DNA of 64,000 nucleotides from Pedobacter sp. W3I1. Lineage in GTDB: Bacteria > Bacteroidota > Bacteroidia > Sphingobacteriales > Sphingobacteriaceae. The first letter of the stretch is position 1; every line of letters starts with the position of its first letter. This document shows, piece after piece, positions 1-64,000 of this stretch. The DNA lies in contig NZ_JAUSXN010000001.1 in the NCBI RefSeq assembly GCF_030816015.1, positions 1,364,001 to 1,428,000 on the forward strand, written 5' to 3'. The position numbers and the translations under genes are program-made. Below the pieces are notes generated by a model, which saw only the letters and a program-made list of their open reading frames with translations, was not told the origin of the DNA and did no database searches.

Positions 1-29
1 ATAGTGCCAAAAAGCTAAACTCCGACGGA

Positions 30-1289
30 TTATGTTTTTTGAGGTTTCTTTTTTGCCGCAGGAAAAAGCACATTATTGAGGATTAAGCGGTACCCTGGAG
101 AATTTGGATGCAGATTTAAATCTGTTGGCGGATCGCCTACCGCGTGCTGATAATCTTCCGGATCGTGCCCGCCATAAAAAGTAAACTGCCCTTTGCCAAT
201 TTCTCCATGTAAATACCTTACCTCTGCTGCACCTTTATTTTCGCCCAAAACAGTTACACTTGTTTTCACTAAACTCTTTCTGAAAGCCGTGGTTTGTCCC
301 ATAAAACCTTTAATCACTTTATCATGATCCTGAGTAAGCATGGTTGGAACAAGATCCCATTTGGCCGAAAAATCGAATAAAGTAAAATAATCGTTGGTTT
401 GGTTTAGTGTCCGGGTTTGAGTAGCGTCGATATCCGAAAACTCATAGTTCATCGGGTTGTTGTCTAACTTGAAATTCTGGAAGGCCAGTGTTTTGTTAAA
501 ATCCAGTTTACTTTGTGCATTTGGATCTGCAGCATCACCATCAAACATCTGGGCACAAATATCTACGCCATCAGCAGCAAGGGCAATATCGAAACTATCA
601 GTGCCCGAGCACATGGCAAACAAGAAACCTCCACCAGCACAATATTCTTTAATGTGTTTGGCAACGGCTAATTTCATTTCCGAAACCTTTTTATAGCCCA
701 TGCGTTTGGCTAAAGTTTCCTGGTTTTTAACATCTTCCTGGTACCAGGTTGCATACCTAAAATTAGCCCAGAAACGGCCGTACTGTCCAGTAAAATCTTC
801 ATGATGCAAGTGTAGCCAATCGTATTTGTTCAATTTATCCTGTAAAATGTCATCATCATAAATTACATCGTATGGAATTTCGGCATAGGTTAAAACGAGT
901 GTAACGGCATCATCCCATGGTAATTTGCTTTTTGGAGAGTAAACCGCTATTTTTGGTGTTTTCTCGAGTTTAACCATTTCCATATTTACAGCAGGATCGC
1001 TGATTTCGTTTAAAAGGTTGGTTACCTTTCCATCGGCCAATACTTCATAAGATACCCCGCGGATTTTAAGTTCATCTTCTACAGTCTTATTATACTTAAT
1101 TAAAAAGCTGCCGCCACGGTAATTTAGCAGCCAATCTACCTCCAGCTGTTTGCTGATTGTCCAATAGGCAATTCCATAAGCTTTAAGGTGGTTTTTTTGG
1201 TCTTCATCCATGTAAATCAACAACGATGAAGCCCTTAACCCCAAAGAACAAAGCAGGCAAATGAGCAGGATATAATATTTCTTTATCAA
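30..1289 (-). CDS. Conserved secreted protein of unknown function
   Basis: The 419-residue product starts with a signal peptide (KK followed by a hydrophobic stretch, ending near residue 20 at RASS) and is therefore probably exported. No in-frame ATG lies between the upstream stop and the signal peptide, so the start is a TTG at 1289. From memory, homologues in this phylum are often labelled 'asparagine synthetase B', but the protein has no N-terminal catalytic cysteine and no ATP pyrophosphatase loop, so I do not accept that name. The central part (residues about 110-260, with DDAVTLVLTYAEIPYDV and FLFAMCSGTDSFD) resembles the fold used by ThuA or GATase-like proteins, which is only an impression. 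It is transcribed away from the cyclophilin gene. Confidence 0.7.
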   Translation of the reverse strand: MIKKYYILLICLLCSLGLRASSLLIYMDEDQKNHLKAYGIAYWTISKQLEVDWLLNYRGGSFLIKYNKTVEDELKIRGVSYEVLADGKVTNLLNEISDPAVNMEMVKLEKTPKIAVYSPKSKLPWDDAVTLVLTYAEIPYDVIYDDDILQDKLNKYDWLHLHHEDFTGQYGRFWANFRYATWYQEDVKNQETLAKRMGYKKVSEMKLAVAKHIKEYCAGGGFLFAMCSGTDSFDIALAADGVDICAQMFDGDAADPNAQSKLDFNKTLAFQNFKLDNNPMNYEFSDIDATQTRTLNQTNDYFTLFDFSAKWDLVPTMLTQDHDKVIKGFMGQTTAFRKSLVKTSVTVLGENKGAAEVRYLHGEIGKGQFTFYGGHDPEDYQHAVGDPPTDLNLHPNSPGYRLILNNVLFPAAKKKPQKT

Positions 1290-1370
1290 ATCGATACGCT
1301 TAAAACACTAAAATACCGCATTTAAACTGTATAGAAAAATTTAATGATGTTATAAGTTATACAATTTTGT

Positions 1371-1378
1371 TATTTTTG
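1371..1378 (+). promoter_or_regulatory. Possible -7 element (TAnnTTTG) for the cyclophilin gene
   Basis: TATTTTTG fits the Bacteroidota -7 consensus TAnnTTTG and lies 66 bases before the preferred start at 1445. I see no clear TTG -33 element at the usual 19-21 base spacing, so this is a tentative call. If correct, it excludes the upstream ATG at 1367 as the start. Confidence 0.35.
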
Positions 1379-1444
1379 CCCTCTACTAAAAAAATACGAT
1401 TGTTTTTTAGGAGAAGAAAATTTAAAATTAGTACCGATATTGAT

Positions 1445-1906
1445 ATGAGTAAAGCAATAATAAAAACAGAAAAAGGCGAAATGACTGTAGAATTCTACGA
1501 CAATGATGCGCCGAAAGCCGTTGCAAACTTTAAAAAATTAGCTAAAGAAGGCTTTTATGATGGTGTAACTTTTCACCGTGTAATTCCTAACTTTATGGTT
1601 CAGGGCGGATGCCCAAATTCAAAAGATCCGGCTAAAGCGCATTTAGCAGGTACCGGTGGCCCGGGTTATAAAATTGATTGCGAATTAGACGGCGAAAATC
1701 AGTATCACGATCGTGGTGTTTTATCTATGGCTCATGCCGGCCGTAACACCGGTGGTTCACAGTTTTTTATCTGCCATAGCAGAACAAATACCGCTCATTT
1801 AGACCGTAACCATACTTGTTTTGGTAAAGTTGTTGAGAATGTAGACCTTGTAGATGATATCCGTCAGGGGGATAAGATTTTAAACATTGAAGTTTTAGAA
1901 GATTAA
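1445..1906 (+). CDS. Cyclophilin-type peptidyl-prolyl cis-trans isomerase
   Basis: This 153-residue single-domain cyclophilin catalyses cis-trans isomerisation of X-Pro bonds in proteins. Family landmarks are visible: FKKLAKEGFYDGVTFHRVIPNF (the FHR catalytic arginine region), a MVQGG segment, GVLSMAHAG, and GGSQFFI with the conserved Q and F. There is no signal peptide, so it should be cytoplasmic. An upstream in-frame ATG at 1367 would add 26 unusual basic residues and overlaps a likely promoter element, so the start at 1445 (MSKAIIKTEKG) is preferred. The DUF5606 gene follows 68 bases downstream in the same direction. Confidence 0.92.
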   Translation: MSKAIIKTEKGEMTVEFYDNDAPKAVANFKKLAKEGFYDGVTFHRVIPNFMVQGGCPNSKDPAKAHLAGTGGPGYKIDCELDGENQYHDRGVLSMAHAGRNTGGSQFFICHSRTNTAHLDRNHTCFGKVVENVDLVDDIRQGDKILNIEVLED

Positions 1907-1974
1907 ATAGCAAAGGGCATGGGGTTTTGAGCATAGCGCTCTCAGCACCAAGCACCATGCAAAATCATAAAAAT

Positions 1975-2517
1975 ATGAATTTAAGAGGAATTGTTGCCGT
2001 ATCTGGCAGACCAGGGTTATTTAAACTGGTTGGACAAAATAAAGTAGGTTACATCTTAGAGGGCTTAGATGCTCAAAAAACTAAAGTTGTAGCCAATATC
2101 ACTAACACAAAATTAGCTTCATTAGAAGATATTACCGTGTATGGTGAAGATGAAGAAATTAAACTGGCCGATATTTTTGCTAAAATTTCTGCAAAAGGAT
2201 CTACTCCTGATTTAAAAGGCGATTTACGTGCTTATTTCCTTGAAGTAGCACCAGGCCACGATCAGGAGAAAGTTTATGCTTCTGATATGAAGAAAATCAT
2301 TACCTGGTATAACTTGTTAAAAGACCTGCCTTTGTTTACGGAAGAAACGCCGGAAACTCCGGGTACACCAGCAGAAGTGAAGTTATCAGAAGAAAAAGCA
2401 GCTTCAGATAAAAAACAAAAAGCTACAGGATCTAAAGCATCAGCAAGCGCTAAAGCAAGTACTAAAACTTCAGCTCCAGCTAAAAAAGCAAGCATGACGA
2501 GTAAAAAAGGCGTTTAA
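1975..2517 (+). CDS. DUF5606 domain protein
   Basis: The 180-residue protein begins MNLRGIVAVSGRPGLFKLVGQ, which is the typical opening of the DUF5606 family, a Bacteroidota-specific family without known function. The conserved domain covers roughly residues 1-125. The tail from about residue 128 is low-complexity and rich in Lys, Ala, Ser and Thr, and may bind nucleic acid or be disordered. The upstream ATG at 1927 would add 16 residues that do not look like the family and is rejected. It follows the cyclophilin gene closely and ends before a strong terminator, so the two may share a transcript. Confidence 0.85.
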   Translation: MNLRGIVAVSGRPGLFKLVGQNKVGYILEGLDAQKTKVVANITNTKLASLEDITVYGEDEEIKLADIFAKISAKGSTPDLKGDLRAYFLEVAPGHDQEKVYASDMKKIITWYNLLKDLPLFTEETPETPGTPAEVKLSEEKAASDKKQKATGSKASASAKASTKTSAPAKKASMTSKKGV

Positions 2518-2540
2518 GCTTTATTTACAAAATTATAGGG

Positions 2541-2571
2541 AACACCGGGCAATTTGTCTGGTGTTTTTTTT
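2541..2571 (+). terminator. Rho-independent terminator after the DUF5606 gene
   Basis: The stem AACACC...GGTGTT with a 13-base partly paired loop is followed by a run of T, 24 bases after the stop codon. Confidence 0.75.
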
Positions 2572-2576
2572 GGGGT

Positions 2577-2705
2577 TTAGTCGAAGAAATAATAAAGCAA
2601 AGCTACAATGACCAGCGATGCAATAATGCTGATCCATAGGTATTTATTGTTGCCATTCTGATTGCTTTTATATCTGTATTCCCTTTTATATTTATCTAGT
2701 AACAT
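2577..2705 (-). CDS. Small single-pass membrane protein (42 residues)
   Basis: Read by eye on the minus strand: ATG at 2705, stop at 2577-2579. The product starts with a charged and polar N-terminus (MLLDKYKREYRYKSNQNG), followed by a hydrophobic helix (residues about 23-41, WISIIASLVIVALLYYFF) and a final Asp. The basic N-terminus suggests an inside-N topology. It lies between the terminator of the DUF5606 gene and rlmH, in the same direction as and downstream of rlmH, and may be its transcriptional companion. I do not recognise a family. The clear charge-then-helix composition argues for a real gene. Confidence 0.6.
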   Translation of the reverse strand: MLLDKYKREYRYKSNQNGNNKYLWISIIASLVIVALLYYFFD

Positions 2706-2788
2706 AATTCTTTTATTTTATGATGATTTTGGTTCAGCTTTTCCATAATCATTAACATTGTCCATCTTACCTCAACCATTTTCCATCT

Positions 2789-3262
2789 CTAAGCGTGATG
2801 ATAAGGTTCGCCCTTTAAAATGCTAAATCCGCGGTAAAGCTGCTCTACAAAAAACAATCTGATCATTTGGTGTGAAAAGGTCATATCAGACAGCGAAATT
2901 AAGCCATTTGCTCTTTTGTAAATGCTTTCATCAAATCCATATGGGCCGCCAATAATAAAAATTAAATGCTGCACACTACCAATCATCTGTTTATTTAAGT
3001 AGTTTGAAAATTCCACGGATGAATATTTTTTTCCTTTCTCATCCAACAAAATAACAACATCTCCATTATTAATTTGTTTGTGCAGGAGTTCTGCCTCCTT
3101 TGCTTTTTGTTGCGCTTCACTCAGGTTTTTAACATTCTTTACATCTGGTAAAGCCACAAAACTAAAGTTAATATAATGCTTTAAACGGTTGATATATTTA
3201 TCAATTCCTTCAATTAAATATTTATCTTCTGTTTTGCCAATGGCGATCAGTGTAATCTTCAT
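2789..3262 (-). CDS. rlmH: 23S rRNA (pseudouridine-1915-N3) methyltransferase RlmH
   Basis: The 157-residue protein has the usual length of RlmH, a SPOUT-class methyltransferase that uses S-adenosylmethionine to methylate pseudouridine 1915 in helix 69 of 23S rRNA. Diagnostic motifs are present: MKITLIAIGKT at the N-terminus, the knot region IFIIGGPYGFDESIYKRA, SLSDMTFSHQMIRLFFVEQLYR, and the C-terminal GEPYHHA with the catalytic-site Tyr-His. It is divergent from the downstream MutS-like gene and the two share a 113-base intergenic region. Confidence 0.95.
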   Translation of the reverse strand: MKITLIAIGKTEDKYLIEGIDKYINRLKHYINFSFVALPDVKNVKNLSEAQQKAKEAELLHKQINNGDVVILLDEKGKKYSSVEFSNYLNKQMIGSVQHLIFIIGGPYGFDESIYKRANGLISLSDMTFSHQMIRLFFVEQLYRGFSILKGEPYHHA

Positions 3263-3375
3263 TTAATATTTTGCCTATCTTTAGAATTTCGAGATTCAAA
3301 CTTAGAGAAAATTGTAACAAAAAAGACAATCTATCGATCTTATACCTTCGAAAATAGATATACCGAAGCGATACC

Positions 3376-5190
3376 ATGTTAAAACAACAAGCAAAAATAA
3401 TAGTCAACTACGACCAGGAAATTAAGCAGGTTACTGCAGATATAGATCAAACCAAAAAACTGATTGATCAGCTTTCTTTCCTGCGCATAGGTTTATTTTT
3501 AGCTGAAATTTTATTTTTCGTTTTGCTGCTGCGCTCGGCAGACGACAGCCTGCGTACATTAATCCAGATTTGTTTGTTACTGCCGGTATTAGCTTTCGCC
3601 TTTATTGTGCGCAGACAAAGCCAGCTCGACCGCGAAATCGATTATAAAAAACAACTTTTATGGGTTTATCAGAACGAATGGAATATTTTAAATGGTACTG
3701 CTAACGGATACGACCATGGTAAAGCTTTCGAATCTGAACTGCATCCTTACACTTCCGATCTTGATATTTTTGGGGCCGCATCTCTGTTTGCCTTGATTAA
3801 CCGTTGTAGTACTAAAAGCGGAAATAACCTCCTGGCTAAAAATCTCGCAGAAAAATCGACAAGAGATCAGATATTACGCCGTCAGGAAGCCATAAAAGAA
3901 ATAAGAGATAAGATAACAGAAACTTATGGTTTCAGGGCTAATCTGCATGGTTACGATCCTAATAAAATTGAGCAGATTAAAATACAGCTAAAACACCAGT
4001 TGGGTGTACAACTGGAATTTGTAAAGGGCAGTTTTTTGCGGTTTTACGTTAAATTGGTACCTTATATTTCTGTTGGTTTAATTTTAGCGGCACTTCTGAT
4101 TAGCGCTGCTTTTTGGAAAATATTGGCACTTTTATTTGTAATCCACACAGGATGGAACGTTTTATTAGGTTCAAAAATTAACAAGGTTTTTTACACCTTT
4201 GGTGGAAGTTCGAATTTGTTAAATGGTTATGCCAGCGCTATTTTATGGACGGAAAACCAAAGCTGGAAAAGTTCGTATACCTTAAGTTTACTAGACTCAA
4301 AAATTCCGGTAAGTAAAGAAATTAAAGCACTGTCTAAAATTATCCAGAATTTTGATGCCAGGTTGAATATCCTGGTTGGTGGTATATTGAATGCGCTTTT
4401 GCTTTGGGATTTAAAATGCTGCATCAGTTTAGATATTTGGTATAAATCTTCATCAAAGGATGTGATTTCGGCCCTTGATCATTTAGGCGATTTTGAAGAG
4501 CTGATTTCATTGGCCACAACGGCCTATAACCAACCAGATTGGGTTTTTCCGGTGCTTACGGATCAGTTTGCATTAGCCACCACTCAAATTGGTCATCCGC
4601 TTATTAGCGCGCAAATACGAGTGAATAACGATTTTCACTTAGAAGCGAAGCCAACTGTAGATATTGTAACGGGCTCTAACATGGCGGGTAAAAGTACTTT
4701 TCTACGTACCTTGGGTATTAATATGGTATTGGCGTATTCAGGTGCACCGGTTTGTGCCAAAGCCATGCAGTTATCTGTTTTTTCGATTAATACCTACATG
4801 CGGATTAAAGATTCGCTGAACGAAAGTACCTCTACCTTTAAGGCAGAGCTAAACCGGTTGAAAATGATCTTAGATAACGTGGTTAAAGACAAAGATACTT
4901 TTGTATTGATTGACGAAATGCTGCGCGGTACAAACAGCAGGGATAAATATTTGGGATCGAAGGTTTTTGTACAGAAGCTAATTACTGAAAAGACACCTGC
5001 CCTTTTTGCTACCCACGATTTACAATTAGCTGATTTAATTGTTGATTACCCCGAAACCGTCCGTAATTTTCATTTCGATATCCAGATTACCGAAGGCGAA
5101 ATGAAGTTTGATTATTTATTAAAACATGGACCTTGTAAGACTTTTAATGCAGCTATTTTATTGAAAGAAATTGGTTTAACGTTGGATTGA
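3376..5190 (+). CDS. MutS-like ATPase with membrane segments, no mismatch-recognition domain
   Basis: The C-terminal third is a MutS-type ABC ATPase: Walker A GSNMAGKST with K439, the signature region around NESTSTFKAELNRL, Walker B FVLIDEM with D513-E514, and the switch histidine in FATHDLQL. The N-terminal part has no mismatch-binding domain. Instead there are two hydrophobic stretches (about residues 30-85 and 215-262), so the protein is probably anchored in the inner membrane. The core helical domain resembles MutS domain III. Members of this family in Bacteroidota are usually annotated just as DNA mismatch repair protein; a role in repair is unproven. No Smr nuclease domain is present, which separates it from MutS2. 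Confidence 0.85.
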   Translation: MLKQQAKIIVNYDQEIKQVTADIDQTKKLIDQLSFLRIGLFLAEILFFVLLLRSADDSLRTLIQICLLLPVLAFAFIVRRQSQLDREIDYKKQLLWVYQNEWNILNGTANGYDHGKAFESELHPYTSDLDIFGAASLFALINRCSTKSGNNLLAKNLAEKSTRDQILRRQEAIKEIRDKITETYGFRANLHGYDPNKIEQIKIQLKHQLGVQLEFVKGSFLRFYVKLVPYISVGLILAALLISAAFWKILALLFVIHTGWNVLLGSKINKVFYTFGGSSNLLNGYASAILWTENQSWKSSYTLSLLDSKIPVSKEIKALSKIIQNFDARLNILVGGILNALLLWDLKCCISLDIWYKSSSKDVISALDHLGDFEELISLATTAYNQPDWVFPVLTDQFALATTQIGHPLISAQIRVNNDFHLEAKPTVDIVTGSNMAGKSTFLRTLGINMVLAYSGAPVCAKAMQLSVFSINTYMRIKDSLNESTSTFKAELNRLKMILDNVVKDKDTFVLIDEMLRGTNSRDKYLGSKVFVQKLITEKTPALFATHDLQLADLIVDYPETVRNFHFDIQITEGEMKFDYLLKHGPCKTFNAAILLKEIGLTLD

Positions 5191-5211
5191 TTTTAGTGAT
5201 GTGGTGTATTC

Positions 5212-5440
5212 GTGGTGTCGGATGTTACCATCTGACACTGATGCTAAGTTTAAGGCTTTAAATCGCATGTGTTTACTGCCAGTCAGATGGTAACATCTGA
5301 CTGCACAGGTAAATGATAATTATAAATAAATATGCTGGCAGATGGTAAACATATGCAAGCACTGAAATGATGAATATGATAAGAGTACTCAGTCGGATGG
5401 TAACATCCGACTACACATCGAATATCCGACTGTCCACAAA
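5212..5440. repeat. Cluster of short palindromic repeats (CAGATGgtaaCATCTG type)
   Basis: Three clear copies of a palindrome occur: about 5218-5236 (CGGATGttacCATCTG), about 5283-5298 (CAGATGgtaaCATCTG) and about 5395-5412 (CGGATGgtaaCATCCG). A degenerate copy is near 5337-5354 and a half copy near 5422-5432. Copies are flanked by GT(A/C)GTC / GAC(T/A)AC arms that lengthen the stem. They fill the whole gap between two convergent genes. They look like REP/MITE-type elements and may act as a shared terminator. The minus ORF reading through them is an artefact. Confidence 0.8.
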
Positions 5441-5445
5441 AATCA

Positions 5446-6330
5446 TCAATTAAACCTATTATCACGGTATTGCTTTGGTGAAATACCCATCACGCTGGAG
5501 AAAAGCCTGCTGAAATAATAAGGATCGCTAATACCTATTTTTAGTGCAATTTCGTTAATCCGCAGGTTGGTAAAGAGCAAATATTGTGTAGTTTTCTGAA
5601 TTTTAAGCTGGTTAAAATAATCGATGGGTGAGGTTCCGGTTTTCTTTTTAAAAATGGCCGATAAATAGGAAGGTGAAAGGTAGACAGCCAAAGCTATTTC
5701 CTTTAAGGTAAGTGCCTTTTCGAGGTTATTCCGCATAAAGTCTATGGCCTCTTCTACTTTATCAGGTTCCATAATCTTATCATTATTAGGAAGTTTATCG
5801 GTGTAAATAATTTCAGCAATATAGTGGTGGAAACTTAAATTGGCATAAATAATATTTTCTCTGCTAAATCCTCTTTCCAACCGGTTATAAATCATATCGA
5901 ACAACAAGTTCCGCTCCTCACTAAAACCGGCATAAGCTTTATAATGCTGTGAGGAGGCCACAAGCTGGTCGGCTCCGCTCCCTGAAAAATGGAACCAATA
6001 AATAGTCCATGGTAAGATGGGGTCAGCTTGATAAGTATGGGGTGTTTTTTTAGGGACGATGATAAAATTTCCCGCTTCGATATGGTATACGGTGCCCAGA
6101 AATTCTACGGTTCCCATTCCCTCAACACAATAAATTAAAATATGTTGTTCTGCACCATTGTTCCTTTGTGCATAGTGGTTCAGTGCCTTACGGTAATAGC
6201 CCAAATCGGTAATGAACATATTGCTTATGATTACATTCTCCGTGCATTGTTTTATCAGTACATTTTTAGGAATGATGATGGCTTTTAGCAAATCAAAATT
6301 ATTTTTCAGCTTTTCCGGTGGCTTCTTCAT
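5446..6330 (-). CDS. AraC family transcriptional regulator
   Basis: The 294-residue protein has an N-terminal cupin-like sensor domain (about residues 35-165, including VEGMGTVEFLGTVYHIEAGNFIIVPKKTPHTYQ, a typical sugar-binding pocket pattern) and a C-terminal double helix-turn-helix (about 195-292, with LKEIALAVYLSPSYLSAIFKKKTG and INEIALKIGISDPYYFSRLFS). It is divergent from the PSD1-type gene at 6530, with a 199-base shared upstream region. This layout suggests that it controls that cluster. The inducer is unknown but members with this layout commonly sense sugars. I found no obvious direct-repeat operator in the gap. Confidence 0.92.
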   Translation of the reverse strand: MKKPPEKLKNNFDLLKAIIIPKNVLIKQCTENVIISNMFITDLGYYRKALNHYAQRNNGAEQHILIYCVEGMGTVEFLGTVYHIEAGNFIIVPKKTPHTYQADPILPWTIYWFHFSGSGADQLVASSQHYKAYAGFSEERNLLFDMIYNRLERGFSRENIIYANLSFHHYIAEIIYTDKLPNNDKIMEPDKVEEAIDFMRNNLEKALTLKEIALAVYLSPSYLSAIFKKKTGTSPIDYFNQLKIQKTTQYLLFTNLRINEIALKIGISDPYYFSRLFSSVMGISPKQYRDNRFN

Positions 6331-6529
6331 GTTTAATCCTTAATGAAAAGTAATATAATCCATTTTTTGAGCAAGTTAGTACATTTTTATGTTTTATATT
6401 TTTTTCATCTTTGGTTAAAGGAAACAACAATTTAGCGATTAAGGCTAATTCTTATCTCCTCGATTAATATTTAGCTTCGTATATAAATACAGAACTGCTA
6501 AAAATTAACTTAAGTTTATTTTTAACCAA

Positions 6530-9268
6530 ATGTTATTGAATAAGAAAATACTATTTGCCGCTGGCTTTGTGCTGGTTGCAATCGCTTTAATTGCCTTTTC
6601 ACTTTTTTCTTCAGAGAAACCAATTGATTTTAATTCACAGGTTAAACCTATTTTGAATAAAAAGTGTATTTCGTGCCATGGAGGTGTTAAACAACAAGGT
6701 GGTTTTAGTGTATTGTTTAGGGATGAGGCGTTGGCTAAAACCAAAAGTGGTAAGCCGGCAATTATTCCAGGTAATCCGGAGGATAGTGAATTTATTAAAC
6801 GCTTAAAATCTAACGATCCTGAAGAAAGAATGCCATATAAGCACCCGGCTTTAAATAATGATGAAATTGATATTCTGACTGGTTGGATAAAACAAGGTGC
6901 AAAATGGGGCAACCATTGGGCCTATGTTAGTGTAAAACCGACCGAATTGCCAGATGTTGATAATGATTGGGTACGTAATGATCTGGATAAATTTATTTTT
7001 GCAAAACTAGAAGAAAATAAACTGGAACCCTCTAAACCTGCTGATAAAGCTACCTTATTGAGGAGAGTCAGTTTAGATTTGATCGGTACTTATCCTTCAG
7101 ACAAACTGGCCGAATTTTATTTAAATAGTAAAGACGAGCAGGTGGCTTACAATGTGTTGGTTGATAGTTTGCTGGCTTCGCCTAAATATGGTGAACGCTG
7201 GGCATCGATGTGGCTGGATATAGCCCGTTATGCTGATACTAAAGGTTACGAAAGCGATCCTAATCGGAACATCTGGAGCTATCGTGACTGGGTGATTAAA
7301 GCCTTTAACCGAGACATGCCTTATGATCGATTTATTACCGATCAGATTGCCGGAGATTTATTTCCAAATCCAACCGATGCCCAATACATCGCTACAGCCT
7401 TCAGCAGAAATACCCCAACGAATGATGAGGGTGGTACCAATAATGAAGAGTTTAGAACGGCGGCGGTTTTAGACCGTGTTAATGCCACCTGGGAAGGGTT
7501 AATGAGTACAACTTTTTCCTGTGTACAATGTCATAGCCACCCTTACGATCCCTTTAAACATGATGAGTATTATAAATTCATGTCGTATTTTAACAATACG
7601 AGGGATGAAGACGTCTCAGCAGAATATCCTTTACTTAAAAGTTTTAATGATAGCCTTAAAAACGAGCTCAATCATTTAACCCACTGGATCAAAACTGCTG
7701 CGGGTAAAGAAAGAGCTGCCGAAGTTGATTTATTCTTAAAAACCGGTCAGCCAGCAATAAATTCTACAACGGCCGATGAATTGGATAATTCGGTAATTGG
7801 GAACCATAACATTGCGTTATTTTTTAAAAATAGCTCTTCAGCCAGATTAAAATCAGTCGATCTTAATAATGTTGATCATTTAATTTTACGCTTCAACTGC
7901 AGTAAACCGAATGGTACCATGAGCTTGCATTTAGGTTCGCCAAATGGCCCTGTTGTAAAATCGTGGAAACTGGCCCAAACTAAAGGTTATGAGAATGTAG
8001 AAATAGATTTTGCAAAGCAAAGTGGGATAAAAGATGTGTATTTAAAGTACACCAACCCTTCGGTAAAAAATCCTGACGAATTTATGGTGTACTTCGATTG
8101 GTTTTATTTTACCAGGCAGTTTCCTGGAAAGGGCAAACCTGAGTATGTGGCCAATAAAAAAAGATTTACCGATTTAATGAATGCAAATGTGCCTACCACG
8201 CCAATTATGGTCGAAAACCCATTGAGCATGCAACGTAAAAATTATGTATTTGAGCGTGGCGCCTGGACTTCGAAGGGCAAAGAGGTTAAAGTAGGTGTAC
8301 CTAATTCCTTAGCTTTTGCTATGCCTGAAAATGCACCCAATAACAGAATGGGTTTAGCCATGTGGCTTACCGATAAAAGAAATCCACTCGTATCGAGAAC
8401 AATGGTGAATAGATTGTGGGAGCAGTTGTATGGAGCAGGTTTGGTAGAAACTTTAGAAGATATGGGAACCCAGGGAATGGCGCCTACCCACCAGGAACTT
8501 TTAGATTTTATGGCTTATCAGTTGATGTACAAATACAACTGGAGCATTAAAAAGATGTTGAAAGAACTCGTGATGATGGCTACTTACAGGCAGGACAGTA
8601 AGGTAACCGAAGAACTGAAAGAAAAAGATCTGTTTAATAAGTTTTACGCCAGGGGTTCGCGGATCAGGTTAAGTGCTGAGCAAATAAGAGATCAGAGTCT
8701 TGCTGTTTGTGGGGTATTAAGTAATAAAATGTACGGACCACCGGTAATGCCCTGGCAACCTGAAGGGATCTGGTTTTCGCCTTATAATGGCGCCAAATGG
8801 GTATCAAGTGGTGGGGAAGAACAATACCGCCGGGGAATTTATACCTATTGGAAAAGAACAGCCCCATATCCATCAGCTATCGCCTTTGATGGTGCATCAC
8901 GAGTGGTTTGCAGTCCGCGCCGTATCCGAACCAATACCCCTTTACAGGCGCTGGTAACCTTAAATGATAGTGTTTATATCGATCTGGCCAGGAAACTGGC
9001 GGTACGTATGGAAAAAGTAGGGGGAAGCACCAGCAAATCTAAAATTGCAAAGGGTTATGAATTGATTTTATATAAAACGATCCCTCAAAATAGGTTAAAA
9101 GTATTCGAAGACCTGTATGCCAAGGCTTTTGGGGAGTTTAGAAAAAATTCGGCAAGTGTATCGGCATTTATGGGCGATAAACAAAAGAAATTTAAGCCAG
9201 AAGAAGCGGCAATGGTATTAGTCGCCAATGCAATGCTTAACCTGGATGAAGTGGTTACCAAAAATTGA
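6530..9268 (+). CDS. PSD1 / planctomycete-type cytochrome c protein (DUF1549-DUF1553)
   Basis: The 912-residue protein starts with a membrane-spanning or signal segment (residues 5-26) and a c-type haem motif C46-ISC-H50 inside a PSCyt1 domain (about 32-105). Next come PSCyt2/DUF1549 (about 140-350, with RRVSLDLIGTYP and WLDIARYADTKGYESD), an inserted beta-rich segment that looks like a CBM6-type carbohydrate-binding module (about 410-535) and PSD1/DUF1553 (about 600-880, with NPLVSRTMVNRLWEQLYGAG and TNTPLQALVTLND). It is predicted to be exported and haem-loaded. The substrate is unknown. Such proteins are abundant in Planctomycetes and usually paired with a DUF1501 protein, as here, 11 bases downstream. 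An electron-transfer step on carbohydrate or sulfated glycan has been suggested for such pairs; this remains inference. Confidence 0.9.
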   Translation: MLLNKKILFAAGFVLVAIALIAFSLFSSEKPIDFNSQVKPILNKKCISCHGGVKQQGGFSVLFRDEALAKTKSGKPAIIPGNPEDSEFIKRLKSNDPEERMPYKHPALNNDEIDILTGWIKQGAKWGNHWAYVSVKPTELPDVDNDWVRNDLDKFIFAKLEENKLEPSKPADKATLLRRVSLDLIGTYPSDKLAEFYLNSKDEQVAYNVLVDSLLASPKYGERWASMWLDIARYADTKGYESDPNRNIWSYRDWVIKAFNRDMPYDRFITDQIAGDLFPNPTDAQYIATAFSRNTPTNDEGGTNNEEFRTAAVLDRVNATWEGLMSTTFSCVQCHSHPYDPFKHDEYYKFMSYFNNTRDEDVSAEYPLLKSFNDSLKNELNHLTHWIKTAAGKERAAEVDLFLKTGQPAINSTTADELDNSVIGNHNIALFFKNSSSARLKSVDLNNVDHLILRFNCSKPNGTMSLHLGSPNGPVVKSWKLAQTKGYENVEIDFAKQSGIKDVYLKYTNPSVKNPDEFMVYFDWFYFTRQFPGKGKPEYVANKKRFTDLMNANVPTTPIMVENPLSMQRKNYVFERGAWTSKGKEVKVGVPNSLAFAMPENAPNNRMGLAMWLTDKRNPLVSRTMVNRLWEQLYGAGLVETLEDMGTQGMAPTHQELLDFMAYQLMYKYNWSIKKMLKELVMMATYRQDSKVTEELKEKDLFNKFYARGSRIRLSAEQIRDQSLAVCGVLSNKMYGPPVMPWQPEGIWFSPYNGAKWVSSGGEEQYRRGIYTYWKRTAPYPSAIAFDGASRVVCSPRRIRTNTPLQALVTLNDSVYIDLARKLAVRMEKVGGSTSKSKIAKGYELILYKTIPQNRLKVFEDLYAKAFGEFRKNSASVSAFMGDKQKKFKPEEAAMVLVANAMLNLDEVVTKN

Positions 9269-9279
9269 TTTGATCGGTT

Positions 9280-10791
9280 ATGACAAGAGACGAATTAAAC
9301 GCGCATAGGTTAATTAAAGAAGCACATGAAGCAAATGCACGCCTAAACTCGCGGCGCCATTTTTTAAAAGAAAGTGCGATGGGTTTGGGTGCTTTGGCAA
9401 TGGGTTCGTTATTGGGTAGCTGTGGCAATCTTTTTTCGGGTCCGCAAACCAAAATTGCTTACGATCCGGCACATCCATTACTACCAAAATCGCCACCACT
9501 TGTAGGTAAGGCCCGAAGCGTAATTTATTTGCACATGGCAGGTGCTCCATCTCAATTAGAATTGTTTGATTTTAAACCGGAATTAATGAAAATGGATGGC
9601 CAGGATTGCCCTCCATCATTACTCGCCGGGAAAAAATTTGCTTTTATAACAGGGGTGCCTAAAATGCTGGGTCCACAGGCCAGTTTTGCTAAGTATGGCC
9701 AATCGGGTGCCTTGGTGAGTGATAATTTACCGCACTTTTCTACCATGGTAGATGAGGTAAGCTTTTTGAAAGCTGTAAAAACAGATCAATTTAACCATGC
9801 TCCGGCGCAACTGTTGGTACATACGGGTTCACCACGGTTGGGCAGGCCAAGTATGGGAAGTTGGGTTACTTATGGTTTAGGATCAGAGAACCAGAATTTA
9901 CCGGGGTATGTAGTATTGACCAGCGGAGGGAGTTTCCCCGATGCCGGAAAAAGTGTTTGGGGAAGTGGTTTCTTGCCATCTGTTTATCAAGGTGTACAAT
10001 GTAGAAGCGAGGGAGATCCGGTACTGTTTATAAAAGATCCGGACGGAATGAACCGGAATTTGAGAAAAGCATCTATCGAAGCCATTAATAAAGCCAACGA
10101 GCAACAATATCAAGAATATAACGATCCTGAAATTTTATCGCGTATAGCCCAGTATGAAATGGCTTACCGTATGCAAATATCGGCACCAGAGGTGATGAAT
10201 ATCAATGATGAACCGGCCTATATTCATGAAATGTATGGTACACAACCCGGTAAAGCTTGTTTTGCCAATAATGTGTTGCTTGCCCGTAAATTGGTAGAAA
10301 AGGGGGTACGTTATGTGCAGTTGTTCGATTGGGGATGGGATGCGCATGGCGATAATCCAAACAATTCACTTAACATCGGACTGAAGAATAAATGCAGAAC
10401 CATAGATAGGCCCATTACGGCTTTATTGCTCGATTTAAAACAACGTGGTTTATTAGAAGAAACCCTGGTGGTTTGGGGCGGCGAATTTGGACGTACGCCA
10501 ATGATGGAAAACAGAAATGGTATTCAAAATCCATTTAAAGGTAGAGATCACCATACAGAAGCGTTTACGATATGGATGGCCGGTGGAGGTATAAAAAAAG
10601 GATTTACACACGGCGAAACAGATGAAATTGGTTACAGTGCTGTAAGTGGAAAAGTTGATGCTTTCGATATTCAAGCTACTATTTTAAATCAATTGGGCTT
10701 CGATCACGAACAATTTACCTATCCTTTTCAGGGAAGGCCGTTTAGGTTAACTGATGTGGCAGGTAAGGTGATCTCAGAGATTGTAGCTTAG
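9280..10791 (+). CDS. DUF1501 protein with Tat-type signal
   Basis: The 503-residue protein has a twin-arginine-like N-terminus (SRRHFLKESAMGLGALAMG, residues about 24-42) followed by LLGSCGN, which also resembles a lipobox. It may therefore be a Tat-exported lipoprotein. The body is a DUF1501 domain, related to the sulfatase/alkaline phosphatase fold, with YLHMAGAPSQLELFD, GRPSMGSWVTYGLGSENQNLPG, WDAHGDN and WGGEFGRTPM as recognisable blocks. DUF1501 genes are regular partners of DUF1549/DUF1553 genes and this one follows 11 bases after that gene, so the two are probably co-transcribed and act together. No enzymatic activity can be assigned from sequence. Confidence 0.92.
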   Translation: MTRDELNAHRLIKEAHEANARLNSRRHFLKESAMGLGALAMGSLLGSCGNLFSGPQTKIAYDPAHPLLPKSPPLVGKARSVIYLHMAGAPSQLELFDFKPELMKMDGQDCPPSLLAGKKFAFITGVPKMLGPQASFAKYGQSGALVSDNLPHFSTMVDEVSFLKAVKTDQFNHAPAQLLVHTGSPRLGRPSMGSWVTYGLGSENQNLPGYVVLTSGGSFPDAGKSVWGSGFLPSVYQGVQCRSEGDPVLFIKDPDGMNRNLRKASIEAINKANEQQYQEYNDPEILSRIAQYEMAYRMQISAPEVMNINDEPAYIHEMYGTQPGKACFANNVLLARKLVEKGVRYVQLFDWGWDAHGDNPNNSLNIGLKNKCRTIDRPITALLLDLKQRGLLEETLVVWGGEFGRTPMMENRNGIQNPFKGRDHHTEAFTIWMAGGGIKKGFTHGETDEIGYSAVSGKVDAFDIQATILNQLGFDHEQFTYPFQGRPFRLTDVAGKVISEIVA

Positions 10792-10794
10792 CTG

Positions 10795-10899
10795 CGAGTC
10801 GGAAGTCCGGAGTCCAAAGTCGGAAGCGATAAAGTCTAGTGATCTGTCATCCTGAAGGCAATGAAGGATCTTTAAAGAGATGGATAATTTGATGTAAAG
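10795..10899. repeat. Dispersed intergenic repeat fragments
   Basis: Right after the DUF1501 stop there is a GT-CC-GGAGTCC-type stretch (about 10796-10830) of the same kind as the sequence found inside the polysaccharide deacetylase gene at 25.6 kb. It is followed by GTCATCCTGAAGGCAATGAAGG (about 10847-10868), a form of the widespread Bacteroidota GTCATCCTGAG...CGAAGGATC repeat. No gene is seen. Confidence 0.6.
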
Positions 10900-11131
10900 C
10901 CAGTTTTCAATTGGCAGTTGGCAATGACTAATGAACGAATGACCAGTGTACCAATAACCAGTTTTCAATTGGCATTTGGCAATGACTAATGAACGAATGA
11001 CCAGTGAACCAATAACCAGTTTTCAATTGGCAGTTGGCAATGACTAATGAACGAATGACCAGTGAACCAATAACCAGTTTTCAATGGGCAGTTAGCAATG
11101 ACTAATGAACGAATGACCAGTGAACCAATGA
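10900..11131. repeat. Four tandem copies of a 58-bp repeat
   Basis: The units begin at 10900, 10958, 11016 and 11074, each 58 bases long, each starting CCAGTTTTCAAT. They differ by only a few substitutions, so amplification is recent. There are no spacers, so it is not CRISPR. The array sits directly before the TIM-barrel gene start at 11144 and separates it from the DUF1501 gene, so it may alter expression of the two downstream genes by copy number. Confidence 0.95.
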
Positions 11132-11143
11132 ACTAATAAACCA

Positions 11144-12076
11144 ATGAGCCAAACCAGAAGAAAATTCTTACAAAATACAGCTGTCGTAACGGCAGCATCT
11201 ATTTTAGCCCCCATCCAAAACATGAGTGCTAACGAACTTAAAAATATAAAAGCAAAAGCTGGCTACGAATTATTATTTATGCAAACCGATTGGGGTTTTG
11301 GAGGCACAAGAGATGAGTTTTGCGCAGCAGCCAAAAAAGAAGGATACGAAGGTATTGAAGTATGGTGGCCAGCTGAGGATAAGGCGATAAAAGAACTTTT
11401 TGATGCGGTTAAGAAATATAAACTGGAAATTGGGTTTTTATGCGCCGGATCAGAGTCGAACATAACTGAGCATTTAGCTTCCTTCAAAAAAAGTTTAGAT
11501 GCCATTTGTGCTAATACTTATCAAAAACCAGTTTACATCAATTGCCATTCGGGAAAAGATTATTTCAGTTACGAAGAGAATAAACAGATTATCGATTACG
11601 CAACGGCCAAAAGCAAATCGTCCGGTATACCGGTTTATCACGAAACGCATCGTAGCCGCATGATGTTCGCCGTACATGTTGCCAAAAATTTTGCGGAGAA
11701 AAATCCAGAATTAAGGTTTACTTTAGATATTTCACATTGGTGCAATGTGCACGAGAGTTTATTATCTGACCAGAAACAAACCATCGATTTTATTTTAGGA
11801 AAGACAGAACATATCCACTCGCGGGTTGGGCACCCCGAAGGGCCACAGGTAAACGATCCGCGGGCACCGGAATGGGCAAAAGTGGTAGAAGCACACCTGG
11901 CCTGGTGGGACAAAATTATAGCACGTAAAAAGAAAAACGGCGAGCGTATGACTATTCTCACCGAATTTGGTCCGGCTGATTATATGCCTACCCTGCCTTA
12001 TACGCGCCAACCCCTTGCCGATCAATGGCCAATAAATGTTTACATGATGAATTTATTAAGAAAGAGATATAAATAA
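11144..12076 (+). CDS. Sugar phosphate isomerase/epimerase-like TIM-barrel protein, exported
   Basis: The 310-residue protein opens with a twin-arginine signal (QTRRKFLQNTAVVTAASILAP), so it should be folded in the cytoplasm and exported to the periplasm. The body is a xylose-isomerase-like TIM barrel (AP endonuclease family 2) with metal-ligand-type residues in GIEVWWPAE, YINCHSGKDYF, HETHRSR, TLDISHWCNVHES, HIHSRVGHPEG and LTEFGP. The usual members isomerise or epimerise sugars with a divalent metal. It lies in the same direction as the PSD1 and DUF1501 genes and only 1 base before the next gene, which points to a shared pathway on a sugar-like compound. The exact substrate is unknown. Confidence 0.85.
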   Translation: MSQTRRKFLQNTAVVTAASILAPIQNMSANELKNIKAKAGYELLFMQTDWGFGGTRDEFCAAAKKEGYEGIEVWWPAEDKAIKELFDAVKKYKLEIGFLCAGSESNITEHLASFKKSLDAICANTYQKPVYINCHSGKDYFSYEENKQIIDYATAKSKSSGIPVYHETHRSRMMFAVHVAKNFAEKNPELRFTLDISHWCNVHESLLSDQKQTIDFILGKTEHIHSRVGHPEGPQVNDPRAPEWAKVVEAHLAWWDKIIARKKKNGERMTILTEFGPADYMPTLPYTRQPLADQWPINVYMMNLLRKRYK

Positions 12077-12077
12077 G

Positions 12078-13472
12078 ATGTTAGAATTTTTTGGCCGCTT
12101 TCACCCAGTCTTTGTCCACCTTCCTATTGGAATTTTGTTACTTGGCTGTATTTGTATTCTCTTATCATTTGCTGCAAAATTTATCAATTTAAAGCCAGCC
12201 ATTCCTATTATGCTGCTTTTGGGTGCGTTAAGTGCTGTTGTATCTTGCATCACTGGTTATTTATTGGCCAATGGTGGCGATTATGACGGTAAACTGGTGA
12301 GTAATCACCAATGGATGGGGATCAGCGTTGCTGTATTATCTTTTATATTGTGGATGATTTACCTGAAGGTTAAATCAAATGCAATATTAGGCACAATAGC
12401 TGTGGTTCTCATCGTGCTCATTTCAATTACAGGGCATTTAGGCGGTTCTTTAACCCATGGTTCTGATTATTTAACCGCACCGTTAAAATCGGGCAGTACA
12501 AAAGGCGGTGCAGCTATTCCACCAATTCCCAATGTTCAGGAAGCCTTTATTTACCAAAATGCCATTCAACCCCTCTTTCAAAATAGATGTTATAGTTGCC
12601 ATGGCAGCGAAAAACAGAAAGGCAAGCTAAGGTTGGATCAGGAAGAATATATTTTAAAGGGCGGAGAAGATGGACACACGATTGTAAAGGGTAAAGCCGA
12701 CGATAGTGAGCTAATGAAGCGGATTTTATTGCCGTTGAATGATGAAGATCATATGGCGCCAAAAGAAAAGCCTCAACTCACCCCCAACGAAATTACCTTG
12801 TTAAAATGGTGGATTGATAATGGTGCCGATTTTAAAAAGAAATTTAAAGATCTCCCTCAACCAGAAAATATAAAAACAATTTTAGCCAGCCTGCAAAAAG
12901 GTGAAAGTGGGGCCGGGCAAATCAAAGCCAGCGATATTCCAGCCAAAGAGGTTTCGGCAGTTGATAATAAAGTATTGAAAAAATTTACCGATGCAGGGAT
13001 TAGCGTATTTCCGGTTGCCCAGAATACCAATTATCTTTCGGCCAATTTTATCAATGCACAATCGTTAGATAAAGATGTTTTGGATCTGATAAAATCAATC
13101 GAAAAACAGCTCCTTTGGCTTAAGTTAGAAAACAATAAGGTAAACGATCAAACCTTAACTGCAATAAAGGATTGCATAAACTTAACCAGGTTAAACTTAA
13201 ATAATACCCAGATAACGGATGCTGGTTTAGCATCGCTAAAAGATCTGGATCAGTTGCAATCGTTGAGTTTGGTTGGGACAAAAATTACGGCAAAAGGAAT
13301 TAATCAATTAAAGAAACTTAAAAATTTAAAATTTCTGTATATCTACCAAACGGGGGTAAATAAAACAGACCTGGCCAGCATAAAAAAACTATTGCCTAAA
13401 GTAAGTTTAGATACCGGAAATTACACTTTACCCAAACTTGCCCAAGATACCACAGTATTTAAAGCACCTTAA
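12078..13472 (+). CDS. DUF2231 membrane protein with cytochrome c and leucine-rich repeats
   Basis: The 464-residue protein is a three-part fusion. Residues 1-135 hold about four membrane helices of the DUF2231 type (FHPVFVHLPIGILLLG). Next is a planctomycete-type cytochrome c domain with haem motif C171-YSC-H175 (about 155-255). Last come short leucine-rich repeats (about 330-440, such as LTRLNLNNTQITDAGLASLK). Haem and repeats should face the periplasm. It starts 1 base after the TIM-barrel stop, so translation is probably coupled. The natural reading is that it anchors the electron transfer of the PSD1 cluster to the membrane. This is an inference from context and domains. Confidence 0.88.
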   Translation: MLEFFGRFHPVFVHLPIGILLLGCICILLSFAAKFINLKPAIPIMLLLGALSAVVSCITGYLLANGGDYDGKLVSNHQWMGISVAVLSFILWMIYLKVKSNAILGTIAVVLIVLISITGHLGGSLTHGSDYLTAPLKSGSTKGGAAIPPIPNVQEAFIYQNAIQPLFQNRCYSCHGSEKQKGKLRLDQEEYILKGGEDGHTIVKGKADDSELMKRILLPLNDEDHMAPKEKPQLTPNEITLLKWWIDNGADFKKKFKDLPQPENIKTILASLQKGESGAGQIKASDIPAKEVSAVDNKVLKKFTDAGISVFPVAQNTNYLSANFINAQSLDKDVLDLIKSIEKQLLWLKLENNKVNDQTLTAIKDCINLTRLNLNNTQITDAGLASLKDLDQLQSLSLVGTKITAKGINQLKKLKNLKFLYIYQTGVNKTDLASIKKLLPKVSLDTGNYTLPKLAQDTTVFKAP

Positions 13473-13500
13473 AGTTTATATAGGGAGTTACATTTTTAAA

Positions 13501-16044
13501 TTACCTGATTAGCGTTATCGAACCTGAATATTTAACATTGTTATTTGATAGGTTAGTGCCTAATATGATATAATAGTATACGCCAACAGGGAGTGCGTTG
13601 CCTTTAAAAGTGCCGTTCCAGTTTTCGAATATGTTATTGGTTAAGAAAACCTGGGTGCCTAGGCGGTTAAAAATCTGAATGTTATATTTCTTGAGATTTG
13701 TTACACCAACAACCAGTTCATCATTAATCCCATCACCATTTGGCGAAAATGCATTTGGAACAAATGTGGATGCATTTTTTTTGATAATGAGGTCGCCTTG
13801 GGTGATTGAATTAGCGCAGCCGTTTTTAGAAAATGCAGTTAAAGTAATTCGGAATAATCCATCCGTTTGATAAATGTGGGTAGGGTTTTGTTCTGAAGAG
13901 GTAAAACCATCGCCAAAATTCCACTCATAAAAATCTCCATAGAGTGAGGTATTGGTAAATGTTATGGGTACTGGAGCAGAAAATTTAACGTCAAAGGTAG
14001 GTTCCGTATAAAATTTAGCTATTGGAATTCTGGCAATGGCCGGAATAACGATCGTTGCTGGTTCGGAATTACAAGTGCCCGATGTTAATATAACCTGATA
14101 CTGTCCTGCCAGATTAAGGTCTGTTACCGGAATTTCAATGGCATTTGTGCTTGCGGAATAATTGTTTGGTCCGCTCCAGGCATAAGAAATACCTTCTTGT
14201 GCAGGCACAGTTAGTTTTATTACGTCTTTTAAACAAAACAAAGCCTGATTGCTAGTGATTTCTGGTTTTTCCGGCTTCAATTCCACCAAAATATCTTTTT
14301 TAAGTGTAGCAATACAGCCATTATTGGTTTCAACGGTTAATGTGATTGTTTTAAGCCCAACCGATGCAAAGGTTAAGATTTTGCTGTCGTTATTCGTTGC
14401 AACCTGACTTTTTACATCTGTGCCAAAATCCCAGATAAGCTTCGTGTAATTTTTAGAAGTATTGATAAACGAAAAAGACTGGTTTATTTCGCATTTATTA
14501 TTAACCTCAATTGAAAAAATTGCCTCAGGTTTTAAATCGACTGATAAAATGTTTATTGAATTTACCTCACTTACACAATCTCCAACCTGAACATAAAGTT
14601 TGTATGTTCCAATTAGCTCTGGTCCGTTTACTGGAATTTCAGGATTTTGTTGTGCTGAACTAAAACCATTTGGTCCTGACCAGTGATAGCTTGCTAAATT
14701 TAAAAAAGGAGTTGATAATTTTAATATGTCTCCCTGGCACAAATTAACATTCGAAGCCATTATTGCAGGTTTTTCGGGTGTGTTTGCTACAATAAAAGTT
14801 TGAGTAGTCACTACATTGCACCCGTTTGTGCCTTTGGCTTCTAAAACCACAACTTTTTCTCCCGGGGTGTTATAGGTGATGGTAAATGGTCCGGCTGTGG
14901 TAGCTGATACCAAACTTGCCCCTTCGCCAAAAGACCATTTTAAAGAAGCAAAATTGGACGCCCTGCTTTCGAAGACGTACGCCTGGCTGTCGGTACATGG
15001 ATTTAGTTTCTGAACATCAATCTCGGCAGTTGGGCCCGCAAAGTCAGCAGTACCGCCAAATTCTATCGTAAAGCCATTATTCCCTCCAGAATAATTATCG
15101 ATTAATATGGCATAAACATGGTCCTGTTCCAGATCTACATATTTTACAAAGCCATTTTGACCAGGCGGACAACCCGCTGATTCAGTTAAATCGGTTTCAG
15201 TCATACTTAAGCCAGTTTTATAATAGGCAGGGCTACATGTTACCCCACTGCCCGAGGCACACCGGATGGCATTTGCCGCACCAATTTTACTACAATCCCC
15301 GTTCACGCCTAAATCGTAAAAAATCCAGTCAATGTCGTTTGTGGTTACTGTAGGTGTAATAACAAAAGTAAAGTCGCCGGGTGCAGATGCCTTAAACATA
15401 TACCAGGCCGAGTTCGACTCTGTACCCAGGCAGGTTCCTGCCGATTCGTGATTGTTTGCCCCTGAGCCAGTTACATTCAATTGGGTAAATGTTTCTTTTG
15501 TGCACAATACTGAAAATGTTCCACAATCTTGTCCTGGTTGTATTGGTGGGAAATAATTATCGATGCAAAGTTTAAAGCTACCGGTAACATCGTTCGTCGC
15601 GCTTACCCTAACATAGTAAACCTGCCCAACCGTTAAAGCGCCTTTATATAAAGAAATAACATTATTTGATGTGGCTTGCGTGCCAGGTAACTCGCTTATA
15701 AAACCAGTTGCGGCATCAAATGAATATAAAGCAAGCAATGGATCAATTAAAGTGTTTGTACTGCCGGCATTAATTTTACCACTAACAGAAATATTTACAT
15801 CAAATTTAGATGCGGTAAACTTAAACCAAACATCTTTTCCCACAGCCGGCCAGTTTAAGGCTTTATTATAATTGCTCGGGGTTGCTTCTAAATTATTAAA
15901 TTCGGCATCGCCACTACAATATGCACTGGTATTGGTCATATTTATGGCATTTATCAGTTCGTCATTAATAGGTGGGATAAGTTTTCCAAAGGCAGTGAGG
16001 TTTAATAATACCAATAAAAAAGAAATTAATGAGAAGTAGCGCAT
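13501..16044 (-). CDS. Large secreted PKD-repeat protein with T9SS type B sorting domain
   Basis: The 847-residue protein has a signal peptide (residues 1-20). Its N-terminal region contains two beta-rich blocks (about 35-335) each with an FxLCIDNY- or FTIEFGG-type end. At least three PKD-like segments follow (for example GDFYEWNFGDGFTSSEQNP). The C-terminal 85 residues form a gliding-motility-type sorting domain: NAFSPNGDGINDEL, IQIFNRLGTQVF, WNGTFKGN, LPVGVYYYII. Such domains send proteins through the type IX secretion system to the cell surface or medium. It is convergent with the DUF2231 gene and has no enzymatic domain that I recognise; an adhesin-like role is possible. Confidence 0.9.
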   Translation of the reverse strand: MRYFSLISFLLVLLNLTAFGKLIPPINDELINAINMTNTSAYCSGDAEFNNLEATPSNYNKALNWPAVGKDVWFKFTASKFDVNISVSGKINAGSTNTLIDPLLALYSFDAATGFISELPGTQATSNNVISLYKGALTVGQVYYVRVSATNDVTGSFKLCIDNYFPPIQPGQDCGTFSVLCTKETFTQLNVTGSGANNHESAGTCLGTESNSAWYMFKASAPGDFTFVITPTVTTNDIDWIFYDLGVNGDCSKIGAANAIRCASGSGVTCSPAYYKTGLSMTETDLTESAGCPPGQNGFVKYVDLEQDHVYAILIDNYSGGNNGFTIEFGGTADFAGPTAEIDVQKLNPCTDSQAYVFESRASNFASLKWSFGEGASLVSATTAGPFTITYNTPGEKVVVLEAKGTNGCNVVTTQTFIVANTPEKPAIMASNVNLCQGDILKLSTPFLNLASYHWSGPNGFSSAQQNPEIPVNGPELIGTYKLYVQVGDCVSEVNSINILSVDLKPEAIFSIEVNNKCEINQSFSFINTSKNYTKLIWDFGTDVKSQVATNNDSKILTFASVGLKTITLTVETNNGCIATLKKDILVELKPEKPEITSNQALFCLKDVIKLTVPAQEGISYAWSGPNNYSASTNAIEIPVTDLNLAGQYQVILTSGTCNSEPATIVIPAIARIPIAKFYTEPTFDVKFSAPVPITFTNTSLYGDFYEWNFGDGFTSSEQNPTHIYQTDGLFRITLTAFSKNGCANSITQGDLIIKKNASTFVPNAFSPNGDGINDELVVGVTNLKKYNIQIFNRLGTQVFLTNNIFENWNGTFKGNALPVGVYYYIILGTNLSNNNVKYSGSITLIR

Positions 16045-16143
16045 ATGGTAAAAATATTAAAAATTGTTTTCATTTCGAATCATTTCATTTGTTAATGATT
16101 TATTAATATTAAACTCGGAACTTATGGCAATTAATGAATAGCA

Positions 16144-17481
16144 ATGATTAAGGCAAGCGATTTCGGTTCAGATTTTTTGTGGGGTGTAGCTACTGCTGCA
16201 GCCCAGATAGAAGGTACTGCCACACAGTATGGTAAGGGACCATCCATTTGGGATACCTTTACAGCGAAAAACGGGAAGATAAAAAAGAACCATAAATTAG
16301 ATCCTGCTTGCGATTTTTATCACCGGTATGCCGAAGATATAGCTTTGGTTAAACTACTGGGCTTTAAAGTTTTTAGATTTTCTATTGCCTGGTCGCGAAT
16401 TTTACCTGCAGGTAGGGGAGAGATTAACCAGGAAGGTATCCGTTTTTATCACAACCTTATTGATGAGTGTTTAACCCATGGAATCACGCCCTACATAACC
16501 CTTTATCATTGGGATTTACCGCAGGCTTTAGAAGATGAGGGCGGCTGGACAAGCTTTAGCATTAACGCTGCCTTTAATGCTTTTGTAAGTATTTGCGCTT
16601 TAGCATACGGCGATAAGGTAAAAAACTGGATCGTGTTAAATGAGCCTTTTGGTTATACTTCTTTAGGTTATATGCTTGGGGTTCATGCCCCGGGGAAAAC
16701 AGGGCTAAGCAATTTCTTTCCAGCAGTATTACATACTGCACTGGCCCAGGCAGATGGAGGTAAAATTTTAAGAGCAGAAATTAGCAAGGCTAATATTGGA
16801 ACTACTTTTTCTTGTTCGGAGGTGATTCCAAATACACAAAGCGACAATGATATACTTACAGCCAAAAGGGTTGATTGCTTAATGAATCGTCTTTTTGTAG
16901 AACCCACTCAGGGTATGGGTTTTCCGACTGCCAATTGGGATGTGTTAGAGAAATTTCAGATCGAATATGGTACCTGGCGACTTCACGAACGAATGAAATT
17001 CGATTTTGACTTTATTGGTCTTCAAAATTATTTTCCTTTGGTGGTTAAGTACAATGCCTTTATTCCCATTGTTCAGGCCTGGGAGGTAAAAGCTAAAAGT
17101 AGAAAGAAGCCCCATACGGCAATGGGATGGGAGGTAAACGCAGATAGCTTTTATAATATTGTTAAACAGTTTGCAGCCTATCCAAATATCAAAAATATCC
17201 TGATCACCGAGAATGGCGCTGCTTATCACGATAAATTGATGAATGGTAAGGTAGAAGATCCTGAACGCATTGAATATTTTAAACTTTATTTAAATGCACT
17301 GCTAAAACTGAAAAAGGAAGGCATAAATGTAACCGGTTACATGGCCTGGACATTAATGGATAATTTTGAATGGGCTGAGGGTTTTACAGCACGGTTTGGG
17401 CTGATTTATAACGATTTTAAAACTCAGGAACGCACCATTAAAGATTCTGGATATTGGTGGCAAAACTTCCTGAGAAGTTAG
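16144..17481 (+). CDS. GH1 family beta-glucosidase
   Basis: The 445-residue protein has the length and motifs of family GH1 retaining beta-glycosidases. The acid/base is E167 in VLNEP, and the nucleophile is E356 in LITENGA. Other landmarks are SDFLWGVATAAAQIEG at the N-terminus, FRFSIAWSRILPAG, and the sugar-binding region near the end, MDNFEWAEGFTARFGL. There is no signal peptide, so it should hydrolyse imported beta-glucosides in the cytoplasm. It stands alone, divergent from the T9SS protein and followed 55 bases later by the DUF2007 gene. Confidence 0.95.
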   Translation: MIKASDFGSDFLWGVATAAAQIEGTATQYGKGPSIWDTFTAKNGKIKKNHKLDPACDFYHRYAEDIALVKLLGFKVFRFSIAWSRILPAGRGEINQEGIRFYHNLIDECLTHGITPYITLYHWDLPQALEDEGGWTSFSINAAFNAFVSICALAYGDKVKNWIVLNEPFGYTSLGYMLGVHAPGKTGLSNFFPAVLHTALAQADGGKILRAEISKANIGTTFSCSEVIPNTQSDNDILTAKRVDCLMNRLFVEPTQGMGFPTANWDVLEKFQIEYGTWRLHERMKFDFDFIGLQNYFPLVVKYNAFIPIVQAWEVKAKSRKKPHTAMGWEVNADSFYNIVKQFAAYPNIKNILITENGAAYHDKLMNGKVEDPERIEYFKLYLNALLKLKKEGINVTGYMAWTLMDNFEWAEGFTARFGLIYNDFKTQERTIKDSGYWWQNFLRS

Positions 17482-17536
17482 TTGATAGTTTGCTGTTTTT
17501 CTCCTTCATTATTAAACAAATTCTTAAGTTTGATTT

Positions 17537-17974
17537 ATGAACGATAGAACAGTAGTTTACAGCGCCTATTACAATCCAATGGAGGCCAATATTATTAAGG
17601 CTAAATTGGAAGATAGTGGATTTGCCTGTTTTTTGGCTGATGAAAATGTTGCAACCTTAAATCCACTTTACAATCAGGCCATTGGTGGTGTTAAACTCAT
17701 TGTTTTTGAAAGAGATGTAGAGGCTATTAATGCGCTACTGGCTGAAGACAATAGTTTGGGCTTCGAATCATCAGATGAAATTGCTGGTGAAGATGAATCA
17801 GTGGAAGATAAAACGGTTTGTGAGCAATGTGGGTCTACTAATGTAGGTTATGGAATGGCTACCGATAAAAAATATAGTATTTGGGCAACTATATTTGCCT
17901 TTTTAACCCTAACTACACCCATTAAAGCCAATAAATGTCATCATTGCTACGATTGCGGTTATGAGTTTGAATAA
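17537..17974 (+). CDS. DUF2007 domain protein with C-terminal zinc ribbon
   Basis: The 145-residue protein starts with a DUF2007 domain (residues 1-72, VYSAYYNPMEANIIKAKLEDSG), a family proposed to take part in signalling. An acidic linker (75-95) follows, then a C-terminal part with a CxxC pair (CEQCGS) and a later CHHCYDCG cluster around a moderately hydrophobic segment (about 112-132), probably a zinc ribbon. A TAnnTTTG element (TAAGTTTG, 17525-17532) lies only 4 bases before the ATG, which would give a leaderless or nearly leaderless transcript if used. Confidence 0.75.
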   Translation: MNDRTVVYSAYYNPMEANIIKAKLEDSGFACFLADENVATLNPLYNQAIGGVKLIVFERDVEAINALLAEDNSLGFESSDEIAGEDESVEDKTVCEQCGSTNVGYGMATDKKYSIWATIFAFLTLTTPIKANKCHHCYDCGYEFE

Positions 17975-18012
17975 TTCCAAAAAAATTAAAGCAATTATTT
18001 AAAACATCATTT

Positions 18013-19100
18013 GAAGCGCAAGGGCAGTGACAACTATTAAGGTTTGTTCCCGTGCTCCGCTATATCCTTACGCTACGCTCCAGGGATGCCGCTGTGCCCA
18101 GGGCTAGAAAGTTCATTTCCTGCAAGGAAGATCAAATGTATAAAACCTGTTAGCGGTCGTTTATAGACTTATTGCACAGGCTTTTGTTAAATAAACCTTA
18201 TTGTAGCGGCTATCCTTTTTGTTGCACAAGTTCGAAAGCAGCAACAACGCCCACAAAAAGATAGTAGCGGAAAGAAGGACTGCCCCAACCGAAAAACTCA
18301 GAACCTTGCTTTACATAAAAATTAAAATCTTTTTTTGGAGCGCAAAGGCAATGGCAATTATTAAAGGGTGTTCCCGTTCTCCGCTATATCCTTACGCTGC
18401 GCTTCAGGGATGCCGCTGCGCCCGGGGCTAGGAACTTCTATACTGCAAGGAGGCCAAATGTATAAAACCTGTTAGCGATCGTATTCAGGCTTATTGCACA
18501 GGCCTCTGTTAAATAAACCTTATTGTAGCGGCTATCCTTTTTGTTGTACAAATTCGAAAGCAGCAACAACGCCCACAAAAAGATAGTAGCGGAAAGAAGG
18601 ACTGCCCCAACCGAAAAACTCAGAACCTTGCTTTACATAAAAATTAAAATCTTTTTTTGGAGCGCAAAGGCAGTGGCAGCTATTAAAGGGTGTTCCCGTT
18701 CTCCGCTATATCCTTACGCTGTGCTTCAGGGATGCCGCTACGCCCGGGGCTAGGAACTTCTATACTACAAGGAAGACCATTCATTAGATAAATCCTCTCG
18801 CGGTTTTCCCTGGCTTTATTGCACAGGCCTTTATTAAATAAACTATTGTAACGGCTATCCTTTTTGTTGTACAAGGTCGAAAGCAGAAACTGCATTCACA
18901 AAAAGATTGTAGCGGAAAGAAGGACTGCCCAACCGAAAAACTCAGAACCTTGCTTTACATAAAATTAAAATCTTTTTTTGGAGCGCAAAGGCAATGGCAA
19001 TTATTAAAGTTTGTTCCCGTTCTCCGCTATATCCTTACGCTGCGCTTCAGGGATGCCGCTGCGCCCGGGGCTAGAAAGCTCATTTTCTGCAAGGAAGGTA
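18013..19100. repeat. Tandem array of an approximately 322-bp repeat (3 full units plus a partial unit)
   Basis: Units begin near 18013, 18337, 18659 and 18980, each opening with GAGCGCAA and continuing into a block ending CTCCGCTATATCCTTACGC. Each unit also has a second conserved block (AAAGATAGTAGCGGAAAG) and ends with a conserved stretch before a T-run. The fourth copy stops near 19090. The same cores occur in reverse orientation at 30.5-31.6 kb. Short ORFs inside (18219-18431 and 18541-18753) are near-identical only because the DNA is repeated. The third unit loses single bases that break that frame, so I regard the array as non-coding. A structured RNA or nested REP-like element is possible. 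Confidence 0.9.
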
Positions 19101-19125
19101 AATCTACCCCCCATACTATTTAATC

Positions 19126-19290
19126 ATGTCCTTACGGGGTAATGCATTTTTCGGATGTATTAGTACCCTGTCTCTGCCATCTAAACCCGATATACGCGAA
19201 TGCTGGTTTCTTCAACCAGCAGCAGCATTAGCGGGACTAACCCCATCCCAAGAACTACTGCAACTGCTTTCCAAAAAAGAAAGAGGTTAA
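19126..19290 (+). CDS. Possible 54-residue ORF at the edge of the repeat array
   Basis: An ATG at 19126 opens a 54-residue frame ending at 19290, just beyond the repeat array. The C-terminal half (PAAALAGLTPSQELLQLLSKKERG) looks like an amphipathic helical protein tail, which may be the remnant of a larger gene. I recognise no family and there is no clear promoter. It may be chance. Confidence 0.25.
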   Translation: MSLRGNAFFGCISTLSLPSKPDIRECWFLQPAAALAGLTPSQELLQLLSKKERG

Positions 19291-19304
19291 TCCTAAATAA
19301 TAGA

Positions 19305-19377
19305 TTTGTCATCCTGAGCCTGTCGAAGGACTTTTTAAAATGATTTTAAGGCATTTCGACAAGCTCAATGTGACAAA
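19305..19377. repeat. Inverted intergenic repeat (GTCATCCTGAGC...CGAAGG family)
   Basis: Left arm TTTGTCATCCTGAGCCTGTCG and right arm CGACAAGCTCAATGTGACAAA form a long imperfect hairpin with a central loop of about 30 bases. Related copies lie near 10.85, 30.3, 30.9, 31.4 and 48.95 kb. Confidence 0.8.
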
Positions 19378-19421
19378 TTGGATAAATAGACATCATTTTA
19401 AGCGGTATCTAGTAAAAGAAC

Positions 19422-19455
19422 AAAAAATCCCGTTCTGATTTAACAAAACGGGATT
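19422..19455 (-). terminator. Rho-independent terminator after acnA
   Basis: AATCCCGTT pairs with AACGGGATT around a 12-base loop. Read on the minus strand the stem is followed by TTTTTTG, 52 bases after the acnA stop. Confidence 0.85.
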
Positions 19456-19506
19456 GATATTATCAACATCCAAACTTCGGACTACCGACCCGGACTTTCA
19501 GACTAA

Positions 19507-21790
19507 TTAAAGCGCTGCTTTGGCTGCGGCTTCGGCCCTGATGATGTTTAATGCACCACCCGCTTTAAACCACTCAATTTGTTGCGCATTGTAACTGTGG
19601 TTAACCGGAAACTGCTCTTCAGTGCCATCAGCATGGTGTAATACCAGGGTTAATGGTTTATCTGGAGCAAATTCTGTTAAACCTATAATGTCAATAGTAT
19701 CGTCTTCTAAGATTTTATCGTAATCATCTTTATCAGCAAAGGTTAAACCTAACATGCCTTGTTTTTTAAGGTTAGTTTCGTGAATACGGGCAAAAGATTT
19801 TACCAATACCGCACGAACACCTAAGTGACGAGGCTCCATAGCCGCATGTTCACGTGATGAACCTTCGCCATAATTTTCGTCACCCACAACTATAGATCCT
19901 AAACCAGCGGCTTTATAATCGCGTTGGGTTGCGGGAACAGGGCCATACTCACCGGTTAATTCATTTTTAACGTTATCTGTTTTATCGTTGAAGTAGTTAA
20001 CCGCACCAATAAGCATGTTGTTAGAAATGTTATCCAGGTGACCACGGAATTTTAGCCATGGACCAGCCATAGAAATGTGATCTGTTGTACATTTACCTTT
20101 GGCTTTAATTAAAAGTTTTAAACCTTTTAAGTCGGTACCTTCCCAGGGAGTAAATGGATCTAGTAATTGTAAACGGTGTGAAGTTGGAGAAACCAAAACC
20201 TGAACGGATGAACCATCAGCCGCTGGTGCCTGATAACCTGCATCTTCTACCGCGAAACCTTTTGTTGGCAATTCAAAACCGGTAGGCGGATCTAATTTAA
20301 CCTGTTCGCCTTTATCGTTTGTTAGGGTATCGGTTAATGGATTAAAACCTAAGTTACCTGAAATTGCAATTGCAGCAACCATTTCTGGTGAAGCTACGAA
20401 AGCGAAAGTATTAGGGTTGCCATCGGCACGTTTAGCAAAGTTTCTGTTAAACGAGTGTACAATCGTATTTTTTTCTGCTTTCTCTGCACCTGTACGATCC
20501 CACATGCCAATACATGGTCCGCAGGCGTTGGTAAAGATAGTTGCGTCTAAATCTTCGAAAGTTTTTAAGAAACCATCGCGATCTGCCGTGTAACGTACCT
20601 GCTCAGATCCCGGGTTGATCCCAAAAGCCGATTTTGTAACTAAACCTTTTGCTATAGCCTGGTTGACGATTGAAGCTGCTCTTGATAAATCCTCGTATGA
20701 AGAGTTGGTACAAGAACCGATTAAACCCCATTCTACTTTTAAAGGCCAGCCATTTTTCTCCGCCTCCACTTTCATTTGAGAAACCGGAGTAGCTAAATCT
20801 GGTGTAAAAGGACCGTTTAAATAAGGTTCTAAAGTATCTAAATCGATCTCAATAACCTGGTCGAAATAGTTTTCAGGATCAGCATACACCTCCTCATCAC
20901 CTGTTAAATATGCCGCAATTTTATTTGCTTCATCAGCAACTTCATTTCTACCGGTAGCACGTAAATAACGTTCCATGCTTTCATCATATCCGAAAGTTAG
21001 TTGAAGTAGTAGCACCAATTTCGGCACCCATATTACAAATGGTACCTTTACCTGTGCAGCTTAAGTTAACAGCGCCATCGCCAAAATATTCTACAATTGC
21101 ACCAGTACCACCTTTTACGGTAAGGATACCCGCAACTTTTAGAATTACATCTTTAGCAGCAGTCCAGCCATTTAGTTTTCCAGTTAATTTTACACCAATT
21201 AACTTAGGGAATTTAAGCTCCCAGGGTAAACCCGCCATTACATCACAGGCATCAGCACCACCAACACCAATCGCAACCATACCTAAACCACCTGCGTTTA
21301 CCGTGTGCGAGTCGGTTCCGATCATCATTCCGCCCGGGAAAGCATAATTCTCTAAAACCACCTGGTGAATAATACCCGCACCCGGTTTCCAGAAACCGAT
21401 ACCGTATTTGTTCGATACAGAAGATAAGAAATCAAAAACTTCGGCACTTTCGGTTTTGGCATGCGGTAAATCTATTGCAGCACCTTCTTTAGCCGTAATT
21501 AAGTGATCGCAGTGAACTGTAGAAGGAACAGCCACTTGCGGGCGGCCAGCCTGCATAAACTGCAATAAAGCCATTTGAGCCGTTGCATCCTGCATCGCAA
21601 CGCGATCTGGTGCGAAATCTACGTAGTCAGAACCACGTTTAAATGCCGTTTTAGGATCTCCATCCCAAAGGTGGGCATACAATATTTTTTCAGATAATGT
21701 TAAAGGTCTGCCAACTACTTTACGTGCAGCCTCAACGCGGCTGCCAAAGTTTGCATAAACCTTTTTAATCATGTCTATATCAAAAGCCAT
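19507..21790 (-). pseudogene. acnA: Aconitate hydratase A, frameshifted
   Basis: Two overlapping reading frames (21790 to 20984 and 21027 to 19507) together make one aconitase of about 759 residues, the mitochondrial-type length. The first carries the N-terminus ([22 protein letters not shown], with [10 protein letters not shown] and [13 protein letters not shown]). The second carries [26 protein letters not shown] (4Fe-4S ligand cysteines) and the swivel domain ([10 protein letters not shown]). The break is a direct duplication of 4 bases (AGTTAGTT at 20995-21002 on the plus strand). Removing one copy restores [22 protein letters not shown] across the joint. The enzyme would convert citrate to isocitrate in the TCA cycle. 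An intact acnB lies upstream, so loss would be tolerable. A sequence error cannot be excluded. Confidence 0.9.
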
Positions 21791-21912
21791 ACTTTGTTTT
21801 TTTTATATTATTGTCAATAACAACACTGACTAAATTAAACAATTTTTAATAGACTTGTTTTTGTGAATTGTCAAATTGTGTTATTTAAAAACATTCTATC
21901 CAATCATTAGTG

Positions 21913-21947
21913 TAAATAAAAAGGCTATCTGATTATCGGATAGCCTT
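21913..21947 (-). terminator. Rho-independent terminator after acnB
   Basis: AAGGCTATC...GATAGCCTT form a 9-bp stem. On the minus strand the stem is followed by TTTTTATTT, 38 bases after the acnB stop, so acnA must have its own promoter or depends on read-through. Confidence 0.85.
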
Positions 21948-21984
21948 GATGCTTTATTAACAATAAAATATGCTTATTTGTTTC

Positions 21985-24750
21985 TTATTGTTTTGTAGAA
22001 ATTGGCGTAAACTTGGTTAAATTAATACCTTCTACCGCTAATTTATATTCTTCAATACTTGGAATACGACCTAAAATAGCCGAAAGAACCACTACTGGTG
22101 TAGATGCCAATAAAGATTCTCCTTTTTTACCGTCCTTGTCTTCTACCACACGGCCCTGGAATAAACGGGTTGACGTGGCCATTACAGTGTCGCCTTTAGC
22201 CGCTTTTTCCTGGTTACCCATGCAAAGGTTACAACCCGGACGCTCTAAGTACATGATGTTTTCATATTCGGTACGAGCTGCAGCCTTAGGTAAGGCATCG
22301 CTGAACTCAAATCCAGAGTATTTTTGTAAGTATTCCCAATCGCCTTCTGCTTTCAACTCATCAATGATATTGTAAGTAGGGGCTGCAACGACCAATGGTG
22401 CTTTGAACTCTACTTTACCCGTTAGTGTCTCTACGTTTCTCAACATTTGAGAAACGATTTTCAAGTCATCTTTATGTACCATACAAGAACCTACGAAACC
22501 AAGATCTACTTTTTTATCGCCACCGTAAAAAGTTAAGTCTCTAATGGTATCGTGCGTATAACGTTTAGAAACATCTACATTATTCACATCCGGATCAGCA
22601 ATCATTGGTTCTTCAATTAGATCCAGATCAATTACAACCTCAGCATAATATTTAGCATTATCATCTGGCATTAAAGCAGGCTTAATGCCCGTTTTTATTT
22701 CCTCAATACGTTTATTTGCCTTATTGATCAAACCTTGTAAAACCTGGTTATGGTTGTCCATACCTTTGTCTATCATAATTTGAATACGATTTTTAGCAAT
22801 TTCTAAAGATTGGATTAAAGTATCGTCTTGCGAAATACAGATAGATGCTTTTGCTTTCATCTCGGCTGTCCAATCGGTAAAAGTAAAGGCCTGGTCGGCT
22901 AATAAAGTACCAATGTGTACCTCGATGATACGACCCTGGAATACGTTTTCGCCATCAAACTGCTGTAACATTTGCAATTGTGTCGCATGTACTACATCAC
23001 GGAAATCCATGTGTTCTTTCATTTGACCTTTGAATGTTACTTTTACTGATTCAGGAATTGGCATGGAAGCTTCTCCAGTTGCCAATGCCAATGCCACCGT
23101 ACCAGAATCTGCGCCGAAAGCCACACCTTTAGACATACGTGTGTGCGAGTCACCACCGATGATAATTGCCCACTCATCAATAGTGATGTCGTTCAATACT
23201 TTGTGAATAACATCGGTCATTGAATGATATTCGCCTTTAGGGTCACGGGCAGTAATCACGCCAAAATCATTCATAAACTTCATCAGTTTAGGGATATTTG
23301 CCTGTGCTTTTTTATCCCAAACAGATGCGGTATGGCAACCTGACTGATATGCGCCATCAACAATTGGAGAAATAACTGTAGCGGCCATGGCCTCTAATTC
23401 CTGAGCGGTCATCAAACCTGTTGTATCTTGAGAACCAACAATGTTTACTTCTACACGAACGTCAGAACCGGCATGTAAAACCTTGCCCTGTGTTAAACCT
23501 ACTGCATTTCTGTTAAATATTTTTTCTACAGCGGTTAAACCCTGCCCTTCGATAGATACCTCTTTAGCCGGGGCGAATACTGTTGAAGCTTCGATACCTA
23601 AAGTTCTGGCTGCAAAAGTTTGGATTTTTTTACCAAAAACAATAGCGTAAGAACCGCCGGCTTTGATAAATTCCATTTTTTGCGGTGTCAATGCTTTTGA
23701 AATGTCGATCAACTCTTGATCTCCATTGTATAATTTTTTAGTTTTTGTATTAATGGTAAGCACCGTACCCGTTTCTATAGCGTAAACCTGCTCTAAAATT
23801 GGCTCGCCATTTTCGTTACGAATAACATTTCCATTCTCATCAGTTTTCTTTACCCAGTTTTTAAGATCGATACCAATGCCGCCTGTTACATCAACTGTTG
23901 TTAAGAAAATTGGAGAAATACCATTGGTACCACCTACAATTGGGGCTATGTTTACAAATGGGATATAAGGGCTAGATCTTTTGCCCGTCCAAAGTGCCAC
24001 ATTATTTACACCAGACATACGTGAGGAACCTACACCCATGGTGCCTTTTTCAGCTACCAGCATCACACTTTTATCCGGATGTAGTGCCTGCAATGCTTGG
24101 ATTTCCTCTTGTGCCTCTGGCGTAATCATACATTTACCATGCAATTCACGATCTGAACGGGAGTGTGCCTGGTTACCTGGAGACAATAAATCTGTAGAAA
24201 TATCGCCAATACCCGCGATAAAAGTTACCACTTTGATTTCTTCTGCTACTTCAGGAAGTTTAGTAAAGAATTCAGCCCTGGCATAACTTTCCAGTATTTC
24301 TTTAGCGATATCGTTGCCATTATTGTAGGCTTCTTTTAAACGATCCGTATCGGCATCGTACAAGTAAACCTGCGTTTTAAGGACATCTGCGGCTTTATGG
24401 GCTTTATCACCATTATCGGCCAAAGCAATGTCTAATAACACTTTGATAGAAGATCCACCCTTCATGTGCGACAACAATTCGAAAGCAAAATCAGGTGTAA
24501 TTTCTGCGACGATAGTTCCGCCTAAAATAATTTCTTTTAAAAACTCTGCTTTTACACCAGCTGCTCCGGTAGTGCCCGGCAAGGTGTTATATATGAAAAA
24601 ATTAACAGCATCTGCTCTGTTAAAATTATTTACATTTTTGATTTGATCGATGATTTCACTTAATAATTCAGCTCCATCAATAGGTTTAGGGTGAAGACCT
24701 TGTGTTTTTCTTTCTTCAATCTCCTGGATATAATCGTTATAAATACTCAT
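21985..24750 (-). CDS. acnB: Bifunctional aconitate hydratase B / 2-methylisocitrate dehydratase
   Basis: The 921-residue protein is full length for AcnB, a 4Fe-4S enzyme that interconverts citrate and isocitrate and can also hydrate 2-methyl-cis-aconitate. The N-terminal HEAT-like and swivel domains (1-390) contain VAEKGTMGVGSSRMSGVNN. The catalytic part has HTASVWDKKAQANIPKLM, IGGDSHTRMSKGVAFGADSG and cysteine ligands in GSCMVHKDDL and RPGCNLCMGNQEKA. It is cytoplasmic and in tandem with the broken acnA, separated by 194 bases and a terminator. No riboswitch was recognised upstream. Confidence 0.95.
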   Translation of the reverse strand: MSIYNDYIQEIEERKTQGLHPKPIDGAELLSEIIDQIKNVNNFNRADAVNFFIYNTLPGTTGAAGVKAEFLKEIILGGTIVAEITPDFAFELLSHMKGGSSIKVLLDIALADNGDKAHKAADVLKTQVYLYDADTDRLKEAYNNGNDIAKEILESYARAEFFTKLPEVAEEIKVVTFIAGIGDISTDLLSPGNQAHSRSDRELHGKCMITPEAQEEIQALQALHPDKSVMLVAEKGTMGVGSSRMSGVNNVALWTGKRSSPYIPFVNIAPIVGGTNGISPIFLTTVDVTGGIGIDLKNWVKKTDENGNVIRNENGEPILEQVYAIETGTVLTINTKTKKLYNGDQELIDISKALTPQKMEFIKAGGSYAIVFGKKIQTFAARTLGIEASTVFAPAKEVSIEGQGLTAVEKIFNRNAVGLTQGKVLHAGSDVRVEVNIVGSQDTTGLMTAQELEAMAATVISPIVDGAYQSGCHTASVWDKKAQANIPKLMKFMNDFGVITARDPKGEYHSMTDVIHKVLNDITIDEWAIIIGGDSHTRMSKGVAFGADSGTVALALATGEASMPIPESVKVTFKGQMKEHMDFRDVVHATQLQMLQQFDGENVFQGRIIEVHIGTLLADQAFTFTDWTAEMKAKASICISQDDTLIQSLEIAKNRIQIMIDKGMDNHNQVLQGLINKANKRIEEIKTGIKPALMPDDNAKYYAEVVIDLDLIEEPMIADPDVNNVDVSKRYTHDTIRDLTFYGGDKKVDLGFVGSCMVHKDDLKIVSQMLRNVETLTGKVEFKAPLVVAAPTYNIIDELKAEGDWEYLQKYSGFEFSDALPKAAARTEYENIMYLERPGCNLCMGNQEKAAKGDTVMATSTRLFQGRVVEDKDGKKGESLLASTPVVVLSAILGRIPSIEEYKLAVEGINLTKFTPISTKQ

Positions 24751-25337
24751 CTTAGCTATTTTATTCTTTTGTTATAGGTTGTGCATACAAACAGGCACAA
24801 TTTGACAAGAAGAATACGGTGGTTTACATTTAATTTGTGGTTATTAACTATAAAAACTGAGTTTTATGGTCAAAGCAAAAATAACAAAAAGCAATCTTTA
24901 AATGTAATTTAAGCAGGCGATTCAGTAATTTGGAATTATTCTAAATTACGAGAAAGGATATGAATTTAAGGTCATAAAAACGTATAAATTATGGATGCGT
25001 TTATATGATTAGTAGGTGTTTTGTGAATGTCCGGCATAATTTAAAATCTCCATTTTTAACAGCTTATATTATAACCGTCACCCTGATCCAATAGCCATCG
25101 GATTCATTTCAGATCCTATCTAGCAGGAAAGATGAATCAAGTTTAGGACGATTGCGTTGGCTGCTGTTAGTTAGGTAAAAAGCAGTTACAAATGATAGAA
25201 TTTAATACCTAAGCTACTGTTCATTATCGAACAGAATTGTTCAATTACGAACGCAACCTGTTAACGGTACGTCGCTAAATCGCGCTTTCCAAATCACCAT
25301 AGGTTATGGGCAATAATGGCACAACTATCGCTAAGTG
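24751..25337. other. Intergenic region without a recognisable gene
   Basis: 587 bases upstream of acnB and downstream of the deacetylase gene. It holds a degenerate copy of the GTCA-CCTGA...CAGGA family repeat (about 25076-25150) and AT-rich DNA. No open frame longer than about 25 codons with a convincing start was seen. The 100 bases next to acnB should hold its promoter. Confidence 0.5.
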
Positions 25338-26015
25338 CTACAATGATGAAAACGTAAAACCTTTTTCAGTAAAATAAGCCAATACTTTGGGAAGTGCGTA
25401 AGATAACCGGTCGAATGCTTTTAAACTATCGTGAAATACAATTATTGAACCATTTTCGGTATGTTTAATCACGTTTTGATAACATTTTTCGGGTGGGAGT
25501 TTAGTGTCGAAATCGCCGCTAAGTACATCCCACATTACGATGTTCAGTCCTGAGTCTTTAGTCTCGAGTCCTGAGTCAGACTTTGGACTTTGGAATATGG
25601 ACTTTGGACTTCGGACTTCAGACTTCAGACTTGTAATCTGACTCTTCCTAATCCGTCCGTAGGGTGGGCGGAAAAGGTGGGTTTGCGTAAGTTTCTGGCA
25701 TTTTAGCGTATTTTGAAGATAGGTTTCATTATCGGTTTTCCAGCCTTTTAAATGATTGAAAGTATGGTTGCCAATTGCATGTCCGTCGTATTTTATGCGT
25801 TCAAAAACTTCGGGGTGTTTTACAATATTATCGCCAATGCAAAAAAATGTAGCTTTAGCATTAAAGGCTTTTAAAGTTTTTAATACAAAATCTGTAACAT
25901 TGGGTATAGGTCCATCGTCAAAGGTCAAATAAATAACTTTTTCGGTGCGGGATTTATTCCATAATAGTGATGGATAATACCATTTTAGCAGAAGCGGTGA
26001 TTTGATCAGGTACAT
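25338..26015 (-). CDS. Polysaccharide deacetylase (NodB-like) with an in-frame repeat insertion
   Basis: The 225-residue protein is a CE4/NodB-homology deacetylase: TFDDGP with D33-D34, metal histidines in the H84-TFN-H88 motif, RPPYGR at 116-121, MWDVLSGDFD at about 161-170 and IVFHDS near the C-terminus. It should remove N- or O-acetyl groups from a polysaccharide such as peptidoglycan or chitin-type glycan; a short hydrophobic N-terminus may anchor it. Between RPPYGR and MWDVLS there are about 30 extra residues (about 128-157) rich in Ser, Pro, Lys and Asp. They are encoded by the intergenic-type repeat 25543-25632, and I would not expect them from the family. A TAnnTTTG element (26024-26031 on the plus strand as CAAAGTTA) is 8 bases upstream. 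Confidence 0.85.
   Translation of the reverse strand: MYLIKSPLLLKWYYPSLLWNKSRTEKVIYLTFDDGPIPNVTDFVLKTLKAFNAKATFFCIGDNIVKHPEVFERIKYDGHAIGNHTFNHLKGWKTDNETYLQNTLKCQKLTQTHLFRPPYGRIRKSQITSLKSEVRSPKSIFQSPKSDSGLETKDSGLNIVMWDVLSGDFDTKLPPEKCYQNVIKHTENGSIIVFHDSLKAFDRLSYALPKVLAYFTEKGFTFSSL
25543..25632. repeat. Repeat (GACTTTGGACTTCGG type) embedded in the deacetylase gene
   Basis: This approximately 90-base stretch consists of imperfect copies of GACTTYGGACTTYRGACTT and CCTGAGTC words. The same kind of sequence occurs between genes at about 10.8 kb and 19.47-19.50 kb. Its length is a multiple of three and it reads through in frame inside the coding region. Confidence 0.8.
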
Positions 26016-26089
26016 TTTAGCTACAAAGTTACTAAATGCCTGTACAGATTGAAATTATTAAAGTTGTTTATATAGATTTGAAACAAATT

Positions 26090-27529
26090 ATGAAGATGTT
26101 TACCAAGAATAAGTTAGTTACCGGTTTTGCTTTTGTTATTGCGCTCGGTTTTGCCAGTAATGCTAATGCCCAGCAAGTTTTAACCATCCAACAGGCAGTA
26201 GATAATACCCTTAGAAATAATTTACAGATCAAACAGGCTGCTTTTAGTGCCGCTCTAAGTAATGAAACACTAAGTCAATCTAAAAATGCGCTTTTACCAA
26301 CGCTTAACGGAGCAGCAAGTTATAATAAAAACTTCGGTCGTAGTATCGATCCATCAACCAATCAGTTTATTTCACAACAATTTTCATCAGCCAACGGTAG
26401 CTTAAGTGCAAGTGCCGATCTTTTTCAGGGCTTTCAGAAAATTAATCAGATCAGACAGAACAAACTTTTGCTTGCTGCCGATCAAACCAATGTAGAGAAA
26501 ATCAAAAACGATTTAATTTTACAGGTGGTTACCTCATATATGCAGATTTTGTACAACAAAGATTTATTAGCTGCATCACAACAACAATTAGAAGTTGCCA
26601 AGCAGACCTTAAAAAGAGAGCAGGCCTTATTAGATGCGGGTAATAAGACCTTAGCCGATATTTCGCAGGCAAAATCTCAGGTAGCTACTGCCGAGTTGAA
26701 TACTACAAATGCTCAAAATACATTATCGGTATCTTATTTAACTTTAAATCAATTGATGGAAATGCAACCAGAAAATAGATTTGAGGTAAAGGCACCGGTT
26801 ATTGCAGAAAACTATTCTTTACAGAATAGTTATGATATTAATACAATTTTTACCAGTGCGGTAACTAGTTTCCCTGATGTTAAGTTAGCATCGTTAAGAA
26901 CCGAAGCTGCATTAAGAGGAATTAGTGTAGCTAAATCTTCTTATTACCCAAGACTATCTGTCGGTGCCGGTTTAGGGTCTAACTTTTCCAGTGGCAGGAG
27001 TAAAGTAGTTTCTATTACCCCAAATGGATTCTCTGAAATTGGAAGAACCTTAACGACTAACGAATCTGTTGTTACACCAGATTTTGTGACTGTTTTAGGC
27101 AAACAGGCATTCGGTTCTCAAATAGAGGATAACTTTAATCAATATGTTGGATTAAATCTTTCGATTCCTATTTTTAATGGTTTCCAGGCAAGAACAAATG
27201 TTAGAAAAGCAAAAATTAACTATCAGAATACACAGGTACAGGAGCAGCTTACCAAGAATAATTTAAGTAAGGTGATTTCGCAGGCAGTTTATGATTTAAA
27301 GGCCGCAGAAAGCCGTTATTCATCAACTCAGAATGCATTTCAGGCGCAAAAAGATGCCTTTTATGTAATTGAGCAGCGTTATAATGTTGGTTTAGTAAAC
27401 TCATTAGATTACAGCACAGCGCAAACCAATAGAAATAAAGCGGAGATAGATTTTATCCAGGCTAAATACGATCTTTTGTTCAGGGCAAAAGTAATTGATT
27501 ACTATTTAGGTAAACAAATTGTTTTTTAG
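26090..27529 (+). CDS. TolC family outer-membrane efflux protein
   Basis: From the ATG at 26090 the protein has 479 residues, with a signal peptide (MKMFTKNKLVTGFAFVIALG, cleaved after SNANA). The upstream ATG at 26036 would place 18 non-signal residues in front and is rejected. The two-lobed outer-membrane efflux fold shows as long coiled helices: LTIQQAVDNTLRNNLQIKQAA and SLDYSTAQTNRNKAEIDFIQAKYDLL. It forms a trimeric outer-membrane channel. The adaptor gene follows after 95 bases. No inner-membrane pump gene lies next to them here. Confidence 0.92.
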   Translation: MKMFTKNKLVTGFAFVIALGFASNANAQQVLTIQQAVDNTLRNNLQIKQAAFSAALSNETLSQSKNALLPTLNGAASYNKNFGRSIDPSTNQFISQQFSSANGSLSASADLFQGFQKINQIRQNKLLLAADQTNVEKIKNDLILQVVTSYMQILYNKDLLAASQQQLEVAKQTLKREQALLDAGNKTLADISQAKSQVATAELNTTNAQNTLSVSYLTLNQLMEMQPENRFEVKAPVIAENYSLQNSYDINTIFTSAVTSFPDVKLASLRTEAALRGISVAKSSYYPRLSVGAGLGSNFSSGRSKVVSITPNGFSEIGRTLTTNESVVTPDFVTVLGKQAFGSQIEDNFNQYVGLNLSIPIFNGFQARTNVRKAKINYQNTQVQEQLTKNNLSKVISQAVYDLKAAESRYSSTQNAFQAQKDAFYVIEQRYNVGLVNSLDYSTAQTNRNKAEIDFIQAKYDLLFRAKVIDYYLGKQIVF

Positions 27530-27624
27530 GATAAATAAATAGGATAAATAAAGAAGGGATAGGTTTAACTTTTAAACTTTCAAGCATTACAACTTTAATA
27601 CAAACAAACGAAATACAATAAATT

Positions 27625-28965
27625 ATGAAACTGAAGCATATTATTATTACCGTAGTTGCTATCGTAGCTCTTCTAGTCATACTAAAGCTGGCCGGAGTTA
27701 TTGGAGGAGATAAAACCGAAAAAGTAACTACAGAAAAGGCATCAGATAAAACTGTTGTAGAAACAGTAACCGCAAGTGGTAAAATACAGCCAGAAACCGA
27801 GGTTAAATTAAGTTCTGAGGTATCGGGAGAGGTAGTAGAGTTAAAAGTAAAAGAAGGAGACATTGTTAAAGCCGGTCAGTTGCTTTGTAAAGTACGTCCG
27901 GATGTTTTGCAATCGGGATACGAAAGAACGGTGGCTACATTTAATGCACAGAGAGCTAGTGTGGCTGCAGCACAACAACAATTGATACAAAACCAGGCCA
28001 ACTTCGTAAACGCCGAAGCAACTTATAAACGTAATGTTGAACTGTTTAATAAAAAAGTAATCTCTGCATCTGAGTTCGATGCAGCTAAAGCCGCCTATTT
28101 AACAGCCAAAGCAAATTTAGCCAGTGCAAAAGAGAATGTAACAGGTGCTAAATTTACCTTGGAACAAACGGGTGCAAACGTTAAAGAAGCAGGTGCAAAC
28201 TTAGCTAAAACAACAATCTACGCTCCGGTTGATGGTGTGGTTTCAAAACTATCAATCGAATTGGGCGATCGTATTTTAGGAACTTCGCAAATGGCAGGTA
28301 CAGAAATAATGCGTATCTCCAACCTGTCAACAATGGAGGTGAACGTTGATGTTAATGAAAATGATATTACCCGCGTTAAAGTGGGAGATAAAGCTTCGAT
28401 TGAAGTTGATGCTTTCTCTGACAAGAAATTTAGAGGTGTAGTAACCGAAATTGCAAGTTCATCAACAGCTGTTGGTACTGCGATTTCTACTTCCGTAGAT
28501 CAGGTAACCAATTTCTCAGTAAAAATCAGAATTACAGAAGAACTAGCGGGTAAACAACAATCTATCTTCCGCCCGGGTATGTCGGCTACGGTTGATATCG
28601 AAAGTGAATCGTTAACGGGTTTGGCTATTCCAATCCAGGCGGTATTTACTGATAATGCAAAATCTGCTGATGCTAGCCAAAACCAGGGTAACCAGGCAAA
28701 TACCGACAAGCAAAAATCTAAATTAACCGATAAAAAGGTGAAACAATACATTTATGCTTACGATGCTAAAACCAAAAAGGTTAAAAAAACAGAGGTAACC
28801 ACTGGCATCCAAAACGATCAGTTCATTATTGTAAAATCTGGTGTTAAAGCTGGGCAAGAAATTGTAACAGGCCCTTATTCGGCTATCCAAAACAAATTAA
28901 AAGACGGAATGGTTGTAGAGAAAACATCTAAAGACCAGTTGTTTAACAAAGACGCTAAGAAGTAG
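27625..28965 (+). CDS. Periplasmic adaptor subunit (HlyD/MacA-like membrane fusion protein)
   Basis: The 446-residue protein has one N-terminal membrane segment (residues 5-24), then a lipoyl-like half (SGKIQPETEVKLSSEVSGEV), a helical hairpin (about 95-190, Ala/Gln/Asn-rich coiled coil), the second lipoyl half with APVDGVVSKL and a beta-barrel domain (about 235-330). The C-terminal 100 residues include a Lys-rich linker and a membrane-proximal domain. It should connect the TolC channel to an inner-membrane ABC or RND transporter. The MacB-type permease which normally follows is missing: the next gene is gpsA. Confidence 0.88.
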   Translation: MKLKHIIITVVAIVALLVILKLAGVIGGDKTEKVTTEKASDKTVVETVTASGKIQPETEVKLSSEVSGEVVELKVKEGDIVKAGQLLCKVRPDVLQSGYERTVATFNAQRASVAAAQQQLIQNQANFVNAEATYKRNVELFNKKVISASEFDAAKAAYLTAKANLASAKENVTGAKFTLEQTGANVKEAGANLAKTTIYAPVDGVVSKLSIELGDRILGTSQMAGTEIMRISNLSTMEVNVDVNENDITRVKVGDKASIEVDAFSDKKFRGVVTEIASSSTAVGTAISTSVDQVTNFSVKIRITEELAGKQQSIFRPGMSATVDIESESLTGLAIPIQAVFTDNAKSADASQNQGNQANTDKQKSKLTDKKVKQYIYAYDAKTKKVKKTEVTTGIQNDQFIIVKSGVKAGQEIVTGPYSAIQNKLKDGMVVEKTSKDQLFNKDAKK

Positions 28966-28988
28966 CCTTTTTAGGTGTAAGGTTAAAG

Positions 28989-29030
28989 GTGTGAGGTGTA
29001 GGGTTTTGCCTATTCACCTCACACTTTTTA
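28989..29030 (+). terminator. Rho-independent terminator after the adaptor gene
   Basis: GTGTGAGGTG pairs with CACCTCACAC across a 16-base loop and is followed by TTTTTA. It lies 23 bases past the stop. The remainder up to gpsA (to 29194) contains CCTTTTACCTTAAGCC-type repeat words also seen at 35.3 and 44.6 kb. Confidence 0.85.
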
Positions 29031-29194
29031 TCGTAAATATCTACAAGAAATAGTAACTTGCGAGCTTGAGATATAAGATTTTGGGTGTGGGATATAGTTC
29101 TTCAACCAAACTTTACATCTTTTACCTTGAGCTTTAGTACTTAGGACATAATAACCTTATGCCTTTTACCTTAAGCCTTATACCTCTTTAAAAC

Positions 29195-30197
29195 ATGGTA
29201 CCTAAAATAGCAATGATAGGGGGCGGGAGCTGGGCGACTGCCATTGTAAAAATGCTTGCAGATAATTTATCTGAAAAGGAAATTTTTTGGTGGATGCGCA
29301 ACGAGGAAGCTATAGCGCACATTAAAAAATTTAAACATAATCCTAATTATATTAGTTCTGTTGAGATTAAACTTACTCAAGAAGACCATATCTCTTCAGA
29401 TATCAACTCCATAATAAAGTCAGCCGAATTTGTAATTTTAAACGTTCCGGCGGCATTTTTAAAAAACACTTTAGCTTCCATCACCGCCGAAGATTTAAAG
29501 GGCAAAAAAATCATTTCAGCTATAAAAGGCATAGTACCCGAAGATAATCTGATTATCGGCGAATTTTTGCACGAAAATTATAATATCCCATATGATGATA
29601 TTTTGGTGGTTAGCGGACCATGCCATGCCGAAGAAGTAGCTTTAGAAAAATTATCATACCTAACCATAGCCTGTACTGATGTAGAAAAGGCATCAACTTT
29701 CGCTTCATTTTTAAACACCCGTTATATTAAAACAAACGTATCAGACGATATTTTCGGGACAGAATATGCAGCAGTTTTAAAAAATATATATGCCGTTGCC
29801 AGCGGCATTTGCCACGGCATAGGTTATGGCGATAATTTTCAGGCGGTGTTGATCAGCAATGCCATTCGCGAAATTAAACGTTTTGTTGATGCTGTTCATC
29901 CCATCAATAGAGATATTATGGAGTCGGCATACCTTGGTGATTTATTGGTAACCGCTTATTCGCAATTTAGCCGTAACCGCACCTTTGGTAATATGATAGG
30001 GGAAGGGATATACTGTAAAATCTGCACAGTTGGAAATGAACATGATTGCCGAAGGTTATTATGCTGTGAAATGCATGCATATCAAAAATCAGGCATACCA
30101 TGTAGATATGCCAATTTGTAAAGCAGTGCATAGCATTATTTACGAAAACCGTTCGCCCCATATCGAAATGAAATTATTAGCCGAGAAATTAAATTAA
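29195..30197 (+). pseudogene. gpsA: Glycerol-3-phosphate dehydrogenase (NAD(P)+), frameshifted near the 3' end
   Basis: The N-terminal Rossmann region (MIGGGSWATAIVKML), NVPAAFL, SAIKGI, VSGPCHAEEVA, the catalytic-domain block TEYAAVLKNIYAVASGI and FSRNRTFGNMIG are typical of GpsA, which reduces dihydroxyacetone phosphate to glycerol-3-phosphate for phospholipid synthesis. At GGGG (29999-30002) the frame shifts. Removing one G gives MIGKGYTVKSAQLEMNMIAEG and a normal ending KLLAEKLN with stop at 30195-30197, total about 333 residues. In the frame given, translation ends early at 30121 after unrelated residues. Since gpsA is usually essential, a homopolymer sequence error is the more likely explanation. 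The repeat array begins 280 bases later. Confidence 0.88.
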
Positions 30198-30277
30198 TGT
30201 CACCCTGAGCGGTAATTTTTTATAAAAATCAATTTAAATTACAGGAGAATTTAAAGAGGTGAGTCAATTAGAAGTAT

Positions 30278-30372
30278 CGTCATTTCGACCGTAGTGGAGA
30301 AATCTTTAAATTTGATTTCAACAATAAAGTTTAAAGATCTCTCCACTCCGCGGTGCTTCGGTCGAGATGACG
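30278..30372. repeat. Long hairpin repeat (CGTCATTTCGACCG...CGGTCGAGATGACG)
   Basis: Arms CGTCATTTCGACCG and CGGTCGAGATGACG, with further pairing of GGAGAAATCTTTAAA with TTTAAAGATCTCTCC, form a hairpin of about 95 bases, followed by a T-run. This is a common Bacteroidota intergenic element and may serve as a terminator for gpsA. Confidence 0.85.
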
Positions 30373-30477
30373 ATTTTTCTATCGAAATCTATTAATGCCA
30401 ATATAGTCTAAGGATTTATTTTAATTTATTCTTCTCAGACTGGCAACCGCTCTACTTAAATTTGTCGCGAGCTTCAT

Positions 30478-31614
30478 GTTTTCTTGCAGCCGGTTGCTGT
30501 TTAGCCCCGGGCGAAGCGACATCCCTGAAGCGAAGCGAAAGGATATAGCGGAGAACGGGAACATCCTTTAATAGTTGCCCTGTCCTTGCGCTCCAAAAAA
30601 AGATTTTAATTTTTATGTAAAGCAAGGTTCTGGGTTTTTCGGTTGGGGCAGTCCTTCTTTCCGCTATTATCTTTTTGTGAATTTTATTGCTGGTTGTTTG
30701 GCCTTGCAGCAAAAAGGATAACCGCTGCAATAAGGTTTATTGAAATCAGGTCAGTATAAGGAAACAGAATAATTCTTGCTTGGGCTGTTACATGTGGCTT
30801 CTTTACAGTGGTAACTGTTTAGCCGTCCCCTGTCGGAACCAATGCTATTAATTTAGGGCGAAATCGAGAAAAGAGTCACCCTGAGCGTAGTCGAAGGGCC
30901 TCTTTTAATTTATCAGCCTCTAGAAGTCTTCGACTACGCTCAGACTGACAATTGCGATACTTTGTTGTTATTTGTGTCTTTTTCTTGCAGCCATGAGCTT
31001 TTTAGCCCCGGTCGAAGCGGCATCCCTGAAGCGCAGCGTAAGGATATAGCGGAGAACGGGAACACCCTTTAATAGTTGCCCTGTTCTTGTGCTCCAAAAA
31101 AAGATTTTAATTTTTATGTAAAGCAAGGTTCTGAGTTTTTCGGTTCGGGTAGTCCTTCTTTCCGCTATTATCTTTTTGTGAATGTTATTGCTGGTTGTTT
31201 GGCCTTGCAGCAAAAAAGATAACCGCTGCAATAAGGTTTATTGAAATCAGGTCAGTATAAGGAAACAGAATAAATTCTTGCCTGGGCTGTTACATGTGGC
31301 TTCCTTACAGTGGTAACTGTTTAGCCGTCCCCGGTCGGACCAATGCTATTAATTTAGGGCGAAATCGAGAAAAGATGTCACCCTGAGCGTAGTCGAAGGG
31401 CCTCTTTTTTTAATTTATCAGCCTCTAGAAGTCTTCGACTACGCTCAGACTGACAATTGCGATACTTACTTTGTTGTGATTTTTGTCTTTTTCTTGCAGT
31501 ACAGAAGTTTTTTAGCCCCGGTCGAAGCGGCATCCCTGAAGCGTAGCGAAAGGATATAGCGGAGAACGGGAACACCCTTTAATAGTTGTCACTGCCCTTG
31601 CGCTCAAAAAAATA
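30478..31614. repeat. Tandem array of an approximately 505-bp repeat, opposite in orientation to the 18-19 kb array
   Basis: Two full units begin near 30478 and 30979 and a partial third near 31490, marked by TTTTCTTGCAG followed by TTAGCCCCGG at 30501, 31002 and 31512. Each carries the reverse complement of the 18-19 kb core (AAGGATATAGCGGAGAACGG and GTAAAGCAAGGTTCTG). Each then has a spacer part with a perfect hairpin CTGAGCGTAGTCGAAG / CTTCGACTACGCTCAG (30881-30943 and 31383-31448). Minus-strand ORFs at 30452-30730 and 30968-31231 follow from the repeat and change frame relative to the other array, so I call the region non-coding. Confidence 0.88.
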
Positions 31615-31770
31615 ATACAGCTGAATCGATACGCTACCCTTCAAAAAAGATTTTGAACTTTAGGTTTCTCAATTTCAAACAATTCCTACAATAAGATTTA
31701 CTTAATAAGTACTTAGCTGTAAAACAAAAGCTGCGGTCAACTGTTATCACGTAAATAAAATATAGCTGTC

Positions 31771-32115
31771 ATGAAAAAGAAATTAGTAATGGGTTTATTA
31801 ACGCTGGCCTTGTTTGGAGGTGTAGCCTTAAATGTAAATGCACAAGAAAAGAAAAAAACTGAAGTAGGTAAAGCATTAGATCATACCGGAAAAGCAATTG
31901 GTAAAGGTGCTAAATCTGTAGGTAATAAAACTGCTGAAGTAGCGGTAAAAGGCAGTTCGAAAGTTGCTGATAAAACCTGGAAAGGTAAAATGGCACCAGA
32001 TGGTTCTGATGTTTATATCAATGCAAAAAATGAAAAATATTATGTAAACTCGAAAGGTGCTAAAATTTGGTTAAAAGCCAGTCAGATTAAAAACAGACCT
32101 GAGCCTAAGAAATAG
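31771..32115 (+). CDS. Small secreted basic protein of unknown function
   Basis: The 114-residue protein has a clear signal peptide (residues 1-24, ending VNAQ). The mature part is Lys-, Gly- and Ala-rich with a repeating pattern (GKALDHTGKAIGKGAKSVGNKTAEVAV, about 32-58), then a compact C-terminal part with DVYINAKNEKYYVNSKGAKIWL. The repeat part resembles amphipathic stress- or membrane-associated helices. I do not recognise a family. It is monocistronic: it ends at a strong terminator and is preceded by the repeat array. Confidence 0.75.
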   Translation: MKKKLVMGLLTLALFGGVALNVNAQEKKKTEVGKALDHTGKAIGKGAKSVGNKTAEVAVKGSSKVADKTWKGKMAPDGSDVYINAKNEKYYVNSKGAKIWLKASQIKNRPEPKK

Positions 32116-32133
32116 TAAAGTGTAATTTTAAAA

Positions 32134-32167
32134 GAAGTCAAGTTTTAAAAACTTGACTTCTTTTTTT
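32134..32167 (+). terminator. Rho-independent terminator after the small secreted protein
   Basis: GAAGTCAAGTTTT and AAAACTTGACTTC form a 12- to 13-bp perfect stem with hardly any loop, followed by TTTTTTT. A bidirectional role for rimO on the other strand is possible. Confidence 0.92.
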
Positions 32168-32192
32168 AGATAAACCTCGAGGTTTATTTAGT

Positions 32193-33524
32193 TTATACTA
32201 TAGTTCCGTATAAATCGAAATCTTCAGCCCTGTCTATCTTCACATTAACAAAACTTCCATTAGCGGCATAACCTGTTGCTGCGTCGATTAAAACTTCGTT
32301 ATCAACTTCAGGTGAATCAAATTCAGTTCTGCCGACAAAGAAATCCCCTTCTTTTTTATCAACCAGTACTTTAAAAGTTTTACCTACTTTTTCCTGGTTA
32401 ATATCGAAAGAAATACCTTGCTGAATTTCCATAATATCATCCACACGTTGTTGTTTTATTTCATCGGAGATATCATCAACCAAAGTATGCGCGTGTGTCT
32501 TCTCTTCGTGCGAATAGGTAAAGCAACCCAAACGGTCGAATTTGGTTTCTGCAACCCATTCCTTCATTTCTTGGAAATCGTGTTCAGTTTCGCCTGGGTA
32601 ACCGCAGATTAAAGTAGTACGCATGGCGATATTTGGCACTTTATCTCTGATCTGGTTCACTAAATCGATGGTTTTTTGTTTGGTAGTGCCCCGGCGCATT
32701 GATTTTAGCATGTTATCTGTAATATGCTGTAATGGCATATCCAGATACTTGCAGATGTTGTCGCGTTCGTTCATGGCATCTAAAATTTCCATCGGGAAGC
32801 CAGAAGGGTAGGCGTATTGCAAACGGATCCATTCGATGCCGGGAACATCAGATAAACGACGCATCAATTCATCTAACTTGCGCACACCATAAAGATCTAA
32901 ACCGTAATAGGTAAGATCCTGAGCAATTAAAATCAGTTCTTTAGTGCCGTTTTTGGCCAATATTTTAGCTTCGTTAACCAACTCTTCCATTGGTTTACTC
33001 AAGTGTTTGCCACGCATTAAAGGAATAGCACAAAAAGAGCATGGGCGGTTACAGCCTTCGGCAATTTTGAAATAGGCAAAATGAGAAGGGGTGGTTAATA
33101 AACGCTCGCCAATAAGTTCGTGCTTGTAATTAGCGCCTAACTCACGTAATATATTTTGTAAATCGTTGGTGCCGAAAAAAGCATCAACGTTTGTAATTTC
33201 AGCTTCTAATTCGGGTTTGTAACGCTCAGATAAACAGCCTGTAACCACTACTTTGCCAATTTTACCAGCTTCTTTTAGTTCACTGAACTGTAGAATGGTA
33301 TCGATTGATTCTTGTTTAGCATTATCGATAAAACCGCAGGTATTGATTACAACGATATCATCTTTGCCCATTTTGTCTGATTCGTGTACAACATTTAAAT
33401 TGTTGCCACGCAACTGCCCCATCAATACTTCCGAATCGTATATGTTTTTTGAACAACCTAATGTAATTACATTAATTTTAGGTTGCTTAATTGCGCTTTT
33501 ACTTTTTACTATTTTGGTATTCAT
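32193..33524 (-). CDS. rimO: Ribosomal protein S12 methylthiotransferase RimO
   Basis: From the ATG at 33524 the protein has 443 residues. The upstream ATG at 33563 would add 13 residues outside the family pattern. Order of domains: UPF0004 (INVITLGCSKNIYDSEVLMGQL), radical SAM with C-x3-C-x2-C in EGCNRPCSFCAIPLMRG, and a C-terminal TRAM domain. RimO uses two iron-sulfur clusters and SAM to add a methylthio group to Asp of ribosomal protein S12. It is downstream of ftsY, with the GxxExxY gene between them. Confidence 0.95.
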   Translation of the reverse strand: MNTKIVKSKSAIKQPKINVITLGCSKNIYDSEVLMGQLRGNNLNVVHESDKMGKDDIVVINTCGFIDNAKQESIDTILQFSELKEAGKIGKVVVTGCLSERYKPELEAEITNVDAFFGTNDLQNILRELGANYKHELIGERLLTTPSHFAYFKIAEGCNRPCSFCAIPLMRGKHLSKPMEELVNEAKILAKNGTKELILIAQDLTYYGLDLYGVRKLDELMRRLSDVPGIEWIRLQYAYPSGFPMEILDAMNERDNICKYLDMPLQHITDNMLKSMRRGTTKQKTIDLVNQIRDKVPNIAMRTTLICGYPGETEHDFQEMKEWVAETKFDRLGCFTYSHEEKTHAHTLVDDISDEIKQQRVDDIMEIQQGISFDINQEKVGKTFKVLVDKKEGDFFVGRTEFDSPEVDNEVLIDAATGYAANGSFVNVKIDRAEDFDLYGTIV

Positions 33525-33555
33525 ATTATAATGATTTACACCTTCCTTGCGGTTT

Positions 33556-34011
33556 GATTCCACAGATTTGGTGATTCCACAGATTGTAATGTGGAAATTT
33601 TAAAGGATCAAACAGATATTCTTTTGACCTCACAACTTGTGTTGCCAAAGTTAATCAATAATCCGGTTTTAATTTTACTGGCTTTCAAATAAGAGATAAG
33701 TTGGTTTTGGAATAATTTGGGCTGATATCCAGTTACTGACTTTAGCTCCACTATTACTTTTTGTTCCACTACTAAATCACATCTAAATTTGCCAATGATT
33801 TGATCTTCGAACATCACTATAAACTCTTTCTCAACATCAAAATTTAGCCCAGCCTGGCTAAGTTTTATTTTAAGTGCGTTGACATAAATTTTCTCTAAAA
33901 ATCCTGGTCCCAATTGAGAATGGACACTGTAGCAACAACCAATTATAATACCCGTAAGTTCATGATTTTCATATTCTTCCATTACTGAAATTAATAAAAA
34001 TCTGTGTAATC
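33556..34011. repeat. Short inverted repeats (GATTMCACAGATT) flanking the GxxExxY gene
   Basis: On the left GATTCCACAGATT occurs twice (33556-33568 and 33573-33585). On the right AATCTGTGTAATC (33999-34011) is its inverted form with one mismatch. A second pair of words, CCCACGAAGTG, is repeated just to the right (about 34013 and 34041). The arrangement encloses the gene at 33608-33982 and suggests it arrived as a unit. Confidence 0.65.
33608..33982 (-). CDS. GxxExxY family protein
   Basis: The 124-residue protein carries the name-giving motif (GPGFLEKIY, residues about 26-34) and the pattern DLVVEQKVIVELKSV (about 70-84), in which D and the ExK agree with a PD-(D/E)XK nuclease-type core. The family is widespread, patchily distributed and of unknown function. 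The gene sits between ftsY and rimO, which I would expect to be adjacent, and is bordered by short inverted repeats, supporting later insertion. Length is normal for the family. Confidence 0.85.
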   Translation of the reverse strand: MEEYENHELTGIIIGCCYSVHSQLGPGFLEKIYVNALKIKLSQAGLNFDVEKEFIVMFEDQIIGKFRCDLVVEQKVIVELKSVTGYQPKLFQNQLISYLKASKIKTGLLINFGNTSCEVKRISV

Positions 34012-34052
34012 ACCCACGAAGTGAACCCTCGATGAAATCAACCCACGAAGTG

Positions 34053-35015
34053 CTACTTAAACAAACTATTCACAAACTCTTTCTTATCAAAAAGCTGTAA
34101 GTCGCCAACTTTTTCTCCTACACCGATATATTTAACCGGAATTCTGAATTGATCTGAAATTCCGATTACTACACCACCTTTTGCTGTTCCATCTAATTTT
34201 GTAATGGCCAATGCATTAACATCAGTAGCTTCGGTAAACTGTTTGCACTGTTCAAAAGCATTTTGACCGGTTGAGGCATCTAATACCAATAAAATTTCGT
34301 GCGGTGCGCCTGGTACTACCTTTTGCATCACCTGTTTAATTTTACCCAACTCGTTCATCAAGCCGATTTTGTTGTGTAAACGTCCGGCAGTATCGATAAT
34401 TACTACATCTTCGTCATTAGCCACGGCAGATTGTAAAGTATCAAAAGCAACTGAAGCAGGATCGGAACCCATAGCCTGCGCCACAACCCTCACGCCAACG
34501 CGTTCGCCCCAAAGTTTAATCTGATCAACGGCCGCAGCTCTGAAGGTATCGGCAGCACCTAATACTACTTTAAGTCCCGATTCTTTAAGTTTATGTGCGA
34601 GTTTGCCAATAGTAGTGGTTTTGCCCACACCATTTACGCCAACTACCATAATTACATAAGGTTTATGATCGCCGTATTCGAACTGACGGAAATCGTTACT
34701 ATTGTTTTCAGATAAAAGCAATTGGATTTCATCACGCAGGATAAAATTTAGCTCCGAGGTATTGAGGTATTTATCTTTGGCAACACGTTCTTCGATACGT
34801 TTGATAATTTTTAATGTAGTGCTTACACCTACATCAGAAGTGACCAAAACTTCTTCCAGATTATCGAGCACTTCATCATCAACAGAAGATTTTCCTGCTA
34901 CGGCTTTGGTAATTTTATTAAAGAAACCGTCTTTAGTTTTCTCTAAACCTTTATCCAGCGCTTCCTGAGCTTCAGGTGCAGTTTCTTTCTTTTTGAAAAA
35001 ATCGAATAAACCCAT
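34053..35015 (-). CDS. ftsY: Signal recognition particle receptor FtsY
   Basis: The 320-residue protein starts at MGLFDFFKKKE (35015); a further ATG at 35036 adds 7 residues and is less likely, since it overlaps the terminator stem. The NG domains are clear: GVNGVGKTTTIGKLA (P-loop), DTFRAAAVDQI, IDTAGRLHNK, ITKLDGTAKGG. It binds GTP and docks the SRP-ribosome complex at the membrane for co-translational insertion. It is downstream of DUF4295 in the ribosomal protein cluster but separated by a terminator. Confidence 0.95.
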   Translation of the reverse strand: MGLFDFFKKKETAPEAQEALDKGLEKTKDGFFNKITKAVAGKSSVDDEVLDNLEEVLVTSDVGVSTTLKIIKRIEERVAKDKYLNTSELNFILRDEIQLLLSENNSNDFRQFEYGDHKPYVIMVVGVNGVGKTTTIGKLAHKLKESGLKVVLGAADTFRAAAVDQIKLWGERVGVRVVAQAMGSDPASVAFDTLQSAVANDEDVVIIDTAGRLHNKIGLMNELGKIKQVMQKVVPGAPHEILLVLDASTGQNAFEQCKQFTEATDVNALAITKLDGTAKGGVVIGISDQFRIPVKYIGVGEKVGDLQLFDKKEFVNSLFK

Positions 35016-35035
35016 ATCTAAATTTTTATATAACA

Positions 35036-35070
35036 AAAAAAGCCCTTCCGGTTAAAACGGAACGGCCTTT
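35036..35070 (-). terminator. Probable terminator between the DUF4295 gene and ftsY
   Basis: On the minus strand GGCCGTTCCG pairs imperfectly with CGGAAGGGC and is followed by TTTTTTT. It may attenuate ftsY expression relative to the upstream ribosomal genes. Confidence 0.7.
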
Positions 35071-35099
35071 AATATTTTTAATATTAAAAAATATTAACC

Positions 35100-35255
35100 T
35101 TATTTAGATGCAATAGCATCTTTTACGTGGTCGTTGTGTACGATAAGTTCTTTGAATGAGTAAGCACCAGTTTTTGGTGATTTTATCATTGTAATTACTT
35201 TCGAATATTCTTTACCTGTACCTGTTTTAAGGGTTGCAACTACTTTCTTTGCCAT
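35100..35255 (-). CDS. DUF4295 protein (51 residues)
   Basis: Translated by eye from the ATG at 35255 to the stop at 35100. The protein starts MAKKVVATLKTGTGKEYSKV and ends DAIASK. This small basic family is conserved in Bacteroidota next to rpmG and rpmB, as here, and is thought to be ribosome-linked on the basis of position only. It lies 83 bases downstream of rpmG, with a CCTTTTACCTT-type repeat in the gap. Confidence 0.9.
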   Translation of the reverse strand: MAKKVVATLKTGTGKEYSKVITMIKSPKTGAYSFKELIVHNDHVKDAIASK

Positions 35256-35338
35256 GTTCTTATAATTTTAAATGATTGAATGATAGAAGGATTGAATGAG
35301 CGGTTAAACCCCCAACCTTAAGCCTTTTACCTTCAGTC

Positions 35339-35521
35339 TTATTTAATCTCTTTATGTACGGTTACTTTTCTCAATACCGGATTGAATTTTTTCAATTCTA
35401 ATCTCTCAGTAGTGTTTTTACGGTTTTTGGTAGAAATATATCTAGACATACCTGGCATGCCACTTTCTTTATGTTCAGTACATTCTAAAATAACCTGAAC
35501 TCTGTTACCTTTTTTTGCCAT
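35339..35521 (-). CDS. rpmG: 50S ribosomal protein L33
   Basis: The 60-residue protein ([18 protein letters not shown], with [19 protein letters not shown] and a final VTVHKEIK) matches L33 of this phylum. The zinc-binding cysteine pairs seen in some L33 are absent, as in other zinc-independent forms. It lies 44 bases downstream of rpmB in the same operon. Confidence 0.95.
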
Positions 35522-35565
35522 TTTAATATAAATTGAAAACTGTTAATCTCAACAGTTAATGTTTT

Positions 35566-35799
35566 TTACAAAAATCCTTTTTTTACGAAACGGTTAATTG
35601 CTTCGCTAATGCCCACTTTATTGATGGTTTTAATCGCTGAAGTAGAAACTTTCAACGTAATCCAACGGTTTTCTTCAGGAATATAAAATTTCTGAAGTTG
35701 TAGGTTTGGGTAAAATTTGCGTTTGGTTTTAACGTTTGAGTGAGAAACGTTGTTACCTACCATTGCTTTTTTTCCTGTTAAATCACAAACTCTTGACAT
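35566..35799 (-). CDS. rpmB: 50S ribosomal protein L28
   Basis: The 77-residue protein starts [21 protein letters not shown] and has [19 protein letters not shown], both diagnostic of L28. It is the first gene of the rpmB-rpmG-DUF4295 group and is divergent from acs, 290 bases away. Confidence 0.95.
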
Positions 35800-35851
35800 G
35801 ACTTGTAAATATAGTTGTTAATATCGTCCGCTTAATTTTTTTAAGAGTGTG

Positions 35852-35882
35852 CAAATATCTGAATAATAATTGTAAACAGCAA
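35852..35882 (-). promoter_or_regulatory. Probable promoter of the rpmB operon
   Basis: On the minus strand a TTG (-33) is followed after 20 bases by GATATTTG, which matches TAnnTTTG at seven of eight positions. The spacing fits the Bacteroidota sigma-ABfr pattern. The start codon at 35799 is about 45 bases past the expected transcription start. Confidence 0.5.
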
Positions 35883-35991
35883 TAGCCTAGCTAATTATTT
35901 TTACAATTAATATTATAAGCGGAAAAGGTTTGTGTCATGTTTGTTCATGCCTAATATTAAATTCTGCCTATATTAAAAATAAATATTTCTG

Positions 35992-36005
35992 ATCAAACGT
36001 TTGAT
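35992..36005. promoter_or_regulatory. Perfect 14-bp palindrome upstream of acs
   Basis: ATCAAACGTTTGAT is a perfect palindrome with a central CG and lies 84 bases before the acs start. Its form is that of a LacI-family or similar dimeric regulator operator. No regulator is assigned. Confidence 0.45.
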
Positions 36006-36089
36006 ATTCATTTTGATACGATTAAACTATTTCTCCTAATTATTATTTATTTAAATTAGCCGCAACTAATCCAAAATATAGAACGAGCA

Positions 36090-37985
36090 ATGCAAATTAC
36101 ATCTTTTAAGCAATACGAAGAAGATTATAAGAAAAGCGTAGAAAACCCTGAGCAGTTTTGGGGCGAAGTAGCGCAGAACTTTCAATGGCGCAAGCCGTGG
36201 TTCAAGGTACTCTCCTGGAACTTTAAGGAACCAAATATTAAGTGGTTTGAAGGTGCAAAGCTTAACATCACCGAAAATTGTTTAGATCGGCACTTAGCTA
36301 CCAATGGAGATAAACCAGCTATTGTTTGGGAACCTAATAACCCTGAAGAAGAAAGTGTTACTTATACTTATAAAATGTTGCACGAACGCGTTTGTCGTTT
36401 TGCTAACGTTTTAAAACGTAATGGCGCTAAAAAAGGCGACCGTATTTGTATTTATATGCCAATGGTGCCCGAACTGGCTATTGCTGTTTTAGCCTGCGCC
36501 AGAATTGGTGCCGTTCACTCGGTTATTTTTGGTGGATTTTCTGCTAAATCTATCGCCGACCGGATTAACGATTCGCAGTGTAAAGTAGTTATTACTGCCG
36601 ATGGTTCTTATCGTGGTAATAAACAGATTCCTTTAAAAGATGTAATTGATGATGCGTTAATCGGCTGCCCAACTGTAGAAAAATGTATCGTGTTAACCCA
36701 TATCCGTACGCCTGTTTCGATGTTAAAAGGTAGAGATGTATGGTGGGAAGATGAGGTTAAACACGTAAATGATATTTGCGAAGCGGAAGAAATGGATGCT
36801 GAAGATATGCTGTTCATTCTCTATACATCTGGCTCTACCGGTAAACCTAAAGGCGTGGTGCATACCTGTGGCGGTTATATGGTTTATGCAGGTTACACCT
36901 TCTCTAACGTGTTTAATTATCAGCCTGGTGAGGTTTATTTCTGTACTGCTGATATTGGCTGGATTACCGGCCACTCTTATATTGTTTATGGGCCGCTTTC
37001 GCAAGGTGCAACGTCTGTACTTTTCGAAGGGATTCCAACTTATCCAAGTCCATCTCGCTTTTGGGATATTGTAGAAAAACATAAAGTAAATACCTTATAT
37101 ACCGCGCCTACGGCTATCCGCTCTTTAATGAGTTATGGCGAAGATCCACTTAACGGTAAAGATTTAAGCTCAATCCGCGTTTTAGGCTCGGTAGGAGAGC
37201 CCATTAACGAAGAAGCATGGCATTGGTTCGATGAGAAAATCGGTCATGGCAAAGCACCTATTGTTGATACCTGGTGGCAAACGGAAACCGGGGGGATTAT
37301 GATTTCGCCTATTGCGACAGTAACACCAACCAAACCGAGTTTTGCTACCCTGCCTTTGCCAGGTATTCAGCCGATTTTGGTAGACGAAAATGGTAATGAA
37401 ATTGAAGGAAATGGGGTGATGGGAAATCTTTGTATTAAATTTCCCTGGCCGGGAATGTTGCGTACTACTTATGGCGACCACGAGCGTTGCAAACAGACTT
37501 ATTTCTCTACTTACGAGAATTTATATTTTACGGGCGATGGTTGTTTGCGTAATGAAGATGGTTATTATCGAATCACAGGTCGTGTTGATGATGTATTAAA
37601 TGTATCAGGACATAGAATTGGTACCGCTGAGGTAGAAAATGCCATTAATATGCATGCTGGCGTGGTAGAAAGTGCTGTTGTGGGTTATCCGCACGATGTA
37701 AAAGGGCAGGGCATTTATGCTTTTGTTATTTATCCTGAAATGCATGGAGAAGCAGAATTATCTAAAAAAGATATTTTACAAACGGTTACCCGTGTAATTG
37801 GTGCGATAGCAAAGCCTGATAAAATATTATTTGTTTCAGGCTTACCAAAAACACGTTCGGGCAAAATTATGCGTCGGATTCTACGTAAGATTGCTGAAGG
37901 GGAAACCAGTAATTTAGGTGATACTTCTACGCTGCTTGATCCGGGAGTTGTAGAAGAAATTATAGCAGCAGCGAAAAAGCTTTAA
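36090..37985 (+). CDS. acs: Acetyl-CoA synthetase (AMP-forming)
   Basis: The 631-residue protein has the length of Acs and carries the adenylate-forming motifs YTSGSTGKPKGVVHT, WWQTETGG, YFTGDGC and RITGRVDDVLNVSGHRIGTAEVE. The C-terminal KTRSGKIMRRILRKI contains the Lys whose acetylation controls Acs in other bacteria. It converts acetate, ATP and CoA to acetyl-CoA, AMP and PPi in the cytoplasm. Single gene, divergent from rpmB, with a palindrome in its upstream region and a terminator hairpin shared with the convergent SusD gene. Confidence 0.96.
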   Translation: MQITSFKQYEEDYKKSVENPEQFWGEVAQNFQWRKPWFKVLSWNFKEPNIKWFEGAKLNITENCLDRHLATNGDKPAIVWEPNNPEEESVTYTYKMLHERVCRFANVLKRNGAKKGDRICIYMPMVPELAIAVLACARIGAVHSVIFGGFSAKSIADRINDSQCKVVITADGSYRGNKQIPLKDVIDDALIGCPTVEKCIVLTHIRTPVSMLKGRDVWWEDEVKHVNDICEAEEMDAEDMLFILYTSGSTGKPKGVVHTCGGYMVYAGYTFSNVFNYQPGEVYFCTADIGWITGHSYIVYGPLSQGATSVLFEGIPTYPSPSRFWDIVEKHKVNTLYTAPTAIRSLMSYGEDPLNGKDLSSIRVLGSVGEPINEEAWHWFDEKIGHGKAPIVDTWWQTETGGIMISPIATVTPTKPSFATLPLPGIQPILVDENGNEIEGNGVMGNLCIKFPWPGMLRTTYGDHERCKQTYFSTYENLYFTGDGCLRNEDGYYRITGRVDDVLNVSGHRIGTAEVENAINMHAGVVESAVVGYPHDVKGQGIYAFVIYPEMHGEAELSKKDILQTVTRVIGAIAKPDKILFVSGLPKTRSGKIMRRILRKIAEGETSNLGDTSTLLDPGVVEEIIAAAKKL

Positions 37986-38000
37986 TCATAGTTTTAAAGA

Positions 38001-38038
38001 AACAGAAATGGCCCCGAAATTCTCAGGCCATTTCTGTT
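38001..38038. terminator. Hairpin between convergent acs and susD genes
   Basis: AACAGAAATGGCC and GGCCATTTCTGTT form a 13-bp perfect stem with a 12-base loop. T-rich flanks are weak on the plus side and partial on the minus side (TTCTTT), so it may work in both directions with limited strength. Confidence 0.7.
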
Positions 38039-38052
38039 ATAATGCTACATTT

Positions 38053-39432
38053 CTAGTAACCTGGGTTTTGAACTAAGTTTTTGTTGGCGTCAATTTCACG
38101 TTGTGGAATTGGGAATACTAATCTGGTAGAGTTCCAGGGTAGGCTACCAATATTGGTTTGAGTTCTTTTCGCGTCATGTAATGAAAAGCCTTCAAAAGCA
38201 AATTCTAGTTTTCTTTCATTAAGGATATTTGCCAGGGTAGCAGTTAGTGTTGTTAAGCCAGCCCTGCTTCTAACAGTGGCTAAATCTTGCAATGGTGTTA
38301 CGCCTCCAATAGGAGCAGCCGGAGCTAAGCGGACATTACATTCTGCCCTGATTAGATACATTTCTGCCAATCTGATTACAGGTACATTCCCAAATTGATT
38401 TCCAAATTTGGCCGTAAACATATCGTCATCGTCATAAAAAGCATTAATCCTGTCGTCATCTGTACTATAAGTTGCATCAATCCAATCTTGTGATATCACG
38501 GCATCTCCACGGCCACCAAATGTTGATGAACCATAAAACTCATTAAAACCATTAAACCCGGTTAAAGTTGTTACCTGTATGGCAAAAACATCTTCAGTAG
38601 AATTGTCTCCAGGTTTTGCGGGTCTTCCACTTTCTGGCATTTTAGGAAAAGCATCAAGGTATGTACCTGTTAGTTGATAATTTCCAGAAGCAATCACCCG
38701 GTTTGCAGCTGTTCCGGCCGCGCTATAATTACCCATTTGTAAATAAAGTCTCGCTAGCATTGCAGCTGCTGCAGATTTAGTTGCGAAAAAACCATTAGTG
38801 GCCGGAAGTTTAGCTTCTGCATCCGTTAAATCAGTTATAGCTTGATTGTAAACAGCGGCTACAGTGGCCCTACTTACATAATTTGCTTCGCTTATGAGAT
38901 TAGTTGGTGTTAATACTATAGGTACACCCAAATTTGTAGTTGGAGAGCCATCATTATAGGCTTTCCCAAATAATCTAACCAATTCAAAATATGCCGCGCC
39001 CCTAATAAATTTGGCTTCTCCTTCAACTCTGGTTTTTTTAGCTGCCTCTACTTTATCAAGGGCAGCAATTACGTTATTGGCATCATTAATTGCGGTATAT
39101 CCTGATGCCCAAACGTTATCGACAAAAGTATTTGTTTTTAGTAACGATTTGTTGATTGCCTGGGTTAGCTCCTCATAGGTGCCGAACCATTCAATGGCAT
39201 CGGTATTTGCTAAGAAATCAGTCATTAAAAACGGACGGCCACCAAAAAAATTACGGCTACCGAGATCTGAGTATGCACCAACTAAGGCTCCTTCAACATC
39301 CTTTGAGGTGAGTAAAGCATTCTTTTGCTCAATGGTATCAACAGGATTTATATCGAGTGCTTTCTTGCAGGATGATAAAGCCATCAAAAACATGCAAGTA
39401 AATATGATATTATTTATATATGTCTTTTTCAT
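38053..39432 (-). CDS. SusD/RagB-like nutrient-binding outer-membrane lipoprotein
   Basis: The 459-residue protein has a lipoprotein signal (MALSSCKKALD, Cys at about residue 22) and a SusD-like helical fold with TPR-like repeats (GEAKFIRGAAYFELVRLFG, AAAAMLARLYLQMGNY). The C-terminal part has RLAEMYLIRAECNVR, ERKLEFAFEGFSLHDAKRT and the terminal FPIPQREIDANKNLVQNPGY, typical of the family. It binds oligosaccharide or another ligand at the cell surface for the adjacent SusC, which lies upstream with a 16-base gap. No glycoside hydrolase gene is adjacent in the same direction, so the substrate is not indicated. Confidence 0.93.
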   Translation of the reverse strand: MKKTYINNIIFTCMFLMALSSCKKALDINPVDTIEQKNALLTSKDVEGALVGAYSDLGSRNFFGGRPFLMTDFLANTDAIEWFGTYEELTQAINKSLLKTNTFVDNVWASGYTAINDANNVIAALDKVEAAKKTRVEGEAKFIRGAAYFELVRLFGKAYNDGSPTTNLGVPIVLTPTNLISEANYVSRATVAAVYNQAITDLTDAEAKLPATNGFFATKSAAAAMLARLYLQMGNYSAAGTAANRVIASGNYQLTGTYLDAFPKMPESGRPAKPGDNSTEDVFAIQVTTLTGFNGFNEFYGSSTFGGRGDAVISQDWIDATYSTDDDRINAFYDDDDMFTAKFGNQFGNVPVIRLAEMYLIRAECNVRLAPAAPIGGVTPLQDLATVRSRAGLTTLTATLANILNERKLEFAFEGFSLHDAKRTQTNIGSLPWNSTRLVFPIPQREIDANKNLVQNPGY

Positions 39433-39448
39433 TTTGATTCTTTTTTAA

Positions 39449-42400
39449 TTATAGGCCAATGTTAATACCAAATGAAATTACACGTGGTTGTGGTGCTGAA
39501 TAAAAATCTACCCCTTGATTAATGTTTGTTGACTGATAATCGGCATTAACCTCCGGATCCCAGCCTTTATAACCAGTTATGGTAAGCAGATTCTGAGCCG
39601 TAGCATATAACCTTAATTTGCTTAATTTAATTTTAGTTAATACTGAAGTGGGAAAAGTATAACCAAGTGTTAAGGTTTTTAGTCTGACATAAGAACCATC
39701 AGATAAATACCTGGTCGAGTTTCCGATTCCGTTACCGGCAAACAAACGGGGCTCTGGAACAGATGTAATATCACCCGGTTTATCCCAATAGGTCATTTGA
39801 TCTGCAGTTTGATTATCATAACCATTTGAAGCATTAGCACTCATGTATTGACCGCCGGCATTAAAAATTTTATTGCCCTTTACGCCTTGAAAAAATATAC
39901 CTAAATCAAAATTCTTGTACGAAAAAGTGTTGTTTAAACCGAACGTATATTTAGGATTAGGGTTTCCAGCAAATATTCTTTGTGCCTGATTAATATCTGT
40001 TGTGGTTGATCTATTTACATTACCCGAAGCATCGGTAGTGTTGAGGTAATAAAGCGCATCTCCATTTGCCGGATTTACGCCTGCGTATTCTGGTATATAA
40101 AATACACCGATTGGTTGACCTGAAATGGCTGCATTTATTTCATTACTGTTTAAAATCTGTCCACCTAAATTGGTGATTTTATTGTTGTTAACTGCCCCAG
40201 TTATGGCAGTTGACCATTTGAAAGCGCCTACGAAATTTTCGGTGTTAATGCCTAATTCGAAACCTGTATTTTTTAAGGAGCCTAAATTTTGAGTTTTGGT
40301 AGAGAAACCTGTTGTTTGTGGAACAGGCACATCCAATAATAAATCGGTGGTATTCTTTTGGTAGAAATCAAAAACTCCTGTAATTCTATTCTTTAAGATA
40401 CCAAAGTCTAAGCCTATATCAAGCTGTTTGGTTTTTTCCCAGGTTAAATCGGGGTTGGCAATTCGTGAAGGTACTTGCCCAGGCAAACCACCATATGCCC
40501 CTGTTCCAGCGAATAAACCACGGGCAGAATAATTACCAATTTCCGCATTACCTGTTAAACCATAACTTGCCCTAAATTTTAATAAACTGATGGTTTCACT
40601 TTGTTTTAAGAAATCTTCTTCAGAAGCAATCCAGGCCAATGAACCTGCGGGGAAATACCCATATCTATTATTTGCCCCAAAACGTGATGAACCATCAGCC
40701 CTTACACTAAAGCCCACCAAATAACGGTCGTTGTATTTATAATTAGCTCTAAAAAAATAAGATAAAAAGCTAAATGCACCTTCATTGCTGGTTGCAATCA
40801 CCTTTGTTGCAGCAGAACCCAGTTTAATATAAGAATCACTAGGGAAATCCTGCCCTTCGATGGTACTATATTTTGTAGTTGATTTCTGATAACTCGTGCC
40901 CAAAATAAGATCAAAAGCACTCTTTCCAACGGTTGTATTATAACTAAAGAAATTATTGGTATTGGCATTAATTACAAAGGTTGAAATATTTTGCCCATAG
41001 CCATTTGAGGTACCTGTATTCCTAAAGGTTAATGAACCATAATAACTTTCTTCGTTTTGATTTAAGTTATCAATAGAAAAATCAGTACTGAACTTTAATC
41101 CTTTAGCAATGTTGATATTCGCAAAAGCTTTACCAATTGTTCTGTAGACTGTTGCTTTGTAAAAAGCATTGTCAACGCTGATAAATGGATTGTAATATAC
41201 TGGATAGTTTGACGCTGCGCCTGGTAAGGTCCCGCTAATTAAACCCGATCTGGGATCGATAAACGGAGTGATAGGTGAGAGTGCAACAGATTGTAACGGA
41301 CTTGAAAAAGCATTATCATTTGATAACCTGTTATTAATGCTATTTGAGAAATTAAGATTAACGCCAACTTCTAAAAAATCAGTTACTTTATTGGTCAGGT
41401 TTAATCTACCGCTATAACGTTTGTAACTGTTTCCAATTACAATTCCGTTTTGATCCAATGCCTGGCCGCCAATATAAAATTTTGTCTTTTCATTTCCTCC
41501 TGTTAAATTCAGGTCGTACTGCTGTGTAACCGGGTTATCCTGAAAGGACGCAGCTTCCCAGTTAGAATTTACCTTATAAGTTTGATAATCGCTATTGCCA
41601 GCCGAATACCGGTTTAAACGCGCTTCTACACTTGCGCTATAGTCATCTAGCGCTTCTTGCAGGGTTGCATAATCTCCATTAAGGAAATCCTGATTCGCCT
41701 GGCCTTGCCCAGCTCTTCGCTCTATTTGAACATATTGCTCTGCGTTTAAAAAATCCCTATGGTTAGAAGGTGAGCTTATTCCACCCAGCGCATTAAACTG
41801 AATTAGTGTTTTGCCTACCTTACCTTGTTTTGTGGTGATTAAAACCACACCGTTTGAAGCCCTTGCCCCATAAATTGCCGATGCTGATGCATCCTTTAAT
41901 ACTTCTATGGATTCGATATCATTAGTGTTTATATCTGCTAAAGCACTGGTTGGTGCAGTGGTGCTAGAAAAATCTCCTGAGGTAATTGGGATTCCATCAA
42001 CGATGTAAAGTGGCTCGCTACCTGCAGTTACTGATGCAGCGCCCCTTACCCTAACCGTTATGCCTTGACCCAGCTTTCCATTTTGCGCTGCAATCTGTAC
42101 ACCAGCTGCTTTTCCTTGTAAGGCTTGTTCGAAACTTGTTACCGGCAGGTTCTCCAGATCCTTCGATTTAACAGAAGCTACAGATCCTGTTACATCACGT
42201 TTGTTCTGTGTTCCATAACCCACCACAACCACATCAGATAAGGTGTTATTTTCCTCCTCCAGATTTACATTGATGGTTTGTCCGCTAATGGGTACTTCTT
42301 TTGTTTTGAAGCCGATAAAACTAAAAACGAGTGTTTTGGCGTCTTCCGAAACCGTTAATTTAAAAGCTCCGGTGGCATCGCTCTGCGTACCGGTTGATGG

Positions 42401-42538
42401 TGAGTCTTTTACAAATACGCTGACGCCAGGAATTGGTCCTGAGGCTGACGTCACTTTCCCGGTAATTACTTTGCCTTGTGCGAAAGCAAACGAAATTACA
42501 CTAAGAGATAAAATCATACATAAGAGTAGTTTTTTCAT
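39449..42538 (-). CDS. SusC/RagA-like TonB-dependent outer-membrane transporter
   Basis: The first possible start is TTG at 42541; the ATG at 42538 directly follows and is preferred (1029 residues). After the signal peptide (ending FAQG) comes a carboxypeptidase-regulatory-like domain (GKVTSASGPIPGVSVFVK, 25-100), then the plug with SDVVVVGYGTQNKRDVTGSVASV and the beta barrel, ending VISFGINIGL. It imports a substrate captured by the SusD partner, energised by TonB. The pair is in the usual susC-susD order. I saw no anti-sigma factor or hybrid two-component system next to it. Confidence 0.94.
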   Translation of the reverse strand: MKKLLLCMILSLSVISFAFAQGKVITGKVTSASGPIPGVSVFVKDSPSTGTQSDATGAFKLTVSEDAKTLVFSFIGFKTKEVPISGQTINVNLEEENNTLSDVVVVGYGTQNKRDVTGSVASVKSKDLENLPVTSFEQALQGKAAGVQIAAQNGKLGQGITVRVRGAASVTAGSEPLYIVDGIPITSGDFSSTTAPTSALADINTNDIESIEVLKDASASAIYGARASNGVVLITTKQGKVGKTLIQFNALGGISSPSNHRDFLNAEQYVQIERRAGQGQANQDFLNGDYATLQEALDDYSASVEARLNRYSAGNSDYQTYKVNSNWEAASFQDNPVTQQYDLNLTGGNEKTKFYIGGQALDQNGIVIGNSYKRYSGRLNLTNKVTDFLEVGVNLNFSNSINNRLSNDNAFSSPLQSVALSPITPFIDPRSGLISGTLPGAASNYPVYYNPFISVDNAFYKATVYRTIGKAFANINIAKGLKFSTDFSIDNLNQNEESYYGSLTFRNTGTSNGYGQNISTFVINANTNNFFSYNTTVGKSAFDLILGTSYQKSTTKYSTIEGQDFPSDSYIKLGSAATKVIATSNEGAFSFLSYFFRANYKYNDRYLVGFSVRADGSSRFGANNRYGYFPAGSLAWIASEEDFLKQSETISLLKFRASYGLTGNAEIGNYSARGLFAGTGAYGGLPGQVPSRIANPDLTWEKTKQLDIGLDFGILKNRITGVFDFYQKNTTDLLLDVPVPQTTGFSTKTQNLGSLKNTGFELGINTENFVGAFKWSTAITGAVNNNKITNLGGQILNSNEINAAISGQPIGVFYIPEYAGVNPANGDALYYLNTTDASGNVNRSTTTDINQAQRIFAGNPNPKYTFGLNNTFSYKNFDLGIFFQGVKGNKIFNAGGQYMSANASNGYDNQTADQMTYWDKPGDITSVPEPRLFAGNGIGNSTRYLSDGSYVRLKTLTLGYTFPTSVLTKIKLSKLRLYATAQNLLTITGYKGWDPEVNADYQSTNINQGVDFYSAPQPRVISFGINIGL

Positions 42539-42738
42539 CAAATTGTTAGTTTAGTTAATGATGTTTGATAATTGATAGAAATGATACTCTTAATGTAACT
42601 AAAAATAAGTAGAAAACCTTGCGGATTAAGATAAAATAAGGCCGTTGTTTGGTTTAATGCACTCAAATGAAAACAAAAGGTGGCAAAATCTGTTCATAGA
42701 TTTAGAAGTTACTTTTTTTAAATCAAAAAAATACGAAC

Positions 42739-42924
42739 ATGGATAAGTTAGAATTAAAAGGAAAGTGGAATGAAATAAAAGGAAAGGTTAAACAAGCTTA
42801 TGGTGATTTAACTGACGATGATTTAAAACATGAAGAAGGTCAAGACGATGAATTGTTGGGGAAACTGCAACAAAAAACAGGAAAAGGAAGAGATGAACTT
42901 GTGAAGTGGATAAACTCATTATAA
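42739..42924 (+). CDS. CsbD family stress protein
   Basis: The 61-residue protein ([22 protein letters not shown], then [32 protein letters not shown]) is a typical CsbD-like protein, small, charged and helical, associated with general stress in other bacteria; the molecular role is unknown. It has its own terminator 17 bases downstream and a 200-base upstream region shared with the divergent susC. Confidence 0.92.
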
Positions 42925-42940
42925 TATCAATTCAATAATA

Positions 42941-42972
42941 AAACAGGCGGTCAATCTTTGGTCGCCTGTTTG
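42941..42972 (+). terminator. Rho-independent terminator after csbD-like gene
   Basis: AAACAGGCG and CGCCTGTTT pair across a 13-base loop; the T-run is short. Confidence 0.8.
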
Positions 42973-42988
42973 CTTTAAAAATATTTTT

Positions 42989-44041
42989 ATGGCCGATATT
43001 GCTCAACGGTTTCATCAAAACCCGATATTATCTCCAAAAGATCTGCTACCCAGTAGGAAAGGCCTGGAGATCGTTTGTTTACTAAACCCCGGCGTTTTTA
43101 AGTTTGAAGGAAAAATATGGCTACTGATCCGTGTAGCCGAAAGGCCTGAACAAATGGAAGGTATAATCTCTTTTCCTATTTTAAAGAAACACGGAATAGA
43201 AATTCTAGCGGTTGAAGAAAATGACCCATATTTAAATGCAACCGATCCAAGGATAATTAATTACAAAGGTGCCGATTACTTAACCACACTTTCTCATTTA
43301 AGATTGGTTTGTAGCGATGATGGCATTCATTTTTATCAGCCAGAAGGTCACCCTTTACTTCAGGGAGAAGGCAATGATGAAACGTTTGGAATAGAAGATT
43401 GCCGCGTATCTTTAATTGGCGATACCTATTATTTAACTTATACTGCCGTTTCTGAGCATGGCGTTGGTGTGGGGCTGCGGACTACAAAAGACTGGAAAAA
43501 CTTCCGGCGTTATGGCATGATTATCCCACCCCATAATAAAGACTGCGCGATATTTGAAGAATGCATTAACGGTAAATTTTATGCTTTGCATCGCCCTAGC
43601 AGTGTAGCTTTGGGTGGTAATTATATCTGGCTGGCCGAATCTCCCGACGGAATCCATTGGGGCAAACACAGGTGTATTATTAAAACCAGATCTAACCTCT
43701 GGGATAGTGCCCGTGTGGGCGCCGGTGCAGCACCCATAAAAACCGCAGAAGGATGGCTCGAAATATATCACGGCGCAAATGAAAAACATCAATATTGTTT
43801 AGGCGCATTTCTAATGGATTTAAATAATCCAGGTGAAGTATTGGCCAGAACCGAAGAACCGATTATGGTACCAGCAGCAGATTACGAACTGCATGGTTTC
43901 TTTGGCGAGGTTGTGTTTACAAACGGTCACATCGTTAACGGTGATGAACTAACCATTTACTATGGAGCGGCTGATGAATTTGTTTGTGGGGCTAAATTTT
44001 CGATAAAGGAGATTTTGGAGGCACTGGTTTTTTACCACTAA
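42989..44041 (+). CDS. GH130-like glycosidase / beta-mannoside phosphorylase family protein
   Basis: The 350-residue cytoplasmic protein belongs to the five-bladed propeller group of GH130 and relatives (DUF377): NPGVFKFEGKIWLLIRVAER, DPRIINYKGADYLT, FGIEDCRVSLIGDTYYLTYTA, DCAIFEECINGKFYALHRP, WDSARVGAGAAPIKTAEGWLEIYHGA and YYGAADEFVCGA. The Asp in IEDCR is in the position of the catalytic residue of characterised members. The reaction may be phosphorolysis of beta-mannosides, producing mannose-1-phosphate. The subfamily cannot be assigned from sequence alone. It lies 64 bases downstream of the CsbD gene but behind a terminator. Confidence 0.85.
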   Translation: MADIAQRFHQNPILSPKDLLPSRKGLEIVCLLNPGVFKFEGKIWLLIRVAERPEQMEGIISFPILKKHGIEILAVEENDPYLNATDPRIINYKGADYLTTLSHLRLVCSDDGIHFYQPEGHPLLQGEGNDETFGIEDCRVSLIGDTYYLTYTAVSEHGVGVGLRTTKDWKNFRRYGMIIPPHNKDCAIFEECINGKFYALHRPSSVALGGNYIWLAESPDGIHWGKHRCIIKTRSNLWDSARVGAGAAPIKTAEGWLEIYHGANEKHQYCLGAFLMDLNNPGEVLARTEEPIMVPAADYELHGFFGEVVFTNGHIVNGDELTIYYGAADEFVCGAKFSIKEILEALVFYH

Positions 44042-44530
44042 AACATGAAGGCACAGTTTTTTGTATCGTGCAACCAATGAACTAATGATTAATGAACTTT
44101 ATTGCCACAGAAGCACGGATGAGCACGGAATTTTATTGTTTTACTTTTTTTTACCAAGATACGAAGTTCGTTTTTCTATAATTTGTAACTAATGAATCAA
44201 TGAATTTTTAGCTAGGCTGGGTGGTATTTTTATACGCATTACAGCCCTAAATAGTACCACAAAATTTCGTTTTTAAACCGGATTGAAGGGGAGATCCTTT
44301 TTTGCGGCCAAGTGCGTGGGTATTGGGCAAAAAAGATCGCATCGAAAAGCCGGAAGAAACACTTAATAAAACTTTCGGGACCCTGCTTTTCCAATCCAGG
44401 GTAGGATTAAGAACCTGCAGTTCAATGATCTGGAAAACATTTTAAGTTTGGTGTTTAGCGGTTAGCGTCTGGCGTTTAGTTAACTGGTTTAAACAATTAA
44501 CCCTTTAGACATTGAACTAAGCAACTAAAT
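44042..44530. other. Intergenic region with fragments of dispersed repeats
   Basis: There is no gene in about 490 bases. The first part (44042-44210) holds ATGAACTAATGATTAATGAAC-like words and CCACAGAAGCACGGATGAGC, both common short Pedobacter-type intergenic phrases. The second (about 44234-44420) contains a block with AAAAAAGATCGCATCGAAAAG and GGGAGATCCTTTTTTGCGG, whose layout resembles the second core of the 18-19 kb repeat (AAAGATAGTAGCGGAAAG). I take it as a diverged relative of the same element class, which is an inference. Confidence 0.5.
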
Positions 44531-44562
44531 AAAAAAGCGATTCCCGTTTTTCGGGAATCGCT
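44531..44562 (-). terminator. Rho-independent terminator after the M16 protease gene
   Basis: AAGCGATTCCCG and CGGGAATCGCTT form a 12-bp perfect stem with a tetra- to pentaloop, followed on the minus strand by TTTTTTATTT. Confidence 0.92.
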
Positions 44563-44626
44563 TGTAAGTATTTAATCTAAAGCTTTGGGCTTACCTTAAA
44601 CCCTCTGCCTTTTACCTTCCACCTTT

Positions 44627-47560
44627 TTAGTATCCAAAAATCTGCTCCAGGCTTAATTTAGTTACCGGACCAAATTTTGCTAAATCGGCCATGTTGATTT
44701 TTTTCTCTGAAGCAACAATACAATAGCTGTATGGCTTGCCCGAAAGATTGGTTTGATGGAATGATTTTACATCATTAAAAGTTAATGGTTTTAAGTTCGC
44801 GTATTCATCAACTCTCGAGTCGTGATCGAAACCTAATTTTTTATCTGCCAAATAGCTATAGATAATTCCATCTTTAGTTATACGACTGGTTTCCAGGCCG
44901 TTTAATGAATTTGTTTTAGATAGGGCAAATGATTTATCCGACTCTGGTAAAGTGGTTAACAACTCATTCATACCTGCAACTGCTTCGTTCATTTTGTCGG
45001 CCTGTGTACCTACATAAGCGATAACGGTATTCTCTTTCTCTTTGGTATTTGGAGAAGAATATACTGCGAATGTAGAATAAGCCAGGGCTTTAGATTCGCG
45101 AATGGTTTGGAATACAACTGAACCCATGCCACCGCCGAAATAGTTGTTAAATAAAGCAATTTTTGCAGCATTAGCCGGGTCGTATAACCCGCCATTACGT
45201 ACCCAGCGGATTTCTGCCTGAACCATATCGTAATCAGCAAAGTAAACTTTGTTCGAATCGGTTTTGGTGTACACAAATTTCTTAATTGGTGCAGCATCTG
45301 TAAATTCTTTGGCCAATGGGTGTGCTTTAACAATATCAGCAGAAAATGCCGCTAAAGTTTTAGGGCCGTAATAAGTAATGGTGTGTTTGTAATTGGTAAG
45401 GTTGTGTAAGATGTAAATCAAATCTGTCGATTTCATGTTTTTGATCTCATCATTAGTTAATCCATAATTAAAAGGATTATCTGCACCATACTGTGCATAA
45501 CTCATTAAACCACCAAGAATTGATGATTTATTTAATTTTGCGTTATCTCTCGATTTTAACAAACGACCTTTCAAATCTTCTAAGGCTTTTTCGTTTGGTT
45601 TGCAATTGGCCAAAACATCTTCTACCAAGGCAACAGCTTTATCAAAATTTTCTTGTAAACCGCTGATGGAAATTGTTGTTACATCAGTACCTACATTTAT
45701 GCTATAACTACAGGCAATGTTGTAAAATGCTTTGCTAATATCCTCTGCCGAATATTTATCAGTACTTAAGAAAGCCAAATACTGAGCAGCGTAAGGCAAT
45801 AGCTTGTAGTTGTAAGAACCCATATCAAAACGGTAACTCATACGGAAGATTCCGTTTTCGGTGTTTTGAATTGCAATTACATCAGCAATGCCTGCTTTAC
45901 CGAAATTAAGGTCTTTTGTATAATCTAAAAATTTAGGTGCAATAGGTTTTACCGGAGCAGCAATAATATTTTTGGTGAATGGAGAAACCTCATTTACGTT
46001 GGTTTTTACTGCAGTAATGGCTGGTTTTTCTACTTTAATAATGCTCTTATCTTCGCCTTTATGTTTTAAGATAGAAACATAATTGTTAATGAAAAATTTG
46101 TTGGCAAAGTCTACAATTTCCTTTTTGGTTACTTTAGCCATTGCATCAGTTGATGCCAGGGTTTTATCCCATTCTGTACCACGGTTTTGGATAAAGGCAT
46201 TCATAGCGAAATCTGCACGAACATCATTATTGTCAAAGCTTTGGAGTTCGGCCAGTTTAATGTTGGAAACAGTTGCTTTAATCAAACTTTCATCGAATTC
46301 ACCTTTTTTAAGCAACTCTACCTGCTCTAACAATAACTTTTGCGCTTCTTCTAAACTTTGTCCGGCTTTAGGCGAGCCAGATAAAATGAAGATTCCATAA
46401 TCTTTCATGGAATTATAACCGGCACTGGCCCTCAACATTTTTTGTTGTTTATTAATGTTGATATCCATTAAACCCGCTTTACCGTTTGCCAGGATACTGC
46501 CGATTAAATCCAGTAATAAACTTTGGTGAGTATTTTGGGCAAAACCTCTGTAGGCAACGTATAAGTTTTCGGCGCTTGGACCGTAAATATCAACCGTTTG
46601 AACCTGCGTTAATGGTTTTTCTGGTGCAGGATTATAAAGCGACAAAGGTTTAGGTGCCATAAAGGCGAATTCTTTATCTATCTTTTTAATTAAATCATCA
46701 TAATTAATATCGCCGCTCATAATTAGGGCCATATTATTGGGCACATAATATTTGTTGTAATATTTTCTGATTTCGATTAACGATGGGTTTTTTAAATGCT
46801 CAATAGTACCAATAGTGGTTTGTTGTCCGTAGTTATGTGTTGGGAATAAAGCATACAGCATTTTCTCATACATTTTACGGCCATCATTGTCCATACCGAT
46901 GTTTTTCTCTTCGTAAACAGCTTCTAACTCGGTATGGAAGATGCGGAAAACCGGGGCGCGGAAACGTTCTGCCTGTACCGCCAAAAATTTATCAATGGCA
47001 TTTGATGGAAGGTCTTCTTCATAAACGGTTTCTTCTACCGAGGTGTGGGCATTGGTAGAATTACTTCCGATCGATTTCATCATTTTATCGTATTCGTTTG
47101 CGATAGAATAATTAGAAGCTTCGCCCGAAGTTTTATCAATTTCCTTATAAATCTCTTTACGTTTAGCCGGATCGGTAGTTTTATTGTAGGTTTCGTAAAG
47201 TGCCTCGATTTTATCTAAAAGTGGTTTTTCTTTGGCATAATTTAGCGTTCCGAATTTATCCGTTCCTTTAAATAAAAGGTGTTCCAAGTAATGCGCTAAA
47301 CCGGTATTGGTACGTGGATCGGTATTACTACCCGCTCTTACCGCCATTTTATAAGTAATATTCGGCTCTTTATTGTTCTGAGATAAAATTACAGTTAAAC
47401 CGTTTTTTAAAGTATAAAAACGTGTTTTGGTCGGGTCGTTGGTTACATACTTGTAGGCAAAGCCACCAGAAGTTCCTGTTTTCCATTGGTAGGTAGTTTG
47501 CGCTTTCGCTAAAGAACCTGTAATTAGAAAACAAGCCAAAGTAAATAGTTTAAATTTCAT
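44627..47560 (-). CDS. Exported M16 family zinc metallopeptidase (double-domain)
   Basis: From the ATG at 47560 the protein has 977 residues with signal peptide MKFKLFTLACFLITGSLAKAQ. The alternative ATG at 47584 adds 8 polar residues. The inverted zinc motif H90-YLE-H94 and the downstream ETVYEEDLPSNAIDKFLAVQAERF and LEAVYEEKNIGMDN blocks identify an active pitrilysin/insulinase-type first domain, followed by the inactive partner domain (about 560-960). It should degrade peptides in the periplasm or at the outer membrane. It is a single gene closed by its own terminator. Confidence 0.94.
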   Translation of the reverse strand: MKFKLFTLACFLITGSLAKAQTTYQWKTGTSGGFAYKYVTNDPTKTRFYTLKNGLTVILSQNNKEPNITYKMAVRAGSNTDPRTNTGLAHYLEHLLFKGTDKFGTLNYAKEKPLLDKIEALYETYNKTTDPAKRKEIYKEIDKTSGEASNYSIANEYDKMMKSIGSNSTNAHTSVEETVYEEDLPSNAIDKFLAVQAERFRAPVFRIFHTELEAVYEEKNIGMDNDGRKMYEKMLYALFPTHNYGQQTTIGTIEHLKNPSLIEIRKYYNKYYVPNNMALIMSGDINYDDLIKKIDKEFAFMAPKPLSLYNPAPEKPLTQVQTVDIYGPSAENLYVAYRGFAQNTHQSLLLDLIGSILANGKAGLMDININKQQKMLRASAGYNSMKDYGIFILSGSPKAGQSLEEAQKLLLEQVELLKKGEFDESLIKATVSNIKLAELQSFDNNDVRADFAMNAFIQNRGTEWDKTLASTDAMAKVTKKEIVDFANKFFINNYVSILKHKGEDKSIIKVEKPAITAVKTNVNEVSPFTKNIIAAPVKPIAPKFLDYTKDLNFGKAGIADVIAIQNTENGIFRMSYRFDMGSYNYKLLPYAAQYLAFLSTDKYSAEDISKAFYNIACSYSINVGTDVTTISISGLQENFDKAVALVEDVLANCKPNEKALEDLKGRLLKSRDNAKLNKSSILGGLMSYAQYGADNPFNYGLTNDEIKNMKSTDLIYILHNLTNYKHTITYYGPKTLAAFSADIVKAHPLAKEFTDAAPIKKFVYTKTDSNKVYFADYDMVQAEIRWVRNGGLYDPANAAKIALFNNYFGGGMGSVVFQTIRESKALAYSTFAVYSSPNTKEKENTVIAYVGTQADKMNEAVAGMNELLTTLPESDKSFALSKTNSLNGLETSRITKDGIIYSYLADKKLGFDHDSRVDEYANLKPLTFNDVKSFHQTNLSGKPYSYCIVASEKKINMADLAKFGPVTKLSLEQIFGY

Positions 47561-47781
47561 TGCTTGGTTTTGGTTTATGATCATGAGTGCGTATCTGGTA
47601 GTTTAAGCTTGATCTCAAATACTGCCTTCATTTTTAATAAGTTATTTATTCAAATATATATGCTTTCTCGTATCTAACGAAATATTTTTGCTTTCAGAAC
47701 TAAAAATATAGGAATAAATGATTTTTGCATATAAACCATGCTTTATTGTGCCTTGAATTTATAATCTGTATTTTTACCGGC

Positions 47782-48621
47782 ATGACAAAGCAGGGCACAA
47801 AACCAACTATTTTGGTTGTAAATGATGACGGGATTACCGCTACAGGCATCAAAAATTTAATGGAGGTAATGCAGGAGCTGGGCAATGTGGTGGTGGTTGC
47901 GCCCGATAGTCCGCAAAGTGGAATGGGGCATGCTATTACCATAGGTAAACCGATCCGTTTTGATAAGGTTGATCTTTATGCAGGTGTAGAAATGTATAAA
48001 TGCAGCGGAACCCCGGTTGATTGCGTTAAAATTGCGGTAAATAAGATTTTTAAAGGTAAAAAACCTGATCTGTGCGTATCAGGAATTAACCACGGACTAA
48101 ATAATTCGATTAATGTGCTCTATTCAGGTACCATGTCTGCTGCGGTAGAAGGTGCAATAGAAAAAATTCCATCTATTGGTTTCTCTTTAGATGATTTTGC
48201 GGCCGATGCCGATTTTAGTCATACCAAAAAATACATTAAAAACATCTGCGAGCAGGTTTTGACGAATGGTTTGCCAGAAGGAACGCTTTTAAACGTGAAT
48301 TTTCCGAAAGGTGATCACCTAAAAGGCGTTAAAGTTTGCCGTCAGGCTAATGCCAAGTGGATGGAAGAATTTGATGAAAGAACAGATCCTTACAAGCGCC
48401 CATACTATTGGTTAACGGGTGTTTTTGAAAATTTTGACAAAGGGGAAGATACCGATGTTTGGGCATTAGAACACAATTATGTTTCTATCGTTCCGGTTCA
48501 GTTCGATTTAACGGCGCATCATGCCATACAAACCCTTAACAGTTGGGAATTTATTGGTAATGCTGATTCGAAACCTGTGGGTACTAAAGTTTCGGCGCCT
48601 GATGGCATTAATTTAGGTTAA
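47782..48621 (+). CDS. surE: 5'/3'-nucleotidase SurE
   Basis: The 279-residue protein, started at MTKQGTKPTILVVNDDGITATG (47782), matches SurE. The ATG at 47725 would add 19 residues, some hydrophobic, before the conserved start and is rejected. Metal-binding DD in VVNDDG, APDSPQSGMGHAIT, KCSGTPVDCVKIA, SGINHGLN and YSGTMSAAVEGA are all present. It removes phosphate from nucleoside 5' and 3' monophosphates in a metal-dependent manner. The small membrane protein gene follows 12 bases later, then lpxB, which fits a stationary-phase or envelope-related cluster. Confidence 0.94.
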   Translation: MTKQGTKPTILVVNDDGITATGIKNLMEVMQELGNVVVVAPDSPQSGMGHAITIGKPIRFDKVDLYAGVEMYKCSGTPVDCVKIAVNKIFKGKKPDLCVSGINHGLNNSINVLYSGTMSAAVEGAIEKIPSIGFSLDDFAADADFSHTKKYIKNICEQVLTNGLPEGTLLNVNFPKGDHLKGVKVCRQANAKWMEEFDERTDPYKRPYYWLTGVFENFDKGEDTDVWALEHNYVSIVPVQFDLTAHHAIQTLNSWEFIGNADSKPVGTKVSAPDGINLG

Positions 48622-48633
48622 GCGCTAACTGTT

Positions 48634-48906
48634 ATGATTGATCAGTTAAAAAGATTAAATAATTCGGTATGGATAGGTTTAGGCATTGGTTTACTTGTGC
48701 CAGCAATATTTTGTGCTATTGCCTGGTACATTATTAACCATGTGGCTTCCCTTGCTAAAGCAGATCTGTTATATATTGGGGGTATTGCCATAAATGCTTA
48801 TACCATGCAATACTTTTTTAAATACAACAAAGAAAATATAGGTAGAGGTATATTGGCCGCAACGTTTTTGTGCGCTTTTGTATTTTTTGCGTATAAGGTT
48901 TTTTAA
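48634..48906 (+). CDS. Small membrane protein of unknown function
   Basis: The 90-residue protein has three predicted membrane helices (about residues 11-32, 42-60 and 70-88). No family is recognised. It starts 12 bases after surE and is likely co-transcribed with it. Confidence 0.7.
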   Translation: MIDQLKRLNNSVWIGLGIGLLVPAIFCAIAWYIINHVASLAKADLLYIGGIAINAYTMQYFFKYNKENIGRGILAATFLCAFVFFAYKVF

Positions 48907-48930
48907 AAATGCAGAAGTATATAAGTCAGT

Positions 48931-49002
48931 TCGTCATCCTGAATTCATTTCAGGATCCTAATGCTATTTGCTTTAAAATTCCTGCCTGCGCAGGAATGAC
49001 GA
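48931..49002. repeat. Inverted intergenic repeat (TCGTCATCCTGA family)
   Basis: TCGTCATCCTGA and CAGGAATGACGA are the arms. Inside lie two small hairpins, CCTGAA...TTCAGG and TTCCTGCCTGCGCAGGAA. It fills the gap between the small membrane protein gene and lpxB. Confidence 0.85.
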
Positions 49003-49051
49003 TCACTTTTTATCTTACGTCTAATGATAGATTTGCTGTAAAATAATAACT

Positions 49052-50155
49052 ATGAAATACTACCTCGTAGCCGGAGAAGCCTCAGGCGATTTACATGGCG
49101 CCAACTTAATGAAAGCCTTAAAAGCTGAGGATAGTGAAGCTATGTTCAGGTATTTCGGCGGTGATAAAATGGAAGTCGAGGGGGGCGAGCTGGTTAAACA
49201 TTATGCTGATATGGCTTTTATGGGCTTTACTGAAGTAATCCTAAATTTAAGAACCATTTTCAGACACCTCAAAGCCTGTAAAGATGATATTTTAAAATGG
49301 AGGCCTGATGTGCTGATCCTGATCGATTTTCCAGGTTTTAATTTAAAAATCGCGGAGTTTGCAAAGGCCAATGGCATAAAAGTATGTTATTATATTTCGC
49401 CTAAAGTTTGGGCCTGGAACCAAAAACGGGTACTTAAAATCAAAAAGGTTGTCGATCATATGTTCTGTATCTTACCTTTCGAAGTAGATTTCTATAAGGA
49501 ATGGGGGATGAAGGTAGATTACGTTGGCAATCCCTTGTTAGATGAAATTGCGCAGTTTACACCGGAGCTGAATTTTCGCGAAAACCATCAATTGGGAGGT
49601 GGGAAAATTATTGCCCTTTTGCCTGGTAGCCGCAAGCAGGAAATAGAACGTTTATTGCCAGTGATGTTAAGCATTACTGAAAGTTATCCCGATTATGTAT
49701 TTGCCATTGCTGCTGCACCAACTTTTACCGAAAGTTACTATCACCAGTTTACAGGAGATAAAAAGATTCACTTGCTTTTTAACAATACCTATAATTTATT
49801 GCGCCATGCCCATGCTGCAATCGTGGCGTCTGGAACAGCTACGCTAGAAACTGCTTTGTTTAAAGTTCCGCAGGTGGTGGTTTATAAGGGAGGAACTATT
49901 TCAATTGCCATAGCCAGGATGTTGGTGAAAATTAAATTCATTTCACTCGTTAACCTGATCGTAAATAAGAAGATTGTAACCGAACTCATCCAGGAAGATT
50001 GTAGCACTCAAAAAGTAAACGAAGAGCTTAAAGTCATCCTGGCAGGAACTGGCAGGAGTGAGATGTTAAAACATTACGATGAGCTTCTTTTACTTATGGG
50101 CAAGCCAGGTGCTTCAGCAAAAACGGCCAGATTAATTTCTACATATCTACAGTAA
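49052..50155 (+). CDS. lpxB: Lipid-A-disaccharide synthase
   Basis: The 367-residue protein carries the family motifs GEASGDLHGANLMKAL, MAFMGFTEVILNL, LILIDFPGFNLKIA, YYISPKVWAWNQKR, GNPLLDEI, LPGSRKQEIERLLP and ASGTATLETALFKVPQVVVYKG. It joins UDP-2,3-diacylglucosamine with lipid X to make lipid A disaccharide at the inner membrane (GT19). It follows surE with a repeat between them, a common order in this phylum. Confidence 0.95.
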   Translation: MKYYLVAGEASGDLHGANLMKALKAEDSEAMFRYFGGDKMEVEGGELVKHYADMAFMGFTEVILNLRTIFRHLKACKDDILKWRPDVLILIDFPGFNLKIAEFAKANGIKVCYYISPKVWAWNQKRVLKIKKVVDHMFCILPFEVDFYKEWGMKVDYVGNPLLDEIAQFTPELNFRENHQLGGGKIIALLPGSRKQEIERLLPVMLSITESYPDYVFAIAAAPTFTESYYHQFTGDKKIHLLFNNTYNLLRHAHAAIVASGTATLETALFKVPQVVVYKGGTISIAIARMLVKIKFISLVNLIVNKKIVTELIQEDCSTQKVNEELKVILAGTGRSEMLKHYDELLLLMGKPGASAKTARLISTYLQ

Positions 50156-50161
50156 ATTTAT

Positions 50162-50249
50162 ATTTCCGCAAACGTAACATTTTAAGGGTTTTTCATTTTT
50201 TTTAAAACAAAACCCTGTTTAAGACGTTACTAAATCGTTTTGCGGAAAT
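50162..50249. promoter_or_regulatory. Long interrupted inverted repeat between lpxB and susC
   Basis: ATTTCCGCAAACG (50162-50174) and CGTTTTGCGGAAAT (50236-50249) are the outer arms; AGGGTTTT (50185-50192) and AAAACCCT (50209-50216) are the inner stem, with GTAAC/GTTAC words between. It may be an lpxB terminator (T-rich loop) or a dyad control site of the PUL. Confidence 0.6.
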
Positions 50250-50344
50250 CTTAACTATAACTAATTAATCTCGTAGCTCTTATTAATTTAGTAAAATTTT
50301 GGCCGCATTGCGTAACTAATTATAAACTAAACTAGTGAGTGCCA

Positions 50345-53300
50345 ATGAAAAACATTTTACTCAGGACGACAGGATTCCTATGCCTTGTCCTACTTTCAAG
50401 CCCCCAGTTGTTTGCGAAAATTACGAGCGAAAAAAAGAATTTAAACCGCTACTATTTTCAGCAGGATACAACTAAAAAACAAGACACAACAAAAAAAGTT
50501 CCGGTGGCTAAACCTGCTGATTCGGTAAAAGTACCACCAAACCCGCTTGGTGGTTCGCGCCCGGTGACTGCCCCTGCACCTGCCGCAACTACAACAGCAC
50601 CTGCTACGCCTGCGAGCACTGCTCCTGCAGCATCGGCAGCCCAAAAAACAATTACCGGTACCGTTGTGGATGAGCAAAAAATCGGTTTGCCCGGCGTTGG
50701 GATTAAGATCCAGGGCAAAACAGGTGGTACCGTAACACAAGAAAATGGTAAATTCAGTATCAATGTTACTGCCCCAACCGATGTGCTGTTATTTAGCTAC
50801 ATCGGTTACCAGACTAAATCTGTTCCGGCTGGTAATGGAGCAACGCCGTTAACCATCAATTTAGTACCGTCGCAATCTCAAAAATTAGATGAAGTAGTGG
50901 TGGTTGGTTATGGCACATTAAAAACAAAAGAAGTTACTTCATCCGTTGCCCACGTAGATACTTCCCAATTTAGGCAAAGTGGCGCCCGGAATCCACTCGA
51001 TCTGATCCAGGGTAAAGTTGCTGGTTTAAACCTCACTCGAACGAGTGGTTCAAATCCGAATTCCGGGGTTAATGTACAACTACGTGGGGCAGTAACCGTA
51101 ACAGGAAGCTCTAGCCCTTTATTTGTTATCGATGGAATACCTGGCGGTAACCCCGATCTCTTGCAGCAAGATGATATACTCTCGGTTGATGTACTTAAGG
51201 ATGGTTCTGGTGCTGCAATTTATGGTACCAGTGCAAATGCGGGTGTAATCCTGATCACCACTAAAAAAGGGAAACCAGGTGCGCCACAGTTTAATTACTC
51301 ATCTTATCTCCGTAAAGAATTCATCCAAAATAGATTAGACTTTTTAACTGCAGATGAATTCAGGCAAAAAATTAGCTCAGGAGTATTAGATGCTCAGGAT
51401 TATGGAGCAAGCGAAGATTTGTATGGAAGTTTAATCAATAAAGATAACTTGTCACAAAATCATAACCTATCATTATCTGGAGGTACGAACAATACAAATT
51501 ATCGTGCAAGTTTAAACTACCGGGATTTACAAGGGATTGGACTGGAAAATGGACGAAAAGAATACACCGTTAGGTTAAATGTAAACCAGAAAGGTTTTAA
51601 TGATAAGCTGAATGTTCAAATGAACCTGGCTTCAAACTTTAACAATGCAAATACATTAGGTGGAAGTGGTTGGGAAGAAGAACTGGTTAAAAATCCAACC
51701 AAACGGATTTATAACCCAAACGGAACTTTTTATTTTGATAATCAAAGTACCAATCAATATGCCAGATTACAGCAAGAACGGAACAAAAGAAAACAGCAAA
51801 CAAGTTCGGCAGATATTAAAGCAGATATAGACCTTGCGAAAGGATTAAAGGGATCAGTATTTGGTTCGGTACAGCGTGATAGCTATACCGACGGCGCATG
51901 GGCATCAATTTTTTCTGAACGTTCTGTAGAAGATGCTGATTATCCTGGCGGGGGCTATGCCAGTAAAGGTAATTTTCTTTCTCAAAGTTTTGCACTTGAA
52001 CCGACACTACAATATAATACCATTTTAAAAGAAAAACATTCTATTTCTGCTGTAGCTGGTTATAGTTACCGCTATTATATAGAAGAAGGCCAGTCGGCAA
52101 GTAACCGTGGTTTTATCAATGATCAGTTTCATGAAGATAATTTAACGACAGGTATTGCATTAACTGACGGGAGAGCAACGGCTACAAGTTTTAAAAATGA
52201 CAATACTTTAATTGCATTTTTTGGAAGAGTTAACTATGCCTTCAACAATAAATACCTTTTACAATTGATATTGAGACGTGAAGGCTCTTCAAAATTTGGA
52301 GAAAACAACAAATGGGGAAATTTCCCGGCAGTTTCGGTTGGTTGGAATATATCTGACGAAAACTTCATGAAAAATGTAAAATGGGTAAATTACTTAAAAC
52401 TTAGGGCTGGTTATGGTGTAACCGGTAATTCTGGTTTTGCCAACAATGCTTCGAGGGTAGTTTTAGGTGGTGGAGGAAGATACCTTTATCCTGATGGTTC
52501 GTACAGGGAAACTTATGGTCCAACAACCAATGTTAACCCTGATTTAAAGTGGGAAACCAAAAGAGAGTTAAATATTGGTGCCGATTTTACTTTGTTTAAC
52601 AGCAAATTAACAGGTGCGTTGGATTTATTTAACAGAACAACAAAAGATCTGTTGGATCAGTACACCACTCCACAACCTCCGTATGTATTGTCTAACATTT
52701 ATGCTAATGTAGGTACCATATCTTCTAAAGGTATTGAATTGGCCCTAAGTTATCAGGCAATAAAAAATAAGGATTTTACTTTTAGCATGGACTTTACCGG
52801 AAGTACCTTAAGTAACAAACTGGTAACTTATTCTAACGATATTTTCGACGTCCGGTACAAAACTTTCGGAGGTATTGGTGGATCAGGTGCATTAGGTGAT
52901 GCTATTACCACTTACGAAGGTGCACCATTGGGTGAGTTTTGGGGTAAACGTTTTGCCGGCTTCGATGCTGCTGGAAAATGGCTGTTCTATAACCGCAATG
53001 GGCAAGCAGTACATAACGATCAGATTAATTACTCAAAAGATCCGAACCTTACCGATTTAGCGCTGATTGGTAATGCAATCCCGAAATATTATGCCTCGTT
53101 TACTGCTAATCTAGCTTATAAGAACTGGGATTTCAGAATGTTTGTAAGAGGGAAATTTGATTATCAGATATTAAATACTACGGCACTTTCTTACGGAAAC
53201 CCATCTATAAAAGGTAGTAATTATCTAGCCTCAGCTTTTGATAAGTACAGCCAAATTAACGATACCTACATGTACTCTGATTATTATCTGGAAAACGGTA

Positions 53301-53530
53301 CCAACTTAAAAATCGATGAAATAACTATTGGGTACAACTTTAAATTAAAAACGAAGCTTATCCGCAACCTGCGCCTCTATGCCACCGGACAAAACTTAAT
53401 TACCATAACCGGCTATACAGGTAACGATCCTGATTTTGTTTTGGATACCGGCTTAGGCCCAGGTGTTGATAATCGAAATGCTTATCCAAGTACCAGGTCA
53501 TTCTTGTTTGGTTTAAACCTTGGCTTCTAA
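50345..53530 (+). CDS. SusC/RagA-like TonB-dependent transporter with Pro/Ala-rich linker
   Basis: The frame opens with GTG at 50339, but the ATG at 50345 (MKNILLRTTGFLCLVLL) is preferred, giving 1061 residues. Signal peptide 1-24. Residues about 40-100 are low complexity (QDTTKKQDTTKK, then Pro-, Ala-, Thr-rich), unlike the other SusC in this window. A carboxypeptidase-regulatory-like domain (about 100-180, KTITGTVVDEQKIGLPGVGI), the plug (LDEVVVVGYGTLKTKEVTSSV) and the barrel ending SFLFGLNLGF follow. It imports glycan fragments with the SusD encoded 10 bases downstream. The linker may lengthen the periplasmic reach to TonB or a partner. Confidence 0.94.
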   Translation: MKNILLRTTGFLCLVLLSSPQLFAKITSEKKNLNRYYFQQDTTKKQDTTKKVPVAKPADSVKVPPNPLGGSRPVTAPAPAATTTAPATPASTAPAASAAQKTITGTVVDEQKIGLPGVGIKIQGKTGGTVTQENGKFSINVTAPTDVLLFSYIGYQTKSVPAGNGATPLTINLVPSQSQKLDEVVVVGYGTLKTKEVTSSVAHVDTSQFRQSGARNPLDLIQGKVAGLNLTRTSGSNPNSGVNVQLRGAVTVTGSSSPLFVIDGIPGGNPDLLQQDDILSVDVLKDGSGAAIYGTSANAGVILITTKKGKPGAPQFNYSSYLRKEFIQNRLDFLTADEFRQKISSGVLDAQDYGASEDLYGSLINKDNLSQNHNLSLSGGTNNTNYRASLNYRDLQGIGLENGRKEYTVRLNVNQKGFNDKLNVQMNLASNFNNANTLGGSGWEEELVKNPTKRIYNPNGTFYFDNQSTNQYARLQQERNKRKQQTSSADIKADIDLAKGLKGSVFGSVQRDSYTDGAWASIFSERSVEDADYPGGGYASKGNFLSQSFALEPTLQYNTILKEKHSISAVAGYSYRYYIEEGQSASNRGFINDQFHEDNLTTGIALTDGRATATSFKNDNTLIAFFGRVNYAFNNKYLLQLILRREGSSKFGENNKWGNFPAVSVGWNISDENFMKNVKWVNYLKLRAGYGVTGNSGFANNASRVVLGGGGRYLYPDGSYRETYGPTTNVNPDLKWETKRELNIGADFTLFNSKLTGALDLFNRTTKDLLDQYTTPQPPYVLSNIYANVGTISSKGIELALSYQAIKNKDFTFSMDFTGSTLSNKLVTYSNDIFDVRYKTFGGIGGSGALGDAITTYEGAPLGEFWGKRFAGFDAAGKWLFYNRNGQAVHNDQINYSKDPNLTDLALIGNAIPKYYASFTANLAYKNWDFRMFVRGKFDYQILNTTALSYGNPSIKGSNYLASAFDKYSQINDTYMYSDYYLENGTNLKIDEITIGYNFKLKTKLIRNLRLYATGQNLITITGYTGNDPDFVLDTGLGPGVDNRNAYPSTRSFLFGLNLGF

Positions 53531-53540
53531 ACTTACTACT

Positions 53541-55211
53541 ATGAAAACTAATTTAAAATATATTTTATTGCTTGCGCTTGCGGGATTTACATTTTCCTGT
53601 ACAAAGCTTGATGAAAACGCTTACGATCAAATCCCAGCTGATAAATTTTATACCAATAAAAATGAAGTATTATCTGCTGTTTTACGTCCTTATACCCATG
53701 CCAACGCCTGGGTTACACCGTCAGGACAGAATGGATGGTGGCGCATGGCCGAACTTTCTGCCGATCAACTTGCATGGCCCACTAAAGGCCCGCATGGAGA
53801 AGATGGCGGTCAGTGGAAAAGGTTACATTATCATACCTGGACGGTAGACGAAGATGGATATAACAATGCATGGAATTTAATGTACTGGGGTATGGGCTTA
53901 TGTAACAGTCCGATTCAAAATTTGGAAAGCAGAAGTATTAGCGAAATGGGGATTACCCAAGCGGAAAAAGATTCTTTTATTGCAGAATTGAAACTTCTGA
54001 GGGCATTTCACTATTTGAAACTGATGGATTTATGGGGGAATATTCCAATTAGTACCACGGTACCTGTTGGTAGTGTACCCACGAGCGATTACCCGGCAAC
54101 ATCAAGCAGACAACAGGTTTTTGCTTTTGTTGAAAAAGAAATAAAAGAAAATATCGATAAGGCGCCTAAACTCTCGAGGCAGATGTTAGGCCGGATGTCT
54201 CAGGCAGGGGGCTATGCGATGCTCGTGGATCTCTATTTAAATGCTGAAGCCTGGACCGGAACTGCCCGTTGGGATGATTGTATTGCTGCGGCAGATAAGC
54301 TAATCAACGGTGAGGCTGGTGGTCAAAACGGAGCTATGGCCTTGGATCCAAATATTTTAGATCAATTTAAGAATACCAACGATTTATCGAAGGAAGTTAT
54401 CTTTTCGGTGGCTTACGATTATAAAAGAGCCAATTTTGAACCAGCTTTTGCTGCAGATTTTTTTCACTTCGCCCAAAAAGATATCTATGGTGGTGGCCGA
54501 AATGGTAACGATGGGGTGGTTGTGATTCCTGGTGTTTATAACACTTTTAAGAATGAAGATTTAAGAAAAAAAGAATGGTTACTTATTGGTCCTCAGTTTA
54601 AATTTTCTAATCCAAAGCAACCTGTAGAGGGAACGGTAGAATATGCTGGTAAACCCCTTGTTTTTGTTGATAATATTCAAAAGAACTCAAAAAATTCAAC
54701 TGTTTCTACAATGAGCGAAGGTGAAGAAAATAGTGGTGTTCGTTTTAATAAATATAGGTTGGGTAATTCAATTGCTGGTTTTGTAGTTAACGGTGCAGAT
54801 ACTGTTGCCGTTCAGCCCGATCCGAATTATAACAATACCGATTGGAACATTTACCGCCTTACCTGGATTTATTTTGCCAAAGCAGAAGCAATCATGCGTA
54901 AAAATGGTGGTGTTGCAACTGCCGATGCTGTAGCATTAATCAATACCTGTAAAAAGAGGGCATATACTGAAGCTACCTGGCCATCTCATGAGTATACAAC
55001 TGCTTCATTATCTTTAGATGAACTGTTGGCCGAAAGGGGAAGAGAATTTATTTTCGAAGGATTTAGAAGAGACGATCTGATCCGTTTCGGCAAATTTACT
55101 ACAGCTGAGTGGTGGGACCATAGACCATCCTCAGCTTTTAGGAATTTATATCCGATTCCACAAAGACAGAGAGACTTAAATACGAAACTCACCCAAAACC
55201 CCGGATATTAA
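53541..55211 (+). CDS. SusD/RagB-like outer-membrane lipoprotein
   Basis: The ATG at 53541 starts MKTNLKYILLLALAGFTFSCTK, with a lipobox ending at Cys20. The frame's TTG at 53520 lies inside the upstream gene and is rejected. The 556-residue protein shows the SusD pattern: ELKLLRAFHYLKLMDLWGN, AGGYAMLVDLYLNAEAW, TWIYFAKAEAIMRKN, ERGREFIFEGFRRDDLIRFG and the terminal YPIPQRQRDLNTKLTQNPGY. It binds substrate at the surface and closes over SusC. Followed by a terminator, then the lacI-type gene. Confidence 0.94.
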   Translation: MKTNLKYILLLALAGFTFSCTKLDENAYDQIPADKFYTNKNEVLSAVLRPYTHANAWVTPSGQNGWWRMAELSADQLAWPTKGPHGEDGGQWKRLHYHTWTVDEDGYNNAWNLMYWGMGLCNSPIQNLESRSISEMGITQAEKDSFIAELKLLRAFHYLKLMDLWGNIPISTTVPVGSVPTSDYPATSSRQQVFAFVEKEIKENIDKAPKLSRQMLGRMSQAGGYAMLVDLYLNAEAWTGTARWDDCIAAADKLINGEAGGQNGAMALDPNILDQFKNTNDLSKEVIFSVAYDYKRANFEPAFAADFFHFAQKDIYGGGRNGNDGVVVIPGVYNTFKNEDLRKKEWLLIGPQFKFSNPKQPVEGTVEYAGKPLVFVDNIQKNSKNSTVSTMSEGEENSGVRFNKYRLGNSIAGFVVNGADTVAVQPDPNYNNTDWNIYRLTWIYFAKAEAIMRKNGGVATADAVALINTCKKRAYTEATWPSHEYTTASLSLDELLAERGREFIFEGFRRDDLIRFGKFTTAEWWDHRPSSAFRNLYPIPQRQRDLNTKLTQNPGY

Positions 55212-55218
55212 TTTTGAT

Positions 55219-55254
55219 ACAAAAGGCGCTTCAAATAGCGCCTTTTGTTGTTTT
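55219..55254 (+). terminator. Rho-independent terminator after the susCD pair
   Basis: ACAAAAGGCGC and GCGCCTTTTGT form an 11-bp perfect stem with an 8-base loop, followed by TGTTTT. It separates the susCD transcript from the regulator gene. Confidence 0.92.
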
Positions 55255-55296
55255 AAGCCTTCATATTTAGGCTGTGCCGCCCTTTCACAAGCGTTT

Positions 55297-55310
55297 CTAA
55301 AACGATTAAC
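55297..55310. promoter_or_regulatory. Candidate LacI-family operator upstream of the regulator gene
   Basis: CTAAAACGATTAAC shares the half site TAAAACG with the perfect palindrome at 56481. It lies about 60 bases upstream of a good -7 element. Autoregulation is an inference. Confidence 0.35.
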
Positions 55311-55370
55311 ATAAAAAATGTTAAATTGCGTTTCTATAATATGCAAAATTTAAAAGCTGCAATTTTTATT

Positions 55371-55378
55371 TAGCTTTG
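55371..55378 (+). promoter_or_regulatory. -7 element (TAGCTTTG) of the LacI-type regulator gene
   Basis: TAGCTTTG fits TAnnTTTG exactly and lies 30 bases before the ATG. I do not see a good TTG at the -33 position. Confidence 0.45.
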
Positions 55379-55408
55379 AATTGATTAACTTAAAAGAAAT
55401 CCAACCAA

Positions 55409-56413
55409 ATGAAATCGCTTTCTATCAAAGATATAGCCGTAAAAGCAAATGTATCCATTACCACAGTTTCGTTCATTATTAACGGTAAAGCAAAAGAGAA
55501 ATCGATAAGCGAAGCAGTAATAGAGAAAGTAGAAAAAATTATCGAAGAAAGCGGTTATAAGCCTAATCAGATTGCAAGAAGTTTAAGAACCGGTAACTCC
55601 AATATTATTGGTCTAATTATCGAAGATATTTCCAATTCATTCTTCTCCAGGATTGCAAGGTTAATCGAAGATAAAGCTTATAAAAGAGGATATAAAATCA
55701 TTTATTCCAGCACAGAAAACAGTATCGAAAAAGCGAAGGAACTGATTAACATGTTCAAATCGCGAAAAGTTGATGCCTATATCATCTCTCCCATAAAAGG
55801 AATAGAAGAGGATATTCAGATGCTTCTTGATGATGGAAACCCGGTAATCCTGTTTGATAGAAATTTGCCGGACATTAATACCAGCTACGTTGGCGCCGAT
55901 CATTTTAATGCTTCATACCAATCCATACAGAGTTTTATCGATCAAGGTAAAAAGAATATTGCCTTGGTTACCACTGATATAAATGTGGAACAAATTATTG
56001 AGCGATACGATGGTTATAAAAAAGCATTAGAGGATAACGGAATCAAATATGATGACAGCCTGGTTTTAAAGATTCATTTTAATCAGGAAGAGAGCGAGAC
56101 CATTGCTCAGATTAAAGAACTCTTAGAAAATAAACAAATCGATGCAGTATTATTTGCAACCAATTATTTGGCAATTAGTGGCTTAAAAGTGTTAAAAAAG
56201 ATCAATAAGAAAATAGGCGACGACTTTGCTGTTATTGCCTACGATGATCATGAAGCTTTTGAACTGCATACGCCTGGTATCTCAACGGTTCAACAACCAC
56301 TCGAAGAAATTGCAGAAAATGTAATTAAGCTAATTCTTAAACAATTGTCGACCAAAACTAAACCGGAGAAACAGGAAATCATTATTCCGGCTAAATTAAT
56401 TATAAGGGATTAA
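55409..56413 (+). CDS. LacI family transcriptional regulator
   Basis: The 334-residue protein has an N-terminal helix-turn-helix and hinge (SIKDIAVKANVSITTVSFIINGK, residues 4-26; NQIARSLRTGNSNIIGL, 52-68) and a periplasmic-binding-protein-like sensor domain (about 62-330). It is a one-component regulator that binds a small sugar or sugar phosphate and controls the neighbouring locus. It sits between susCD and the enzyme genes in the same direction. Perfect or near-perfect TAAAACG-centred palindromes lie on either side of it. Confidence 0.93.
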   Translation: MKSLSIKDIAVKANVSITTVSFIINGKAKEKSISEAVIEKVEKIIEESGYKPNQIARSLRTGNSNIIGLIIEDISNSFFSRIARLIEDKAYKRGYKIIYSSTENSIEKAKELINMFKSRKVDAYIISPIKGIEEDIQMLLDDGNPVILFDRNLPDINTSYVGADHFNASYQSIQSFIDQGKKNIALVTTDINVEQIIERYDGYKKALEDNGIKYDDSLVLKIHFNQEESETIAQIKELLENKQIDAVLFATNYLAISGLKVLKKINKKIGDDFAVIAYDDHEAFELHTPGISTVQQPLEEIAENVIKLILKQLSTKTKPEKQEIIIPAKLIIRD

Positions 56414-56480
56414 AAGCTGGTAACTTAAATGTTACATTAAGCTGTTTTAATATGATTTTTATTTCTCTAATATTGAATTA

Positions 56481-56494
56481 GTAAAACGTTTTAC
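56481..56494. promoter_or_regulatory. Perfect palindromic LacI-type operator candidate
   Basis: GTAAAACGTTTTAC is perfectly palindromic with the central CG typical for LacI-family operators. It lies 130 bases upstream of the DUF4965 gene, directly downstream of the regulator gene. Confidence 0.65.
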
Positions 56495-56587
56495 TTTAAT
56501 CGGCGCCAAGCAGTAGTAATCCTTAATCTAGCGGTCATTTTAACAATTTTTTGTTTTCCGGAACAAAGAATTGTCTGACAGGTTTAA

Positions 56588-56601
56588 GTAAAACGATTTA
56601 T
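56588..56601. promoter_or_regulatory. Second, degenerate operator copy before the DUF4965 gene
   Basis: GTAAAACGATTTAT keeps the left half site of the 56481 palindrome. It is 22 bases upstream of the start codon at 56624, where a bound repressor would block elongation or a nearby promoter. Confidence 0.4.
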
Positions 56602-56623
56602 GAATGAAACCAAATATTAATTT

Positions 56624-59068
56624 ATGAGAAACTTTTCCTTAGTAGCGCTTTGTCTTTTTTTTAATTTAATTACAAAAGCTCAGGATAAGGCACCTGCCTA
56701 TCCGTTAATTACGCACGATGCTTATTTCAGTATTTGGTCTTTTGGTGATGGGCTTAATCAATCGGTAACTAAACATTGGACAGGGAAGGAGCAATCTTTG
56801 CTGGGTATTATTAAGGTAGATGGGAAATTTTACCGGTTTTTAGGCGAAGAAAGCAAAACCTTTAAAGAAATACTCCCAACTGCTGATGCATTAAAATACC
56901 AGGCTAGTTACAGTTTCGATAAACCTGAAGCGGGCTGGGAAAATAACAGTTACAATGATAATGCCTGGAAAAAAGCTGAAGCCCCTTTTGGAGACGATAA
57001 TTCTGCCAGGACAAAATGGAATAGCGACGATCTTTACTTTAGGAGAACCTTCGATATAGCCAATGTATCGGCTGCAAAAAAATACCTTAAACTCAATCAT
57101 GATGATAATGTAATTGTTTATTTAAACGGTAAAGTAATTTACAAAAAGAACGGATGGGTTTCTGATTATATCTACTTACCCATTGAGGATGGTATCTTAA
57201 AAACAGGAAAAAACGTATTGGCAATCCATTGTAAAAATACAGCAGGTGGCAGGCATTTAGATGCTGGAATTGTAGAAGAAGATGCACAGAATGTAAAAAT
57301 TGCTTCAGCTACCCAAACCCATGTAAGCATCGAGGCTACCACTACAAAATATACTTTTGCGGCAGGTAATATAGAATTGCAGGTGAGTTTTACTTCGCCA
57401 TTGTTGCTTAACGATATCAAATTAACCGCCAGACCAATCAGTTACATCAATTATGCTGTAAAATCAACAGATGGTAAGTCGCACGGCGTAGATATTTTCT
57501 TTGGTGCATCATCTAACCTGGCTGTAAATACGCCAAACCAAAGTGTTTCGGCATGGAAGAATTCGAAAAACAATCTCTCCATCTTAAAAATAGGAACCGT
57601 AGAGCAGCCGGTGTTAAAGAAACGGGGAGACGATTTGCGTATTGATTGGGGCTACTTATATGTTGCCGTTCCTGCCAGGTTTAATGCCACTCAATTTATA
57701 GCTACGCAAAACGAAAGCTTAAAAAGTTTCGTCGATTCCAAATACCCTACACAAGCACAGGTTTTAAATTCGAAAAACCTGAACCTAAGCAGTATTATTC
57801 CTTTCGGTTCGGTTTCTTCAACCCCGGTAGATAAGTATATGATGTTGGGTTATGATGACCTAAAATCGGTTGAATACTTTGGCGAAAAGCTGCCACCAGT
57901 TTGGAGACTTTCGGGTAGTCAACAGTTTGAAGATCAATTGGCCGAGGCCAATGCTCAATACCCTTTGTTAAAAACTAAGTGCGCCACTTTCGATGCTAAA
58001 TTATATGCCGACGCAGAAAAAGCAGGGGGAAAAGAATATGCTGATATGTGTAAATTAGCTTATAGACAAGCTATTGCAGCGCACAAAATCGTATACGCTC
58101 CTAATGGAGATATCCTGTTCCTATCAAAAGAAAATTTTAGTAATGGATCAATCAATACGGTAGATGTAACTTATCCATCAGCGCCACAATTTTTAGTTTA
58201 CAATCCTGAATTGTTAAAAGGAATGTTGAATGGTATTTTCTATTATTCAGAAAGCGGAAAATGGAAGAAACCGTTTGCAGCACACGATTTAGGTACTTAT
58301 CCATTAGCAAACGGCCAAACCTATGGTGAAGATATGCCTGTAGAAGAGGCTGGAAATATGATCATATTAACTGCTGCAATTACCAGGGCAGAAGGTAATG
58401 CAAAATATGCCGAGAAACATTGGGAGGTAATGTCGGTATGGGCTAATTATTTATTAAGGGAAGGATTTGATCCTGCAAACCAGCTTTGTACCGATGATTT
58501 TGCCGGTCATTTAGCCCGTAATGCAAATTTATCGGTAAAGGCGATTGTGGCATTGGGTGCCTATGCACAAATGGCACAGCAACTGGGTAAAACCGATGTA
58601 GCAACCAAATATAGATCTGCTGCTTTGCAAATGGCACAGAATTGGATGAAAATGGCCGATGATGGTGACCATTATGCCTTAACCTTCAATGATAAAAATA
58701 CCTGGAGCCAGAAATATAATTTGGTTTGGGATAAACTTTTAAAACTGAATCTTTTTCCAAAAGAGGTTTATAAAAAGGAGATTAACTTTTATTTAACCAA
58801 ACAAAAAGATTTCGGATTACCATTGGATAGTCGTAGAACTTACACCAAATCTGACTGGATTATGTGGACTGCTACTTTGGCCGATAACGAAGTCGATTTT
58901 CAAAAATTTATCAGTCCGATATACCGTTTTGCTACCGAAACAGAAAGTAAAGTGCCGTTGAGCGACTGGCATGAAACCACCAATGGAAAAATGACAGGTT
59001 TTCAGGCGAGAAGTGTTGTTGGTGGTTATTTTATCAAAATGTTAGCCGATAAATGGAATATTAAATAG
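56624..59068 (+). CDS. Exported glutaminase A-like protein (DUF4964/DUF5127/DUF4965/DUF1793) with inserted jelly-roll domain
   Basis: The 814-residue protein has a signal peptide (1-19, ending TKAQ). It then follows the DUF4964 pattern (PAYPLITHDAYFSIWSFGDGLN) and an inserted segment (about 88-220: GWENNSYNDNAWKKAEAPFGD, VIVYLNGKVIYKKNGW, GKNVLAIHCKN) resembling the sugar-binding jelly roll of GH2-type enzymes. DUF5127 and the alpha/alpha-toroid C-terminal region come next (about 460-810: YADMCKLAYRQAIAAHKIVY, GTYPLANGQTYGEDMPVEEAGNM, CTDDFAGHLARNANLSVKA). Fungal relatives include glutaminase A, but in Bacteroidota PULs such genes accompany glycan degradation, so a glycosidase-type activity should be considered. 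Followed by the unknown gene after 33 bases. Confidence 0.85.
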   Translation: MRNFSLVALCLFFNLITKAQDKAPAYPLITHDAYFSIWSFGDGLNQSVTKHWTGKEQSLLGIIKVDGKFYRFLGEESKTFKEILPTADALKYQASYSFDKPEAGWENNSYNDNAWKKAEAPFGDDNSARTKWNSDDLYFRRTFDIANVSAAKKYLKLNHDDNVIVYLNGKVIYKKNGWVSDYIYLPIEDGILKTGKNVLAIHCKNTAGGRHLDAGIVEEDAQNVKIASATQTHVSIEATTTKYTFAAGNIELQVSFTSPLLLNDIKLTARPISYINYAVKSTDGKSHGVDIFFGASSNLAVNTPNQSVSAWKNSKNNLSILKIGTVEQPVLKKRGDDLRIDWGYLYVAVPARFNATQFIATQNESLKSFVDSKYPTQAQVLNSKNLNLSSIIPFGSVSSTPVDKYMMLGYDDLKSVEYFGEKLPPVWRLSGSQQFEDQLAEANAQYPLLKTKCATFDAKLYADAEKAGGKEYADMCKLAYRQAIAAHKIVYAPNGDILFLSKENFSNGSINTVDVTYPSAPQFLVYNPELLKGMLNGIFYYSESGKWKKPFAAHDLGTYPLANGQTYGEDMPVEEAGNMIILTAAITRAEGNAKYAEKHWEVMSVWANYLLREGFDPANQLCTDDFAGHLARNANLSVKAIVALGAYAQMAQQLGKTDVATKYRSAALQMAQNWMKMADDGDHYALTFNDKNTWSQKYNLVWDKLLKLNLFPKEVYKKEINFYLTKQKDFGLPLDSRRTYTKSDWIMWTATLADNEVDFQKFISPIYRFATETESKVPLSDWHETTNGKMTGFQARSVVGGYFIKMLADKWNIK

Positions 59069-59101
59069 CCGTTGCAAGCATAAACCTTAAAGTATAAATA
59101 T

Positions 59102-61282
59102 ATGATCTTCTTTAAATCCTGTACATTAATTTCGTTATCCATTGTTACTTTTGCTTTGCATAACGATGTTTTTGCACAGGTAAAATCTAAAGAAAAAACT
59201 TCTTTCCAGGTTTCAGCACCCTGGAGTCCTGATTATGATGTGAGATCGGATATTGCAATGGTTTATGGCATAAATGATGGCAAGGTGAGTTTCGAAGAAC
59301 GTGTAAAAGGCTATCGGGATAAAGGGTATGAAGTTCAGTTTATGACGGGTATTGCCTGGGGGCAGTATCAAGATTATTTCCTGGGGGAGTGGGATGGAAA
59401 AAACCATTTAGATGAAGGCCAGGTCATGCAGAATGGCGAAACCATCTGGCATGGGAATAATGTTCCTTATACTGTTCCATCGGCAAGTTATCGGGCTTAT
59501 ATGAAAACCCATGTAAAAAGGGCAATTGACGCTGGTGTAAGTGCAATTTATCTGGAAGAACCTGAGTTTTGGGCAAGAGCAGGTTACGGTGAAGCTTTCA
59601 AAAAAGAATGGCAAAAATTTTATGGTACGCCCTGGATGCCCCAGCACGAATCGCCGGAAGCAACCTATCTGTCTTCAAAATTAAAATATCAGCTTTATTT
59701 TAATGCCTTAAAAGAGGTTTTTAGCTATGTTAAAAGTTATAGTTTAAGCAAGGGCAAACGCGTTAAATGTTACGTGCCCACCCATTCCTTACTCAATTAT
59801 TCTTCCTGGCACATTGTAAGTCCCGAAGCCAGTTTAGCTAATCTTGATGGCATGGATGGTTATATCGCTCAGGTATGGACAGGTACTTCACGTGAGCCTG
59901 TTTTCTACAATGGAAAAAGTAAAGAACGTGTTTTCGAAAACGCCTTTCTCGAATATGGATCGATGGTTTCGATGACCGCCCCAACAGGAAGAAAAATATT
60001 CTTTTTAACCGACCCGATAGAGGATAGGGCAAGATCATGGGACGATTACAAAGTGAATTATCAGGCCACTTTTACCGCAGAACTATTGTACCCTATGGTT
60101 GATAATTATGAGGTAATGCCATGGCCAAACCGCATTTATAAAGGTAAGTTTGTTGTAGAAGGCATGAAAGAAAAACAACCAATTTCGCCTGATTATGCCA
60201 CACAAATGCAGGTAATGGTGAATTCGCTCAACCAGATGCCCTTGTCTAAAAATAAATTGAACGGTAGTCAGGGGATAGGTGTTTTGCTATCAAACTCTTT
60301 AATGTTCCAGAATTTTCCAACACACCAGGGCTACAGCGATCCTTATCTTTCCAATACTTACGGCTTGGCTGTTCCATTATTAAAACATGGTATTCCGGTT
60401 GAAACAGTGCACATCGAAAACCTCGCCAATAAGAATACCTTGAAAGACATCAAGGTATTGATCATGAGTTATTCGAACATGAAACCTTTAAGTGCCGAAT
60501 ATCATGAGCTATTGACAAAATGGGTTAAAAGTGGGGGGGTACTTTTATATTTTGGAAGAGATAATGATCCTTTCCAAAACATTAAAGAGTGGTGGAATAC
60601 AAACGGAAATACATTCAGGGCTCCATCTGAACATCTTTTCGGTATGTTGGGAATAAACCCAACAACTACCGATTCGGCCTATAAAGTGGGTCATGGTAAA
60701 GTATATGTGGTCAGGAAAGATCCAAAAGAATTGGTCATGAAAGCCAATGGAGATACCGATTTCATCTCCACACTTAAAGCCGCTTACGAAACGGATGCAA
60801 AAGCTGGAGAACTAATCATCAAAAACAATTTTGTGTTAAACCGTGGGCCTTTTGTTATTGCCGCTGTAGTAGATGAAAGTCCAAGCAAAGAGCCATTAAA
60901 GCTATCTGGAAGTTATATCGATCTTTTCAATCCTGAATTGCCGATCTTAAACCAGAAAGTAATCGATCCAAAAACACAAGCCTATCTTTTCGACCTCAAT
61001 AAAATCGAAAATAAAAATAAACCACAGGTTTTAGCCGCCGCATCAAGAGTAACTGGTGAGATTATTGATCAAAATGGATACAGCTTTATCGCGAAGAGTC
61101 CGGCAAATACCAACAACATCATGCGCATTTTATTACCTGCAAAACCGGTAGCAATTACCGCAAAAACTAATGGGAAAAATTTAGTGCTCAGTAAAAATGA
61201 GTGGGATAACCAATCGAAAACACTGCTTTTGGGATTCGAAAATTATAGCGAGGGTGTAACCGTTAACATCAGCTTAAAATAA
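59102..61282 (+). CDS. Exported protein of unrecognised family, putative TIM barrel plus GATase-like domain
   Basis: The 726-residue product has a signal peptide (1-26, ending VFAQ). Residues about 45-360 look like a TIM barrel: beta-strand-like blocks IAMVYGIND, YEVQFMTGIAWGQYQ, GVSAIYLEEPEFWARAGYG (acidic residues E152, E153, E155), KGKRVKCYVPTHS, LDGMDGYIAQVWTG and RKIFFLTDP. Residues about 440-500 (VLIMSYSNMKPLSAEYHELL, KWVKSGGVLLYFGRDND) resemble the trimerisation (GATase-like) domain of GH42 beta-galactosidases. The C-terminal part is beta-rich. The layout suggests a glycoside hydrolase-like enzyme with the acidic EEPE cluster as catalytic candidate; no family can be named. It lies between the DUF4965 and GH92 genes in one operon, 33 and 19 bases from them. 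Confidence 0.7.
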   Translation: MIFFKSCTLISLSIVTFALHNDVFAQVKSKEKTSFQVSAPWSPDYDVRSDIAMVYGINDGKVSFEERVKGYRDKGYEVQFMTGIAWGQYQDYFLGEWDGKNHLDEGQVMQNGETIWHGNNVPYTVPSASYRAYMKTHVKRAIDAGVSAIYLEEPEFWARAGYGEAFKKEWQKFYGTPWMPQHESPEATYLSSKLKYQLYFNALKEVFSYVKSYSLSKGKRVKCYVPTHSLLNYSSWHIVSPEASLANLDGMDGYIAQVWTGTSREPVFYNGKSKERVFENAFLEYGSMVSMTAPTGRKIFFLTDPIEDRARSWDDYKVNYQATFTAELLYPMVDNYEVMPWPNRIYKGKFVVEGMKEKQPISPDYATQMQVMVNSLNQMPLSKNKLNGSQGIGVLLSNSLMFQNFPTHQGYSDPYLSNTYGLAVPLLKHGIPVETVHIENLANKNTLKDIKVLIMSYSNMKPLSAEYHELLTKWVKSGGVLLYFGRDNDPFQNIKEWWNTNGNTFRAPSEHLFGMLGINPTTTDSAYKVGHGKVYVVRKDPKELVMKANGDTDFISTLKAAYETDAKAGELIIKNNFVLNRGPFVIAAVVDESPSKEPLKLSGSYIDLFNPELPILNQKVIDPKTQAYLFDLNKIENKNKPQVLAAASRVTGEIIDQNGYSFIAKSPANTNNIMRILLPAKPVAITAKTNGKNLVLSKNEWDNQSKTLLLGFENYSEGVTVNISLK

Positions 61283-61301
61283 TAAACACAAACACACACA
61301 A

Positions 61302-63569
61302 ATGAAACTTAAATTAATCACATCAATCTTATTTTGCATTGCCGCCAAAGGGTTATTGGCGCAGCAAAAGGATTGGGTTCACTATGTTAACACACTGCAG
61401 GGAACCAATTCTAAACACGAACTCACGCGGGGGAATACCTACCCAACAACTGCCTTGCCTTTTGGAATGCATACCTGGACCCCCCAAACCGGTAGAAATG
61501 GTGATGGCTGGAAATATCAATATGCTAAAGATAAAATCAGAGGTTTTCAGCAGGCACACCAATGCAGCTCGTGGACAAGGGATTATGCCGTATTTTCTTT
61601 AATGCCAATGGCTGATGAGCTAGTAGTTGACGAAAATAAACGCGAAGCAAAATTTAGCCATAAAGATGAGATTGCCAAACCAAACTATTATAAAGTAACG
61701 TTCGAAAACGAGATCACCACAGAGATTTCGCCATCAGAGCGTGGTGCGCACCTCCGTTTCAGCTATCCAAAAGGCAAAAGAAGTTTTTTGATTTTAGATG
61801 GTTATACCAGATTGAGCGGCGTTCAGCTCTATCCCAAAGAAAATAAAATAACTGGCTGGATAAACAACGGCGAAGGTTTTAAAAGAGGTTGGAAAAGTTA
61901 TTTCGTAATCCAGTTCGATCAACCAATTAAATCTTATGGCACCTGGGAAAACAAACGTAATACGGTAAATAAAGACTCTCTCTCAGCCGAAGGGTTGGGA
62001 AAAGGTGCATTTGTTCAGTTCGAATCAGGATCAAAAGTTCAGGTTAAAACGGCTTCATCCTACATCAGTTTAAAACAGGCCGAACTCAATTTAAAAAGAG
62101 AATTGGGCAACGATAAAACGTTAGAAGATACCAAAGCCAATGCCGCTGCGGTATGGAATAAATCGCTGGGTAAGGTAGAAGTAGAAGGCGGATCGAAAGC
62201 AGATATGGAAACTTTTTATTCTTGCTTTTTTAGGGCAAGCCTGTTCTCCAGGAAGTTTTACGAGCTAAATGAAGCCGGAAAACCATATTATTTTAGTCCT
62301 TATGATGGTAAAGTACATGATGGATATATGTTTACTGATACGGGTTTCTGGGATACCTTTCGTGCACAATTTCCACTAAATACACTGGTGCAGCCAGAAA
62401 TGCACGGTCGTTATATGCAGGCCATGCTCGATGCTTACGAGCAATGCGGTTGGTTGCCGTCCTGGTCTTTTCCTAGCGAGGCAGGAAGCATGATTGGGAA
62501 CCACGCTATTTCTTTATTGACCGATGCCTGGGCAAAAGGAATCAGAACATTTGATCCGAAAAAAGCGCTAGATGCTTATTATCACGAAGCAATGAACAAG
62601 GGGCCATGGGGCCCGGCAAATGGCAGGGATGGCGTAACCGAGTATAATCAATTGGGCTATGTACCATATCCAAAATATCGGGAGGCTACCGCTAAAACAT
62701 TAGAATATGCTTATGATGATTATTGCGCTTACCATTTGGCTAAAATGATTGGCGATAAACATTATATGGATGTTTTTGAGAAACCAATGTTCAATTATAA
62801 AAATGTTTACGATCTATCTACCCGTTTTATGAGGGGTAGGAACGCGGAGGGAAAATGGTCTCCAAATTTCGACCCAACAGAGTGGGGAGGGCCATTTACC
62901 GAAGGAAATGCATGGCACTGGCAATGGTCGGTTTTTCAGGATACCAAAGGCCTGATTAATCTGATGGGCGGATACAACAATTTTACGGCAAAGCTCGATT
63001 CTGTTTTTAGCGAACCTAATAAAGTAAATGTAGGTTCGTATGGAGGGATGATTCATGAAATGACCGAAATGGTAATGGCTAACATGGGGCAATATGCCCA
63101 TGGTAACCAACCTATACAACATATGGTTTATTTATATAATTATGCTAACCAGCCGTGGAAAGCACAATTTTATGCTCGTGAGGTGATGCGTAAACTTTAC
63201 AATGCTACAGAAAATGGTTATCCGGGAGATGAAGACCAGGGGCAAACTTCATCGTGGTATGTGTTAAGCGCACTAGGGTTTTATAGTGTAACGCCGGGTA
63301 CAGGAGAGTATGTTTTAGGAAGCCCTATGTTTAAAAAAACGACCATTAATTTAGAAAATGGCAAAAAGTTTGTCATTGAGGCACCTGCCAATAATATTAC
63401 CAATGTTTATATAAAATCGGCAAACTTAAATGGTAAAAATTACACCAAAAATTTTATAAACCATAGCGATTTGTTAAAAGGAGGGGTGTTAAAATTAGAG
63501 ATGAATGTTAAACCTTCGTTAAATAGAGGGTTATTGGAAGAAGATAAGCCATTTTCGCTCAGTAAATAG
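61302..63569 (+). CDS. GH92 family exo-alpha-mannosidase
   Basis: The 755-residue protein has a signal peptide (1-21, ending LLAQ) and the GH92 pattern: VNTLQGTNSKHELTRGNTYPTTALPFGMHTW, GFQQAHQCSSW, YFSPYDGKVHDGYMFTDTGFWDTFRAQFPL and the active-site stretch PGDEDQGQTSSWYVLSALGFYSV (about 640-660). GH92 enzymes are calcium-dependent inverting alpha-mannosidases that trim mannosyl residues from yeast mannan or N-glycans. GH92 usually has NDD/NED-type residues near the end; here DED takes that place. It ends the enzyme operon. The ROK kinase gene, 71 bases downstream, would phosphorylate the sugar released. Confidence 0.93.
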   Translation: MKLKLITSILFCIAAKGLLAQQKDWVHYVNTLQGTNSKHELTRGNTYPTTALPFGMHTWTPQTGRNGDGWKYQYAKDKIRGFQQAHQCSSWTRDYAVFSLMPMADELVVDENKREAKFSHKDEIAKPNYYKVTFENEITTEISPSERGAHLRFSYPKGKRSFLILDGYTRLSGVQLYPKENKITGWINNGEGFKRGWKSYFVIQFDQPIKSYGTWENKRNTVNKDSLSAEGLGKGAFVQFESGSKVQVKTASSYISLKQAELNLKRELGNDKTLEDTKANAAAVWNKSLGKVEVEGGSKADMETFYSCFFRASLFSRKFYELNEAGKPYYFSPYDGKVHDGYMFTDTGFWDTFRAQFPLNTLVQPEMHGRYMQAMLDAYEQCGWLPSWSFPSEAGSMIGNHAISLLTDAWAKGIRTFDPKKALDAYYHEAMNKGPWGPANGRDGVTEYNQLGYVPYPKYREATAKTLEYAYDDYCAYHLAKMIGDKHYMDVFEKPMFNYKNVYDLSTRFMRGRNAEGKWSPNFDPTEWGGPFTEGNAWHWQWSVFQDTKGLINLMGGYNNFTAKLDSVFSEPNKVNVGSYGGMIHEMTEMVMANMGQYAHGNQPIQHMVYLYNYANQPWKAQFYAREVMRKLYNATENGYPGDEDQGQTSSWYVLSALGFYSVTPGTGEYVLGSPMFKKTTINLENGKKFVIEAPANNITNVYIKSANLNGKNYTKNFINHSDLLKGGVLKLEMNVKPSLNRGLLEEDKPFSLSK

Positions 63570-63581
63570 ATATTGAATTGC

Positions 63582-63589
63582 TACTTTTG
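63582..63589 (+). promoter_or_regulatory. Possible -7 element before the ROK gene
   Basis: TACTTTTG fits TAnnTTTG, 51 bases before the ATG at 63641. No clear -33 TTG at the normal spacing. The ROK gene may also be read through from GH92. Confidence 0.35.
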
Positions 63590-63640
63590 GCGAATTAATT
63601 CAGATTAATAAAGAATAGATAACAGAAATATATATATAGA

Positions 63641-64000
63641 ATGGAAAAGCCTGTTGCATTAGGTGTAGATATTGGCGGCTCGCATATTACAGCCGCATTG
63701 GTGGATTTGGAAACAAGAACTTTGGTGAAGAATTCTATCAAACGTAGCCCTGTGAACTCACAGGAGAACAAAGAAGTGATTTTATCGGCTTGGTGCGATA
63801 TTATTAATAAAGCTTTTCAGAATATAAACGGCACTAGGAATGTGGGCATAGCCATGCCCGGGCCATTTAACTATGAAGAAGGAATTTCATTAATTAAAGA
63901 TCAGGATAAGTTTAAATCGCTTTACCAGGTTAATGTGAAAGAAGAGTTGGCTAAACGATTGGATATTCCTGTCGAAAATATTCATTTTATAAATGACGCT
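63641..64000 (+). CDS. ROK family sugar kinase, 5' part only (cut by the window end)
   Basis: The frame starts MEKPVALGVDIGGSHITAALVD, with the ATP-binding phosphate-1 motif DIGGSH, and continues through GIAMPGPFNYEEGISLIKD to VENIHFINDA at the last base, 120 residues in all. The AMPGP block is typical of ROK glucokinase/mannokinase-type proteins. The zinc-binding and catalytic Asp region lies outside the window; FINDA probably starts the catalytic motif. Likely substrates are glucose, mannose or allose. The gene runs in the same direction as GH92. Confidence 0.85.
   Translation, partial: MEKPVALGVDIGGSHITAALVDLETRTLVKNSIKRSPVNSQENKEVILSAWCDIINKAFQNINGTRNVGIAMPGPFNYEEGISLIKDQDKFKSLYQVNVKEELAKRLDIPVENIHFINDA

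Follow-up and report, generated by a model that had tools for sequence, protein, structure and literature searches.

A 726-residue protein of Pedobacter sp. W3I1 as a candidate new glycosidase family with a predicted GH42-like architecture

Gene order at the locus

The window, the whole 64,000-nucleotide stretch of Pedobacter sp. W3I1 DNA that was analysed, belongs to a genome of 6.4 Mb in one contig. It carries a run of genes in the order SusC, SusD, LacI, DUF4965-type protein, 726-residue protein, GH92 and ROK:

50339 to 53530, plus strand: SusC-type TonB-dependent receptor (PF13715, PF07715, PF00593)
53541 to 55211, plus strand: SusD-type glycan-binding protein (PF07980, 3.8e-25, scanned as 53550-55211)
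55219 to 55248, plus strand: terminator-like hairpin of 12 pairs, 3' of SusD (pattern scan)
55409 to 56413, plus strand: LacI-type regulator (PF00356, PF13377)
56624 to 59068, plus strand: DUF4964/DUF5127/GtaA six-hairpin protein (PF16334 DUF4964, PF17168 DUF5127, PF16335 GtaA_6_Hairpin)
59102 to 61282, plus strand: 726-residue protein with an ATG start (open reading frame list)
61302 to 63569, plus strand: GH92 alpha-mannosidase (PF07971, 3.6e-160)
63641 to 64000, plus strand: ROK-family gene that continues past the window end (PF00480)

The start of SusD is an ATG picked inside a TTG-started open reading frame (53520-55211). Found within the 197-bp gap that separates SusD from LacI, the hairpin may set the SusCD pair apart from the enzyme genes; terminator-like sites are not enriched overall, with 9 found against a shuffle mean of 13.3.

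The six-hairpin protein also has a BetaGal_ABD2 match at residues 104-206. Its domain set (DUF4964, DUF5127 and GtaA_6_Hairpin) is called DUF4965 in PMC9668830, a name that current Pfam has dropped. According to excerpts of that article, DUF4965-type proteins are proposed glycoside hydrolases on the basis of activity-based labelling, and a Streptomyces homologue has weak beta-galactosidase activity on pNP-Gal. For the GH92 protein of the window, the nearest solved relatives are 2wzs and 2wvx (putative alpha-1,2-mannosidase). An earlier note, made from the letters of the DNA, had placed a 726-residue reading frame between a DUF4965-type protein and a GH92 mannosidase. Its coordinates, length, ATG and strand are exact, Pfam matches agree for both neighbours, and the gaps are 33 bp to the DUF4965-type gene upstream and 19 bp to GH92 downstream.

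The closest named relative, among the best 80 of 98 candidates, is found in Pedobacter sp. ISL-64, with 95% identity and an identical gene order. The two genes differ at 245 bases, distributed as 25, 14 and 206 over codon positions 1, 2 and 3. Because 206 of the 245 differences fall at third positions, this is a real, conserved gene under purifying selection.

Family searches and predicted fold

The following parts can be distinguished in the 726-residue protein:

59102 to 59176, plus strand: likely Sec signal peptide, residues 1-25 (by eye; low pLDDT there)
59189 to 60241, plus strand: predicted (beta/alpha)8 barrel, residues 30-380 (AlphaFold models)
59555 to 59566, plus strand: EEPE, residues 152-155, at the end of strand 4 (148-152) (DSSP, alignment)
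60011 to 60025, plus strand: DPIED, residues 304-308, at the end of strand 7 (298-304) and in the following loop (DSSP, alignment)
60254 to 60871, plus strand: predicted alpha/beta domain like the GH42 trimerisation (GATase-like) domain, residues about 385-590 (model, fold matches)
60872 to 61279, plus strand: predicted C-terminal all-beta region, residues about 591-726 (DSSP of the model)

The signal peptide proposed in the earlier note is supported by inspection, in that the N-terminus looks Sec-like by eye (K5, a hydrophobic segment at 8-19, and VFA-Q at 23-26). The note had also been unable to name a family, and the same holds in Pfam (2025) and NCBIfam (June 2026), where no family matches at E <= 1. 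When 48 members were scanned one by one at E <= 10, 14 families turned up, all weakly. These include sub-threshold matches to DUF4350 in 13 of the 48 members (best 0.0018), to GLMA_2nd in 4 and to GH42M in 1, all of which would fit the predicted GH42-like fold, as well as a chance-like LNS2_PITM1-3 match in 4. A profile of the 48 members found no credible match among all PDB sequences (best E 0.09). As a yardstick, a ten-sequence GH42 profile searched against the same set reaches GH164, GH35, glucosaminidase-type enzymes and, weakly, beta-amylase. The silence of the family profile is weaker evidence than it looks, because that profile is less diverse (Neff 2.5). Membership in a known non-hydrolase family was rejected, as searches of Pfam, NCBIfam and the PDB gave nothing credible.

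The term new family is used here for a protein without a family in Pfam, NCBIfam, the PDB sequences and plasmid annotation. Pfam and NCBIfam need not cover all CAZy families, and the family might already be numbered in CAZy and simply be absent from both. This seems unlikely, given that neither library has a model, that the best PDB profile match is the one at E 0.09, that a Paenibacillus homologue (WP_152403512) carries the RefSeq name 'hypothetical protein', and that the titles and abstract openings returned by literature searches of the open PMC library name no such family.

A simple GH42 member was ruled out by profile and by the strand-4 motif described below. The 726-residue protein is not matched by PF02449, the GH42 family profile, which in other parts of the same genome hits two sequences over their full length and two in part.

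The AlphaFold model built from a 48-row alignment has a pLDDT of 92.9 and a pTM of 0.91. In Foldseek searches of the whole model against the PDB, GH42 beta-galactosidases come first, from 5.7e-16 (TM-scores about 0.5), followed by a beta-1,2-glucosyltransferase, GH164, GH167 (9whd) and GH112. VIA aligns 514 residues with 1kwg of GH42 (Z 22.1, rmsd 4.1, 10% identity), the first and last aligned residues being 32 and 631 of the model and 1 and 644 of 1kwg; for Bs164 of GH164 the Z-score is 19.0. Fold matches mostly stop near residue 635, and the last 90 or so residues are barely covered. At the level of prediction, AlphaFold, Foldseek and VIA bear out the TIM barrel and GH42 GATase-like domain that had been suggested from the sequence. 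A strong match to a known non-hydrolase family or a missing fold match had been named in the earlier note as outcomes that would speak against it; neither occurred, and the matches are mostly glycoside hydrolases with GH42 first.

The barrel alone (AlphaFold model with pLDDT 84.9) gives a less uniform picture. VIA places GH42 on top (Z 21.6, rmsd 3.3, 309 aligned residues) with PgaB tied at 20.7, in a comparison of 50 rows where absence, for instance that of GH99, carries no exclusion. In Foldseek, GH191 takes ranks 1-10, PelA ranks 11 and 13, GH114 rank 26 and GH42 rank 29, and beta-amylase and other barrels also stand above GH42. Since the two rankings differ, the barrel alone does not fix the clan. 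The structural neighbours found by Foldseek comprise both alpha- and beta-specific enzymes, and with GH191 and the PelA alpha-galactosaminidase ranked above GH42 for the barrel, either anomer may be the one attacked. The likeness to the GH191 and GH114 alpha-galactosaminidases and to the PelA hydrolase domain is one of the barrel only, by Foldseek; these are single-domain chains of 250-290 residues and are not among the 50 VIA rows shown. In hhalign, similarity to GH42 is weak, with a probability of 10% for the whole protein, 0.2% for the barrel and 27% (E 7e-4) for the second domain. The last value is suggestive of a relationship between the GATase-like domains. The barrel alignment is visibly shifted around EEPE, and no residue mapping was therefore drawn from it.

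The order of the domains in the model points to a GH42-like architecture. The GH42 arrangement of barrel, trimerisation domain and beta domain is seen in the prediction, and the likeness to 1kwg and 4uzs would extend over fold and domain order (about residues 30-635) and to a Glu at the end of strand 4. Unlike GH42 proper, the protein has no PF02449 match, and identities in structural alignments are 7-13%. Bs164, a Bacteroides beta-mannosidase for mannosides, has the same architecture; it is unlisted at E <= 10 by the 48-member profile, although the GH42 profile finds it at 2.7e-14. The 'GH42-like' exo-carrageenase GH167 shows, in excerpts of PMC6923384, that enzymes of GH42 architecture with less than 20% identity can form a family of their own; it differs from the 726-residue protein in its Glu/Glu pair and its carrageenan loci. 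GH167 is not among the PDB matches listed for the 48-member profile. Among other hydrolase candidates from polysaccharide utilization loci, GxGYxYP was set aside, its barrel being seven-stranded and its domain order different (PMC4071793, excerpts).

Conserved carboxylates of the barrel

By DSSP the eight barrel strands of the model are, in order, 33-37, 51-55, 77-83, 148-152, 222-227, 253-259, 298-304 and 336-340. E152, E153, E155, D304, D308, E337 and W341 are invariant in all 102 distinct members, and E307 is kept in 101; this set excludes two partial sequences (L078 and L080), the window copy (L081) and exact duplicates. E337 and W341 are at strand 8. Invariant positions number 107 over the 102 sequences, 75 of them within residues 30-380, the barrel. 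The acidic cluster E152, E153 and E155 pointed out in the earlier note is thus fully conserved; a second cluster after strand 7, D304, E307 and D308, had been overlooked. Besides the three strand-4 residues, D304 on strand 7 is probably part of the catalytic set.

Clan GH-A features can be recognized in the predicted model, namely the (beta/alpha)8 barrel and, by DSSP strand order, a Glu at the end of strand 4. Strand 4 ends in E152-E153 where the ten GH42 sequences compared have an invariant D-N-E, and strand 7 ends in an invariant Asp, D304, with E307 three residues further on. The pair E152/E155 might conceivably be read as a GH99-like E-x-x-E motif.

These residues bear on whether the protein is a classical clan GH-A retaining exo-beta-glycosidase, with E307 or D304 as nucleophile and a sequence that is merely far from GH42. 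The options here would be a beta-galactosidase, a beta-mannosidase or a beta-galactofuranosidase. Such an enzyme is a serious contender, if somewhat short of an even chance. It would agree with the predicted GH42 architecture and with the weak beta-galactosidase activity of the Streptomyces DUF4965-type homologue (PMC9668830, excerpts). GH164, GH167 and a GH5 beta-mannosidase also offer examples of clan GH-A enzymes with the same architecture and little similarity to GH42 (excerpts of PMC7105311, PMC6923384 and PMC8233224). However, all three use a Glu nucleophile, whereas strand 7 here ends in Asp: in Bs164 the residues are Glu160 and Glu297 on strands 4 and 7 (PMC7105311), in the GH5 mannosidase Op5Man5 they are Glu on strands 4 and 7 (PMC8233224), and the Glu residues of GH167 overlay the GH42 pair (PMC6923384), each according to excerpts. 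Likewise the strand-4 Asn-Glu of the ten GH42 sequences is Glu-Glu in this family. Cwp19, a barrel reported to have GH42 among its structural relatives, carries Gly where strand 7 ends in Asp here (PMC5765458, excerpts).

Another possibility, to be held tentatively, is a new glycoside hydrolase family in which a GH42 scaffold carries the EEPE/DPIED set in place of the GH-A Glu/Glu pair; its mechanism would then be a different one, which might invert or be directed at alpha linkages, and its target a linkage of fungal mannan left uncut by the families known from these loci. A barrel that has lost catalysis and serves solely to bind glycans is scarcely to be expected, as the carboxylates of strands 4 and 7 are retained from Bacteroidota to Paenibacillus.

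GH42-like enzymes with little sequence similarity are already known in GH164, GH167 and Op5Man5, and in view of these precedents another such enzyme is in itself no departure. The strand-7 Asp is the feature that would lift the protein beyond the known GH42-like pattern.

Neighbouring genes, distribution and proposed role

Neighbouring genes were compared in 82 loci: the best 80 of 98 candidates found with six peptide patterns (a biased sample), one more locus taken from another genome, and that of the window. Flanks were at most 8 kb, less on small contigs and in L082, and ran from 44000 to the end in the window. Neighbours were labelled at E <= 1e-10 with HMMs built from clusters in these same loci, so that divergent relatives can escape labelling. 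The flanks contain GH92 in 41 loci, GH76 in 26, GH125 in 15, a DUF4965-type gene in 26 and SusC with SusD in 39. Any of GH92, GH76 and GH125 is present in 47 of the 82, two or more in 26, the full set in 9 and none in 35. GH92 is a direct neighbour in 26 loci and GH76 in 21; among the labelled families, none adjoins the gene on the same strand more often than these two. Clustering at 70% identity, with the window and its copies excluded, gives 19 clusters, and in 9 of these one or more members have a mannan enzyme nearby.

Fungal alpha-mannan loci of Salegentibacter Hel_I_6 and Bacteroides thetaiotaomicron share SusC/D and GH92 with the window, and the loci of relatives often contain GH76, GH125 and in some cases GH43, as these do (PMC9213526, excerpts). 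The enzymes listed for them in those excerpts are GH92, GH43, GH125, GH2 and GH76, and a protein of the present kind is not mentioned there. The window genome differs from these systems in lacking GH76, the endo-alpha-1,6-mannanase. In this genome no GH76 exceeds the cut-off, GH92 is found at seven loci (one split into two pieces), and the single GH125 lies about 2 Mb from the 726-residue gene.

Co-occurrence was examined in 251 genomes from the taxonomic family to which W3I1 belongs (GH76 at E <= 1e-20, GH125 at E <= 1e-50). The protein is carried by 65 of them, two (G632 and G728) having fragments. GH76 is found in 60 of the 65 carriers and in 58 of the 186 non-carriers (Fisher p 6e-19, kinship ignored); the W3I1 genome is one of the five carriers without it. 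For GH125 the figures are 63 of 65 and 108 of 186 (Fisher p 1e-10, kinship ignored). Within genera, among the 171 genomes with GH125, the protein and GH76 occur together in 58 against 45.1 expected (p 5e-6, phylogeny below genus ignored).

The earlier note had predicted from gene order that the protein works on the same glycan as GH92. The link does recur, in the 47 loci with GH92, GH76 or GH125, but all three are lacking in the other 35. By record title, 18 of these 35 are Bacteroidales-type MAGs, and among the others are Hymenobacter, Niabella, Chitinophaga, Ferruginibacter, two Pedobacter and a Phycisphaerae MAG; some of the 35 are short contigs. The 35 loci make room for a glycosidase that acts on a different glycan, for example one containing rhamnose, fucose or arabinofuranose, the mannan link then being a coincidence of mixed loci. 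Niabella loci have two DUF2961 genes (presumably GH172) and one of them, L028, also an L-fucose isomerase; L037 has a GH106 rhamnosidase; and an ABC transporter stands at the Paenibacillus locus. A non-mannan substrate nevertheless seems unlikely, as the GH76 co-occurrence persists within genera and GH92 and GH76 are the commonest labelled direct neighbours on the same strand.

In a phylum-wide sample the protein was detected in 4 of 395 genomes, that of W3I1 included. A search of the W3I1 genome at E <= 0.01 brought up no further copy. The protein is also encoded in MAGs whose records are labelled Phycisphaerae and Ignavibacteriaceae. Among 72,556 plasmid records one contains a member; none was found in the phage set, nor in viral contigs scanned with two peptide patterns. 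The homologue WP_152403512 of Paenibacillus cellulositrophicus (NZ_CP045296.1), from another phylum, has 40% identity over 96% and retains E152, E153, E155, D304, E307, D308 and E337. Its gene comes after one for a GntR-type regulator and after sugar ABC-transporter genes, which encode two permeases and a solute-binding protein, and no mannosidase annotation occurs among the genes listed within 12 kb on each side. That a member stands in a sugar-importer operon of a second phylum independently supports a role in sugar metabolism.

With the TTG start as annotated, the Paenibacillus protein has no evident signal peptide and is apparently cytosolic. This, the Asp at the end of strand 7, and the presence of GH112 and a beta-1,2-glucosyltransferase among the Foldseek matches would suit a glycoside phosphorylase or transglycosylase resembling those enzymes. 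Such an activity is improbable, since phosphorylases are usually cytosolic and the Bacteroidota members in the alignment mostly have signal-like N-termini (by eye). Lipoprotein-like N-termini occur in 10 of the 102 members by a loose pattern, and cellular location may therefore vary among members.

The lack of a match in the family libraries searched, a GH42-like predicted fold with a different active-site motif, and the frequent presence of genes for yeast-type mannan digestion next to its relatives together make the 726-residue protein a good candidate member of a new glycosidase family. It very probably acts on a glycosidic bond, and a fungal-type mannan or related mannosylated glycan is the favoured substrate, at somewhat better than even odds. 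The fuller picture, of a secreted, probably periplasmic glycosidase built like GH42, lying outside the libraries searched and trimming mannan oligosaccharides, is an even call.

For this protein we infer catalysis, residue roles, location, substrate and exo mode along the following lines. As in GH42, the scaffold would consist of a catalytic barrel, an alpha/beta domain and a C-terminal beta region, with the active site at the C-terminal face of the barrel. E153 (or E152 or E155) on strand 4 would be the proton donor, and D304, with E307 and D308, on strand 7 the nucleophile or general base. The substrates would be imported oligosaccharides of fungal-type alpha-mannan or galactomannan, from which the enzyme probably removes, in exo mode, a terminal or side-chain sugar that blocks the GH92 and GH125 mannosidases; this trimming would work alongside GH92. 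Given the proposed hydrolase role of the DUF4965-type group and the weak activity of its Streptomyces homologue on pNP-Gal, fungal galactomannan capped with beta-galactose or galactofuranose would be an attractive, still hypothetical target. The other option would be beta-mannose.

In Bacteroidota, the GH76, GH92 and GH125 enzymes of fungal mannan loci are well studied. Yet neither Pfam nor NCBIfam has a model for the present protein, which occurs in roughly one in four of the genomes sampled from one bacterial family and is statistically tied to GH76. Should it prove active, it would account for an unassigned step in the breakdown of fungal cell walls or mannoproteins, and would test whether an Asp ending strand 7 is workable in the GH42 scaffold.

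A second protein in the mannan-type loci

When neighbour proteins in the homologue loci were clustered, one cluster (c17) was present at four loci. Two copies, of 699-703 residues, lie close to the gene of the GH42-like putative glycosidase family (the query family), in mannan-type loci:

L015:10213-12321, c17 protein
L017:12781-14880, c17 protein

Neither of these copies matched Pfam, and a comparison of the L015 copy with the PDB gave no credible match (best E 0.067). By these searches, the c17 protein is a further PUL protein with no family assigned.

Surroundings in the Pedobacter genome

The DUF4965-type protein just upstream of the query gene (window 56624-59068, +) has a Pfam match to BetaGal_ABD2 (1.2e-5) at residues 104-206, between DUF4964 and DUF5127. 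Other genes lie further out on both sides, the downstream ones past the window end in L154, the own-genome stretch:

Window 42989-44041, GH130 mannoside phosphorylase (PF04041, 5.3e-52)
L154:4629-18627, the next SusCD/GH92 cluster and the two genes listed below that come after it
L154:9736-10707 (C1:1434935-1435906), 323-residue protein flanked by SusD and BSP-peptidase genes

The GH130 gene is about 12-15 kb upstream of the query-gene locus and adjoins another SusC/SusD pair (window 38053-42541). The downstream cluster comprises a second SusC/SusD pair, two genes for BSP peptidases and a further GH92 gene; beyond these come genes for a 3-keto-disaccharide hydrolase and for a cytochrome-c-like protein. 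The two peptidases are a hint that the substrates may be glycoproteins. For the 323-residue protein, which belongs to this same cluster, Pfam gave nothing at E <= 0.01.

Copies and other settings of the query family

Within the 251-genome family sample, the query family occurs only as fragments in two genomes (G632:C22:372548-372697 and G728:C1:284948-285277), and two others carry a second copy. The one at G719:C1:446860-449070 is a single 770-residue open frame matched as two pieces; that at G770:C2:669674-671891 is split, with two frames sharing the match. At the Niabella loci L026, L028 and L031, two DUF2961-type genes accompany the query gene, and L028 adds DUF6786 and L-fucose isomerase genes, with the same clusters in L026 and L031. 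These genes stand in place of mannosidases, and the Niabella loci may represent a second substrate class for the query family.
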